Source of the DNA: Romanomermis culicivorax
Lineage: Eukaryota; Nematoda; Enoplea; Mermithida; Mermithidae
Length of the DNA: 64,000 bases
Direction: 5' to 3'
Assembly (NCBI GenBank): GCA_963922205.1
Contig: CAWUHX010000025.1
Coordinates: 1,612,001-1,676,000, forward strand
Shown here in pieces: positions 1 through 64,000 of this stretch. Made by a program: the position numbers and the translations under genes. Every line of letters starts with the position of its first letter. Position 1 is the first letter of the stretch. The notes under the pieces are model-generated. The model ran no database searches and was not told the origin of the DNA. It saw nothing but the letters and a program-made list of their open reading frames with translations.

Positions 1-2
1 AA

Positions 3-494
3 ATCCTTAGAAATGAATTAAAATCCAACCCCCTTCCATTCATACCTCCAAAACCCGAACCCATCTTTTCATTAACAAACAATACTGACCAACAGGGCCT
101 TTTGCATCAATTAGAACAACAAGTAAACAACTTACAGTTGCAGATCAAACAAAAATCCCAACCCCCACCACAGAGTAACTACAACAGTTTCAGCAACAAC
201 AACACTTTTAGTAGCAATAACAGTTACAGAAACAACAGCAGTTTTAGACAACCCACATGCTTTCAATGTGGACAACTCGGCCACGTAGCTCGAAATTGTA
301 ATTCATTAGGGACGCGAAAATCATGCAAAATCTGTTTTCCTAATAATCACATTACGCACAATTGTAAAAGCTGATGCATTCATTGTTCCCAAACAGGACA
401 TAGATCTGACCACTGTGTTTCAAAAACTTATTCCAACATTCAATGTTTTCTATGTAAGCAGAGAGGTCATACAAGCAGGTATTGCCCCAACTAA
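3..494 (+). pseudogene. gag: gag C-terminal (nucleocapsid) fragment with four CCHC zinc knuckles
   Basis: The frame is open from the window edge. A Gln/Asn/Ser-rich stretch leads into CFQCGQLGHVARNC and CKICFPNNHITHNC, both CX2CX4HX4C. A TGA at 372-374 interrupts the frame. Two further knuckles of the same spacing follow in the same frame (about 375-491), and TAA stands at 492-494. Knuckles of this type bind genomic RNA during Ty3/retroviral particle assembly. Four in a row is more than the usual one or two. The matrix/capsid part lies outside the window. The TGA is most simply a disabling mutation. Confidence 0.75.
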
Positions 495-1146
495 CAAAGT
501 TGTAATATCCAAAATTGCATTCAGTATACAATCCCTAATGAATATTGATGACCCCACACTTTACTCCACACTGCCTGCCATAACTAGCGGCCCCCAGCAT
601 ACTTTAGGGACTATAATGCTGACCACTCATCACCATAGTCAAGAGGAGTACATCCTCGATTTGGACATCCCCGATTGGTGCACGATGTCACCACCCTCAA
701 CACCTGAGGCCGAAAAAACTCCAAAGCCACCACCCACCATCCCAGCAACTTATAAAATCCCCCGGAAAAGAACATGCACTTTACCTACCACCCCTGAGAC
801 ACCTACCAAGAGAGGCCGAAAACTTTTTACTTTGCTACACGGCCTCACGCTCGAACCCTACAAATTCCGCCCCAGAAAAACACTACTACCGACCCCGACA
901 AGTAAGCAAATCCAAACCCCATCCTATAACTCAGCTTCTAAAATTTTACAGACTGTTCAGATTGTAAACCGGCCACCCCCACCGCAGAAACCTAAACAAT
1001 GCCAACGAGGGGCACACCAAATTGGCCGGATCGCAAAAAGACAAAACCCCGCCACCTCCAATAAAAACTTATATTGGTGTTTTTGTTGCATTTTCTTCTG
1101 TATAATAATCCCAACATCATGTAGTGCACAATTTCAGCTCTGCTAA
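415..1146 (+). pseudogene. Pro/Lys-rich segment ending in a signal-peptide-like helix (start of env)
   Basis: This frame is open to a TAA at 1144-1146. Its first 80 bases overlap the last gag knuckles in another frame and are probably not coding here. From about 640 it encodes a Pro/Thr/Lys-rich stretch, then a strongly hydrophobic run (about 1070-1125) ending in a small-residue site of the SCSA type, like a signal peptide. The minus-strand relative has a matching hydrophobic segment at the same place (29599-29817), in both cases directly before the glycoprotein. The TAA just after the hydrophobic segment breaks the frame into env. No Met start is clear. Confidence 0.5.
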
Positions 1147-2450
1147 ACTTCATTGAGTGGTCATTCGGTCAGCATACCAAAAACTGTATCATGCATGCCC
1201 CCTTCCACAGTAGACAAACCAGTACAGACATTCAGAAAAATCTATATTCCCTCTACCAAACCTCACATAACAGATGCATACAAGTGCAGTGTTCGCAAAC
1301 GGAAAATTTGTACCAATACTGGATTTTTTGGCTCAAAAGGTATTGTTTTCGATCAAACCAAATGGAAAATCTAACCCAACATGTTTGTAAGGCAATCGTT
1401 ATAGACAAGGAACACAATAGTCAAAAATTATACGAAACAAAACCAGGATTTTGGTCAACAAACAACTCCCTAAGTGTAGAATACATGTAGTGTTGCACAG
1501 ACCATTGTACGTCTGTAACTAACGTCATCATAGAAATCGGGCAAATAGCATCATGGAATGGAAAATCAATGACAGGTACACTAGGTGACCTGGGGTCATG
1601 CAAACCGACATCAGGCCATTGTGTAACGGCCGACAGGTCCATTATTTGGAATGAAACAGCATTTGAAAATTTATGCCCTTTCGAATACAAAAATATGTAT
1701 CCCATAAAACTAACACAAACCCACATAACAATAGAAGAACTACAAGGTGCTTTCTCCATCAAAATGCCCTCTTTTCCAACCCCAACTGCCCTGAAATCCA
1801 AGACAGTGTCGTAACCAAACAAGGCATTGTTGTACAATTAGACAAAAGAACCCCACACCATAATGCCTTTTTAACCCCACAAATCAATGAAACCCATACT
1901 ACATTATACGATTTTGAACCCATTAATGCAAAACTAAATTATCTAGCAGATCAAATCCAGGAATTCAAGATCCAAAATTTCAAAAACGTCTGGAGTGAAT
2001 TATGCAGACAGGCACAACGTCATCTTGACTTAGTATGACAAATTTTGCACCTTGATGCAACCCTTGGTGGGCCTGCATTCCTACAATGAACCGACATAAC
2101 AGCAGAATTCACAGGAGATGCCTTCACAGTCTAGCCCTGTAAGCAGGTAAATGCGTCAAAAGTATTTTACAATCATAAAATCAACGGAACTTGCTACAAA
2201 CTCTTACCTATTCTCGTTGGAACTGACCTCATGTTTTCAAATCCAGGAGGAAACGATTTGACCCCTTTCTCCCAAACTGTTGACTGCCACCACATGCATG
2301 TAGCCCTCTACAAACAGAATAATACATGGGTCAGCGAAACAGGATCCCCACATGTCACTGATCTGCCCTTAGAAATCATATGGAACCTCAAATCATATTT
2401 ATCAATCAAATTCATCAATCTGGGTCAAATAAGTCACAACCAACCATACT
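1147..2450 (+). pseudogene. Env-like glycoprotein, decayed and lacking its C-terminus
   Basis: Broken reading frames match, segment by segment, the Env-like ORF at 27811-29565. Matching landmarks are CTNTGFFGS near 1310, a CC pair near 1490, GDLGSCKPTSGHC near 1590, NAKLNYLADQI near 1925, and HVTDLPLEI near 2350. The frame changes between about 1370 and 1420 and again near 1780. Further in-frame stops follow near 2037, 2087 and 2133. After about 2400 the match jumps straight to the second protease-like domain. The transmembrane anchor, the first protease-like domain and the spacer seen in the relative are therefore deleted. It lies between gag and pol, not after pol. It cannot encode a full glycoprotein. 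Confidence 0.7.
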
Positions 2451-2459
2451 TGAGAAGCA

Positions 2460-3805
2460 TACCCCTCACATTCCAATCACACTCAACAGCAAGCTATTCA
2501 CAAAAGGCATGATTGACACTGGTGCCATGTACTCCCTCATTGATTCACGGATCGCTGAAGTCCTGCAGCTAGACATGAAACCCCTGCTAGTTCAAGCCAA
2601 AGCAGCAAACAACCTTCCCATCCACTTCGTAAGAACAACTTTTGTTACAGTAACCACCCAAACTATTCAGGAAAGCATAATGGTACATGTCCAAAAAGAC
2701 TGCACAGCAGATGTCCTTCTCGGGAAAAATTACCTCAGCCGATTTTCAGAATACACCATCAATAACCAGAAGTCCCAGGTCAAATTTGGTGATGTCATAC
2801 TCCCTTGTGACGGCCTAGAATACAGCCCCCTTTCGACCGGTGGTGGAACCTACATTGATGAAAAATTAGAATTACTACCTCGGACGGCAACCAATTTCAC
2901 TGTGCCCTTGCCGAAATCATACCTACACATTAATCAACTTGAATTGACCCCGAAAGCCAGACAGAATTCCAAAGTTCATTTCGCTGCTTGCATATCTGAA
3001 AACCAAAACAGTCACATACACATTTCTGTTTTAAACACAAAAGACACTCCCTAGACCCTTTACCCTGGCACATGCATCGGCGCAGTTTCAGGCTTTATTC
3101 CAAAAGAAAATTCTCCCACCAAACTAACTCCCCCCAGGCCAAACCAGCGGAACCCTTTTGATACATTTACATGGTTGAAAGAAAACATCAATTTAACCTC
3201 AAGTAACCTCACGGAAGCGGAGAAAATTCAACTCCTATGCTCTCTATCCAAATATCCCACATTGCATGCTAATTCCAAAATGGACGTAGGTAGAACCACA
3301 CTTGTTTCACATACCATTGACACCAACAGATCCCAACCCGTACGCAGACACCTTTTTCGGACATCACCAAAGGAAAAGCAAATCATACAAGCAGAGGTCG
3401 AGCAATTTGCAGCAGTGGGTGTCATTAGCCAAAGCAATTCCCCATGGTGTACCAACACAGTTTTAGTCCCCAAAAAAGATGGTGGACATCGTTTATGCAT
3501 TGACTTCAGGGGTCTAAATAAAGTGACCAAAAAAGATACTTATCCCTTGCCCCGTATAGACGAAATCCTAGACACCCTGCATGGAATGAAATATTTTACA
3601 TCCCTCGACCAGTCCAATGCGTACTATTCAATTCCAATTGCAGAAGGTGACAGAGAAAAAACAGCCTTTAATTGCTCAGCCCGGCAATATCAGTTTAATT
3701 ATCTCCCATTTGGCCTCACAAATGCCCCCACCACATTCCAAAGATTAATGGACGTTATCCTTTTGGGATTGCAATGGAACACATGCCTTGTCTACCTCAA
3801 TGATG
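2460..3805 (+). pseudogene. pol: pol, 5' part: aspartic protease and N-terminal reverse transcriptase
   Basis: The frame carries a retropepsin signature (MIDTGAMYSLID near 2510-2545) and a flap/helix region ending VLLGKNYLSRF. A TAG at 3052-3054 is followed, in the same frame, by RT: VLVPKKDGGHRLCIDFRGLN near 3465-3520, SLDQSNAYYSIPI, and LPFGLTNAPTTFQRLM. The catalytic box reads YLND near 3793-3804 where active enzymes have YLDD or YIDD, so one metal-binding Asp is lost. The frame is cut two bases after this box by the 14.7-kb insertion at 3806. The stop, the altered active site and the insertion make this copy inactive. Confidence 0.85.
3802..3805. repeat. 4-bp target-site duplication (GATG) of the nested element, left copy
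   Basis: GATG stands directly before the left LTR and again at 18473-18476 directly after the right LTR. The interrupted RT reading frame resumes after the second copy. This fixes the insertion boundaries to the base. Confidence 0.93.
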
Positions 3806-4420
3806 TGTTGTGCAGGTCTTTCCTTAAGAGGCGTAAGAAAAGATTGGGTCTGAACTGACCTGTTAGAACTGATACCTTGGCTAAGCCTCGGTGATCTGTG
3901 CAACAGTCCGTTTGTCCCCAGACCTACAGCAACAAAGATAAACTTTGTGCTAAATACGGGGGCCTTACCAAAGACCTCCGCAGTCTCCTAGATGAGACAA
4001 GGAATCCCCTCAGGGATAAACTTACTTGGGTATAACCCGACAGGGGTTTCCCAAAACTTACTTGATGTAAGCCGGCGCCTGGGCCTCTGGCCCTCCGCCT
4101 TCGTCGATGCGAATTATCTAAACAAGTAAACGAATATATTAAACAATAAATCCGACGAAATATGTAAAACGAATGTGGGTACACCACAGTAGAATACTCA
4201 TAAACAAAAGACGTTGCTGGGAAAATTATATTTAGGGACGCCAGCAAAGAACACCAAAAATATAATAAAAACGATATTAAGTGAAGAATGATTTCACTTT
4301 CATTTTTCGTCTTTCTTTGGCGCTCCATTCTATGCAAATGTCTGCGCCGCTGGTCGTCCCTGTCGTCGATTTGCATGTCGATTTCCCCACACGAAATTGG
4401 CATCAACAGGGTGCCCAACA
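3806..4420 (-). repeat. 3' LTR of the nested element
   Basis: A 615-bp copy matching 17858-18472 with no difference noticed, and TGTTG...CAACA inverted ends. In element orientation it is the downstream LTR. The purine run next to it (revcomp of 4421-4431, ending GAGGGA) is the best polypurine-tract candidate. A 165-codon frame crosses the LTR on the minus strand but shows no recognisable domain. Confidence 0.95.
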
Positions 4421-5163
4421 TCCCTCGCGCGTCGAAACCGACCTACGGGAGGTAGAAAAAAAACTTTTGGCCGGGTTACCCCGGCATTAAAAGAATTAAT
4501 CAAAAAAGAAAAAATCTACAACTCCGGCTGACTCCTGATAAACAGTTTGTCTCACCGGACTCCCGTTTCACAGTCTGTCCTAATAGAACTCCTGTGCTGG
4601 TCGTTGGACACAACGAATACCAAGGGCTTCGCCGCAATGGCTGGCAAGTGACGTCCATTTTGACCTCGGCATTGATGGAATAACCTCCTGCCCTAAGGAG
4701 TATGACGTAAACGTCGGTGCCGGATGTGTGGTCGGCTTCGGGCTCGGCCGCTCGGTCTGCATGCTGTGTCAATTCGTTGGCCGTGGGTCTAACCGCATGC
4801 AAATCGACTTCCCGCGTCTCTATTTTTTCTAAATTAAACTAAAATACGAGATTATATGGCGATACAAAAAGACGACGCGGGGTTGTACGGATATCACAAA
4901 ATTTAAAATGCGCTAAAAAATTTGAGCAAGAATGTGGCCAAAAGTTAAAATATTTTTTACGGTTGCGTTTTTTGCACCGGTTTTGTCAAAAAAGAGATTT
5001 TTGATGGCCAGCAGCACCGAAAAGAAATGTTTTTGGATTTTTTGTTTTTTGATTTTTTTGGATTTTTTGTGATTTTATTAGTGTTTTTGGGTTTTGTGTT
5101 TTATGAAATAAGTAAAAATATATGTACGAAAAAGAAATTTTTGGGCCAAAATTTTGCGGCTAT
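4421..5163 (-). other. 3' untranslated region of the nested element
   Basis: A 743-bp stretch between the stop of the exonuclease ORF and the 3' LTR. It has a T-rich part near 5020-5140 and no convincing coding frame. The segment nearest the LTR should contain the polypurine tract. Confidence 0.7.
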
Positions 5164-8100
5164 TTACTGCTGCTGCCCGCCGCCTTGGTAGCCTCCTCGA
5201 GGTCTACCTTGATAGTACCCCCTCTGACCTGGTTGGCCTCGGGTTTGACCTCCGTCTTGGCCTCTATTTTGGCCTTGTTGGCTTCCGCCGCGTCTACCTA
5301 GCGGCATAAAATTCGGATTATGGAATTGAGCATCCGGGTCTTGACCTTGGTGTTGCCAGGTTCCTCGGCCTCTGTAAGGTCGCTGAGGGCGCCCTCTGAA
5401 GCCTCCCCTGGGTTGACCTTGGTCATACCCCGGTCTAGCCCTGTACGGGGCCGGGTTTGAGAACATATCGTCTCTCCCCTGCTGCCTTTGACCACTGCTA
5501 GTGGAGCTGCTGCGCTGAGGTTTTTGTGTCCGATAAGTTGAATTGAGAGATTTTGATGAAATTGATTTTGATCGAGAGAGCGGACTTTTGTAAGAGGTGC
5601 TAGCAGCTTCACTATATGACCTCTGGCTGGTCGTAGCCGATGATTGTTGTATCATCGGTGGTTGTTTCTTAGCCGGAGGGAGTCTAGGCACCTTGAACTT
5701 ACTCGGGCTCTTGGCAGCCGTTCGCTGAAATTTATCAGCTTGCGATCTGTCATCGCCTGGTGCCTTCCTCTTAACACCCATCTGGTTTAACCTTTGCGAG
5801 CCCATAAAAATATACTGATTAAAGGCTGCAATGTAGACATCGTCTACGCGGTTTCCCTGGGCCTCAACGACTAGTTGTCTGTTCGCAAACGAACACGCCT
5901 GGGCATACCACCTACCAATTGCCGTTGGCGTGATCGGAGCGAAGTCCAACTGAAGAAAAATCATTAGGGTCACATACCTAATGGCCGTGAAGACGTCTGA
6001 GGCATCGTAGTCCTGAAGCCATCTGGGGATGAGAATTAAAATTATCCATTCCCAGATCTCCTCAGGGATGCGCTCTCCGTCAAACATAAATCCGCCTTGC
6101 ATTTCGAATTGCTGGCGGTAATTTTCGTGAATTTCGGCCATGGCATCATTGACCATTCTGTAAATTATCGGCCGTTCTTGCCGATCAAAGGCGAAATAAT
6201 TGGCGACCTCTGGATTTTCAAATGAGATCGGCCCAATTAGGCGCCTTTGTTCCCGTTGCCACTCCCAATAATCAATCAGAGTTTCGGCTAATTGACCAGG
6301 AGTGACAAACTGCTGTGGTTCCCTTTCGGGTCTACTAGCTACCACATTCAGCTTGACCTTCTTGATCAATTTCTCCTCCGATTCAAGATCGGGCTTCACC
6401 AATACGCTTCCCGCAGGTTTACTACTTTTTGCGGTATAGCTGGAGGGCACGGATTTACTTTTGCCAGAATAAGTACTAACCTCTCCGCCGGTTTTCGATA
6501 CCGTTCGCGTCTGAGTGTACGATGTTGTCGCAGTGGACCCTGTTGTCCTATCCGATTTTGTCTGGCCTATGGAGGTCTCCGTTCGCGTCTGACTTTTTGA
6601 AGTCTCCGTTCTCGTCTGACTCTTTGAAGTCTCCGATCTCGACTTTTGGCTCGTCGAGTATTGTGGGGTCGTCGTTTCTTCGGCCGTATCGTAGGCGTCG
6701 TTTTCGGATCCGGTGGCGGCCGCTCCTTGTTGCTGCTGTCCCTGAGCTGCAAGTCTGCGTCGCTTGGCCTTACCTATCCTCTTTCTACGCCTTACCTTTT
6801 CCTTGGCTAGGTGTCGGATAAATTTTTCCGACATCCCTTCAGCTAACATCTGCTGAACTTTGTCTGGGGAATAAATTCCAGGAATACCTTCCTCGGCAAT
6901 TCTTCCCCTCCGCATCAGCTCTGTCGCTGCAATAGCTGAATCTGAGCTATCGTCCGCTAGTGCCTGCTCCTTCAGCTTTCTCTGGATTGCCCTCTGACGC
7001 AGGAATTCCTGCTGCGTCAGCCTTCTCTGTTCTTGAATTTTGGCCTGTAGGGCCTCTTGCTTCGCTTGACGATCATGATCCTTAGGATCTTTGGCCTTTA
7101 CAGGTATCTCCTGGGATGCTTCCTGCATCTTCTCCAGTCTGACATCGATCCCTGACATTTTGGTGACTGCTTCGTCAATTTGAGTCTGGATTTTTTCCTC
7201 CTCAAGAGCCTGTTTCTGAGTTTTGGCCTCCATCGCATCCTTATTCTCTGATGTCTGGCCCTCAGATTCGAGGATTTCACCCTCTTCTTCTTCTTCTACA
7301 TCCTCCTCTGAACTGGACTCAGAGTCTGAATTCCGTATCTTCGGCAACAGCTGTTTTACTTTAGCTGGCAAAACAGTTGGTGCTGGAGGTACTGATTGCA
7401 TTATGGTGACAACCTCTGGCTCAGGCTCGGCCGGTTGTTGCACTTGAGGTACTTGAGTCGGCTGTGCCACCGCTGGTTGGATTGGCGGCGGCACCACGAC
7501 AACTACTGCAGCTGCCTGCGTAGCAGCAGTGTCCAAAGCTGGTGTAGCTTTGACCACTGGCGCTAGCGCCTGCGGCTGCGCTTTGACCTGTCCCGTCCCT
7601 CCGGCTTGCGCCGTTTGGGAAGTTGAGGGACGATTTAACGGTACCTTAGAAATTAACTCACCGGCTGGGGTATATGTAAGTGTATACCCGGGCATTTCCG
7701 AAGCGATTGTTCTCTCCCGGAAGCTTTTGCTGACAAACTCCGGTCTGAGCTCGAGCGGATTTCTCGGTGCGTAGGTAATCGGGTAGTCGGTTGGCGATGC
7801 GTCTTCCGTCATGGGATACCGCAGTCCCGGCGTTAAAGTCTCGAAGCCTACGTAGTAAAAAGTTACATAGAAATAAGGATTTACCTTGTAGGCTCCGTCC
7901 TTCAATAACGATTTGTCGTCGCCAATTTGTAGAATCTCCTCGGCTTCTCGAAATCGTAGCGGGACAAAACCGAACCGATTCTGCCATGCGTATACCCCTT
8001 TTTTGGATGGAAAGCGGGGTTCCGACGGCGGTAGCGTCGCTGCTAATTCTAAATAGTAAGCCAGGCGGTCGCCTGACTTCCAGGACATTTTCTTTATCAT

Positions 8101-9597
8101 TTCCTGGCCTTCTTTAGTATAACTATTTAGAAAGTTATAATTTAGCAGAGCGCTAGTTTCATAGTCGCACTCCGCTCTGGAATGAGGCCATGCCAAATGA
8201 TAAGCCAATGGCATAAATTTGCAGATGACCTCTAACTCTGGGAAGTTTCGCTCATCCAGCATACCTGAAATCTTTGCCAAGTTTGGCGTGTAAAAATTGG
8301 TCTTATAGGCCTGTCTATGGCCCTCGATACCCACTGGGTAGTGGTTATTAGAGGAAAACACCTCTTGTGGAATGGTATCGGGCTTCCCGGCTTGTTGCCA
8401 GTATAGCTTGGCGTTTTCGTACAACGTTAAAGAAATTTTCCCGTCTAAATCCCAGTAGGCTCCGCCTGACTTGAGATTTTCCAGGATATCTTTTGAAATA
8501 TTTACCCAGTCTGGTATCTGGACGTCCTGGATTTCGTCGGGATCGCTATCTGTGGTGTATCCGTCGTCCTTCATTGGTTTGTTATCTCTCGGAAGTAGTG
8601 GGTAGAAACCACTTGGCAACTGAACTCCCTGCGGACGGACTGGATTACACTCCGTGGGCGCGGTATAATAACCTGTGTTATTTCCCTGCATCTGCACCGC
8701 CCAACGGTTATACATCTCACACTTCATCATGTGGTAGACCATGTTTGGTTGAACCTGATCGGTTTCCATAACTGGGGTACCTAGCCCCATTTCTCGATTC
8801 ACATTGCCCGGAATCATTAGATATTGCTGATAAAAATGGAGGGCAATGGTGTTGATCTGTTTGGGATCCACCTTGTCATGGTCGAAAATCTGCATTTGCA
8901 TAAGCAGTTGATCGGCCATGCCATAGTGAATGGCGGCAAACATGACCAATAAGGAGTAGTATGCGTCTAGAGCGGCGTATCTGAGCTCTTCCGGCAATAT
9001 ACCCCTTTTGGCAAACCGATCACGGTTCGCTTTCAACGAAAAGTCATATTGGTAGGGGCCCACGTCTATCAAATAAAATTCCGTGAACAGTCCCTTTAAC
9101 CGAAAGGTTTCGGGACATATACCTGTCTGAAAGCATTTTTTCTCCAGGTTTACTCCTACCATGGTGAGGGCGAAACGGTCTAAGTCAAAGTATCGACCTT
9201 TGGTCTTTCTTAGAAATTCCCGTAAGGGGACAGTTTTGTCCCTATCCTTATTATCTCGCCCTGCGCCACAAACGTTATAGATACTCACCAGATCTTCCAG
9301 CACGGCGTATCCGGCAAAGAGCATGTCGGAGTTCAAGAAGTCGTGGAGGCTGGTCCACTCTTTGATCATCATCGACGTTGTATCAATAACGTAAGTTTGA
9401 CCGTTCGTTAGCGCGAAGCTGATATATCGGGCAAACTGCTTTCCCATTGGATTGTCGACCTCCCTTGTTTTGAACAAGGCGGCGACCTTATCCTGGTTGA
9501 CTTTTTCAACGTCGAAACCACAAACTGGTTGTCCTCTGAAGATTGACACTTCTCGGATAAAATGGAGTACCTGGCTGACCTTCCCGATGTCTACCAT
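5164..9597 (-). CDS. ORF2 of nested element: DEDDy 3'-5' exonuclease-like N-terminus, long RGG-tailed protein
   Basis: A 1477-residue intact ORF in the position where env usually sits. Residues 1-220 show the three exonuclease motifs of the RNase D/WRN (DnaQ-like) class: FDVE (D29, E31), an acidic Asp in VLEDL (D102), and YAALDAYYS (Y207, D211; the Yx3D signature). The spacing from D102 to D211 is longer than in WRN or RNase D, so an insertion is likely. Residues about 230-640 match nothing I recognise. Then come a Pro/Ala/Val-rich linker, an acidic patch ([11 protein letters not shown]), a charged helical region that is probably coiled coil with a basic KRRRL-type stretch, a Ser/Thr repeat ([10 protein letters not shown] repeated), a second folded-looking region (about 1130-1290), and a Gly/Arg/Gln-rich RGG tail. 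No signal peptide or membrane helix. It probably acts on nucleic acid during the element's life cycle; this is inference. The frame stays open upstream of the ATG to about 9724, with a possible splice acceptor at 9693-9694. Confidence 0.8.
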
Positions 9598-10924
9598 TCG
9601 AGGTTCCTTGGGATTGGCCGGCCAGTACCCAAATGTGGCTTTAAACCACTGATCCAGTTCGTGGATTCGTACGGCCCGTTTGACGTTATAATCTAAATAT
9701 AAAGTACTATTAATTTTAGTGTTTTATTCCCCTTTTTTCAGCGCATCTTCGGGTCTATACTACACCAGCACCACAACACCAAGCGGGTTAAGTTTCGCAG
9801 AAAATTAAGTTTAGTGCAGGTTGTTAGGTGAGCCACTGATATACAAACATTGAGCTGGTAGGCAACTAACACCTTACCAAATCTTACCCTTGCTACCTCT
9901 ATATGTTGGGGAGGGTAGACCTGATCCGACTGTCCACCACTTGATCGGACACCAATCTCTGACCAGCTGCTTGAGCGACCAACTACGCTCCATTTATGGC
10001 GCTGTATTTACAATTTTTATAGCGCTCGAAATTGATAATTTTTAATGAATTTTATATCGAAAAAGTGATATGATTTGATTTGATTTAAAAATAAATAATT
10101 TTTGATAACTTTTTGAATGATAAAACTTTAAAACGGGCTGAACCCAAGGTTCTAGGTTTCCCTTGAATCGTATAGCTCTCGGTGGTATCAGGTATATTTC
10201 CAAAATGGAAATTCCCTGCTTGGCTTCGAGCTTCCGTTTCGCAGTACTCCCATTTTTCGTTCCCTCTAAGTTCTAACCTCGTCTGCCCTTTGGGGCGCCG
10301 AGCTGGTCTTCCAGTGACTTCTGGGCATTACCTGCGGTTTCCAAGAATATTTGATAAAAATAAGTTCGAAACTTACCGTCGATAAAGAAAAAACGGTTGT
10401 CTTGGCGGTGCTGGGCCCTGCCGTATTCAACGTGGCGCTCTGTGTGCGACCACTCGCGCGTCGGAGCTTGTTGGCGGTTCCGCGCGCCCTTTCCCATCTC
10501 TTTTCTTTTCGAAATTTTTGTTTTCGAATAATAAATTGATAAATTTATTAAAAATTTTGAACGCTGAAAAAGTTTAATCTAGCAATTTTGCTAATTTCCT
10601 TTTTTATCGCGGTTCGGGGAATATTTTACTTCTTCCTTCCGATGGAAGTTTAGAATTCAGATAAGCGGGGCAGCTATAATTTGATTTTGAAAAAAAATGA
10701 AAAATTTGAAAATTAATTTTTTAGAAAAAATGTCGGAAATTTTTTGGGTTGTCACTTTGGTCTAAAATTCCGAAGAATTTTTCCCAAAGTCTGAAATAAA
10801 TATGAAAAATTTACAAAATTAACACGAATACTACATAAACGCGATAAATATTACAAATTAATACAATTTTAATTAAAATTAGTACTTACACGCGCGAGAT
10901 ATGTACATAAAATAAAAAAAAAAA
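9598..10924 (-). other. Spacer between gag-pol and the exonuclease ORF
   Basis: About 1.3 kb, AT-rich in parts, with no ORF I can support. On the minus strand the part next to ORF2 (9724 to 9598) is open in the ORF2 frame. It contains a pyrimidine/AT stretch ending in AG at 9694-9693, a plausible acceptor for a spliced ORF2 message. Nothing else is recognised. Confidence 0.5.
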
Positions 10925-13900
10925 TCAGCGCGAGATCGCGCATAGATTCGCCTTGAGCGAATTTTCAAATGATTTCATTTGAATCGGCGCTCCAGTCGTA
11001 ACTGTTTGTGCCATATTGGAAAGTGACGTATTTTCGTCACGTGGCGCGTCCTGATTGGCTCGCGCTATTCGCGGCAAGACCCTAGTGGTCTCGTAACGAA
11101 AATGTTTCAACCTGCTGATTGAAACTGTTTGGCGATTTAGCGGGTTGTCCCAATGTACAATGGTGACAACATTCTCCGCTTCTCGCGAAATGTCCGTAAC
11201 TATGAACGGACCGGACCATGGTAGTCCTAGTTTTTTCTGCTTATCTACTTTGAGCAGAACCCAATCCTTTTCTTTAAATCCATTTTGTTTGGACTTTTTA
11301 TCGAAGTATTTCTTCGATTTTTCGGCAGCACTCTGGATATTTTTTGCAATATCCTCGTACAGGTTGACTAAATGATTGGTCAACACAAATTTGTATGCCT
11401 CAGCATTGCTGTCCGGCATTACAATATCGTATGCTTTCGATAAGTTTAACCCGAAGGTTGCCTCATGACCTCTAAGCAACGAAAATGGGGATTGCCCCGT
11501 GGCTGCATGCGGTGTGGCATTATATGCAAACACCACAGCTCTCAAGTATCTTGGCCAGTTATCTTTTTCCTCGATGGCCACCTTTCTGAGCTGTTTAATG
11601 AGTGTCTGGTTAAACCTTTCTACCATACCATTTCCTTGTGGGTGGTAGGCTGTTGTAAAAATTTTTTGACACTCCAATAACTTGCAGATCTCCTTCATTA
11701 GATCTGAGGTAAAACAACCTCCTCTATCGCTGAGTAGTCTCCGTGGAGTCCCGTGCCTAAATACAATAGCTTGTAGAAAAGTATCTACAACGGTGCTAGC
11801 TGACTGATCCGGGATCAGTTCAGCTTCAACCCACTTTGTAAAATAGTCTTGAAAGACTATGACATACGGTCTCTTCTCACTAAGTGGAGAAATACCCACG
11901 ATATCCACTGATACTATGTCAAAAGGACCTTGTGGAATAATTGGTATCAGTGGCGGAATTTCGGTGTTTCCCTGATTAGCCATTTGACAAACTGGACAAA
12001 ACTTGATCCAGTGCCTGACATCCTTTTCAATTCCAGGCCACCAGAACCGTTTTTTGATCATAGCAAGGGTCCTTTTGAACCCCTGATGAGTCATCATTAC
12101 GGCACCGTGGTACTGGTGCAAAGTATTGTCCCTAAGGCAGGATGGGACGACCACCTGATCATCCGATCCCTGTCCGGCTTCGCGGTATAACACTTCATTT
12201 TGGATATAAAATCCACTATGATACTTGGTTGTCCCATTTGGACCCAATCTATCAAAATATGGTCGTAGTACCTCATCTTTTCTCTGCAAGAGGGCCATGA
12301 GATCATCTCTAATTAGCCCTTTTGGTAGTTCATCTTCTTTAGGGTCTGCCAAAGTAAAATCTTGTTCCTTTTCTGGGTATAACCAGGTTACTCTTTTTTC
12401 CTTACCTTTGTCCTGGTTTCCCCTACTTACCTTTTCGTTGACCTGATTGCCATCAGGCTGGATCTGAGCCTGATTGCTCTTCTCCGCTTCCTTCGCCATG
12501 CTCCTTGTAGTTACGGCATTTATCAAGTCTGCAGGCGAGTTTGATTCTGGATCACCCTCAGAATCTTCTGGATAAATCTTGGTGAATCTCGGACTCATAT
12601 CAGTCCTCTGATTCTTCTTACCTTTTGGCTCTGGATGTAACGGAGTACCGTCTTCAGGATTCCGATCTGTCAGAATTCTGAATCTCTTCACCAAATTGAG
12701 ATGTTTTTTCTCAATAAGCTGTGCCTCAAGATCTTCCAGATTTTCGGACTCTCGTTTATCCTTTGAGAACATGTGTTCCCATTTTGGCGGTATCTTTTCC
12801 GCTTGATCGTCTGGTTCATCCATCCTGGACAAAAAGTCTGCCATGGCATTTTGTTTTCCAGGCACATACTCTAGTTTATGGTTAAACTGAGAGATGAACG
12901 AGTACCATCTCTTCAACTTACCATTGGTCATTGCATTGACCTTCATAGATAATAAAGGTTTGTGATCAGTTCTTATGATCACCCTATGACCCACTAAGTA
13001 GTGCTTGTATAACTTCAAGCCATACACAATTGCCAAGCATTCCCTTTCCGTGGCTGACCACTTTTTCTCATCCGCCTTTAAAATTCTGCTATTATAAGCA
13101 ATTACCCAGCGGTCTGAGTTAGTCTCCTGGTAAAGGACTGCTCCTAGTGCCGTTCCGCTGGCATCTGTCTGAAGGACAAAGTCCGCAGACCCGTCCAAAA
13201 CCGGATACCTAAGGAATGGCACTGACAATAGTGCTTCTTTCAGGCTCCTAAAAGCCTGATGGTGAACCTCCGTGACTTCCCAAACACAGTTCTTCCCAGT
13301 TAGTTTGTACAACGGTTCGGCGTGTTTAGCCAAACCCGGTATGAACTTTTTACACCACTGCAACATACCTAAGAACCTTTGCAGTTTACGTTTAGACTCT
13401 GGGAATGGGAAATCATTTATAGCTTTGACCTTTTTCGGATCTGGGGAAACTCCATCCGAATTTAAGATATGTCCTAAAAAATGAACTCTCTCAGGCAGGA
13501 ATTCACACTTCTCCGGCTTCAAGGTCAAATGAGCCTTTCTTAGAGCTTGCAGGACTAGCTCTAGATTAACTAAGTGTTCCTCAAACGTATTTGAGAACAC
13601 AATAATATCGTCTATGTAGACTAGACAGATTTTCCAAACATATGGATGCAAAACTCTTTCCATCATACGCTGGAATTCGGCTGGCGCATTTTTTAGGCCA
13701 AAGGGCATGACTTTAAATTGATAAAGCCCTTCTTGGCATATGAAAGCAGTTTTCTCCTTGCTTTCTTCATCCATTGGCACTTGCCAATATCCTGATTTGA
13801 GATCTAGGGTAGTATAAAATTTGGCTTTACCTAAACAGTCTAGATAGTCATCCATTCTAGGAATGGGATACTTATCATCCTTGGTAACATCATTTATACC

Positions 13901-16900
13901 CCTAAAGTCCACTACTGGTCGCTTGGTACCATCCTTTTTACCTACAAGGAATAACGGAGCTGCCCAAGGCGACTTTGATGGCTCAATTACACCCTTCTTG
14001 AGCATATCTTGCACATGCTCACGAACATGTGGCCGTAAATTTATAGCAGTCCTGTGGTACCTTTTGGCCACGGGTGCTGCATCCCCTGTATTTATTTTAC
14101 AGGTCAAATAGGGTGTAGTAGTTGGAGGATCACTGGGCAAGCTGAACACGTCTCTATATTTTGCGAGACACCGTAAAGCTTGTTCCAATTGTTCAGATGG
14201 TATGTTGGATTTAGCTAGCATATTGTACAAGGCTTCCTTGAACTCTTTCTCATCCGCTTGAGTCGAATCAGGTCTAGCCTGGACTGCACAAGTTTGCAGC
14301 TTCTCCAAATCCTCAACTATCTTCCCCTTAAGTTGATCTTGGTTATCAGTATCACACAACACTGAATTAGTATGGCCAATTATTTGATTTCTTTTCAAAT
14401 GGCATCCTGATCCTGTGTTGTTGGATACCATAACAACAAAATCATCTCTTGTACCATCTACTATGGTACTATCAATGTGGAACCTTTCTTCATTGTCTTC
14501 AGACTCTATTATGATTCCATTGAGGCGATTTTCGCCTACCTTATCCCAAAGCTTTGCTCTCAGAAGTATATCAGTACCACTAGGTAAGTAGATAGGATTC
14601 ACACTCACCACTGGCACCGAAACCTTTAGCAGGCAAATCTTTGGCTGGTACTGGTCGGCGGCGCTCATTGTGGATTCCGCGGCGCTCGTGGTCATGACCT
14701 CTCCACAATTGGATTGGGGCTGGTCGGGCGTCACGTATATCCGTTGTTGACGGTTGTTGAGCGTCATCGTCCTATTCCTGAAATCTATTATGGCTCCTAC
14801 CTGAGGATGAGCCAAAAAGTCTGTTCCTACAATGACATTTTCACCTGCTTCAGGAATTACAATTGCTTTAACGGGGAACTGTCCACACAATGTATCCATC
14901 CTAAATTGGATATACCCATGGGCTTGGACTGTCTTACCGTTGGCTACAGTGACATTTAATATCCTGGGATATTCAGTATAATCTGGGCCCAAAGTTTCCT
15001 TCAGAAACTTAGCCGACATGACAGTGCACTGAGCTCCTGTGTCAATTAAAGCCATTGTCTTACGACCTCCTATAACAACCTCAATGTGGAATGGGGCTGT
15101 CCTGGGGTACGTATCCAGCAAATGTTGTTCCTGAGGGCTAGCTGGTGTGCCTCTCCTTATTACTTGTATTGATGGTACTACAGGTTGTGGTACAATTGCA
15201 TTCATTTGCACAATACTACCTAATACAACATTTGGGCCACTCACTCTCTGGTTTACTTCACCTAAAGGACTCATCTGAGATTGCCTTGCAACCATAACAC
15301 TCGAATAATCCTTCTGAGGTGGCTGATTTGTGAACTGACCTTGTTGAAGAGTCTGAGTCGGACCCATAACAGCCTGTGGAGGCTGAGGATGCTGTAATGC
15401 AGCTTGCTGTTGGTATTGCTGCATCTGTTGGAACTGCTTCTGCAGCTCCTTTTGCCTTTTGAACTCCAGGAACTCATTGTAATCGGAGTTCTGTAAATAA
15501 CTCTCCTGGCTATCCTGATGACCTGAATAGCCTACATTATACGCACCTCTACCTCTGCTATTAAAGTTGGCATTTGGGTAACCTCCTCTACCTCTGTAGT
15601 TACCTCTAGCAAAAGTGTTGAAGCCTCCCCTGTTGAAGGTAGGGAAGCTGGCTCTACCTCTGCTCCTGCGCTCGGACAATACTCTCAATGTCCTGCAGTC
15701 TGCAGTATTATGTGTTATGTTCTTGTGGAACTCACACCATGGCTTAGTTGGATCTTGGGAAACTTGACCTCCCTGGCTTGTACTAGGTATGGCCACATCA
15801 GACCGGTTTTCCGCTTGCCTGTTATCAACCTTTTGCTGGAGCTGGTCGAACCTTTCGACCAGTTGTACCATCTCTTTAGAGATTTTCAATAGAAGAGATT
15901 CTTTCTTACCTTTTTCGGTCTGAGCCCTAGGGGCTTCCCGAACTGGAATCTCCTCTATCTCAGGAGAATCACTCCTTGACCTTTGGGTTTGGGCCTGTAC
16001 CTGATTACCTAGAGTTTGATACGGTTGCCGAAACCTTTGCCTCTGGCCTTGTTGATATCCTTCTGACTGGTTCCTAGCAACTACGGCAATTTCAGGATCA
16101 TGCCCACTAGGCATACCTACTTCATTAATTACTATAGGATCCTGTTGTGTACCCTTGGGTCCATATCTCTGAAAGGCATTCTTGTACCTACGTTCAATAT
16201 CATGAACCTCTACTGCAAGATCATACCAGGTTCTAAAGGTATGCTTTGAATTTTTCAGTTCAGACTGAAATGTAGGATCACTCTTGTAGATAAAGGTATC
16301 AATAATCAGTCTCTGTTTAGACTGATAGTCTAAATCACCTTTAACTAGTTCCACTAATATACTGACCCTTTTTAAAAACTCTACAGCCTGTTCATTGGGT
16401 CTTTGTTGGATCTCAAACAACTCCCTGGTTAACATTTCCAGGTTGCACTCAGGTGCAAAGACATTAATAATGGCTCTCCTGGCCTCCCTATAGGTCATGT
16501 TGTCTCCTGCAACAGCCTTCGGTCTACCCTTAGAAAGCCTCAGCAGTGCCTCATATTTAGCTGATTCGGGTGTATCCCTACGGAATTCCCCTTCAAGTGC
16601 TGTTAAGAAGCTAAGCACCTGCTGATTTACCATACCCTCATCTAAAAGTTTGGGTAACACACCTTTAACGATATTCCTGACTACAATCTCTTGTGCCAAA
16701 TTATTTGATGGCACTTCCCTCTGATCATAAGCTGCTGTTAATACTGGATCAAGATCAGAGTTCAAGGATTGCAGCATAACCCTATTTGGATCTCGTTGAG
16801 GTGGTACACCTCCTTGATATGATGGCATATTGTCTTTGTCAAACCTGTAATCCCTATATGGGAAACATGCCAATTGATCTGGTCTAAGGGTATTTGGATC

Positions 16901-17761
16901 AACTATATTTCCTCTACCATCATAGACCACTCTAGTTAAAGTTGGATGCTGCGGAGCTATCTGACTTGGATTCCTGAAGTCTGCCGATTGCTCAGCTCCT
17001 TCGAATCGAAGATCTCTAGCTGGACCTCTCCAACTTTTGGGCTCAAAGTTAAGCCTTTGCCCTTCATCAATATCAGGCCTATTACTAGGCCCTGCGCCTG
17101 CATTTATTTCAGCAGCGAGACGGTTGTCTCCTTCTGCACCCCTATTACATGGTCTAACCTGTCTATCCGGCTCCTGTCGGCGCCTGTTGGCTTCCCTTTT
17201 GTTGTCCTCTGTGGCGGCATTCGCGATTATGTCGAACAAGGCTTCGACGGTCCCTTTCAACTCGCGTAGCTGCGTCGCCAATTCTTGATTGGACATCTCA
17301 GGAGCTCTTTCCTGCGGTTGGAATCGCTCTTGTTCCTGGGGAATCCTCTCTAATCGTTGATCGATTTCGGGGTCCCTTTCTTCGAAATTTGGTCGAATTT
17401 CGGGCGTAACAACGTCCCTTTTTGGTCCTGCTAATTCGACCTTTGGCGGCGGTGACCTTTTTAAATTTTGCTGCGGCGGTCCATCGGCGTCTGGGTTCGG
17501 ATTCGCCGGGCCTGCCTCCTGCGGATCGATGGCAATCGCTGGCGGTCGGTCAATTGGTACGCCTGCATCTTGAGGCGTAAAATGCATTGCATTTTGCTGC
17601 AATGGTTGAACCCTCGCGGGAGTTTGATCTGGGATCACTGGGTCCGGGGCAGCATGCCGTTGCTGATCTCCGTCTCCCAAATTGACTAGATTCCCAGCAC
17701 TCGCCACTCTGGGTGGTGATCTGCGTAAAGTATTACCTCTCGGTATCCTTTCGTTAGGCAT
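10925..17761 (-). CDS. gag-pol: gag-pol polyprotein of the nested element (intact)
   Basis: A single 2278-codon ORF from ATG at 17761, 96 bp inside the 5' LTR. Gag spans residues 1 to about 760: a Pro/Arg/Gln-rich N-terminus, a retrotransposon-gag core (about 340-560), a CX2HX4HX4C knuckle ([14 protein letters not shown] near residue 675), then an RG-rich and Gln-rich region. Protease: [14 protein letters not shown] near 905. [10 protein letters not shown], then YIDDIIVF near 1385. RNase [14 protein letters not shown] near 1530. Integrase: HHCC zinc finger (H..H...CPVC) near 1890-1925, then the D-D-E triad in [16 protein letters not shown] and [10 protein letters not shown] (about 1953, 2010, 2050). 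All key residues are present. Gag and Pol share one frame with no stop or shift, so a Gag:Pol ratio must be set some other way. The order PR-RT-RH-IN is that of Ty3/gypsy. Confidence 0.95.
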
Positions 17762-17837
17762 TTTAAATCCTGCTAACTTTCTGTAGAAACCTGGAGGATA
17801 TTCTTTTCTCCTAGTCTGACTACGAAGTTCCGTGGTA

Positions 17838-17855
17838 AGGAGTTAAAAGCCACCA
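17838..17855 (-). promoter_or_regulatory. Candidate primer-binding site of the nested element
   Basis: Reading the minus strand out of the 5' LTR, TGGTGGCTTTTAACTCCT starts two bases after the LTR end. TGG complements the CCA tail of a tRNA. I cannot assign the tRNA without a search. Confidence 0.6.
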
Positions 17856-17857
17856 CT

Positions 17858-18472
17858 TGTTGTGCAGGTCTTTCCTTAAGAGGCGTAAGAAAAGATTGGG
17901 TCTGAACTGACCTGTTAGAACTGATACCTTGGCTAAGCCTCGGTGATCTGTGCAACAGTCCGTTTGTCCCCAGACCTACAGCAACAAAGATAAACTTTGT
18001 GCTAAATACGGGGGCCTTACCAAAGACCTCCGCAGTCTCCTAGATGAGACAAGGAATCCCCTCAGGGATAAACTTACTTGGGTATAACCCGACAGGGGTT
18101 TCCCAAAACTTACTTGATGTAAGCCGGCGCCTGGGCCTCTGGCCCTCCGCCTTCGTCGATGCGAATTATCTAAACAAGTAAACGAATATATTAAACAATA
18201 AATCCGACGAAATATGTAAAACGAATGTGGGTACACCACAGTAGAATACTCATAAACAAAAGACGTTGCTGGGAAAATTATATTTAGGGACGCCAGCAAA
18301 GAACACCAAAAATATAATAAAAACGATATTAAGTGAAGAATGATTTCACTTTCATTTTTCGTCTTTCTTTGGCGCTCCATTCTATGCAAATGTCTGCGCC
18401 GCTGGTCGTCCCTGTCGTCGATTTGCATGTCGATTTCCCCACACGAAATTGGCATCAACAGGGTGCCCAACA
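17858..18472 (-). repeat. 5' LTR of the nested element
   Basis: 615 bp, matching 3806-4420 with no difference noticed, so it should hold the element's promoter. The right edge is fixed by the GATG duplication at 18473-18476, after which the interrupted RT frame resumes. Confidence 0.95.
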
Positions 18473-20634
18473 GATGTCTTAGTCTTTGCCAAATCCCATG
18501 CCCAGATATTAGAACGCTTAGACAACATTCTCACTCGTTTCTCCAAAGCAGGACTAAAACTCAACATACAAAAATGCAAATTTTGCCAGCCCCAAGTACA
18601 ATATCTAGGTCACCTCATCTCTCAGCAGGGTATTTTGCCAGACCCAAACAAAGTACAGTCCATTTATGACATACCTACACCCCAAAGCTCCAAAGAAGTA
18701 AAGTCATTTCTCGGCCTACCCTCTTATTATCGCAGATTCATCCCCAATCGCTCCCAAATCTCCAGCCCACTAACAGCATTACTCAAAAAGAATTCGGAAT
18801 TTTCATGGGGGCCTGAACAACAGAATGCATTCACTAAACTCAAAGAGTTGCTCATTCATGCCCCAATCCTGCAGCATCCCGATTTTACAAAACGGTTCAT
18901 TTTGCAAACTGACGCCTCAAAACTTGGAATTGGCGCAATTCTAAGCCAACTAGACAGTAAAGGTCATGATCGCCCCATTGCTTTTGGGAGCTGCACATTG
19001 AAACCCACAGAACGCAACTACCCAATAACCGAGTTGGAATCCCTTGCCGTAGTTGAGTTCATCAAGCATTTTCGCCCCTATCTTTTCCAACAGCATGTCA
19101 TTGTCTACACTGACCATACTGCAGTTGAGGCAGTCCTACAGAAAGAAAACCCCTCCCCTCGCCCGTTGGGGACTAGACCTCTCTGGTATTCAACTTGACA
19201 TCCAACCTAAGAAAGGCATTGCTAACTGCAATGCAGATGCCATCTCTCATTTCCCTTCGGACACAGCAAAACAATCTTTTGATATTGACCACCTAAAATC
19301 CACCGTGAAATATGAAATATCAACTCCGTTCTTGAAGCTGAAGCAACTGAGCAAGAGGAACAGCAGAAAAATTTGGCAGAAGTCCAAGGCACTGATCCCA
19401 CCATCAAAAATATCTTAGCTAAGATCACCCAAAAACATCCCCTTACAATGATCAAATTCACAGTTCACCACAATATTCTCTTTCGTACAACTAACAAGCA
19501 GGCAAAACTATACATCCCAAAATCACAAATACATGATCTCATCACATCACATCATGACAGCAAGTTCACAGGTCATTTTGCTGCTCGAAAGACCCTATAC
19601 CTCCTCTGTCAAAAATATTTTTGGCCACAAATGAGCCCTGATATCAAATGGTACTGCAAAACTAGCTACCCATGCCAAATCCATAAAGCCCTTCAGCACA
19701 GAATACATGCAAATCTTGTCCCAATTCAACCGACGGGCCCATTTGACAGAGTAGGTGTTGATTGCATGGGGCTGTTACCCCTCACTGAAGAAAGCAACTG
19801 ATTCATTGTCATCTTCATTGATTATTTCACCGAGTACGTTGAGGCCTTTCCGACCCCTGATATCACTGCAGCCACAATAGCCAAGTTATTCGTAAACAAA
19901 ATTGTTTGCCGTCATGGCTCCCCAAAAATCATCCACTGTGATCGTGGCTCAGATTTCGTCTCTGATCTTTTCTCCTGGATCTCTAATTTGTGCCCTACTC
20001 AGAAAGTTCACACCACTCCGTACCACCCCATTGCCAATGGGGAAGTGGAGCACTGCAACCAGACCCTCGTCGCCGGTATCCGCATGTACATCAATTCAAA
20101 TCATACTGATTGGGATACTTATTTACCCTTTGCCATTTTTTCGATCAACATTCACAAAAATGATAGCACTTCATACCCCCCGTTTGAATTGCTTCATGGT
20201 TGACAAGCTAATCTACCATCAGATGCAGCATTAAATTTTTTTTCTCACATCCTACATGGTTGATCTTGATGATTATGCCCTCCGTGTCAAATCTCACTTC
20301 ACTTAAGCTCTCTCAACTGTTCAGAAGAATTTACAAAAAGCCCGAAACCACTATACAGTTCAGTACAAAAAAAATCCCAGAATATCCATTACAAGGTGGG
20401 CGATCTCATTTTATATAAAAATCATTCGTGTAAGCAAGGGCTCACTCCTAAATTCCCACCCCGCCAAAACGGGCCCTATACAGTCACAAATTTTATGTAC
20501 CCTAATGTTACACTCCAACACCCCCTCAAGAATACCACTTTTACGGTACATGTAAACGAAATGACCTCCTTCTATCCTCGAGAAACTCCTACTGAAACCC
20601 CCCAAGCCCTTCTCACCCTCGAACCCCCTGAATG
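18473..20634 (+). pseudogene. pol: pol, 3' part of the old element: RT thumb, RNase H, integrase
   Basis: Continues the frame broken at 3805. RT C-terminal part: CQPQVQYLGHLIS near 18585. RNase H: FILQTDASKLGIGAILSQL near 18900, with TELESLAVV and TDHTAV. The frame changes near 19150 and returns by 19373. Integrase: zinc-finger histidines near 19540-19580, then cysteines spaced CX5C instead of CX2C. The D-D-E triad is in VGVDCMG (19755), IHCDRGSDF (19935) and GEVEHCNQTL (20040). Stops stand at 19799-19801 and near 20200. The C-terminal piece (20396-20634) matches the integrase tail of the relative (GPYTVTNFMYPNVTL). Inactive. A normal 3' UTR and LTR do not follow. Confidence 0.85.
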
Positions 20635-20639
20635 AGGAT

Positions 20640-20661
20640 GGTCGATTTTCCAGCCTCGCCA
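20640..20661 (-). repeat. 22-bp stray primer-binding-site copy beyond the 3' LTR
   Basis: These 22 bases are the same as 36168-36189, the primer-binding site next to the 5' LTR of the neighbouring element. Here they lie outside the 3' LTR, where unrelated flank is expected. Identity stops exactly after 22 bases on one side and runs into the LTR on the other. Confidence 0.75.
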
Positions 20662-21421
20662 TGTCACATTAAACGAAGTGGAGCCATGTCACATTAAACA
20701 GAGGTGGTGATCAGTCACATTGACGGGCAAACCCGTACCATATCCCATAGGAAACATGGCCATGACACGGTAGGTGACATACTGTGACCCCGTGGGGTGG
20801 CTCCAGTATGTTTCTTCGTTTCGGGAACCCAACCCAGCTGGTACTACCACAGGTAAACCTATGGTGTACCTCGGCCTTGTCCTGGGGTTAATGCTGTAGA
20901 ATAATGGACAACGCGGCGGGGTCGGGGGTGTCAATCCCTAGTCCTCATTCACCGGAATGGGGGGCCGTGCCATTCGAAGAATGGCTTACTGTAGGGGACC
21001 CGATTGTTAACCTAAATCCCCTTTGTAGGCCCTGACCTTAAGGGTCTGAGGGCTCTTCTTAACTGAGGGTACTTCCGAGAGAAAACTGGCTTAGGGGAGA
21101 CTCCCACAAATATACCCTCACTAACAATAACCCCTGAGAAGACTTACGACACCTCTTCTCAAATTACTCGGCGCTGGGCGACTGGTTCGGGGTCAAACAC
21201 GGGGTCCTACGGATGGCGATGTGGGAACGAACTCCGAGCGATTCGGCGTGGGTATTCGGCGGCTGCTAGTGGCAGGCGGCCGTAACAAACGTCTCCTCGG
21301 TGAGGGGCGACGGGTCTCTACAACTAACGGCGATGGGGACGGGTTCCTACGGTCGGGTTACTGTAGGCGATGTGTGTATGTGTAGGTCGGGGTCCGAATA
21401 TGGTAATTTATTCGACCTGTG

Positions 21422-21425
21422 ACGG
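21422..21425. repeat. 4-bp target duplication (ACGG) of the miniature element
   Basis: ACGG precedes 21426 and recurs at 22159-22162. The partner LTR holds a single ACGG at 36949-36952 in the same context, which is the empty site. Confidence 0.92.
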
Positions 21426-21476
21426 TGTCACGTGTCGCACGTCCGTACATCACCCCTTCGTACCAGTCGCTACACT

Positions 21477-21547
21477 GGCTCGGTAGTTCAATCGGTAGAA
21501 CGCTGCACTATAGTCAATGAGATCCGGGTTCGAATCCCGGTCGAGCA
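21477..21547 (+). ncRNA. tRNA-like Pol III unit, copy 1 (in TRIM LTR 1)
   Basis: 71 nt with an acceptor-like stem (GGCTCGG with 3' TCGAGCA, one end mismatch), a D-arm GTTC...GAAC, a T-arm CCGGG TTCGAAT CCCGG, a matching A box (TAGTTCAATCGG) and a perfect B box (GGTTCGAATCC). A run of five T follows at once. The anticodon stem does not pair, so it is unlikely to be a working tRNA. It is better read as a Pol III promoter or transcript. Confidence 0.7.
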
Positions 21548-21749
21548 TTGTTTTTCAAAACGGTGTTTGGCGATGGTTACGATGACAACGCGTTTACCCA
21601 TTTACGTGTCATGGCGAGGCTTGGATTGGTCCCACAATGGTGGGCCGCAGAACCTGCATCTTCAACGGACGAGGTCGTCCTTCTTTCAAGGGGGGGAATG
21701 TCACGTGTCCCATGCACGTACATCACCCCTTCGTACCAGTCGCAACACC

Positions 21750-21820
21750 GGCTCGGTAGTTCAATCGGTAGAACGCTGCACTATAGTCAACGAGATCCGG
21801 GTTCGAATCCCGGTCGGTCA
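21750..21820 (+). ncRNA. tRNA-like Pol III unit, copy 2 (in TRIM LTR 2)
   Basis: Same structure as copy 1, 273 bp downstream. A and B boxes are unchanged. The 3' acceptor strand reads TCGGTCA instead of TCGAGCA, which weakens the acceptor stem. A TTTTT terminator follows. Confidence 0.65.
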
Positions 21821-22023
21821 TTATTTTTCGAAAACGGTGTTTGGCGATGGTTACGATGACAACGCGTTTACCCATTTACGTGTCATGGCGAGGCTTGGAT
21901 TGGTCCCACATTGGTGGGCCGCAGAACCTGCATCTTCAACGGACGAGGTCGTCCTTCTTTCAAGGGGGGAAATGTCACGTGTCGCACGTCCGTACATCAC
22001 CCCTTCGTACCAGTCACAACACC

Positions 22024-22094
22024 GGCTCGGTAGTTCAATCGGTAGAATGCTGCACTATAGTCAACGAGATCCGGGTTCGAATCCCGGTCGAGCA
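22024..22094 (+). ncRNA. tRNA-like Pol III unit, copy 3 (in TRIM LTR 3)
   Basis: Same structure, 274 bp after copy 2. One change in the D-stem 3' side (GAAT for GAAC). A box, B box and T-run are intact. Confidence 0.65.
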
Positions 22095-22826
22095 TTATTT
22101 TTCAAAACGGTGTTTGGCGATGGTTACGATGACAACGCGTTTACCCATTTACGTGTCAACGGCAACGCAGTTGACAACAATAAAAATATAATAAAAATAT
22201 CGACGGCGGACGCGACGTGAAGCTAAATGACGAAAAACCAGTTAGGCCCAATAATGAGTGACAAAAAGACAAAACATGCCCTTTTAAAGGGCTCCATAAA
22301 CTACAGTATGCCTTGGGCGGAGTTAACACTCCCCCAAGCTAACTTCTGCAGCCGAAATTGTTGCAGAAGATGCCTATGATCACATAGACATTTTTCAGTT
22401 CACAACGTTAAGCATTGGGGCGAGTTTTCTCTCTCCATGCTAAACATAGGAACGTCACTAGTGAGAATTTCAACTAGTCGTTTCACGTTGTGAAACGACG
22501 CTAGTTTTTACTGATAAGAAGTGCACATTGTGCTCTAATTACAGTGATGAGCTCGGAGAGCTTATCTCTAACGGAAATTCTTGACTAGCGGGCACATACC
22601 GTAGTCTACGTGTGCGATTGAAAATAATAAATTGAAACGGAAATAAATGTGCGCAAAAGCAACAGAAATAAACATAAAAAGTACACACATAAATTGCATG
22701 TAAAAAGTATAAAAACGAAACGCAAAATTGATGTAAATTACTGTAACACAAAACATAACAAAAAACATAATGAAAAATTGTGATGTGAATCACGTGGCGT
22801 TCGACGAAATCCGTCGGCACGTGACA

Positions 22827-23290
22827 CGGCGGTCCTTCGAAAAAGGGCGTCCTCGTCCTTGTGCTCGTCTGCGATGGTCAAAGGTTCAGGTGATGGTGTC
22901 GGCAAGCGGTCGCTGGTTCAGTGGTTTTTTTCGGTGTGTTCTGGTTTGTGGAATTGTGTCAATGTTGCGTGGAGTTGCTGACGTCCATTGGAGATGCGTG
23001 GAGTTGCTGACGTCATTTGATCCCTTCGGTGAAGTTGCCAATTGTCGGTTGATTTGTGAAATCTGAAACGAGACTAAATGAAAAATTTTAGAGGCGAGGT
23101 ATAGGCTATCGCATGGATGCGCCTGCAATGTGAGGCAATACCCTAGTTTAGATGCATTGGTCGCTGCTCATTCTCTTCTTTACACTGCTATTCCAGCTTG
23201 GAACAGAAGTGGGTATTTTGTGAGGGGCACGGCAGTCCTTCGAAAAAAGGACGACCCCGTCCGTAAGTAAAGAAGGGAAGAATTACTTGA
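22827..23290 (-). other. 3' untranslated region of the gag-env-pol element
   Basis: Lies between the integrase stop and the 3' LTR. A motif of about 30 bp (sense strand GGACGAGGACGCCC...CGAAGGAC) occurs next to the LTR (about 22828-22858) and again near 23238-23266. The copy near the LTR matches the pre-LTR sequence of the miniature element and should include the plus-strand primer. No coding frame seen. Confidence 0.55.
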
Positions 23291-23980
23291 TTACGGGTCC
23301 GCGACCTCTGCATCAAGATGTGGGTCAATGAGATCTTGAGTAAAATCTCTATTTGTTGAAGGGATCAACAAAGGTGCCGTCTCAATGACCTGTGAAGTGG
23401 AAGGTATCTCCTCTTCTTCTGTAGGCTGAGCTGGTGACACGTAGCGTCTAAGCTGATTAACATGCACAGTATCCTCTTGATCAGTCTCAAGTCGAATGGT
23501 GACATTAGGATAAGCCACATTCGTGACAAAGTAGGGGCCATCATAAATGGGCAATAATTTGGGCGTTAAACCAAGTTTTCCAGTAGTGCGCAGTTTGAGC
23601 ACTTGATCCCCAATCTTGTATGAGACATCTCGTGCCATGCGGTCGTAGGACCTAGCATAAGCTGCCTGTGATCTCTCAATTCTGCTCTGGATCAAGGTCA
23701 AGGCATTTGTAAAATGCCGTTTGACCTCCATATCATAAGTAGAAACATCTATGATATGGGCCGGAGGATTGAATGAGAGTGCTGCATCAACAGGTAGCAT
23801 GGGCATACGACCATACATGAGCTCAAAGGGTGAATACCCTGTGGACTCATTCATGCTAATGTTGACAGCGAACACAGAATACGGCAGGTGTTCATCCCAA
23901 TCAGTATGACCTTGGTGGACATACATACGTAACCGTGTGGCTAGCGTTTGGTTAGCTCTTTCCACTTCTCCGTTTGTCAT
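23291..23980 (-). pseudogene. pol: Integrase C-terminal part (frame-shifted from pol)
   Basis: Continues pol after a +1 frame change near 23960-23980. It carries the catalytic Glu in GEVERANQTL, then the conserved DWDEHLPYSVFAVN and GYSPFELMYGR integrase region, and a C-terminal module (KIGDQVLKLR..GPYFVTNVAYPNVTIRL). The join to the upstream frame lies just before the Glu, so the D-D-E core is split across two frames. A single-base indel is the simplest cause. Confidence 0.8.
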
Positions 23981-26900
23981 GGGATGATAAGCGTGAACAA
24001 ATGGCAGTGATTTCAGTCATCAGTTTGGACGTGAAATCAGTACCATGATCAGACTGAAGAATCTGCGGTGCCCCATGTCTGCAGACAATTTGAGTAACAA
24101 AAAGTCGAGCTATAGTTTGCGCAGTGATGTCCGGAGTAGCGAAAGCTTCAACCCATTTAGTAAAGTAGTCGATGAAAACTACAATAAATCGGTTTCCGTT
24201 TTCACTAGTGGTCATTGGTCCCATACAGTCGACACCGACTCGATGAAACGGTCCCGTAATGGAAATTGATTTCAGAGTTGCACGGGTCTTTTGTCTCTTT
24301 TGCTGACAAAAGGACTTGACGTCCGCACTGAGGGAAGGCCAGTGGTACCGACGGGCTATAAGCCTCGCGGTACGTTTCGCACCAAAGTGTCCAGCAAGAA
24401 TGTCGTTATGATGAGCCTCAATAATGGTAGTAACCATTGAACGAGGGACAACAATCTTGTTGGACTCGCCTGTCCACTTCTGAAGGATGTTATCCAACAG
24501 GTGGTAGCCATTAACATCATTCTGATCACCGTAGGGCTTTAGTGACCTGAGAATGGAGGCTAATTCCCGATCCTCAAATTGAGTTGCGAGAAGGTCATGG
24601 TGCTGCGCATCCTGTGATATCTCTGCATAAGACTCAGACCTGACCAGGTGCTGCGCACCATTGGTGATCCTTTGGGATGAGTTCGCCAGGCGCTGCACAC
24701 CATCGGAGATCATCATAACTTCTCCCTCGGGTCTGTATAGGGGAATATCGTCAATACTCTCCCCGGCAAGGGAATTAGGATCAGGAAGGTGTGATAATGC
24801 GTCAGCATTACCATTAGACCGACCTTTTCGCGGCCGAATAGTCAGTTTGAATTCTGCTAACGCGAGGCCCCACCGAGCTATCCGGGACGAAGGGTTCGGT
24901 TTTTCCAACACAGCCTTAACAGCAGTGTGGTCAGTCTGAACGACCACCTCATGTTGAAAGAGGTAAGGCCGAAAGTGCTTGACGAAATGGACAACAGCGA
25001 GAGTCTCCAACTCCGTAATAGTGTAGTTTTTCTCAGCTGCTGTTAACCCTCTACTGGCGTACGCAACAGGATGGTCGTATCCATTTTCGTCCAACTGGCT
25101 TAGAACTGCTCCTATCCCTGAAATACTTGCATCAGTTTGAAGTATAAAGGATTTCGTAAAGTCCGGATGGCGCAGGACAGGAGGGTTCAACAACAGCCGT
25201 CGGAGTTCGTCGAACGCCGTCTGCTGAGGTTTTGACCACTGGAAGGTAACTTCCTTCCGTAAGAGCTTGGTCAGCGGCTCGCTGAGCCGAGCGCAACCAG
25301 GGATGAAGCGCCTATAATGAGACACAAGACCAAGAAAAGACTTGATGTCCTTAGCGTTTTGTGGAATGGGTAGATCCTGGACGGCGGCCAATTTGACTTT
25401 GTCTGGTTCGAGACCTTTCTGTGAGATGCGGTACCCGAGATATTCTACCTCAGAGTGCGAAAACTTGCACTTGCTCAGTCTGAGCTTCATTCCACCCTGA
25501 CGGAGACGCGTAAACACATCCGTCAGGCGCTCAAGCATTTGGGTGTGAGAGTTCCCGAACACCAAGATGTCGTCGAGATAGGTCAGTGCAGTGCACCACT
25601 GCAATCCTGTGAGAAGCAGATCCATGAGGCGTTGAAACGTCCCAGGGGCATTGCAGAGACCAAAAGGCAGATAGTTGAACTCGTAAAGTCCAATAGGTGT
25701 ATTAAACGCCGTTTTTTCTTTGTCTGCCTCGGCAATAGGTATGGACCAGTAGGCATTAGCCTGGTCAAGGGTAGTAAAGTATTTCATACCCTTGAGTGTG
25801 TCCAGGATATCATCAATCCGTGGGAGAGGATAGACATCCTTTTTCGTGACCTCGTTAAGACCATGAAAATCAACACACATCCGGTGTGACCCATTTTTCT
25901 TGCGAACCAAGACGGTGTTAGTAGCCCAGGGAGAAGTGCTAGGCCGAATAATACCTTTTTCTTGGAGCGCTTTGACCTCTTGTATGATGAGATCCTTTTC
26001 CTTGGGCGCGGTGCGGTAAGGGAAACGGCGGACTGGGCGAGCGTAACCCGTGCTGATCTCATGGTGCACGAGGTCAGTGGAACCTGTGTCCTTTTCATCA
26101 ACAGTGTAGAGGTCAGTAAATGTGACCAGTAGATCGAGCAACGCTGTTTTATCCTGTGAGGAGATATCTGAAGATATCACAGCATTGGCTTCAACCCACT
26201 TACGGTCAAGAATGATATCAGCCTTGACCGCTGATCCCTGTGAGGAATCAGTATGCATCTGCACATGACCGATGGTCGTGTGTGGGTAGAGAACCACCGT
26301 GTGTGTACTTGGGTTAACTACCTGTAGGGGTATGCGACCATTGGTCACAGTACTCACAGTACCAGCAAAGTATACGTTATGTTGCTGACCCAAAAGAGGC
26401 TTAGGGAAGAAAGCTACCTCAGGCACAGTTGCATATATTGAAGGTACGGGTGCAGTGAATTGTGTTAGCGAGCGAGGCTCAAGGACAATCAACTCCTGCA
26501 AGGGTAGTGCCCCACGAGCAGAAGGTGGATTGTGAATGAGGCCTTCACATGGAACTCGAAGTTCCTTGAACTGGAGAAAGGATTTCTCCCAGTTCAAGCT
26601 GACACAATTGAAGCGTCCGAGGAAGTTCGTCCCCAAGACGAGTTCAGCTGAACAATTCTCTTGAACTTGGACTTGAATCCGTTCAGAGACATCAGCCACT
26701 GACACCGTGACATAGGCAGAGCCTAGCAGTAGAATCGGGGACCCATTGGCTGCTATGGGGCGAGTCCTAGTCTCTGTGAGTACCAAGTCGGGTAACTGAA
26801 CCGCCAACTTGTGATCCAGGAGCGAGAAAACTGCTCCTGTATCAATTAGAGCTTTGGCTTCTACCCAATTGTTCAGTAGAACCTTGATATGAGGGGTTCT

Positions 26901-27881
26901 CATTTCAGTGGGGTAGAAAGCTGATACTACATGACCTGGGTCAGGAACAGAGTCATCAAAGCTCGACTCTGGCGCATTGGTTCGCCTCAGTATGGGTAAA
27001 CCAGTGCGTCTGAGTAAACCTACCAGAGCATAACCAACTGATGTTTCCGGATTGGCCTTAGGAGTTGGATGGACCTGAACAGTGAGTACATGATCTGATC
27101 TCTCTCCTGAGCTCCGAGTAGCTCCTAGTGATTCAACCTCAACATCAGAGAGTGGTGGCACCTCTAGTACAGGGGATGCAGGTGCATCAGAATCACTAGG
27201 CTCGTGAAAACCGCCTTTCTCTAGTGTAACTGGAGAATTTCCAGGCGGGGGTCGGGGACAGTTTGACCCTGACCGGGCCATGGAATGACCACTAGCCCGT
27301 CTAGAAGAGGTCCTACTTCCTCTGGTTGACCCACGGGATGAGGCAATGGAGGAAGCTCGCGAGGGTGGCCGAGAAAGGGATGAAGTCCTTGATCTTGATC
27401 GAGACCCGGACCTGTGGGAGGCCCTTGACAGTGAACATGTGTTCTCCCACCAGGATTCGATCTGATCAATCTCAGCTGCTGTCAACAGAAGTGGCAGTTC
27501 TACCGGATTCAATCGACAGACATGTTGTTGGTAGTCAAACGTAATATTCTGGAATTGTTCTAAAAAGTCCAATCCAAGAATCAGATCGACCAGTGCCCAG
27601 AAAGGAGACGTAGTCTTACACACATGGAGATGTATATCCACTCGTGTGTGTGGCTGACAGGTTCCAGGCAACATTATCTCATACGGTCCTGAAAGGAGGG
27701 TATGGACAGCTTTACCATTGATACTCATCAATGGATTAAAGTCGTGATGTTGCTGGAAGGCCATCGCCGCCTTCGGACTCTTTTTGATCAGCGCTTTGTG
27801 AAGGCGTTGACTAATGATAGTCCGTTGGACAACCAGTATCAAGGAAAGCTGGAGTTTCCTTGTGGTCAACCAGTACGACAA
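23952..27881 (-). pseudogene. pol: pol: rest of first protease, second protease, RT, RNase H, integrase N-part
   Basis: This 1309-codon frame begins at a non-ATG position inside a frame overlap with env. Residues about 20-140 are the body of a first retropepsin-like domain (ILGLDFLEQF) whose DTG lies in the env frame. A Ser/Arg-rich spacer follows. A second retropepsin has its own ALIDTGAVFSLLD (near 26815-26855) and LVLGTNFLGRF. RT: MCVDFHGLNE, FTTLDQANAYWSIPI, YLPFGLCNAP, YLDDILVFG (near 25560-25585). RNase H: FILQTDASISGIGAVLSQ. Integrase: zinc-finger histidines and one cysteine (SFCQQKRQKT; the second Cys of the CxxC pair appears lost), VGVDCMG and LQSDHGTDF. It ends in a frameshift before the catalytic Glu. 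Confidence 0.88.
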
Positions 27882-29598
27882 AACACGGAGTGATCCTGTC
27901 TAACTGGGTTGGCACATTGTTCTGTACGTAATGAAAACCTACCCAATGCTGAGCTTTCCGGAGGAGGTTCAACGGAGAGTATTGGCTAACAAACCGAACC
28001 TGTCTTTTCCGCAGGCGGTAACTGAGGTAATAGGAGACCCCAACGTAGATGAGAAATCCTGTACAGGCCACTACTGCCAGGGCAATAAGTATGTTAAAGA
28101 TTAGCTGCACTGGTCCACTCAAAAGAGACTGTAAGCCCTGCATGAGGTTGTGCTGCTGACCAGTAATCACATGGTTTGCTGCCAGACCAACACCTTCCAG
28201 TGAGGCTCTGATGTCAGTCCCTACCCCTGCAACAGCCTGATACAAGGTATCTGGTTGTAGGGATAAACCAGCCGTATAGTTTACCAACCGGTTCAAGACC
28301 GCTTCAATTTGCTCAGTCTTGTAAACGTACTGTTTAAAGAAAGCAAAACTTGAAGGGGTCATCACCAACTGATCATGAAAGAGCGCAGGAGCGTCAAAGT
28401 GAGTGATGTTGAAGCGCTGTTTCCAGAACAGCTCAAGCGGAATGTGGCTCACATGGACCCTGCCAGATTCAGTAAACCTGCCAGAGCGATTTCGGAAAAT
28501 CCCTGTAAGGTGGTGGTCACACGGCACCTTTGGACTGAATTTAGTGAGATCTGGGCCACCGGGGGTGGCAAAATAAATGGTACCGCCAACCTGTACGGGT
28601 AGATATTTGTAACAGGTGTCTCCCACTCGGTACGAATGATAGACATAAGTGGCGTTGACCTTTTGACATGGCCATATCGTCAGTGCTTCACCCGTAAATT
28701 CCGCCATCAAGTCATTCCTCTGAAGGAATGCCCGGGCTCCTAGTGTAGGGTCAAAACGGAGCAGCTGTAAAGTCAGATCAAGGTAGCGTTGAGTGTGAGA
28801 ACACAACTCCAGCCACATGAATCGAAAATTGTTAATTTCTGACTCTTTGATCTGCTGAGCCAGGTAATTCAGTTTGGCATTGACGGGGTCAGGGACGGAG
28901 TCCTTTGCTAATCCGAACAACCTCTGGGTCAAATTAAATCTTCCGTGGATGCGTAGAAGGAGACCCTGATCCGTTCGCACTGTATTCAACCGGAGGTCAG
29001 GACACAGTCGAAACACACGAGAGTTTCCCGGGATCTTCAGGGCAACCTGCAAATCATCGATGATGATGTGGTTCCCTGATACAGACGCAGTGTAATTACC
29101 TTGTGGCCGATAATGGCACTGGGCTGTAAAGTTTGTGGCAGGCCAAACAATTACCCCGTCTAGAGTAGTGCATTGACCTGCAGTGGGACTGCATCCACCT
29201 ACATCTCCTAAGGTACTTAGAGCTGTAGTGCCATCCCACGAAGCGACCTGTCCCTCCTTGATGAAAAGGTTAGTCACTGTCTTGCAGACGTCATTGCAGC
29301 ACCATGAGTACATCACCTCCAGTGTTTGGTTAGTGCTATAAAAGCCAGGACGTATTTCCACGAGCTTTTGTAAACCAAACACCTTTGTGCGATGTGCTAG
29401 TGTGCACGCCGCAGGCGCGAAGTGCTGAGTAGTAATGACGTCCACAGTTATGCCCCTAGATCCGAAAAAACCAGTATTTGTGCATACCTTAGGATTCCGC
29501 AAGGTACATTTCCATGCTTTAGTCGTGATTGGATCGGAAATAGGTACATATACTGTAACATTCATGCATCGTGGACTCCACGAAGATTTTGGTGGTTT
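27811..29598 (-). CDS. Env-like glycoprotein ectodomain and anchor, running into a protease start
   Basis: Open frame with first internal Met at 29565 (584 codons). It continues the frame of the signal-peptide segment upstream, separated only by a TGA at 29599-29601. It has at least nine N-glycosylation sequons (NVT, NQT, NFT, NYT and so on), many cysteines including CTNTGFFGSRG and WCCNDVC, a membrane-proximal helical region, and a membrane anchor (IFNILIALAVVACTGFLIYVGV) about 95 residues from the end. After the anchor comes a basic tail, then the start of a retropepsin-like fold with FLDTG. The frame ends at TAG 27811-27813 inside that fold, and the remainder is in the overlapping pol frame. 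I cannot assign a fusion-protein class. Env lies between gag and pol, as in the plus-strand relative. Confidence 0.75.
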   Translation of the reverse strand, partial: KPPKSSWSPRCMNVTVYVPISDPITTKAWKCTLRNPKVCTNTGFFGSRGITVDVITTQHFAPAACTLAHRTKVFGLQKLVEIRPGFYSTNQTLEVMYSWCCNDVCKTVTNLFIKEGQVASWDGTTALSTLGDVGGCSPTAGQCTTLDGVIVWPATNFTAQCHYRPQGNYTASVSGNHIIIDDLQVALKIPGNSRVFRLCPDLRLNTVRTDQGLLLRIHGRFNLTQRLFGLAKDSVPDPVNAKLNYLAQQIKESEINNFRFMWLELCSHTQRYLDLTLQLLRFDPTLGARAFLQRNDLMAEFTGEALTIWPCQKVNATYVYHSYRVGDTCYKYLPVQVGGTIYFATPGGPDLTKFSPKVPCDHHLTGIFRNRSGRFTESGRVHVSHIPLELFWKQRFNITHFDAPALFHDQLVMTPSSFAFFKQYVYKTEQIEAVLNRLVNYTAGLSLQPDTLYQAVAGVGTDIRASLEGVGLAANHVITGQQHNLMQGLQSLLSGPVQLIFNILIALAVVACTGFLIYVGVSYYLSYRLRKRQVRFVSQYSPLNLLRKAQHWVGFHYVQNNVPTQLDRITPCFVVLVDHKETPAFLDTGCPTDYH

Positions 29599-29817
29599 TC
29601 ATTCAACTTTTTGAGGTAACTCAAGTGGATGACCGCTTCTTGAAAGACCACAAAATTGGTATTGAGTAGCATGTATTGCAGAGCTCATTCCTAAGAACAG
29701 TAGTGTCACGAAGGCCCAATTTATTACAAACAAAATATTTACAAACGGTGTCTGCAAATTTACACCAAAATTTGCAGTCTTCACCCGTCGGGCGGCTTCA
29801 TTCTTCGACGTCGTCAT
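29599..29817 (-). CDS. Env signal-peptide segment (ends at an in-frame TGA)
   Basis: ATG at 29817 overlaps the end of the acidic ORF by 20 bases. A basic stretch precedes a hydrophobic core (FVNILFVINWAFVTLLFLG) and a likely cleavage after SAIHA, typical of a signal peptide. The frame stops at TGA 29599-29601 and reopens directly into the Env ORF. The plus-strand relative has a corresponding segment at 1070-1143. The TGA may be a disabling mutation. The overlapping longer frame back to 30492 is Arg/Pro-rich and probably not coding. Confidence 0.6.
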   Translation of the reverse strand: MTTSKNEAARRVKTANFGVNLQTPFVNILFVINWAFVTLLFLGMSSAIHATQYQFCGLSRSGHPLELPQKVE

Positions 29818-30370
29818 CCTCGGACGACGCGGGTTCTTCTCCGGGGAAGTCGATGACCAAGCCTCCTCCGGGGTGGACTTCTCGAAGAACGCCAATCTTC
29901 GGGGACCGCGGGACGGTTGCCGTCGAAAATGGCGACGCCTCAGTGACGTTGACGGCGTTGTGAACGGCGGGCAACGGTTCTCCAAAGGCGTTGGCGACCA
30001 GTTGCTGGGGCGCAATTGCCGCCAAAGTTTGGGCTCCCGTCGTCGTTGTCGTCGGTGACGTTGTGACAACTGCTGTGGGCCGCACGTTGCGACTGGCCTT
30101 TTCCACAGCGCGGCGGACGGCGTCCACTGCTGGTGACGACGGTTCACCGTCCAACAGGATCTTGTCCACCGGGGTGGCTCGAATAGTTCCGTCGGCGATA
30201 AACTCGAGCACCCATTGAGCGACCTCGGGTCCCAAAATCCGCAACACCGCCGGTGCCGATAGCATGACGTCGGCGGCCGTAAGCGCCTCAACCTCGAACG
30301 GCTTGTTGAGTAGCGCCCAGGGGAGGTGCGGATACTTTTTGGCCAAATCGGTTGACCAAACAGCCCGCAT
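29798..30370 (-). CDS. Small acidic ORF between gag and env, function unknown
   Basis: 190 codons from ATG at 30370, in the gag frame but separated from gag by several stops. The sequence is Ala/Val/Pro/Thr-rich and ends in an acidic tail ([13 protein letters not shown]). There is no recognisable domain, signal peptide or membrane helix. A good splice acceptor (TTTCTTGCTTACAG) lies just upstream at about 30391-30404, so this ORF and env may be read from a spliced subgenomic RNA. The alternative frame over the same DNA is Arg/Pro-rich and looks like a shadow. Confidence 0.45.
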
Positions 30371-30475
30371 TGCGTCGGTGACGGATGAGGAATCTGTAAG
30401 CAAGAAATCATTAAAGCCGGTGACTTGTAAGGATATCTAATTTTTGAACTTGAAACCTCAGAAAAAGAAGGCAGT

Positions 30476-32125
30476 TTACCTATCAGATTCATCTATTCCA
30501 GTTGACCGACGACCTCCAACGCGGAGTCCGTGGGGATTCCGGGCGGCGGTCCCTGGTTGATAACACGTGCCGGTGGCGCCGTTGTACCTTCCGTCGGTCG
30601 ATACGACGCCATTACTCTGACGTCGCCAGTCGTTTTCGGTGTCGCTGACGGGTTTACGTTGACCGGCGTCGCATATTTCGGTGGTGGCGGCGGAAAGGTC
30701 AACAACGGGGTCGCCGAAACCACTGCCGTAGCTGAAAAACCAATACTGATTACACAGAGGATAACACAGTTGTGAGCGATCCGCCAGGTGTTCAGCCAAA
30801 ACTTTATCATCCAGATCAAATAGATCTGGGTGAAGAAGACCGTCGGTAACCCCTACAGCATTATTTTGCCGTGGAGGTGACCGATATTGGTTCCCTGTCC
30901 CGTGAGGAATTGGATTAGCATACCTCCGAAAATTTCCACTTGCCCCCTGAGGAGAGTAACCAGAATTACCAAAATTAGTCTCACCAGGCAGTGTCGAATT
31001 TCGATTGGGGCAAGCCATTGCCCGGTGCACTCGTAGTTTTCGGCAATGCGGGCAGGGTCTGTCGCATCGGTCAGTCGGGTGCGCCCTCGTTCGACAAAAA
31101 TAGCAACGGCTGGCGCCGGTGGCGGAGGCGGTGCTAGGGCCGGCGCTATTGGGATTTTGCGCCCGGCAAGTAGCCTCGTTGTGGGTGCAGTGTCCATGGT
31201 AGGAGCTTATCTGTAGATGTGCCCCTGAGGGGTGATCGCCGGCGGCTTGGACATGGGTCGACGGCGTCGAATTTCTCGAAGGCGGCGCCGATTGCTGAGC
31301 CATAAGTCGCGCAACGTGAGCCGTGAGCCGGGCCACCTCCGATTGTAAACGTCGAACCTCGTCGGAGGGGGTGGCCCACGGACGTTGAGCGGTGCTCCTT
31401 TGATTCGACATTGACCTGACGTTGTCGGCTGTCCTTTGTTCTGAAGAGAAAACAGCATTAGATGGGGCAGTATACCTAATCTCATCCCGAAAAATCTGTG
31501 ATTCCGCGTAACAAGCTGCTTTGAGAGTCTCTTCAAGAGTTGTGAACTCCCTGAACTTAATACTATCTCTAAGGACTGGTCTCAACCCTCTCAGAAAGAT
31601 AGGTTGAATAATAGAATCCCTAACGTCAGTCGCGAGATCCGGATAAGCCACCCTGGACAGTCTCTTAAGGTGCTCAAGGTAGACTATCACGGATTCAGTC
31701 GGCTTCTGCAGGCGATCCTGGATCAACTGCTGATGCAGATCTGAATCACGCCCTACTGGAAAGTCTCTCCTAAGAAAAGCTGTGAACTCTTCGTAGCGGG
31801 TAGGCTGCGGAGTACCACTGCTAAAGTCCCGGTAGGATGCCAGAGCAGGACCTGTGAGGCAAGACTCCAAAAACGCGATTTTATATGCATGATCCGCTTC
31901 TGTTACCCCTTGAAGTGTAAAGAAGCGGGTCAAGTGGGATATAAAATCCGTTATGGACTCACCAAAAGCACCTGAAAAGGCAGGAGGGGCCATGAAGCTG
32001 GACACAGGAGGGTGCCTTCTGCCATTCATAGCCTCTAGCTTTTGGTTGAGTGGTCCAAGGGCATTCTCAAATGCAGCTTGGACCTTATTCTCAATCTGTG
32101 AAGGTAAATCAATTTCTGACTTCAT
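30476..32125 (-). CDS. gag: gag of the gag-env-pol element
   Basis: 549 residues from ATG at 32125. Residues about 40-230 match the retrotransposon gag (capsid) pattern: FSGAFGESITDFISHLTRFF, then ESCLTGPALASYRDF, then the LQKPTESVIVYLEHLKRL region. A Gln/Ser/Pro-rich linker follows. The nucleocapsid part has an HGHCTHNEATC motif, a CX2CX4HX4C knuckle (CYFCRTRAHPTDRC) and a variant CPHCRKLRVHRAMAC. The C-terminal 120 residues have no motif. The stop at 30476-30478 overlaps a possible splice donor (GATAG/GTAAAC). Gag forms the particle shell and packages the RNA. Confidence 0.88.
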   Translation of the reverse strand: MKSEIDLPSQIENKVQAAFENALGPLNQKLEAMNGRRHPPVSSFMAPPAFSGAFGESITDFISHLTRFFTLQGVTEADHAYKIAFLESCLTGPALASYRDFSSGTPQPTRYEEFTAFLRRDFPVGRDSDLHQQLIQDRLQKPTESVIVYLEHLKRLSRVAYPDLATDVRDSIIQPIFLRGLRPVLRDSIKFREFTTLEETLKAACYAESQIFRDEIRYTAPSNAVFSSEQRTADNVRSMSNQRSTAQRPWATPSDEVRRLQSEVARLTAHVARLMAQQSAPPSRNSTPSTHVQAAGDHPSGAHLQISSYHGHCTHNEATCRAQNPNSAGPSTASATGASRCYFCRTRAHPTDRCDRPCPHCRKLRVHRAMACPNRNSTLPGETNFGNSGYSPQGASGNFRRYANPIPHGTGNQYRSPPRQNNAVGVTDGLLHPDLFDLDDKVLAEHLADRSQLCYPLCNQYWFFSYGSGFGDPVVDLSAATTEICDAGQRKPVSDTENDWRRQSNGVVSTDGRYNGATGTCYQPGTAARNPHGLRVGGRRSTGIDESDR

Positions 32126-35100
32126 AGATGAGAATTCGTCTTCCTGTAAGGTATCTAAGACTGATGATCGTGCCTGTGAAGTTATTCGATCAAACTGAAT
32201 AGAGAGGGGCTCACTTGTCTGCTTAAGCTTAGTACTAAGGCGACAGGAACGTCTAGGTGTCTCTATTTTGTAGAAGTGAAGTAAGAGTTACTCTTGTAGT
32301 CGCGTGGCGAGGAAGCGCGGGAGGTATGAGATCGTTTGCGCGACGGCATGTTGAGGCTGTAACGCTTGTTCTTTACGATATCTAGCGGCCACTCAGCGAT
32401 GGGGCTAGAAAAGGACAAGGTTTTAGCTCTCAGAACAGCCAGACGGAGAGATAGGTTGACGCAGAAGGGAATTTATCTGGTCACCTACGTAGGTAAAGAG
32501 GGGATAACCCGAGTGTAAAGAGAGGGAGAAGTGGACCCAAACTTTAGAGATGAATGGGGCTAGACCCGGTTATTTAAACCAAAAGTATAATACATTTGAA
32601 AGGAAAGTGGTGGAATTCCAACCATAAAATTAAGGTACCGACGTTAGGGCGTACGGATAAACCCGCTCAAAAGGGAATTTTATCTGGAGGTCAAGTCCAT
32701 TGTACTAGTTTACAAACTTTGGGATATGGGAGGGCTCGTAACCGACAAAGTCCTACTCACCAGGAGTAGCGCATGCAGTGGCTTAAGAATTAATAAGTAA
32801 AGGGGGACAACTTAAAGTAAACTTAGTGGGTGCTAATAGATAGGGACAAAATTAGTTTACAAACCAGACTACGCAAAGGGAATCGCACTATTACGCAATC
32901 GGCCTCACTCACTAGGAGCAATTGCGAACTCTGAAAAGTGTGATGACTAGACAGGAGGATCCCGGGAGGACGTCATTCGCGTGTATGATACAACCGTGCC
33001 CAGAAACGGGAATGCGCGTTTTGAACAGAACGGGAACTCTCCAGGAGTATTATATACAGCTGGGGGCCGGGTTTCCGTTCACTGAGATGAAGTGAGGATC
33101 GCAGGTCACCAGTTGAGATATAAGAGCACCAGGTACCGAGGTGCTATTCTGACACACTCAGTCAGTAAAAGGGCATGGGGGTCCCTGGCCCAGCTGTGCC
33201 AGTGGTGGAGGTGGGGAAATGCAGGCTTCCTCCTATGAATCGAGGCTAGGCTCAACACATCTTGAGATCAGGGGTACAGTCTGTCTCGAATAAATGAGTG
33301 TAAAATGAGGTGCTAAGGCGGACTTAGTTGTAATGTGTTTAGGCGGACTCGAACACCTTCGCTTAGGTGGACTAGCGGTCATATTATGCTAAGGGACAAA
33401 CCAACGGAGGCGAACTCAGGATTAAGGGCGACTCTAGTGCGAACATTATTAGGCCAGCTAACGAAGGCGTTTGAGTGTAAAGAAATGGTTACAGAGGGGT
33501 CTTTTACACCTTAGGCCCAACCAGTGGCTGTGCCGTAATTCCTGAGGAATTATTCTGGTGGGGACACTAAAGAAGATCATAGATGAGAAAGAAATGCGAG
33601 AATTTAGATAAGAAATTTACAAGAAGGTTGTCGACCCTTGCAGTTGTTGGACACAGGCAGTACCAACTGCAAATGCCCAACGGTTGCGTATGTTGAACAA
33701 CCAACCCAGCTGAGGCGGAGTGTAAACCCGTTCGAACCTACAGTTAAAGCTTAGAAGAGTAGTCACGTGCTGATCCATCAGTGCCGCTACCCTTGCGGAC
33801 AACCTGATCAGTGCCACGGACCGAGTGCATCTCAGGTTGCGTGAGCATGTCTACTGATGTTTCCCAGGCACCAGTAGCACACAGACACAACCCTAACACA
33901 AGAGCCGTAGGTGAGAAAATAATACTACAATCATCACCTAGAACTCAAGTGGCATCTTGGAAACCCACAGTAACCCGGTGCTGACGTCAAAAGATGTGAT
34001 ATACACCACCACACACTCGGTGCTGACCTCAGGTAACTGGGATGTAAGTACCATAACCTCATATTGCAGTACGTACGCCAAAAAGTAAGAGCCTACGGCT
34101 ACAATCTCTTTACGGCAATACGGGGCATCACCATTGCTGAGGCCAGAATAAGACTGTAAAGCCTTAATTCCGATACTGGAATAGAGATTTATCATTGTGG
34201 ACATCAGTAGATAGGGCCCTAGGCCAGCAACCTTGCTACGACAACACGGAGCATCGCCGTTGCTGACGCCAAAAGGTAATAGCTGAGTCTCAGTTATCCT
34301 ACGACAATGATATGAGATGCAGTTGTTGCAGACGCCAGATGTGCGGTTTGTAAGGCCTCACATCTACGAACAACAATACGGTGCATTGTTGTTGCTGACG
34401 TCAAGGACTGAAGCCAGAATAACCGACCAATCCTAGTGCAACAACATGAGCCTCTGCTGTTGCAGACATCAGAAAGACAGTGCCATACAGTCACCATCCT
34501 GCAATAACAACCTGTTACGTTGCCATTGCTGACGTCAGAGGTAGAGCCGGAGGGCCACCCACCCCTTAAAGCAACAGCAAGGGATGCAGCTGGTGCAGAC
34601 GCAGGGGGAGGACACGGAGAACTTGCAACCCCTGAACGGCCACATGCTATGCGGCCATTGCTGACGTCAGAAGCATGACCCCACTAGTCAAGCCTCAGTG
34701 CAACAGCAGCATGTGAGGTAGTTGCGGACGTCAGAGGTGGGGTCGCACAAGACACAACACCTCATAACAACAACCCAATAAGTAGTTGTTGCTGACGCCA
34801 GTGGTCCCGATCGGTAAGATCCTCACCACTTGCAACCACCCAGAATGAAAAAGAGAAAAAGAAAAGAAGAAGACCGTACAGTAGTGGAAAAAAATAATGA
34901 GAATGACCTACTGAAGGTTTGCCAACTATGACGTATGTGTGACCAGTGAAGAAAAGTTTTGGTTGTGAAAATTTGAATAGAAGTGAGAAAAGGGGATGTT
35001 GGGTTGGTTTGGGGTTTTTTTTTTGGTAGGAAAAAGGATAAAATTTTTTAATTTGTTTGTTTAGAAAGAGAGAGAGAAAAAAATGGGTTATAAGATTTAT

Positions 35101-36167
35101 TGGAGTTGGTTTTGGAGATAAGAAAATTTATAAGGTGAAAAAGTTATTATAATTGGGTCACACTCTACGCATAGAAGACCGAAAAAAGGAAAAGCAAAGT
35201 AAATAAAATTAAAATTTAAGGCCCTAGAGATAAGCGATGTGATCTGCTAAGTACGGTGTTATATGTGTCAACAGTAAAATGTTGGCTTGTTTGGCCGGAA
35301 AAATGAGCAACTTGGCTAGTGCTCAGTGAAGATAAGAAAAATTGAAAAAGTGTGTTGACACACATACCGGACACAGATAACAACTCACGACCACACTTGA
35401 CATCCAGAATCAAGAGTGGAAGGGTTACTGTACCTCGTGATCGGAGATCCCGAAACCCTCAGGGGCTGTGAAAACTTTATGGGCTGTGATACTCAAGTAC
35501 CCGTACCCAGGTATACTGTAGTTAGAGTATGTGCAACTCGCAGTCATACTGTAACCAAAAGGCCTACGGCGCTACAGTAACCTGTCCGATCACACGCAGT
35601 GAATGGAGGCTCAAGTTGATGAAAAAAAAAATGGAAAGAAAAAGAGAAGCGAAAGCTCAGAGGAGAGTTATGGCAGAATACTCGATTTTCTCAACTCTGG
35701 GAATTTTATGACTCTTGGGGATTAAATCTGGGAAAAATCGATACCAGAGGATTAACCAAAGCTTACGGGAGTTACTATACTCATAAGGGGTTAATTTACG
35801 CGCAAGAATCATTAATTTAATCACGCGTGGGGCAAATCCCAACCTACAGTAATCAAATTTTACTCAAATGCGGTGCTATCTGAGTTGGCGTTAGACTCGA
35901 ATATAAGGGCCTATTCCGACCTAAGGGGTAGTCTACCTTCTTACGGGCATATCCACTTACATGAGGGCAAAAAATTCATCCTAAGGGTCAGTATCCCACT
36001 TTGAATGCGAATCAGCAGACCTGAGAGAAGTTTCCCCACTCAAGTGGCGATTCTCATGATCTGATGGAGGTTTCCCCTACTCAAATCGAAAATTTACCTA
36101 ATTGAAAGAGGTATCTCACTCAAAAGGTTAAAAGGTTCGTTCCCAAGGACTGTGGAGTCAGACTTAA
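32126..36167 (-). other. 4-kb untranslated leader of the gag-env-pol element
   Basis: Lies between the primer-binding site and the gag ATG, with no supported ORF. It contains the periodic array at 33975-34805, short direct repeats (TTAGGCGGACT-type, three times at 33310-33375), a purine-rich stretch at 34845-35130, and degenerate repeats rich in CTCA at 35880-36130. Ordinary Ty3/gypsy leaders are a few hundred bases. Confidence 0.7.
33975..34805. repeat. Array of about 12 hairpin-plus-TGACGTCA-like motifs, about 66-bp period
   Basis: Motifs of the form GCTGACGTCAG or GCAGACGCCAG start near 33981, 34022, 34137, 34262, 34329, 34396, 34464, 34529, 34598, 34662, 34727 and 34792. The last nine are spaced 64-69 bp. 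Most are preceded by a short inverted repeat such as GCAACAAC...GTTGTTGC. Units are otherwise diverged. The core of several is the palindrome TGACGTCA, known as the CRE/ATF site. Confidence 0.75.
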
Positions 36168-36189
36168 GGTCGATTTTCCAGCCTCGCCA
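36168..36189 (-). promoter_or_regulatory. Primer-binding site of the gag-env-pol element
   Basis: On the minus strand TGGCGAGGCTGGAAAATC follows the LTR end with no gap. TGG complements tRNA CCA. The miniature element uses a near-identical start (TGGCGAGGCTTGG), implying the same primer tRNA. This site also fixes the element's orientation. Confidence 0.8.
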
Positions 36190-37618
36190 TGTCACATTAA
36201 ACGAAGTGGAGCCATGTCACATTAAACAGAGGTGGTGATCAGTCACATTGACCGGCAAACCGGTACCATATCCCATAGGAAACATGGCCATGACACGGTA
36301 GGTGACATGCTGTGACCCCGTGGGGTGGCTCCAGTATGTTTCTTCGTTTCGGGAACCCAACCCAGCTGGTACTACCACAGGTAAACCTATGGTGTACCTC
36401 GGCCTTGTCCTGGGGTTAATGCTGTAGAATAATGGACAACGCGGCCGGGTCGGGGGTGTCAATCCCTAGTCCTCATTCACCGGAATGGGGGGCTGTGCCA
36501 TTCGAAGAATGGCTTACTGTAGGGGACCCGATTGTTAACCTAAATCCCCTTTGTAGGCCCTGACCTTAAGGGTCTGAGGACTCTTCTTAACTGAGGGTAC
36601 TTCCGAGAGAAAACTGGCTTAGGGGAGACTCCCACAAATATACCCTCACTAACAATAACCCCTGAGAAGACTTACGACACCTCTTCTCAAATTACTCGGC
36701 GCTGGGCGACGGGTTCGAGGTCAAACGCGGGGTCCTACGGACGGCGATGTGGGAACGAAGTCCGAGCGATTCGGCGTGGGTATTCGGCGGCTGCTAGTGG
36801 CAGGCGGCGATAACAAAAGTCTCCTCGGCGAGGGGCGATGGGTCTCTACAACTAACGGCGACGGGGACGGATTCCTACGGTCGGGTTACTGTAGGCGATG
36901 TGTGTATGTGTAGGTCGGGGTCCGAATATGGTAATTTATTGACGTGTGACGGCAATGCAGTTGACAACAATAAAAATATAATAAAAATATCGACGGCAGA
37001 CGCGACGTGAAGCTAAACGACGAAAAACCAGTTAGGCCCAATAAAAGAGGTGAAAAACTAAAGAAACATGCCCTTTTAAAGGGCTCCATAGACTACAGTA
37101 TGCCCTGGGCGGAGTTAACACTCCCCCAAGCTAACTTCTGCAGCGGAAATCGTTGCAGAAGATGCCTATGATCACATAGACATTTTTCAGTTCACAACGT
37201 TAAGCATTGGGGCGAGTTTTCACTCTCCATGCTTAACATAGGAACGTCACTAGTGAGAATTTCAACTAGTCGTTTCACGTTGTGAAACGACGCTAGTTTT
37301 TACTGATAAGAAGTGCACGTTGTGCTCTAATTACAGCGATGAGCTCGGAGAGCTTATCTCTAACCGAAATTCTTGACTAGCGGGCACATACCATAGTCTA
37401 CGTGTGCGATTGAAAATAATAAATTGAAACGGAAATAAATGTGCGCAAAAGCAACAGAAATAAACATAAAAAGTACACACATAAATTGCATGTAAAAAGT
37501 ATAAAAACGAAACGCAAAATTGATGTAAATTACTGTAACACAAAACATAACGAAAAACATAATGAAAAATTGTGATGTGAATCACGTGGCGTTCGACGAA
37601 ATCCGTCGGCACGTGACA
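36190..37618 (-). repeat. 5' LTR (without the miniature element)
   Basis: 1429 bp, ends TGTCAC/GTGACA. It aligns with 20662-22826 apart from the 733-bp insertion and scattered substitutions. It holds the empty target site ACGG at 36949-36952. Sequence right of 37618 is unrelated to the element and is taken as host flank. Confidence 0.9.
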
Positions 37619-38641
37619 ATCTTATCATGTTTCGTTCCGTTGTACGTTGTCCTCGTGGACCGTGAACCATCGCCTACTGTTCTTCAAGATCAAGTAAAGT
37701 ATCGTTAAAATTTGGTCGTTACAATTGGGCTTAAAGCTTATAGTTCATTTGCTCTGAACATGTTTGTTGAAGACAAATGAGCGCACAACCTTCGGTTTAA
37801 TTACGTCGCATGTTTTGGCATATAAAATGGCGTGTCCCCAAAATAGGGAAATCCACAACCATGAAACTCAAAATAGCAAGACTCAAAACAGCGTTTCTCA
37901 AAACAACAATTCTCTTTCAGCGAAGTCTCAATATAGTGATTCTCATGACAGCGAAGTCCCAAAACAGCGATTCTCAATAGCGAAATCTCAAAACAGCGAT
38001 TCTCAAAACAACGAAGTCTCAAAACAGTGATTTTCAACACAGTGAATAGTAAAAAGTTCTATGCATTACAGTAAACGCACACATCATTTTTATAATAAAT
38101 ATGCAAATTAGGTATTTTAAAATCGTTTTTGATAGTTGAGGTCTATTTGCATTTGGTCATCTAAGTTTCACATGCTTTTGTGCTGCAGTTGTGGTAGATA
38201 TGCGCGAACGGACCATTCCAAAATCACAAAACAATATCTGTCAGAGAAAAATTTTTGCGAAACGTTTGAAAAAAACGAAAACAAGAAATTATGACAAAGA
38301 TTCCCGATCAAAGTTGTTCTGAATGGAGCTTAATTCAAATTTAAATTAATGAAATAAATAAAACAAAATGAAATAAGCAAATAAGATGAAATGAATAAAA
38401 TAATTAAGCAGTAAAGGCCGAAAAAAACAAATAATAAAGAAACGAAAAGTAAAATAATGTAGTAAAAGTAGGTAAAAAATAGAACAAAAGAACACAAATC
38501 GAAAAAATTTAGCAACAAGAACAAAAAGTGTTTCAAAGTAAGAATAATATAAAGAGAAATGTCAATAAAGCAAAAAACAGAAAACATGCCTCTAGATATG
38601 TTAATAATAAACAAACCAGAAAAAAAAGCTGAAATGTGAAA
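37619..38641. other. Host flank with the left arm of a foldback repeat
   Basis: No supported gene. Positions 37855-38040 hold degenerate tandem units of about 15 bp (CTCAAAACAGCGATT-type). The rest is AT-rich with no feature I can name. Confidence 0.6.
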
Positions 38642-38930
38642 ACACATGCCATGAAGCCATAATGTCAGAAATCTGGAGATCGACGCCAAAATGTGTGACT
38701 CCAGGATCCACCAGATCGAAATGGAGATCCAAATAGGCCATGCACCATACCGTCTACCCCGCTCACCATTCTTCCATTCTGAAGATGACTTTTTTTGAAA
38801 ATTCTCTATTTTGGGAATTTGTTCAGAGACTTCACTGTTTTGAGACCTGGATCTTTTGAGAATCACTGTTTTGAGACATCACTGTATTGAGTCTCACTAT
38901 TTTGAGTTTCGCTGAATAGGTGTGAAACCT
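37855..38930. mobile_element. Foldback-type element with repeat-built inverted arms
   Basis: The left arm (37855-38040) is built of CTCAAAACAGCGATT units. The right arm (about 38815-38930) is the reverse complement of the same units (TTTTGAGAATCACTGTTTTGAGAC). About 770 bp separate them. Terminal inverted arms made of short tandem repeats are typical of Foldback/Galileo-like elements. No transposase is seen. Confidence 0.55.
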
Positions 38931-39189
38931 GTAAAACAATCGAAGCATGAAATAGGATTCCACGGTTGGCAATGACAAGGCACTCGGTGTGTAAATATCG
39001 TATATTTTTACAGATCAAAATATAGCGTACGGAGTGAGAATAATAATTTTCAGCTGCAGTAGCTTGAGCTAATCCTAAACATACTTTTCAGTTCCCGAGA
39101 ACAATTTTCAATAAATAGATTTCACTACGTTGATGAGTCCGGCTGTTTACCACGCGGCCTGCTGCGGTACACACACCACAATCCCTGCA

Positions 39190-39262
39190 ACGTCCACTTG
39201 GCCAGCGCGTCCGCATTGCATTCAAAAGGTCGAACGTTCAAGTCCCTCACCAGTGTTATTGT
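39190..39262 (+). repeat. Possible tRNA-derived SINE head
   Basis: Contains an A-box-like TGGCCAGCGCG and, 45 bp later, a B-box-like GTTCAAGTCCC. The arms pair poorly, so it is not a tRNA gene. It could be a decayed SINE or chance. It recurs in the second block near 51550. Confidence 0.3.
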
Positions 39263-39339
39263 TCTGATGTGCCGACTACGTGGTTATGGGCGTGATTTAA
39301 AAACACGTCGATTTTTTTCTTTTATTCATGATATCATAA

Positions 39340-40389
39340 TCAGAGATTTTCCAATTCAACAACGCAAAGATCACTTCTGATCTCTCTATAAACGCCGCCA
39401 GAAATTTTACCGTCAGACTTCTCTATCAAAGCGTTTATCCTGTGAAAAACGAAGTCTTTCGCATTGACGTTTCTAAAATTAGAATCCAAAATTTTAACGT
39501 CGTCAATGTCGAAATCGTCGATTTTTGTGCACAATTTCAAGCTCAAAATCCGACGAAAAAATTTATCCGCAATATTTTCTGGACAACACAGACTATAGAC
39601 GAATTTGCCGTTCTCCTTGTTGAACTTTTCGCCGACTTCACGATGACGTAATATAGTAAAAGATGGTAATAAATTAGAATCGGAGATAAATATGTCGTCT
39701 GTGAGTTTCTTCAATGCCAAAATATCGCTCGCTTCTGACATAAAAAGACTAGTCTGACCATAATATGGAGAAAGATGGGCAAAAAATGAGGAAAAACAAA
39801 AACAAACATAGAAAATATATAGAGCAAAGAACGGAAAGAAAAGGGAACAAAAAATGGAAGGAAAAGAAAAAAAATATAGAACAAAGAACGGAAAGAAAAG
39901 GCAACAAAAAATGGAACGAAAACAGAAAATTGTGAAACGAGAGAAACAATAGAAACTTGATGAATAATAGCAGAAATAAATGCGAAAAGTGGAAGATGAA
40001 AAAAGTTGAGAGGACAACTAGAGCATACCAATTATATCCACATTTGTAGTAATTTCAACAAACCAACATGGCAAGAATGCGAATCGACTGGCAACAATTA
40101 GCGTCAACATTTCTCTATCAACGCCTAACCGCTTCCCGTCGTTAGTCCACGGATCGACGTGTAAAGAGCTATCTAAAGTTCCACACCACGACAACCATCG
40201 ATTTTCGGAACCGTTCGACGAACATTTGGTAGCCGACAAGCATCGCGCAGTCGATAATTTGCACCGGAGAACTAAATCGAAGTATTGCTTTTCCGAGCAG
40301 GGTTCAAAAGAAACAACCAAATAACCAAGTTGTTGAGGTCTGCAATGGTAAAGAAATCTAGCATAAAAAGAACGACGAATTGAGAACAT
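39340..40389 (-). CDS. Unrecognised putative host gene (two ORF segments)
   Basis: An upstream segment (ATG 40389 to about 40029) encodes about 120 residues rich in Cys/Trp/Ser and ends at a good donor (ATTG/GTATGC). A downstream segment (about 39738 to 39340) encodes about 130 residues starting MSEASDILALKKLTD and ending VVELENL before a stop. Between them is a C/T-rich stretch like an intron. The two available acceptors (near 39748 and 39753) do not keep the phase, so I cannot confirm one gene. Both segments are conserved with few changes in the second copy (51702-52751). No domain recognised. Confidence 0.35.
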
Positions 40390-42970
40390 TTAATTGAGAA
40401 ATTTTTATCAAAAAGAGATTTAGTGGCGCCAACAAACTAGAAAACCAAAAGTATCAGCTAGAAATTAACAGTTTTTCATAAATATGGTCAAAATAACAGA
40501 AGTCAAATCAGTTTTGAACTGAAAAAGGCAGATAAAATTCAGAAACCAGGCAACCAATCAAAAATTGAGATTCTCCGAACTGCAAGAACTTGTGTACCAG
40601 TACTGACCAGAGGCTGTAAACACGTATAACATTGATTTTAAAATATTTCCAATTTTTTAATTTCTGAGGTTTGTAAGCTTAACAATCTTTTTCTGAAAAT
40701 AAATTTTCTTTAGTATTACAGTGCCTATGTTTCAACAAGTCAATTCAACAATTAAAACATTTTTTCGTTTCAGTATTTATATTTTTTTCAAGTAATTCTG
40801 CCTCAACTCTTTGACAGCTTCTTTGCATCGAGAACAACTGTTTTTAGCACGATCGTTTTTTCACAATTGTGTAAAGCACCAAATTCTCTCTCACACAGGG
40901 AAGATTTTTTACACACGTTTCTGCTCAAAAAAGCTAATACGATTGCTATTTGCGTGCAAGTTTGAATGATGAATACTGATGATAGTGGGTGGTGTACTCA
41001 TATGTACCTTCTGTTTTGTTAGTACTCGTACATTACATTCTCACTTATTGAAGGACATTAATATTAAAGTGCTTGCGTACTCTGAATCTGCTAAATGGTT
41101 AGCAGAATTCCAATTAAATCTGTCGTCAACTGTATTTAGGCAGTAATAATCCGAAAAATGGATACAGGATTGACAACGGATTTTTACTCAAAACAGACAA
41201 TTGCATCAAAGATTTGAGTGTGTTATCGGAAAACCAGAAAGTCAATGAAATGTATGTACAATTATAGTAAAAAACGCCTATATTTTAGACGTCATGATAT
41301 TTTCAAGAGTTTTCCTACTAAACTAAAGCATGTAAGGTTCATGTGAGACTTTTACTTGAATGCGCTATAACTGTATGACCATCCCACTCACTAGGAAAAA
41401 AATTAAAACTTGAAAAAAATATTATTCAAAACGTGTCATAGATTTCCCGGATTTTTCTTATTCTGAGTGACCCGCAATTCTGAGGCTAGATACCTTTGAA
41501 ATAGTAGAGTCTTAAATCGTATTGTCATCATAAAAAATATCTTCTAACAACCTTGAATTTGGAAGATATCTGCGCCATTATGCAGTCAACCATGAGATCA
41601 CAAAACAAGTTGAAACTAAAAGTTACATCGAAAAATTCTCTTTTTTGGCATAACATTCAGCATTTGGAACAACTACTCTCAGCATATAGTTTTTGCCACT
41701 ACTAACAGGGTATTTAAGGTCTAATTTTGGACAAATATGAATTCAGTGACCTTCTTGACTATACAACACAAAATATGAAATTTTGACACGACATTTGCAG
41801 TATCTGATTCATTTGTAAACCACTCACTATTGGCTTTTTTCGTGTCTTTTGTTAATGTTTTTTGTTTTCTCTTTTTAAATGTTATTTTTATTCTTGAACG
41901 TATTTTTGAAGTACACCGTTATTCAAATAATTCTCAAAACCAGAGCAAATGAAATTTTCTGAAATTTGTCCTAATTTATTCCTATGAAAAGAAATACATG
42001 TTGCACCGAACAAAGCATCTCTCATGAGAGTATTATGCTTTAAATGTTCTTTGATCAGAATAATAAATCTCAGTGATAGCGCATGACCTCTACGTTAGTC
42101 TGTTTCAAATGAAATCGTTATGCGATGATGAAAATTAAGAACCAAAAAAATATGAGTCAGTAATGTGATTATATAACTTAACTTCTACGCATTGCGTTTA
42201 GAAAAACTAAACACCCTGATTTCTTGATGCAAATTGGATGCAGGAGATCAACCACAGTTTCCCCTGTAGCGCACTTTACAACATATCTTTTTAAAACACG
42301 ATAACCACTTGTATATGCCATCGAACAATGTGTATTGTGTTTACACCACTCACACACTATATTTATATCACAGTGTAAACTGAAAAATCATTTTTTGAGT
42401 ATGGTTCCGAATATTGTCGAAATCTTTTGAACCGAAAAAAGACGTTTCGGCGCTAGCCAGTTTGGCGCCTGGCCCTTTCGGCGCCAGCCGTTTCTGCGCC
42501 AAACTTTTTCCGTTTGTTTAATTTTTTCCTTTTTCTCTACTTTCTTTCCTCTTTAATCTCATTCCTTTATCTTATGTTTTTCTTTGTATTTTTTCTGTCG
42601 GAAACGATAGCAAAAACTTTGAAATGAATCTATGATTATAATTCGTTTTGCCTGATATTTTTTCTGTATGGAAATAAAACTGCTTTGCTGGTTTAGAAGC
42701 AAATCTTGAAAGTCCAAAATACTACTGGCTTTCCACTCTCAGAGAGCAACACAATGAATTTTGTGATAATTCAAACAAATCCAGCATTTATTACCTTTGG
42801 CAAAATCTTCAGAATAATTGAAGATATATCTGTTTCGAATCATTTGCGATTTACCTTTTTGACTAATTATAAAATGCAATGCCATAGAAGAAATGACTAA
42901 CCAGAATGACAGAAAAAAAAACAATATGTCCATTATATATTTTGTCCAGTACTTTTTTGAGTTTGTGTAC
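40390..42970. other. Intergenic, nothing recognised except a GC-rich palindrome
   Basis: AT-rich, no supported gene. At 42448-42510 a run of GGCGCC-containing words forms nested inverted repeats (AGTTTGGCGC...GCGCCAAACT enclosing TGGCGCC...GGCGCCA), a strong hairpin in otherwise AT-rich DNA. Confidence 0.5.
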
Positions 42971-42974
42971 TTCT

Positions 42975-43970
42975 CCCCAACAGGCGTTTTTATTTTTGCA
43001 CAGGATAGATTGCAATGTGCAACTTGGGGGAAAAATTTGGTTGCACATAGAAATTTTTTGGTTGCTCACACTAAAATTGATAAATTCATCTGATTTTATC
43101 AGAAAAACGATGAAAATCTAGTTTTTTGTGTTGCATTTAATTCTCGTCAGTTTTGGACTTTGAAAACTGAATTTCTTGAGTTCTAAAGAAAAAATGAAAA
43201 GTCTGGCAACTGTACTTTGTTCAGTGCGGAGCGCCGGGAAAATTAGATTTTGAGACTTCTAAAACATTGGAAAATTAGTTTTTCCATCTAATTCTTCTGC
43301 AACTATCGTATATCAATCTCAGATTTTTCACCATTTGGAAATGCGGGGGCTGGAGAAAAAATTGTATTTTGCTGAAGAATAAATCTTAACCTTTATTATG
43401 TGAGGAAAGATCTTATTTTTCTATGAATTCGATGATATTTCAGTCGGATGGGAAAAATAGAAATTCGAAAATAAGGCAAGCAACCAAGGATTTGGATTCT
43501 TCATTCTTCAACCAACAATAGCTCCGGTTAATGTCCTCTTTTGAGTTGATGATGTTTTAATTATTTTCTAAATGCAAAAAGACTATGTTTACGATAGTTG
43601 AACTATTAAAGGTTCACAAAAAGATTTTGTGAAAATAATCGAAAAACGTCTTGACTTTTTCATCGAATAAGTACATTTATTCAAAATTCGTTGATGTTAA
43701 AATGCTATGGGCGGGCATAAAATAGAGAGAAATTTTCTAACCACGCAATGATAAAATTTTAAATCATTTGAAATTCTGCGCGAAGCGCTGGAAAATTTTC
43801 AGTAATTTCCCTTTTAAAACGCGTATAATGCATTATCGGACAGGAAACTTTATACCCTAATCATAAGGGCCGTCAGGGTCCAGGTTGCACCGTGCAACTT
43901 GGCAGTAAAAATTAGGTTGCACAGTCCGGAATTTGGTTGTTGTGTGCAAAAATAAAAAACCCTGCTCCCC
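42975..43970. repeat. Inverted-repeat unit, probable MITE remnant
   Basis: A 27-bp arm at 42975-43001 is repeated inverted at 43944-43970 with a few mismatches (GTGCAAAAATAAAAA core). Next to each arm lies a hairpin GTGCAAC...GTTGCAC (43017-43046 and 43892-43922). No coding capacity. The downstream side (43980-44095) has several CAGTATATTTTGTC-like tandem words. Confidence 0.4.
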
Positions 43971-44378
43971 AATATATTTTTACTCTAGTATGCATATATT
44001 GTTCAGTATATTTTGGCCAGTATATTTTCACTCCAGTATGTTTTGTTCAGCATATATTCTGTTCAGTATGTTTTGTCCAATATATTTTGTCCGGATAACT
44101 ACATGGAGTAATCGGAATTTTAAAAATAGATTTACAGCATTCTTGTGGTAATAGGACACTTGGAGTAACGGTGCATTCGGTGTAGCGGGATACAACGATG
44201 GTGCAATAGCTCGTCTGAATAATTCATACTTTGTTATTCTAAAACTTTTTCAGACATAATTCTGACATCACTGACATGACTGACAGGAAAAAATTTATAA
44301 AATGATGAGAATTTTTCACCTCATAGTTAAAGTTTTTACTTGTAATTAAAATGACCTCTAATGAACATAATACAGTAA

Positions 44379-44696
44379 AGGCCCTGCTATAGTTCGCCGG
44401 CCGGCGCCGGTTTCGAGCTGCTATACTTCGTCTTTTTGATGACGGCAGGCGCCGGTTGTCAATTTCGATTCAATCGAAATTTCTGAACCGGCACTAGCCG
44501 TCGCGTATGAATTATGATGCAAAAAATGCATCTTGGAGTTTTATCATTTTTCCGCAGGTTTGCAGTAGGTATTACTCACTTACGGCACCGGATGAAGTAT
44601 AGCAGCAAAAATTTGCAACCGGTGACGGCCGTCGCCGGTTCAAAAATATTTCATCCGGCGCCGTCCGGCCCCGACCGTTGAAGTATAGCAGGGCCT
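44379..44696. mobile_element. 318-bp MITE, PIF/Harbinger-like
   Basis: Terminal inverted repeats AGGCCCTGCTATAGTTC and (inverted) AGGCCCTGCTATACTTC, flanked by TAA on both sides (44376-44378, 44697-44699). A 3-bp TWA duplication is typical of PIF/Harbinger. The interior is GC-rich with repeated GCCGGCGCCGG words. The second block carries it at 56739-57056. Confidence 0.75.
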
Positions 44697-44970
44697 TAAC
44701 TATATGTATATATATTTTCATTAGATCTATAGCTGGTTTTAAAAATAATTTTTTGACAATTAAAAATTGATTACAAAATTATTGGAAAATTATGACAAAA
44801 TGCAGACGATTTGACCTTTTCAAAATAATTTTGTGAAAGTTTTTACTGTACAAAACTTCCCATACTTTTGCGTCTCTTGGTTTCCCATCGAATTTACTCA
44901 ACTGCTTATACTCCTCGTTGTTTTGCATTAAACCATAAGATTTTCGAGCACATCGAATTTGTGATCTTAC

Positions 44971-45948
44971 CTCAATTCATCGGCATAAATCAGTTGATTT
45001 TCATTGAACGTAATAACATGTTGTTCGAAGGTATTGTCTATCAATTTGAGAAAACAACATCGCGATGTACAAATATAGGCATTCGAGTCGTCCTTCTTGA
45101 AAACTGTGCAAATGATATCCTTTACCACTCTGAAAAACTGCTTAATGCAAAAGTAACTCACGGTAGACATAAAAAATGAAGTTCTCTTGTTGTTTGACAT
45201 ATCATCAACGTGGAAAATTTTGTTAGCTGTATTCAGAACTTTAGACTAGTTTTTCTTGAAAAACTGTGCTATAATAAATGAAAATATCTTAGCGGAACTG
45301 GATTCTTAACATTCTGAAACGGCGAAGCTTATAACCATTGAATCTTATACAAATTGAACTTTAGTGATGAAGTTACCTATCTGAGTGATTGAACGCCTTG
45401 AGGACAACCATGATCCCATCGCGCAAGACTTTGATATAATGGCCTTCTACGCTGAGTGGACAAGCGATGTGTGAGTCGCCAACAGGCAGTTTGAGGCAAC
45501 GATTTTCCACGAAAATCGACGGCAGAAATTGATCCAGAAGAAAAAAGTAATCCAAAAAACAAAAATGAACACGAGCCTGAACAACCTAACTAGAAGTGCT
45601 ATAAAGAAAGTTTGAGCTTTTCTGTATGGCATGACAATTTCGAAACCAAAGCCTCAGCTGCATTCTGTACGATCGATTTTTAGCTACATATTTGATGTGC
45701 TAACTTTGGGGAAATGAGATTCCAAATCGATCGATTTATTATCAGTCAAATAATCTAACATGTCGACGATTAGTGATTCTTTTTTCATCAGATTTTTCTT
45801 TACGTGATCGTAATCTTCGTCTAGTTTCTAGAAACGTAAAGAAACGATATGAGAAGGCGGACAATGTTGAATGAGTTACTTGCTCCTGTTGCAGAATTGC
45901 TTCGACGATATCATTTCTCTTTGATACCCGGTCGCCTTGGGAAGACAT
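44971..45948 (-). CDS. Unrecognised multi-exon host gene(s) downstream of PRPF3
   Basis: Best-supported exons: about 45590-45377 (donor GATAG/GTAACT) and 45129-44971 (acceptor TTTTTCAG, donor GAG/GTAAGA). Their phases match (2 then 1), giving a protein with LPVGDSHIACPLSV, ICTVFKKDDSN and SRCCFLKLIDN. Further upstream, 45948-45880 (ATG, donor CAA/GTAACT) and 45827-45684 (acceptor TTTCTAG, stop TAG) are also in phase and could be a separate small protein of 70 residues or the first exons of the same gene. More exons probably lie below 44971. No domain recognised. The gene starts 327 bp after the PRPF3 stop on the same strand. Confidence 0.45.
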
Positions 45949-46274
45949 TCGGTGGAAATTGATAGTTATTTAGATTCTATAATGAAAAGTCGAGAGCTGA
46001 GATTTGTCAGATTCGCCCAAATGCTGTCGAGAGAAATTTGGACGAAATTGACCACAAAAATGAATCTTTGATCAAAACTAAAAGGTGGGAAGCAAGCACA
46101 TGTTGAAAATTTATTCTAATTGATATACAAATAAGTAAGAAAACGTATTTTTCGAGTTGCGAGTCAATCGAAAGTCGATTTTCTTTTCCTTTCGCGAAAC
46201 ACAAGCACTTTTGCGTCCAGTTTCGAAATTTTGAGCGCACTAGCAGCAGCGAATAGAAACGTAATTGATATACA

Positions 46275-49200
46275 TTATATATCGTCACTCTGTTCTAGAA
46301 CCGCTCCGCTATACGCCGAGTCCCAATAATGTTCGACGTTGTGTCTTTGAAAAAGTTCCCGGACTAATTTTTCCAACGGATAAGGTTTACATTTCAATTC
46401 GCCAAAATTACGCTTCTTGACAGTACCCTGAACAAAAGATGCTCCCAAATGACAATATGTCATGCATACATAATTTGCTATGCTGCCACAGAAAATTCAA
46501 TTATGCCTTTTTTAAATTCCATAATTCTGACTCAATTCAAAAGTTAGAAAAACCGAATACTAATGAAAAGGGGCGACTCCTAAAAACGATTCCAGAAAAT
46601 TACCACGGAGAGAAAACAGAAAACTAACGTGATATAGGAACAACATCATATATACTGCATCGAAAAATAAAAATTGATAATTTTACCTCCCAAACTAAAT
46701 CGCATTTATTTTTTGGTGTCAATGACGAACTTGAAGATTCGGCTGAAGCTGTTTTTTTCTCGTCTTGCCATTTTATGCGTTTGAGCATCAACTGTTTGAA
46801 AAACTTCTGTTGTTTCGCGCCTAAAATTTTAAATTAAAAGTGATGTTTGCCGGATAAAAGGAAATGAAAAAACATCCGGATATCCGCGTCTTTTGTGGAA
46901 ATCTTTCACCATAGATTTTTTCCCATCTTTCTTGTTAATTTTAAATATGGAACCAAGTTTGGTTTCATAATCATAATGGAGCTGATTTTCATAAATTTCA
47001 ATCTTCATTTGAATTTTTTCAAACTCATGAAAATATGGACATATTTTTTAATTTGTAGAATGATATATACAATGTGAGCCAAAAAAGGCGACCGGTACTG
47101 ACGTTCATAGCTTTCAAATGGATGGAGCTTTTTAATGCGGTTTCTGTCGTCGATCGATAAAAAATCTGGCATAAAAACTGCAAAGTTACAGCCAGATTGC
47201 TCAAATATTAAATGACTAGAATCAAAAATACTAAAAAATACTAATACGATTTTTCGCAAATAAATTTTGAAAAATTGACAAAAATCAACATGTTTTACAA
47301 CAGAAAAAGTAAAATAGATCCAGTCATAAGAACCATATAACAGATGGAAACTAAAAGAGAGCCGTTTTAATGTGTCCGACTTTCTGTTTCACCAATAATT
47401 TTAATCGTTTTTCGATCTGTTCAATGACGAATTGATTTGTTTTTTTTCCTATTTCAAAACAAAAGCTCTTGATGACTTTAAATAACGTGTAATTCAAAAT
47501 CTGGGTGATTTTTAAAGTATTATTGTGTGTAAACAGCTTTACAAAACTTTTTCACAATAGAACAAATTTTACTTTTTGAAAAATGACCACTTTTACTAAA
47601 TTTCTGTTTGTACAGTAACCATAAACGCTAGGAGCATAAAATTTGGCCCTTGTAACGAAGACGAACAGGGGGATTTTAATGCAGCAATCTGCATTAAAAA
47701 AGCTTCATTTATTCGAAAGTTATTAAAGCCTTTTTTGGCTCACCCTGTACATGTTTTCGAGCCTTATGTTTATTGAATAGTTCCTTAAATTCCAGCATTT
47801 TAGAGTGTCATAATCAAAAAAAAAATTTTCGTTGCGTAGCGCCGGAAAGATATAGGAAACAACAGAAGAATAAGAACGGAAGTTGCATTTTCAAGACCCA
47901 ATACGTTTGTGCCAGAAGGAAACGAACTCAAGTGATATTTTGGAAGAAAGTTTGTGCAAAAATTAACGAAATACCGTGTTCTTGCATTAGAAAAATTTTC
48001 TTCGCACAAAGATTTCTTGGCCGATCTTTGTACATGTAGAAAGAAGCCTGTAACCGAAAAACGCTGGTTGGAAATAAAATTGTGAACAGTAATTTTTTCA
48101 ACACGTATCAACTGATTGCATATCCATGTAATTTAATTATATACGTTCCACAGTGTGTTACAAGCCCATTTTTTAATATTCCTCAATTAACAATTTTCGG
48201 CTCCCAAAGTTTCAATTTGGTCTCTAAAAATTTTGGCCTAGGAGTCAGTTGGCTCCTGGTTTTCAAACCAAAAAAAGCCTGCAGTGAAGACAAATCAACT
48301 TTGTCAAATTTATATAACCAAATATCCGGATGTTCGGACTCACCGAAAACTCGGATATCCGGATGTCAAAAAATATTCCAGGAACGTCACTACTAATCAA
48401 TATATTTTCTGAGTCAGATAACTCGTTGCTGAGTCAAATGGGAATAAAACATTAAAGAGCGATCTACAAAGATATACAAGAAGTTTTCATAACGCAGACA
48501 TTTGAGAAGGGAGTAGAGCCATCATATTTGTATTGCATGTATGCTATCAAGGAATGCACTTTAATTTGTTCATTTGGACAGATTGAAGACCGAGTCATTT
48601 ATAATACTCGTAAACATTTTAAATTCATTAGAAATTACAAAAGAACTTATTCCCATTAATTTGAGCATTACGTCAGCGATATTTGCTAGATTTGGCATCA
48701 ACAATGCGTGAATTTCAGTCAAGCTTTACTGAAATACCTAGTAGGCAGTACCCAAGATTTGAATTTTGTATATTCTGAAGATTGATAATTCAGAAAAATG
48801 TTAAAATCCTTCATTAGTAATACACATCATGTTACTCTGCACCAGACATGCACGGCAAGAATTTTCCAGGGGAGAGGGTCCATGGGCTGTTTTTCCAGGG
48901 GTGTAGGGCAAGTGGGTGAGCAAAAAAATAAAAAAAAGTTCTGCAAGCCTATTCTTCATACAAAATATGCACAAAAATCATCGAAAAAGCCGTCTTGGAA
49001 AAAGTTCAGGGGGAGGGGTGTAGTGAAGATTTCTTTTAGCCAGGGGGGTGGCCAGGGCCTCAGGTATGGGGTTCACCCCCCTACCCCCTATGTGCATGTA
49101 TGCTCTACACGACTCATGAGCATATTTACTCATTCAAGATTATTTAGAATGTCCAATGTTTTTGCAAAAAGATTCTCTAACTCCGAATCGTTTTGAGCGA

Positions 49201-50097
49201 AAATAAGACTTGCATGGAAGCTACAGCCACTTCTTGCTTTCTATAAAATTGGCGTATTGACTTGTTTTCAAAATTGATTACTCATGGAAATACTGGTCCA
49301 CCAATTTCACTTACCACCTTCCACGACAACTACATTGACGTCTTTATGCAGCACACAAGTTCCCGTCATACCCAACTGTTTGGCGTTCATTTGAACTTTG
49401 AATTGTTTAGCCGGGTGTGATAAATCTATAACTCGATAAACCGAAACTTGAACGCCGGACGCGTTATCATCGTGAAATTTTTTAGCTTTTTTGGCGGCCC
49501 GTTGTTCGGGTGTCAATTTTCTAGCCAAATTATCGTCTTCGTGCTTCTTCAGCCTTTTAGCCATTTGCTCTCGAACGTGCGCTTCCATTTTGGTCGGATC
49601 TTGTATGGCGCTAGTGCCCAAGACACGCATCAAATTGCTGATTTTGACTGCAAAATAACAAAAAAGGTCAGATAAAGCTATACTAAATTTCATTTAAAAA
49701 TAAATAGTAGAACAAGCATATTTAAAAGACAAGTAAAAGTATTTGCAAAAAATCCGTAGCTTTATGGAAAATATGAATCGTAATTAAAATTTTCCTCTTG
49801 GAAAATGCACGAAATTCAATATGACCAAAAAATATCTTCCTTTCTTCAATTACGCTTAACTTTTGTCCCTCACCCTTCGGTTCGGGTGCAGGCTCCAGTC
49901 CAAGTCGATATTTTTCTTGTTTTTCTCGCTGCATTTCTTTCCGATTTTGTCGCCTTAATTTTTTCCTCTCTTTCGATGTCAAATGAACTTTCAAAGGAAT
50001 GGGTTTGTCACTTTCGCCAGGCGGTCTCAACTGAATCGGATGTTCCACCAAATCGGACATTACCCCGGTTTTTATTTCGTCTAGATTTTCCGGATAG
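46275..50097 (-). CDS. PRPF3: U4/U6 snRNP protein Prp3, C-terminal exons (first copy)
   Basis: Four exons with matching phases: 50097-49874, 49647-49315, 46820-46687 and 46427-46275, all with GT-AG borders. They encode [13 protein letters not shown], the [11 protein letters not shown] helix, [43 protein letters not shown], and the terminal EHYWD motif before the stop. These are hallmarks of the Prp3 domain and the C-terminal DUF1115 domain. Prp3 binds U4/U6 snRNA and Prp4 in the U4/U6.U5 tri-snRNP in the nucleus. The N-terminal exons (PWI-like region) are not in this copy because the contig ends at the gap. Introns are 226, 2494 and 259 bp; the long one holds a MITE at 47070-47747. Confidence 0.93.
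47070..47747. mobile_element. MITE, mariner-like, in a PRPF3 intron
   Basis: Inverted ends CAATGTGAGCCAAAAAAGGC and (inverted) CAGGGTGAGCCAAAAAAGGC, flanked by TA on both sides. TA duplication and these ends fit the Tc1/mariner group. 678 bp, no transposase. The second copy is at 59424-60102. Confidence 0.7.
47750..49314. other. Rest of the PRPF3 intron; repeats only
   Basis: Contains CCGGATATCCGG-type words (48328-48360, related to 46875-46890) and a G-rich stretch at 48865-49090 with runs of four to six G, possibly a DNA-transposon end. No exon supported. Confidence 0.5.
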
Positions 50098-50881
50098 CTA
50101 GAAGAGAAAAACTAAGAAAATAAGAATGAACTGGAAGAAATAGGTGTTGTTTGTTCAGTATCTTGATTCCCGATTTTTTTTTGCATTTTCTTAGTGTTGA
50201 TTGAGCTTGAACTATATTCTATCTATTCAAGGCCAGCGCTATTATGGCTTTCCCTATTTTCTCTTTTGATATTCAAAATCATTTGCAGACAACGAATTAC
50301 GCATAAACCTTATATAATTGTGTTATAAAAATGTGTTTGTACTTGTAACAATTTTTTCTCATTTCTTTTTTGTGAAAGCCTTTTTGTATATTCTGTACAA
50401 AGAAGATTAAAATTCTCTTTTGCATAATTCGAATTTTTACCGCTTGATGTATAAATTGGTTTTTAGTGAACCTCATTCCGCGACTCAGTTTTCTCAGTAC
50501 AAGACGGACGTTATTTAGCTAATACCTTGAGGGGAAAAAGTTTACTGAGTTTTCCGTATGGTGCGAAAAAAATGCATTTTGGTACGCTTACTGAAAATCT
50601 CAAAATTTTCTGTTTGAGCTGTAAATAATCATTATTGACCATAATTTAGCTCAGGCGAGGTCCACTTTCACTTATCAGTCATCGTATAAAAGTTTTCATA
50701 ATCTAAAATACCTGGTCTCATTTTTTATTTGTAATCTTCAGTGCTTTGTTTGGATTTTGATGAAACAAAATTTGTCTTCAATCTCTAAAATTTTTTCTTC
50801 CGCTTCAAGTATCCTAAACTTTATGGACACAAATTTTTGTACCTTGAAAAATTATGAAAAATCATTCCAGCATAAAAATTC
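50098..50881. other. Upstream of PRPF3 exon, nothing recognised
   Basis: AT-rich. Probably an intron of PRPF3, since the first exon seen opens with an acceptor. No further exon identified on the minus strand. Confidence 0.5.
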
Positions 50882-50981
50882 NNNNNNNNNNNNNNNNNNN
50901 NNNNNNNNNNNNNNNNNNNNNNNNNNNNNNNNNNNNNNNNNNNNNNNNNNNNNNNNNNNNNNNNNNNNNNNNNNNNNNNNN
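50882..50981. other. Scaffold gap of exactly 100 N
   Basis: A run of 100 N, the conventional placeholder for a gap of unknown size. Reading frames across it are meaningless. Confidence 0.99.
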
Positions 50982-51701
50982 ACACATGCCATGAAGCCAT
51001 AATGTCAGAAATCTGACGATCGACGCCAAAATGTGTGACTCCAGGATCCACCAGATCGAAATGGAGATCCAAATAGGCCATGCACCATAGCGTCTACCCC
51101 GCTCACCATTCTTCCATTCTGATGACTTTTTTTGAAAATTCTCTATTTTGGGAATTTGTTCAGAGACTTCGCTGTTTTGAGATCTGGATCTTTTGAGAAT
51201 CACTGTTTTGAGACATCACTGTATTGAGTCTCACTATTTTGAGTTTCGCTGAATAGGTGCGAAACCTGTAAAACAATCGAAGCATGAAATAGGATTCCAC
51301 AGTTGGCAATGACAAGGCACTCGAAGTGTGTAAATATCGTATATTTTTTTTATCGATTTCCAGTAATTTTGGACAGATCAAAATATAGCGTACGGAGTGA
51401 GAATAATAATTTTCAGCTGCAGTAGCTTGAGCTAATCCTAAACATACTTTTCAGTTCCCGAGAACAATTTTCAGTAAATAGATTTCACTACGTTGACGAG
51501 TCCGGCTGTTTATCACGCGGCCTGCTGCGGTACACACACCACAATCCCTGCAACGTCCACTTGGCCAGCGCGTCCGCACTGCATTCAAAAGGTCGAACGT
51601 TCAAGTCCCTCACCAGTGTTATTGTTCTGATGTGCCGACTACGTGGTTATGGGCGTGATTTAAAAACACGTCGATTTTTTCTTTTATTCATGATATCATA
51701 A

Positions 51702-52751
51702 TCAGAGATTTTCCAATTCAACAACGCAAAGATCACTTCTGATCTCTCTATAAACGCCGCCAGAAATTTTACCGTCAGACTTCTCCATCAAAGCGTTTAT
51801 TCTGTGAAAAACGAAGTCTTTCGCATTGACGTTTCTAAAATTAGAATCCGAAATTTTAACGTCGTCAATGTCGAAATCGTCGATTTTTGTGCACAATTTC
51901 AAGCTCAAAATCCGACGAAAAAATTTATCCGCAATATTTTCTGGACAACACAGACTATAGACGAATTTGCCGTTCTCCTTGTTGAACTTTTCGCCGACTT
52001 CACGATGACGTAATATAGTAAAAGATGGTAATAAATTAGAATCGGAGATAAATATGCCGTCTGTGAGTTTCTTCAATGCCAAAATATCGCTCGCTTCTGA
52101 CATAAAAAGACTAGTCTGACCATAATATGGAGAAAGATGGGCAAAAAATGAGAAAAAACAAAAACAAACATAGAAAATATATAGAGCAAAGAACGGAAAG
52201 AAAAGGGAACAAAAAATCGAAGGAAAAGAAAAAATATATAGAACAAAGAACGGAAAGAAAAGGCAACAAAAAATGGAACGAAAACAGAAAATTGTGAAAC
52301 GAGAGAAACAATAGAAACTTGATGAATAATAGCAGAAATAAATGCGAAAAGTGGAAGATGAAAAAAGTTGAGAGGACAACTAGAGCATACCAATTATATC
52401 CACATTTGTAGTAATTTCAACAAACCAACATGGCAAGAATGCGAATCGACTGGCAACAATTAGCGTCAACATTTCTCTATCAACGCCTAACCGCTTCCCG
52501 TCGTTAGTCCACGGATCGACGTGTAAAGAGCTATTTAAAGTTCCACACCACGACAACCATCGATTTTCGGAACCGTTTGACGAACATTTGGTAGCCGACA
52601 AGCATTGCGCAGTCGATAATTTGCACCGGAGAACTAAATCGAAGTATTGCTTTTCCGAGCAGGGTTCAAAAGAAACAACCAAATAACCAAGTTGTTGAGG
52701 TCTGCAATGGTAAAGAAATCTAGCATAAAAAGAAGGACGAATTGAGAACAT
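51702..52751 (-). CDS. Second copy of the unrecognised two-segment gene
   Basis: Corresponds to 39340-40389. Only a few residues differ (for example an Ile/Met and a Leu/Ser change). Same donor and the same phase problem. Confidence 0.33.
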
Positions 52752-55700
52752 TTAATTGAGAAATTTTTATCAAAAAGAGATTTAGTGGCGCCAACAAACT
52801 AGAAAACCAAAAGTATCAGCTAGAAATTAACAGTTTTTCATAAATATGGTCAAAATAACAGAAGTCAAATCAGTTTTGAACTGAAAAAGGCAGATAAAAT
52901 TCAGAAACCAGGCAACCAATCAAAAATTGAGATTCTCCGAACTGCAAGAATTTGTGTACCAGTACTGACCAGAGGCTGTAAACACGTATAACATTGATTT
53001 TAAAATATTTCCAATTTTTTAATTTCTGAGGTTTGTAAGCTTAACAATCTTTTTCTGAAAATAAATTTTCTTTAGTATTACAGTGCCTATGTTTCAACAA
53101 GTCAATTCAACAATTAAAACATTTTTTCGTTTCAGTATTTATATTTTTTTCAAGTAATTCTGCCTCAACTCTTTGACAGCTTCTTTGCATCGAGAACAAC
53201 TGTTTTTAGCACGATCGTTTTTTCACAATTGTGTAAAGCACCAAATTCTCTCTCACACAGGGAAGATTTTTTACACACGTTTCTGCTCAAAAAAGCTAAT
53301 ACGATTGCTATTTGCGTGCAAGTTTGAATGATGAATACTGATGATAGTGGGTGGTGTACTCATATGTACCTTCTGTTTTGTTAGTACTCGTACATTACAT
53401 TCTCACTTATTGAAGGACATTAATATTAAAGTGCTTGCGTACTCTGAATCTGCTAAATGGTTAGCAGAATTCCAATTAAATTTGTCGTCAACTGTATTTA
53501 GGCAGTAATAATCCGAAAAATGGATACAGGATTGACAACGGATTTTTACTCAAAACAGACAATTGCATCAAAGATTTGAGTGTGTTATCGGAAAACCAGA
53601 AAGTCAATGAAATGTATGTACAATTATAGTAAAAAATGCCTATATTTTAGACGTCATGATATTTTCAAGAGTTTTCCTACTAAACTAAAGCATGTAAGGT
53701 TCATGTGAGACTTTTACTTGAATGCGCTATAACTGTATGACCATCCCACTCACTAGGAAAAAAATTAAAACTTGAAAAAAATATTATTCAAAACGTGTCA
53801 TAGATTTCCCGGATTTTTCTTATTCTGAGTGACCCGCAATTCTGAGGCTAGATACCTTTGAAATAGTAGAGTCTTAAATCGTATTGTCATCATAAAAAAT
53901 ATCTTCTAACAACCTTGAATTTGGAAGATATCTGCGCCATTATGCAGTCAACCATGAGATCACAAAACAAGTTGAAACTAAAAGTTACATCGAAAAATTC
54001 TCTTTTTTGGCATAACATTCAGCATTTGGAACAACTACTCTCAGCATATAGTTTTTGCCACTACTAACAGGGTATTTAAGGTCTAATTTTGGACAAATAT
54101 GAATTCAGTGACCTTCTTGACTATACAACACAAAATATGAAATTTTGACACGACATTTGCAGTATCTGATTCATTTGTAAACCACTCACTATTGGCTTTT
54201 TTCGTGTCTTTTGTTAATGTTTTTTGTTTTCTCTTTTTTAATGTTATTTTTATTCTTGAACGTATTTTTGAAGTACTTCGTTACTCAAATATAAATTCTC
54301 AAAACCAGAGCAAATGAAATTTTCTGAAATTTGTCCTAATTTATTCCTATGAAAAGAAATACATGTTGCACCGAACAAAGCATCTCTCATGAGAGTATTA
54401 TGCTTTAAATGTTCTTTGATCAGAATAATAAATCTCAGTGATAGCGCATGACCTCTACATTAGTCTGTTTCAAATGAAATCGTTATGCGACGATGAAAAT
54501 TAAGAACCAAAAAAATATGTGAGTCAGTAATGTGATTATACTTCTACGCATTGCGTTTAGAAAAACTAAACACCCTGCTTTCTTGATGCAAATTGGATGC
54601 AGGAGATTAACCACAGTTTCCCCTGTAGCGCACTTTACAACATATCTTTTTAAAACACGATAACCACTTGTATATGCCATCGAACAATGTGTATTGTGTT
54701 TACACCACTTGCACACTATATTTATATCACAGTGTAAACTGAAAAAATCATTTTTTGAGTATGGTTCCGAATATTGTCGAAATCTTTTGAACCGAAAAAA
54801 GACGTTTCGGCGCTAGCCAGTTTGGCGCCTGGCCCTTTCGGCGCCAGCCGTTTCTGCGCCAAACTTTTTCCGTTTGTTTAATTTTTTCCTTTTTCTCTAC
54901 TTTCTTTCTTCTTTAATCTCATTCCTTTATCTTATGTTTTTCTTTGTATTTTTTTCTGTCGGAAACGATAGCAAAAACTTTGAAATGAATCTATGATTAT
55001 AATTCGTTTTGCCTGATATTTTTTCTGTATGGAAATAAAACTGCTTTGCTGGTTTAGAAGCAAATCTTGAAAGTCCAAAATACTACTGGCTTTCCACTCT
55101 CAGAGAGCAACACAATGAATTTTGTGATAATTCGAACAAATCCAGCATTTATTACCTTTGGCAAAATCTTCAGAATAATTGAAGATATATCTGTTTCGAA
55201 TCATTTGCGATTTACCTTTTTGACTAATTATAAAATGCAATGCCATAGAAGAAATGACTGACCAGAATGACAGAAAAAAAACAATATGTCCATTATATAT
55301 TTTGTCCAGTACTTTTTTGAGTTAGTGTACTTCTCCCCAACAGGCGTTTTTATTTTTGCACAGGATAGATTGTAATGTGCAACTTGGGGGAAAAATTTGG
55401 TTGCACATAGAAATTTTTTGGTTGCTCACACTAAAATTGATAAATTCATCTGATTTTATCAGAAAAACGATGAAAATCTAGTTTTTTGTGTTGCATTTAA
55501 TTCTCGTCAGTTTTGGACTTTGAAAACTGAATTTCCTGAGTTCTAAAGAAAAAATGAAAAGTCTGGCAACTGTAATTTGTTCGGTGCGGAGCGCCGGGAA
55601 AATTAGATTTTGAGACTTCTAAAACATTGGAAAATTAGTTTTTGCATCTAATTCTTCTGCAACTATCGTATATCAATCTCAGATTTTTCACCATTTGGAA

Positions 55701-56738
55701 ATGCGGGGGCTGGAGAAAAAATTGTATTTTGCTGAAGAATAAATCTTAACCTTTATTCTGTGAGGAAAGATCTTATTTTTCTATGAATTCGATGATATTT
55801 GAGTCGGATGGGAAAAATAGAAATTCGAAAATAAGGCAAGCAACCAAGGATTTGGATTCTTCATTCTTCAACCAACAATAGCTCCGGTTAATGTCCTCTT
55901 TTGAGTTGATGATGTTTTAATTATTTTCTAAATGCAAAAAGACTATGTTTACGATAGTCGAACTATTAAAGGTTCACAAAAAGATTTTGTGAAAATAATC
56001 GAAAAACGTCTTGACTTTTTCATCGAATAAGTACATTTATTCAAAATTCGTTGATGTTAAAATGCTATGGGCGGGCATAAAATAGAGAGAAATTTTCTAA
56101 CCACGCAATGATAAAATTATAAATCATTTGAAATTCTGCGCGGAGCGCTGGAAAATTTTCAGTAATTTCCCTTTTAAAACGCATATAATGCATTATCGGA
56201 CAGGAAACTTTATACCCTAATCATAAGGGCCGTCAGGGTCCAGGTTGCACCGTGCAACTTGGCAGTAAAAATTAGGTTGCACAGTCCGGAATTTGGTTGT
56301 TGTGTGCAAAAATAAAAAACCCTGCTCCCCAATATATTTTTACTCTAGTATGCATATATTGTTCAGTATATTTTGGCCAGTATATTTTCACTCCAGTATG
56401 TTTTGTTCAGCATATATTCTGTTCAGTATGTTTTGTCCAATATATTTTGTCCGGATAACTACATGGAGTAATCGGAATTTTAAAAATAGATTTACAGCAT
56501 TCTTGTGGTAATAGGACACTTGGAGTAACGGTGCATTCGGTGTAGCGGGATACAACGATGGTGCAATAGCTCGTCTGAATAATTCATACTTTGTTATTCT
56601 AAAACTTTTTCAGACATACTTCTGACATCACTGACATGACTGACAGGAAAAAATTTATAAAATGATGAGAATTTTTCACCTCATAGTTAAAGTTTTTACT
56701 TGTAATTAAAATGACCTCTAATGAACATAATACAGTAA

Positions 56739-57056
56739 AGGCCCTGCTATAGTTCGCCGGCCGGCGCCGGTTTCGAGCTGCTATACTTCGTCTTTTTGAT
56801 GACGGCAGGCGCCGGTTGTCAATTCCGATTCAATCGAAATTTCTGAACCGGCACTAGCCGTCGCGTATGAATTATGATGCAAAAAATGCATCTTGGAGTT
56901 TTATCATTTTTCCGCAGGTTTGCAGTAGGTATTACTCACTTACGGCACCGGATGAAGTATAGCAGCAAAAATTTGCAACCGGTGACGGCCGTCGCCGGTT
57001 TAAAAATATTTCATCCGGCGCCGTCCGGGCCCGACCGTTGAAGTATAGCAGGGCCT
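56739..57056. mobile_element. Second copy of the PIF/Harbinger-like MITE
   Basis: Corresponds to 44379-44696. The right TAA is mutated (CAA), so the left copy keeps the cleaner target duplication. Confidence 0.7.
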
Positions 57057-57330
57057 CAACTATATGTATATATATTTTCATTAGATCTATAGCTGGTTTT
57101 AAAAATAATTTTTTGACAATTAAAAATTGATTACAAAATTATTAGAAAATTATGACAAAATGCAGATGATTTGACCTTTTCAAAATAATTTTGTGAAAGT
57201 TTTTACTGTACAAAACTTCCCATACTTTTGCGTCTCTTGGTTTCCCATCGAATTTACTCAACTGCTTATACTCCTCGTTGTTTTGCATTAAACCATAAGA
57301 TTTTCGAGCACATCGAATTTGTGATCTTAC

Positions 57331-58308
57331 CTCAATTCATCGGCATAAATCAGTTGATTTTCATTGAACGTAATAACATGTTGTTCGAAGGTATTGTCTA
57401 TCAATTTGAGAAAACAACATCGCGATGTACAAATATAGGCATTCGAGTCGTCCTTCTTGAAAACTGTGCAAATGATATCCTTTACCACTCTGAAAAACTG
57501 CTTAATGCAAAAGTAACTCACGGTAGACATGAAAAATGAAGTTTTCTTGTTGTTTGACATATCATCAACGTGGAAAATTTTGTTAGCTGTATTCAGAACT
57601 TTAGACTAGTTTTTCTTGAAAAACTGTGCTATAATAAATGAAAATATCTTAGCGGAACTGGATTCTTAACATTCTGAAACGGCGAAGCTTATAACCATTG
57701 AATCTTATACAAATTGAACTTTAGTGATGAAGTTACCTATCTGAGTGATTGAACGCCTTGAGGACAACCATGATCTCATCGCGCAAGACTTTGATATAAT
57801 GGCTTTCTACGCTGAGTGGACAAGCGATGTGTGAGTCGCCAACAGGCAGTTTGAGGCAACGATTTTCCACGAAAATCGACGGCAGAAATTGATCCAGAAG
57901 AAAAAAGTAATCCAAAAAACAAAAATGAACACGAGCCTGAACAACCTAACTAGAAGTGCTATAAAGAAAGTTTGAGCTTTTCTGTATGGCATGACAATTT
58001 CGAAACCAAAGCCTCAGCTGCATTCTGTACGACCGATTTTTAGCTACATATTTGATGTGCTAACTTTGGGGAAATGAGATTCCAAATCGATCGATTTATT
58101 ATCAGTCAAATAATCTAACATGTCGACGATTAGTGATTCTTTTTTCATCAGATTTTTCTTTACGTGATCGTAATCTTCGTCTAGTTTCTAGAAACGTAAA
58201 GAAACGATATGAGAAGGCGGACAATGTTGAATGAGTTACTTGCTCCTGTTGCAGAATTGCTTCGACGATATCATTTCTCTTTGATACCCGGTCGCCTTGG
58301 GAAGACAT
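57331..58308 (-). CDS. Second copy of the unrecognised multi-exon gene(s)
   Basis: Corresponds to 44971-45948: exons about 57489-57331, 57950-57737, 58187-58044 and 58308-58240, with the same splice borders and near-identical protein. Confidence 0.42.
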
Positions 58309-58634
58309 TCGGTGGAAATTGATAGTTATTTAGATTCTATAATGAAAAGTCGAGAGCTGAGATTTGTCAGATTCGCCCAAATGCTGTCGAGAGAAATTTG
58401 GACGAAATTGACCACAAAAATGAATCTTTGATCAAAACTAAAAGGTGGGAAGCAAGCACATGTTGAAAATTTATTCTAATTGATATACAAATAAGTAAGA
58501 AAACGTATTTTTCGAGTTGCGAGTCAATCGAAAGTCGATTTTCTTTTCCTTTCGCGAAACACAAGCACTTTTGCGTCCAGTTTCGAAATTTTGAGCGCAC
58601 TAGCAGCAGCGAATAGAAACGTAATTGATATACA

Positions 58635-61600
58635 TTATATATCGTCACTCTGTTCTAGAACCGCTCCGCTATACGCCGAGTCCCAATAATGTTCGACGTT
58701 GTGTCTTTGAAAAAGTTCCCGGACTAATTTTTCCAACGGATAAGGTTTACATTTCAATTCGCCAAAATTACGCTTCTTGACAGTACCCTGAACAAAAGAT
58801 GCTTCCAAATGACAATATGTCATGCACACATAATTTGCTATGCTGCCACAGAAAATTCAATTATGCCTTTTTTAAATTCCATAATTCTGACTCAATTCAA
58901 AAGTTAGAAAAACCGAATACTAATGAAAAGGGGCGACTCCTAAGAACGATTCCAGAAAATTACCACGGAGTGAAAACAGAAAACTAACGTGATATAGGAA
59001 CAACATCACTGCATCGAAAAATAAAAATTGATAATTTTACCTCCCAAACTAAATCGCATTTATTTTTTGGTGTCAATGACGAACTTGAAGATTCGGCTGC
59101 CGCTGTTTTTTTCTCGTCTTGCCATTTTATGCGTTTGAGCATCAACTGTTTGAAAAACTTCTGTTGTTTCGCGCCTAAAATTTTAAATTAAAAGTGATGT
59201 TTGCCGGATAAAAGGAAATGAAAAAACATCCGGATATCCGCGTCTTTTGTGGAAATCTTTCACCATAGATTTTTTTCCATCTTTCTTGTTAATTTTAAAT
59301 ATGGAACCAAGTTTGGATTCATAATCATAATGGAGCTGATTTTCATAAATTTCAATCTTCATTTGAATTTTTTCAAACTCATGAAAATATGGACATATTT
59401 TTTAATTTGTAGAATGATATATACAATGTGAGCCAAAAAAGGCGACCGGTACTGACGTTCATAACTTTCAAATGGATGGAGCTTTTTTAATGCGGTTTCT
59501 GTCGTCGATCGATAAAACATCTGGCATAAAAACTGCAAAGTTACAGCCAGATTGCTCAAATATTAAATGACTAGAATCAAAAATACTAAAAAATACTAAT
59601 ACGATTTTTCGCAAATAAATTTTGAAAAATTGACAAAAATCAACATGTTTTACAACAGAAAAAGTAAAATAGATCCAGTCATAAGAACCATATAACAGAT
59701 GGAAACTAAAAGAGAGCCGTTTTAATGTGTCCGACTTTCTGTTTCACCAATAATTTTAATCGTTTTTCGATCTGTTCAATGACGAATTGATTTGTTTTTT
59801 TTCCTATTTCAAAACAAAAGCTCTTGATGACTTTAAATAACGTGTAATTCAAAATCTGGGTGATTTTTAAAGTATTATTGTGTGTAAACAGCTTTACAAA
59901 ACTTTTTCACAATAGAACAAATTTTACTTTTTGAAAAATGACCACTTTTACTAAATTTCTGTTTGTACAGTAACCATAAACGCTAGGAGCATAAAATTTG
60001 GCCCTTGTAACGAAGACGAACAGGGGGATTTTAATGCAGCAATCTGCATTAAAAAAGCTTCATTTATTCGAAAGTTATTAAAGCCTTTTTTGGCTCACCC
60101 TGTACATGTTTTCGAGCCTTATGTTTATTGAATAGTTCCTTAAATTCCAGCATTTTAGAGTGTCATAATCAAAAAAAAAATTTTCGTTGCGTAGCGCCGG
60201 AAAGATATAGGAAACAACAGAAGAATAAGAACGGAAGTTGCATTTTCAAGACCCAATACGTTTGTGCCAGAAGGAAACGAACTCAAGTGATATTTTGGAA
60301 GAAAGTTTGTGCAAAAATTAACGAAATACCGTGTTCTTGCATTAGAAAAATTTTCTTCGCACAAAGATTTCTTGGCCGATCTTTGTACATGTAGAAAGAA
60401 GCCTGTAACCGAAAAACGCTGGTTGGAAATAAAATTGTGAACAGTAATTTTTTCAACACGTATCAACTGATTGCATATCCATGTAATTTAATTATATACG
60501 TTCCACAGTGTGTTACAAGCCCATTTTTTAATATTCCTCAATTAACAATTTTCGGCTCCCAAAGTTTCAATTTGGTCTCTAAAAATTTTGGCCTAGGAGT
60601 CAGTTGGCTCCTGGTTTTCAAACCAAAAAAAGCCTGCAGTGAAGACAAATCAACTTTGTCAAATTTATATAACCAAATATCCGGATGTTCGGACTCACCG
60701 AAAACTCGGATATCCGGATGTCAAAAAATATTCCAGGAACGTCACTACTAATCAATATATTTTCTGAGTCAGATAACTCGTTGCTGAGTCAAATGGGAAT
60801 AAAACATTAAAGAGCGATCTACAAAGATATACAAGAAGTTTTCATAACGCAGACATTTGAGAAGGGAGTAGAGCCATCATATTTGTATTGCATGTATGCT
60901 ATCAAGGAATGCACTTTAATTTGTTCATTTGGACAGATTGAAGACCGAGTCATTTATAATACTCGTAAACATTTTAAATTCATTAGAAATTACAAAAGAA
61001 CTTATTCCCATTAATTTGAGCATTACGTCAGCGATATTTGCTAGATTTGGCATCAACAATGCGTGAATTTCAGTCAAGCTTTACTGAAATACGTAGTAGG
61101 CAGTACCCAAGATTTGAATTTTGTATATTCTGAAGATTGATAATTCAGAAAAATGTTAAAATCCTTCATTAGTAATACACATCATGTTACTCTGCACCAG
61201 ACATGCACGGCAAGAATTTTCCAGGGGAGAGGGTCCATGGGCTGTTTTTCCAGGGGTGTAGGGCAAGTGGGTGAGCAAAAAAATAAAAAAAAGTTCTGCA
61301 AGCCTATTCTTCATACAAAATATGCACAAAAATCATCGAAAAAGCCGTCTTGGAAAAAGTTCAGGGGGAGGGGTGTAGTGAAGATTTCTTTTAGCCAGGG
61401 GGGTGGCCAGGGCCTCAGGTATGGGGTTCACCCCCCTACCCCCTATGTGCATGTATGCTCTACACGACTCATGAGCATATTTACTCATTCAAGATTATTT
61501 AGAATGTCCAATGTTTTTGCAAAAAGATTCTCTAACTCCGAATCGTTTTGAGCGAAAATAAGACTTGCATGGAAGCTACAGCCACTTCTTGCTTTCTATA

Positions 61601-62452
61601 AAATTGGCGTATTGACTTGTTTTCAAAATTGATTACTCATGGAAATACTGGTCCACCAATTTCACTTACCACCTTCCACGACAACTACATTGACGTCTTT
61701 ATGCAGCACACAAGTTCCCGTCATACCCAACTGTTTGGCGTTCATTTGAACTTTGAATTGTTTAGCCGGGTGTGATAAATCTATAACTCGATAAACCGAA
61801 ACTTGAACGCCGGACGCGTTATCATCGTGAAATTTTTTAGCTTTTTTGGCGGCCCGTTGTTCGGGTGTCAATTTTCTAGCCAAATTATCGTCTTCGTGCT
61901 TCTTCAGCCTTTTAGCCATTTGCTCTCGAACGTGCGCTTCCATTTTGGTCGGATCTTGTATGGCGCTAGTGCCCAAGACACGCATCAAATTGCTGATTTT
62001 GACTGCAAAATAACAAAAAAGGTCAGATAAAGCTATACTAAATTTCATTTAAAAATAAATAGTAGAACAAGCATATTTAAAAGACAAGTAAAAGTATTTG
62101 CAAAAAATCCGTAGCTTTATGGAAAATATGAATCGTAATTAAAATTTTCCTCTTGGAAAATGCACGAAATTCAATATGACCAAAAAATATCTTCCTTTCT
62201 TCAATTACGCTTAACTTTTGTCCCTCACCCTTCGGTTCGGGTGCAGGCTCCAGTCCAAGTCGATATTTTTCTTGTTTTTCTCGCTGCATTTCTTTCCGAT
62301 TTTGTCGCCTTAATTTTTTCCTCTCTTTCGATGTCAAATGAACTTTCAAAGGAATGGGTTTGTCACTTTCGCCAGGCGGTCTCAACTGAATCGGATGTTC
62401 CACCAAATCGGACATTACCCCGGTTTTTATTTCGTCTAGATTTTCCGGATAG
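58635..62452 (-). CDS. PRPF3: U4/U6 snRNP protein Prp3, C-terminal exons (second copy)
   Basis: Exons 62452-62229, 62002-61670, 59174-59041 and 58787-58635, with the same borders and phases as the first copy. One Ser-to-Ala change is seen in the third exon (near 59100). Both copies are intact over these exons, as expected for two alleles. Upstream exons should lie beyond 64000 or in the unassigned stretch after 62453. Confidence 0.92.
59424..60102. mobile_element. Second copy of the mariner-like intronic MITE
   Basis: Corresponds to 47070-47747, same ends and TA flanks. Confidence 0.68.
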
Positions 62453-63236
62453 CTAGAAGAGAAAAACTAAGAAAATAAGAATGAACTGGAACAAATAGGT
62501 GTTGTTTGTTCAGTATCTTGATTCCCGATTTTTTTTGCATTTTCTTAGTGTTGATTGAGCTTGAACTATATTCTATCTATTCAAGGCCAGCGCTATTATG
62601 GCTTTCCCTATTTTCTCTTTTGATATTCAAAATCATTTGCAGACAACGAATTACGCATAAACCTTATATAATTGTGTTATAAAAATGTGTTTGTACTTGT
62701 AACAATTTTTTCTCATTTCTTTTTTGTGAAAGCCTTTTTGTATATTCTGTACAAAGAAGATTAAAATTCTCTTTTGCATAATTTGAATTTTTACCGCTTG
62801 ATGTATAAATTGGTTTTTAGTGAACCTCATTCCGCGACTCAGTTTTCTCAGTACAAGACGGACGTTATTTAGCTAATACCTTGAGGGGAAAAAGTTTACT
62901 GAGTTTTCCGTATGGTGCGAAAAAAATGCATTTTGGTACGCTTACTGAAAATCTCAAAATTTTCTGTTTGAGCTGTAAATAATCATTATTGACCATAATT
63001 TAGCTCAGGCGAGGTCCACTTTCACTTATCAGTCATCGTATAAAAGTTTTCATAATCTAAAATACCTGGTCTCATTTTTTATTTGTAATCTTCAGTGCTT
63101 TGTTTGGATTTTGATGAAACAAAATTTTTCTTCAATCTCTAAAATTTTTTCTTCCGCTTCAAGTATCCTAAACTTTATGGACACAAATTTTTGTACCTTG
63201 AAAAATTATGAAAAATCATTCCAGCATAAAAATTCA

Positions 63237-64000
63237 TTTTCAGCGTTCTAGAATATCGAATAGATTATGATGAATTACGGTTATGTTTAGCTCTTCTCTG
63301 GTGGTAGAAATTCCAGTAATTGAATTCCTTTTAAATCTGACGGTAGTCGGTAAAATGCTTTAAATCGCTTGTATAGCATTTATTATGTCTTGTTGACATA
63401 AAACTCAAAGTTATCCATTTTTCCTTTATTTGGATGAATTAAAAACTCTGAAAACATATGAATTATTGAAGCGCAAATAAAGCATCGGCGAGCATTAATT
63501 TTACATTTCTGAAGGTGAGAAAATTTTTTTGGGTATTTTCTCGTATGGAAAAAATCAAAGGGAAAGCGGTGTCAAAGTGATTATCACGATTGGAAATATT
63601 TTCGTGTAGTAAGAAATGAGTAGGACGGCACGAAAATATTTTGACTGGATTTCCGTATGGTACGGATCGACCGGTAAGGAAAAAACTACTGCGACTGATT
63701 TACTCGGCTTTGACTTTCAAGCCTTTCTTTATAAATAGCTAATCTTTCCACAAATACACAGGCAATTAAACGTTGAAATTTGTTTTCTGAAGCATAAACA
63801 TGTCTCTGCTCATCGTACAAAGATGCTAAAAAAGTTTAAATATGTTTGACCCATGTATAAAATAAAGCACTATATATTCGTTAAATTGACATGATAGAAT
63901 TGAAGTTAATATACAGACAAAGTTGAAGGGCCTATCATTGTTACCCGCCATTCGCGGAAGAATTAGCAAATATCAAACATTAGGAAGGTATCGGAAACCT
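63237..64000. other. Single-copy host sequence, nothing recognised
   Basis: Extends copy 2 beyond the end of copy 1. AT-rich. No exon, repeat or RNA gene that I can support. Probably still PRPF3 intron or upstream sequence. Confidence 0.4.

Follow-up and report, generated by a model that had tools for sequence, protein, structure and literature searches.

A Helenus-type TRIM in the nematode Romanomermis culicivorax, probably primed by tRNA-Arg(UCG) and mobilized by a gypsy lineage

Introduction

Romanomermis culicivorax is a mermithid nematode that parasitizes mosquito larvae. In a 64-kb stretch of one of its contigs (CAWUHX010000025.1, positions 1,612,001 to 1,676,000 of assembly GCA_963922205.1; hereafter the window), one LTR of a gypsy-type element is interrupted by a short array in which three small LTRs, each with a tRNA-like unit, alternate with two internal regions. 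What kind of element is this, which primer and which proteins could copy it, and does the tRNA-like unit act as a promoter?

A sequence-only reading of the locus had proposed a Cassandra-like miniature LTR element (TRIM) and had regarded a tRNA-like counterpart of Cassandra in an animal as a parallel invention. That idea had been anticipated in print: tRNA-bearing animal TRIMs were described in 2024 by Kojima as Helenus (TRIMp3), from six animal phyla, with 4-bp target duplications and gypsy-like PBSs (PMC10886601). In that account the group is defined by structure and multiple origins are thought likely, Pol III transcription is expected and not proven, Cassandra is named as the only validated Pol III TRIM, and Nematoda is absent from the host table (PMC10886601). 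Our literature search for Helenus, retrotransposon and tRNA returned nothing beyond this paper, and among the titles and opening lines searched no tRNA-promoter TRIM was described in nematodes; in the text available of a study of M. incognita, TRIM appears only as an annotation class.

The locus holds a real, recently active element of a kind known since 2024 and, as far as the literature search shows, unreported in nematodes. We consider it probable that it is a Helenus-type TRIM of R. culicivorax, present here as a three-LTR tandem, primed by tRNA-Arg(UCG) and mobilized by a gypsy lineage, with Pol III transcription and the formation of compounds with that lineage as its putative further traits.

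Anatomy of the window copy and its empty site

The TRIM occupies 733 bp of the plus strand (21426-22158) and is organized as LTR-internal-LTR-internal-LTR between two copies of a 4-bp target site:

21422..21425, no strand: left target-site duplication, ACGG
21426..21611, plus strand: LTR1, 186 bp, with ends TGTCACGTG...ACGTGTCA
21612..21698, plus strand: internal region 1, 87 bp
21612-21621, plus strand: PBS of internal region 1, 10 nt of the tRNA-Arg 3' end
about 21628-21646, plus strand: inverted repeat of internal region 1
21650-21663, plus strand: second tRNA-Arg-complementary stretch of internal region 1
about 21663-21691, plus strand: gypsy-like 3' end of internal region 1
about 21688-21698, plus strand: PPT of internal region 1
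21699..21885, plus strand: LTR2, 187 bp (one base more), with 7 alignment sites unlike both outer LTRs
21886..21972, plus strand: internal region 2, 87 bp, with PBS and PPT
21973..22158, plus strand: LTR3, 186 bp
22159..22162, no strand: right target-site duplication, ACGG

This layout and its two 87-bp internal regions agree with the sequence-only reading, which had however given all three LTRs the same length of 186 bp. The ACGG duplication that it had called exact is so on both flanks (21422-21425 and 22159-22162). It had also pointed to a preserved empty site at 36949-36952, and a single ACGG is indeed found there, 15.5 kb from the insertion; the gypsy element that carries the TRIM has this site in its other, second LTR, which makes it an internal control. 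An open frame that spans the TRIM is the repeat read through, and no coding for mobilization is present.

A dispersed family in the genome

The LTR1 sequence yielded at least 80 LTR matches in the genome, the best 40 of 445 candidate places being scored; the 37 regions examined around these matches gave 40 element rows. A search with the internal region, in which the best 40 of 298 candidates were scored, added 19 regions and 20 rows. The resulting 60 rows, window copy included, represent the best-matching copies and are not a random draw, since both samples were taken from the best-scored matches.

Exact 4-bp target duplications flank 28 of the 40 rows of the first sample and 12 of the 20 rows of the second, that is 40/60, for a chance expectation of about 0.2 with random 4-mers; no duplication of 5 or 6 bases was found among the 60 rows. 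Rows without a duplication stay in the counts. In the first sample these are three truncated copies, five rows with repeated flanks (two each of L029 and L035, and L040), L015, L030, L032 and a compound; in the second, they are truncated copies, L061, L075, L074 and a compound, a CACT duplication seen by eye at L074 being left out of the count. The dispersal with target duplications predicted for the LTR is thus borne out, and the tRNA-like part also holds in other copies, both boxes being kept in 96 of 112 full-length LTRs.

Two-LTR copies account for 24 of the 40 rows of the first sample (two of them truncated), the others being seven solo LTRs (one of them the odd L015), eight three-LTR copies (one truncated) and one compound; the second sample has a single three-LTR copy among its 20 rows. 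Complete two-LTR copies measure 455-466 bp, and in four two-LTR copies the LTRs are identical, which points to recent activity. A 29-nt word of the LTR had no match in IMG/VR.

Two further loci deserve mention. L017 repeats the situation of the window, in that the TRIM has there too entered an LTR of this gypsy lineage, flanked by a duplication of its own, CACG. L053 (C117:992573-993922) holds a mitochondrial-type COX1 frame (TGA = Trp, AGR = Ser) deep within a long contig of nuclear sequence, which would be a nuclear copy or else a mis-join. A COX1 frame of the assembly has 97% identity to R. culicivorax and 84% to the species listed next.

The likely gypsy partner

Self-comparison of the window revealed a gypsy-type element on the minus strand, with long LTR regions at 20640-22826 and 36168-37618 that are alike at 97.5% and 96.3% on the two sides of the TRIM insertion:

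20662..22826, minus strand: 3' LTR of the gypsy that carries the TRIM (its own 1.4 kb plus the TRIM)
25500..26399, minus strand: searched piece of the gypsy pol ORF, reverse transcriptase (PF00078)
36178..36189, minus strand: gypsy PBS, TGGCGAGGCTGG, 12 nt of tRNA-Arg complement
36190..37618, minus strand: 5' LTR of the gypsy, 1429 bp, holding the empty site ACGG at 36949-36952

The TRIM and this gypsy have in common the first 9 bases of the LTR and the first 10 bases of the PBS. Their internal regions can also be aligned at the 3' end, with a match that none of 1000 shuffles equalled (0/1000 as good). Beyond their ends, the LTRs of the two elements have no homology. The word that spans the gypsy LTR end and PBS, GTGWCATGGCGAGGCTGG, occurs at 695 places in the genome, and its reversed control at 0. 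An ORF at 27811-29598 (minus strand), which occupies the env position, matches the Pfam family Monjiviricetes_fusion, a viral fusion glycoprotein, with an E value of 4.5e-16, and this envelope-like gene may accordingly derive from a negative-strand RNA virus lineage. The element is assigned to the Gypsy superfamily by its gene order and general look, not by a tree.

Taken together, the shared ends point to a gypsy lineage with an env-like ORF as the likely partner of the TRIM, one LTR of this lineage being the site of the window insertion. Proteins of this lineage would copy and integrate the TRIM. At its 3' end, the window gypsy continues past its LTR for 22 nt (20640-20661, minus strand) that repeat its PBS and the start of its internal region without a difference, after which the sequence diverges; no evident target duplication was seen.

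The likely primer tRNA and its footprints

The primer was sought in the genome with a pattern that joins a tRNA T-loop to the complement of the PBS, the reversed pattern serving as control. It occurs at four places, versus one for the control, and ARAGORN identifies three of the four as tRNA-Arg(tcg) genes. The primer of the TRIM is thus likely tRNA-Arg(UCG), which would start reverse transcription at the TRIM PBS. The complement of the mature tRNA-Arg 3' end extends over only 10 nt in the common TRIM PBS and over 12 nt in that of the window gypsy. Among the near-full internal regions, 56 of 59 start with TGGCGAGGCTTGG, a selection that leaves aside the divergent first internal region of L011 and the internal region of L012.

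Some copies bear longer stretches of tRNA-Arg complement. L011 has 18 of 18 nt. L082 has 16 nt and L083 14 nt; these two were found by a pattern that demanded 12 nt of complement, so that only the further 4 and 2 nt, respectively, are new. In L082 the complement follows a lone LTR, and the sequence beyond it matches no part of the TRIM, nor the gypsy LTR, nor the 300 internal bases that come first after the PBS in the window gypsy. The longest stretch occurs in L012, where 39 nt between the two LTRs are complementary to tRNA-Arg at 36 of 39 positions. Primer copying that ends at modified base 58 is expected to leave a footprint of 18 nt, a usual length that L012 exceeds.

The common internal region also contains a second stretch, GAACCTGC-ATCTTC, complementary to the T-arm and variable loop of tRNA-Arg, for which 3 of 1000 shuffles were as good. 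A short inverted repeat separates it from the PBS; the predicted fold of the internal region lies within that of shuffles (z +0.43), and the inverted repeat is hence given as a description only.

Compounds of gypsy and TRIM

Only two compounds occur among the 60 rows. In L046, a full gypsy LTR, 89.5% identical to that of the window, is followed by a TRIM internal region and a TRIM LTR, with CGTG at both outer ends. The last 9 or so nucleotides of this gypsy LTR look TRIM-like, and the switch from one element to the other may therefore sit just inside the LTR.

The second compound (L079/L080) extends over 13.2 kb (C79:418557-431754). At L079, a gypsy-like 3' internal end leads into a gypsy LTR that belongs to another subfamily, and this LTR passes exactly at its end into a TRIM internal region and LTR. 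Upstream, at L080, lies a second gypsy LTR that is 98.1% identical over the first 1228 of 1419 bases and has neither the last 191 bases nor the PBS; between the two gypsy LTRs the search covered LTRs. The missing LTR tail and PBS mean that the unit has been rearranged. As CAAC stands both before the upstream gypsy LTR and after the TRIM LTR, the whole looks like a single integration minus a piece, which would have been lost before or after the insertion.

The exact junction of gypsy end and TRIM internal region occurs at three places in the genome, two of them ordinary two-LTR TRIM variants and C79 the sole compound. The reverse pattern, a TRIM LTR on a gypsy body, also has three places, one of which is L011, and none is established as a reciprocal compound. 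L015/L047, in which a TRIM LTR and 10 nt of PBS precede a divergent gypsy-LTR-like sequence, is a candidate for one.

Both compounds suggest that a single particle held the two elements while they were copied, and that a strand was transferred at the PBS that they share. Plus-strand gypsy DNA that ends in the copied PBS would have jumped, within the same particle, onto TRIM minus-strand DNA. We lean, by a small measure, towards this account, in which the TRIM and the env-bearing gypsy are packaged together and the compounds are traces of a gypsy plus-strand jump from the copied tRNA-Arg site onto the TRIM minus strand.

The compounds and the three-LTR forms could instead have arisen by DNA recombination of integrated or circular copies and not during reverse transcription, a serious contender that we nevertheless judge unlikely. 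Unequal recombination has been published for tandem TRIMs (PMC6934838, PMC4558846), the added units are exactly one internal region plus one LTR, gypsy and TRIM share sequence near the LTR end and PBS, and the upstream LTR of the C79 unit shows a rearrangement. The matching outermost 4-mers of both compounds (CGTG and CAAC) argue against it, as does the lack of homology between gypsy and TRIM LTRs beyond their ends. The three-LTR copies give a divided answer: the middle LTR of the window trimer is the odd one, with 7 private sites, which speaks against recombination, whereas the pattern of LTR differences is mixed in the other six of the seven complete trimers compared, so that these copies are not decisive as to the origin of trimers.

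Should copying in a shared particle be correct, such compounds and the primer-tRNA footprints, which reach 39 nt, would name from sequence alone both the primer and the helper of a tRNA-promoter TRIM, and this in a phylum from which none had been known.

The tRNA-like unit and putative transcription by Pol III

Each LTR of the window copy contains a tRNA-like unit followed by a run of five T:

21477..21548, plus strand: tRNA-like unit of LTR1, with A box at 21484-21495 and B box at 21527-21537, then T5 run at 21551-21555
21750..21820, plus strand: tRNA-like unit of LTR2, then T5 run at 21824-21828
22024..22095, plus strand: tRNA-like unit of LTR3, then T5 run at 22098-22102

Rfam finds tRNA above its gathering score once in each of the three LTRs, which upholds the earlier description of a miniature LTR element with a tRNA-like unit per LTR, and no other Rfam family or site reaches this score anywhere in the 64-kb window. 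ARAGORN calls tRNA-Ile(tat) in two of the three, and no further tRNA in the 64 kb. The sequence-only reading had placed an A box, a B box and a T-run terminator in each LTR, and the A box TAGTTCAATCGG, the B box GGTTCGAATCC and a T5 run are indeed present in all three. The unit has little of the appearance of a functional tRNA: its anticodon stem is unpaired in sequence and its predicted fold is no cloverleaf (z -1.08, within shuffles).

Pol III would initiate in the first LTR, a short way before the A box. A terminator lies inside the LTR, so that a full-length Pol III RNA would require read-through of the first run: the polymerase would have to pass the T5 run of the first LTR and terminate at that of a later one. 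Transcription of the TRIM by Pol III is what these promoter and terminator elements lead us to infer.

The TRIM could also be an ordinary miniature LTR element transcribed by Pol II, its tRNA-like unit being a passenger, namely a decayed tRNA or SINE fragment. We regard this as rather improbable. In its favour, conservation in the A and B box columns does not significantly exceed that of LTR columns drawn at random (0.974 versus 0.953, with 1114 of 10000 random sets as good), and the unpaired anticodon stem and the fold described above agree with it; a T5 run in every LTR would, moreover, tend to halt Pol III early, and 96 of the 112 full-length LTRs have such a run behind the B box. A passenger is harder to reconcile with the retention of both boxes in as many LTRs of the family, 92 of the 112 also having a run of T4 or longer behind them, with the intact boxes and T run of all three window LTRs, and with Helenus elements elsewhere, in which boxes of this kind are likewise retained (PMC10886601). 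That the sequence is no mobile element at all, and that genuine tRNA-Ile genes are clustered here as a short tandem repeat, can be set aside as most improbable: the two ARAGORN calls speak for it, but it is contradicted by the empty site at 36949-36952, by target duplications, PBS, PPT, solo LTRs and dispersed copies, and by a fold that is not a cloverleaf.

Relation to Helenus, Cassandra and other elements

A Helenus-type TRIM remains our reading of the family, and its membership is judged by structure, the basis on which the group itself is defined. With Helenus it shares a length below 1000 bp, LTRs and a short internal region with PBS and PPT, the lack of coding for mobilization, LTRs that each bear a tRNA-like unit and its A and B boxes, and the 4-bp target duplications seen in animals, here in 40/60 rows (PMC10886601). 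Its PBS is likewise complementary to a tRNA 3' end and gypsy-like (here tRNA-Arg, 10 nt in the TRIM and 12 nt in the gypsy), and tandem arrays are known in one Helenus family, LTR-11_DR (PMC10886601). Box A contains TRGCY and YGG in most members, and box B GGTTC (PMC10886601); the window copy has YGG and GGTTC, and TAGTT in place of TRGCY, the fourth base of its A box being T where most Helenus have C. It also differs in its primer, tRNA-Arg being named among animals for hymenopteran families (PMC10886601), in its host phylum, and in its compound integrations with gypsy, of which the portion of PMC10886601 available to us contains no report.

The label Cassandra-like holds for the design and not for the sequence. 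Cassandra of plants is a TRIM whose LTRs each enclose a Pol III promoter and its terminator, and it has tandem copies with about three LTRs, whereas it carries 5S rRNA in place of the tRNA-like unit (PMC7215508, PMC10886601); the nematode element is no Cassandra, the 64-kb window having no 5S rRNA match at the Rfam gathering score. The ta-TRIM of Echinococcus is another animal TRIM with mostly 4-bp duplications, and the case for its candidate partner, lennie, was built, much as here, on the 8 bases that open the LTR and on a tRNA PBS of 8 bases (PMC4558846). It differs in that the term 'polymerase III' is absent from the main text, and no compound integrations are described in the text available to us (PMC4558846). 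tRNA-derived SINEs are also short and non-coding and have a tRNA-like Pol III promoter, yet they need target-primed reverse transcription, unlike an element with LTRs, PBS, PPT and 4-bp duplications (see also PMC10886601).

With this family, nematodes join the hosts of tRNA-promoter TRIMs. PMC10886601 leaves open how such TRIMs keep their link to a helper with LTRs unlike their own, and the family suggests an answer that can be tested. The special value of the compounds and primer-tRNA footprints is that both are signs which can be searched for in any other Helenus or Cassandra host.

Other elements in the window

A 14.7-kb LTR element at 3806-18472, with 615-bp LTRs that are 100% identical and GATG on both sides, is inserted in the reverse transcriptase gene of another gypsy. 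It contains a gag-pol-like ORF of 2305 aa and an ORF of 1519 aa (5164-9723, minus strand); the latter matches no Pfam family, and its residues 1-900 have no homologue at E 0.001 among 7998 scored candidates. Finally, two 12.2-kb stretches (38642-50881 and 50982-63235), 98.9% identical, flank a gap of 100 N and are probably two haplotypes joined by scaffolding.
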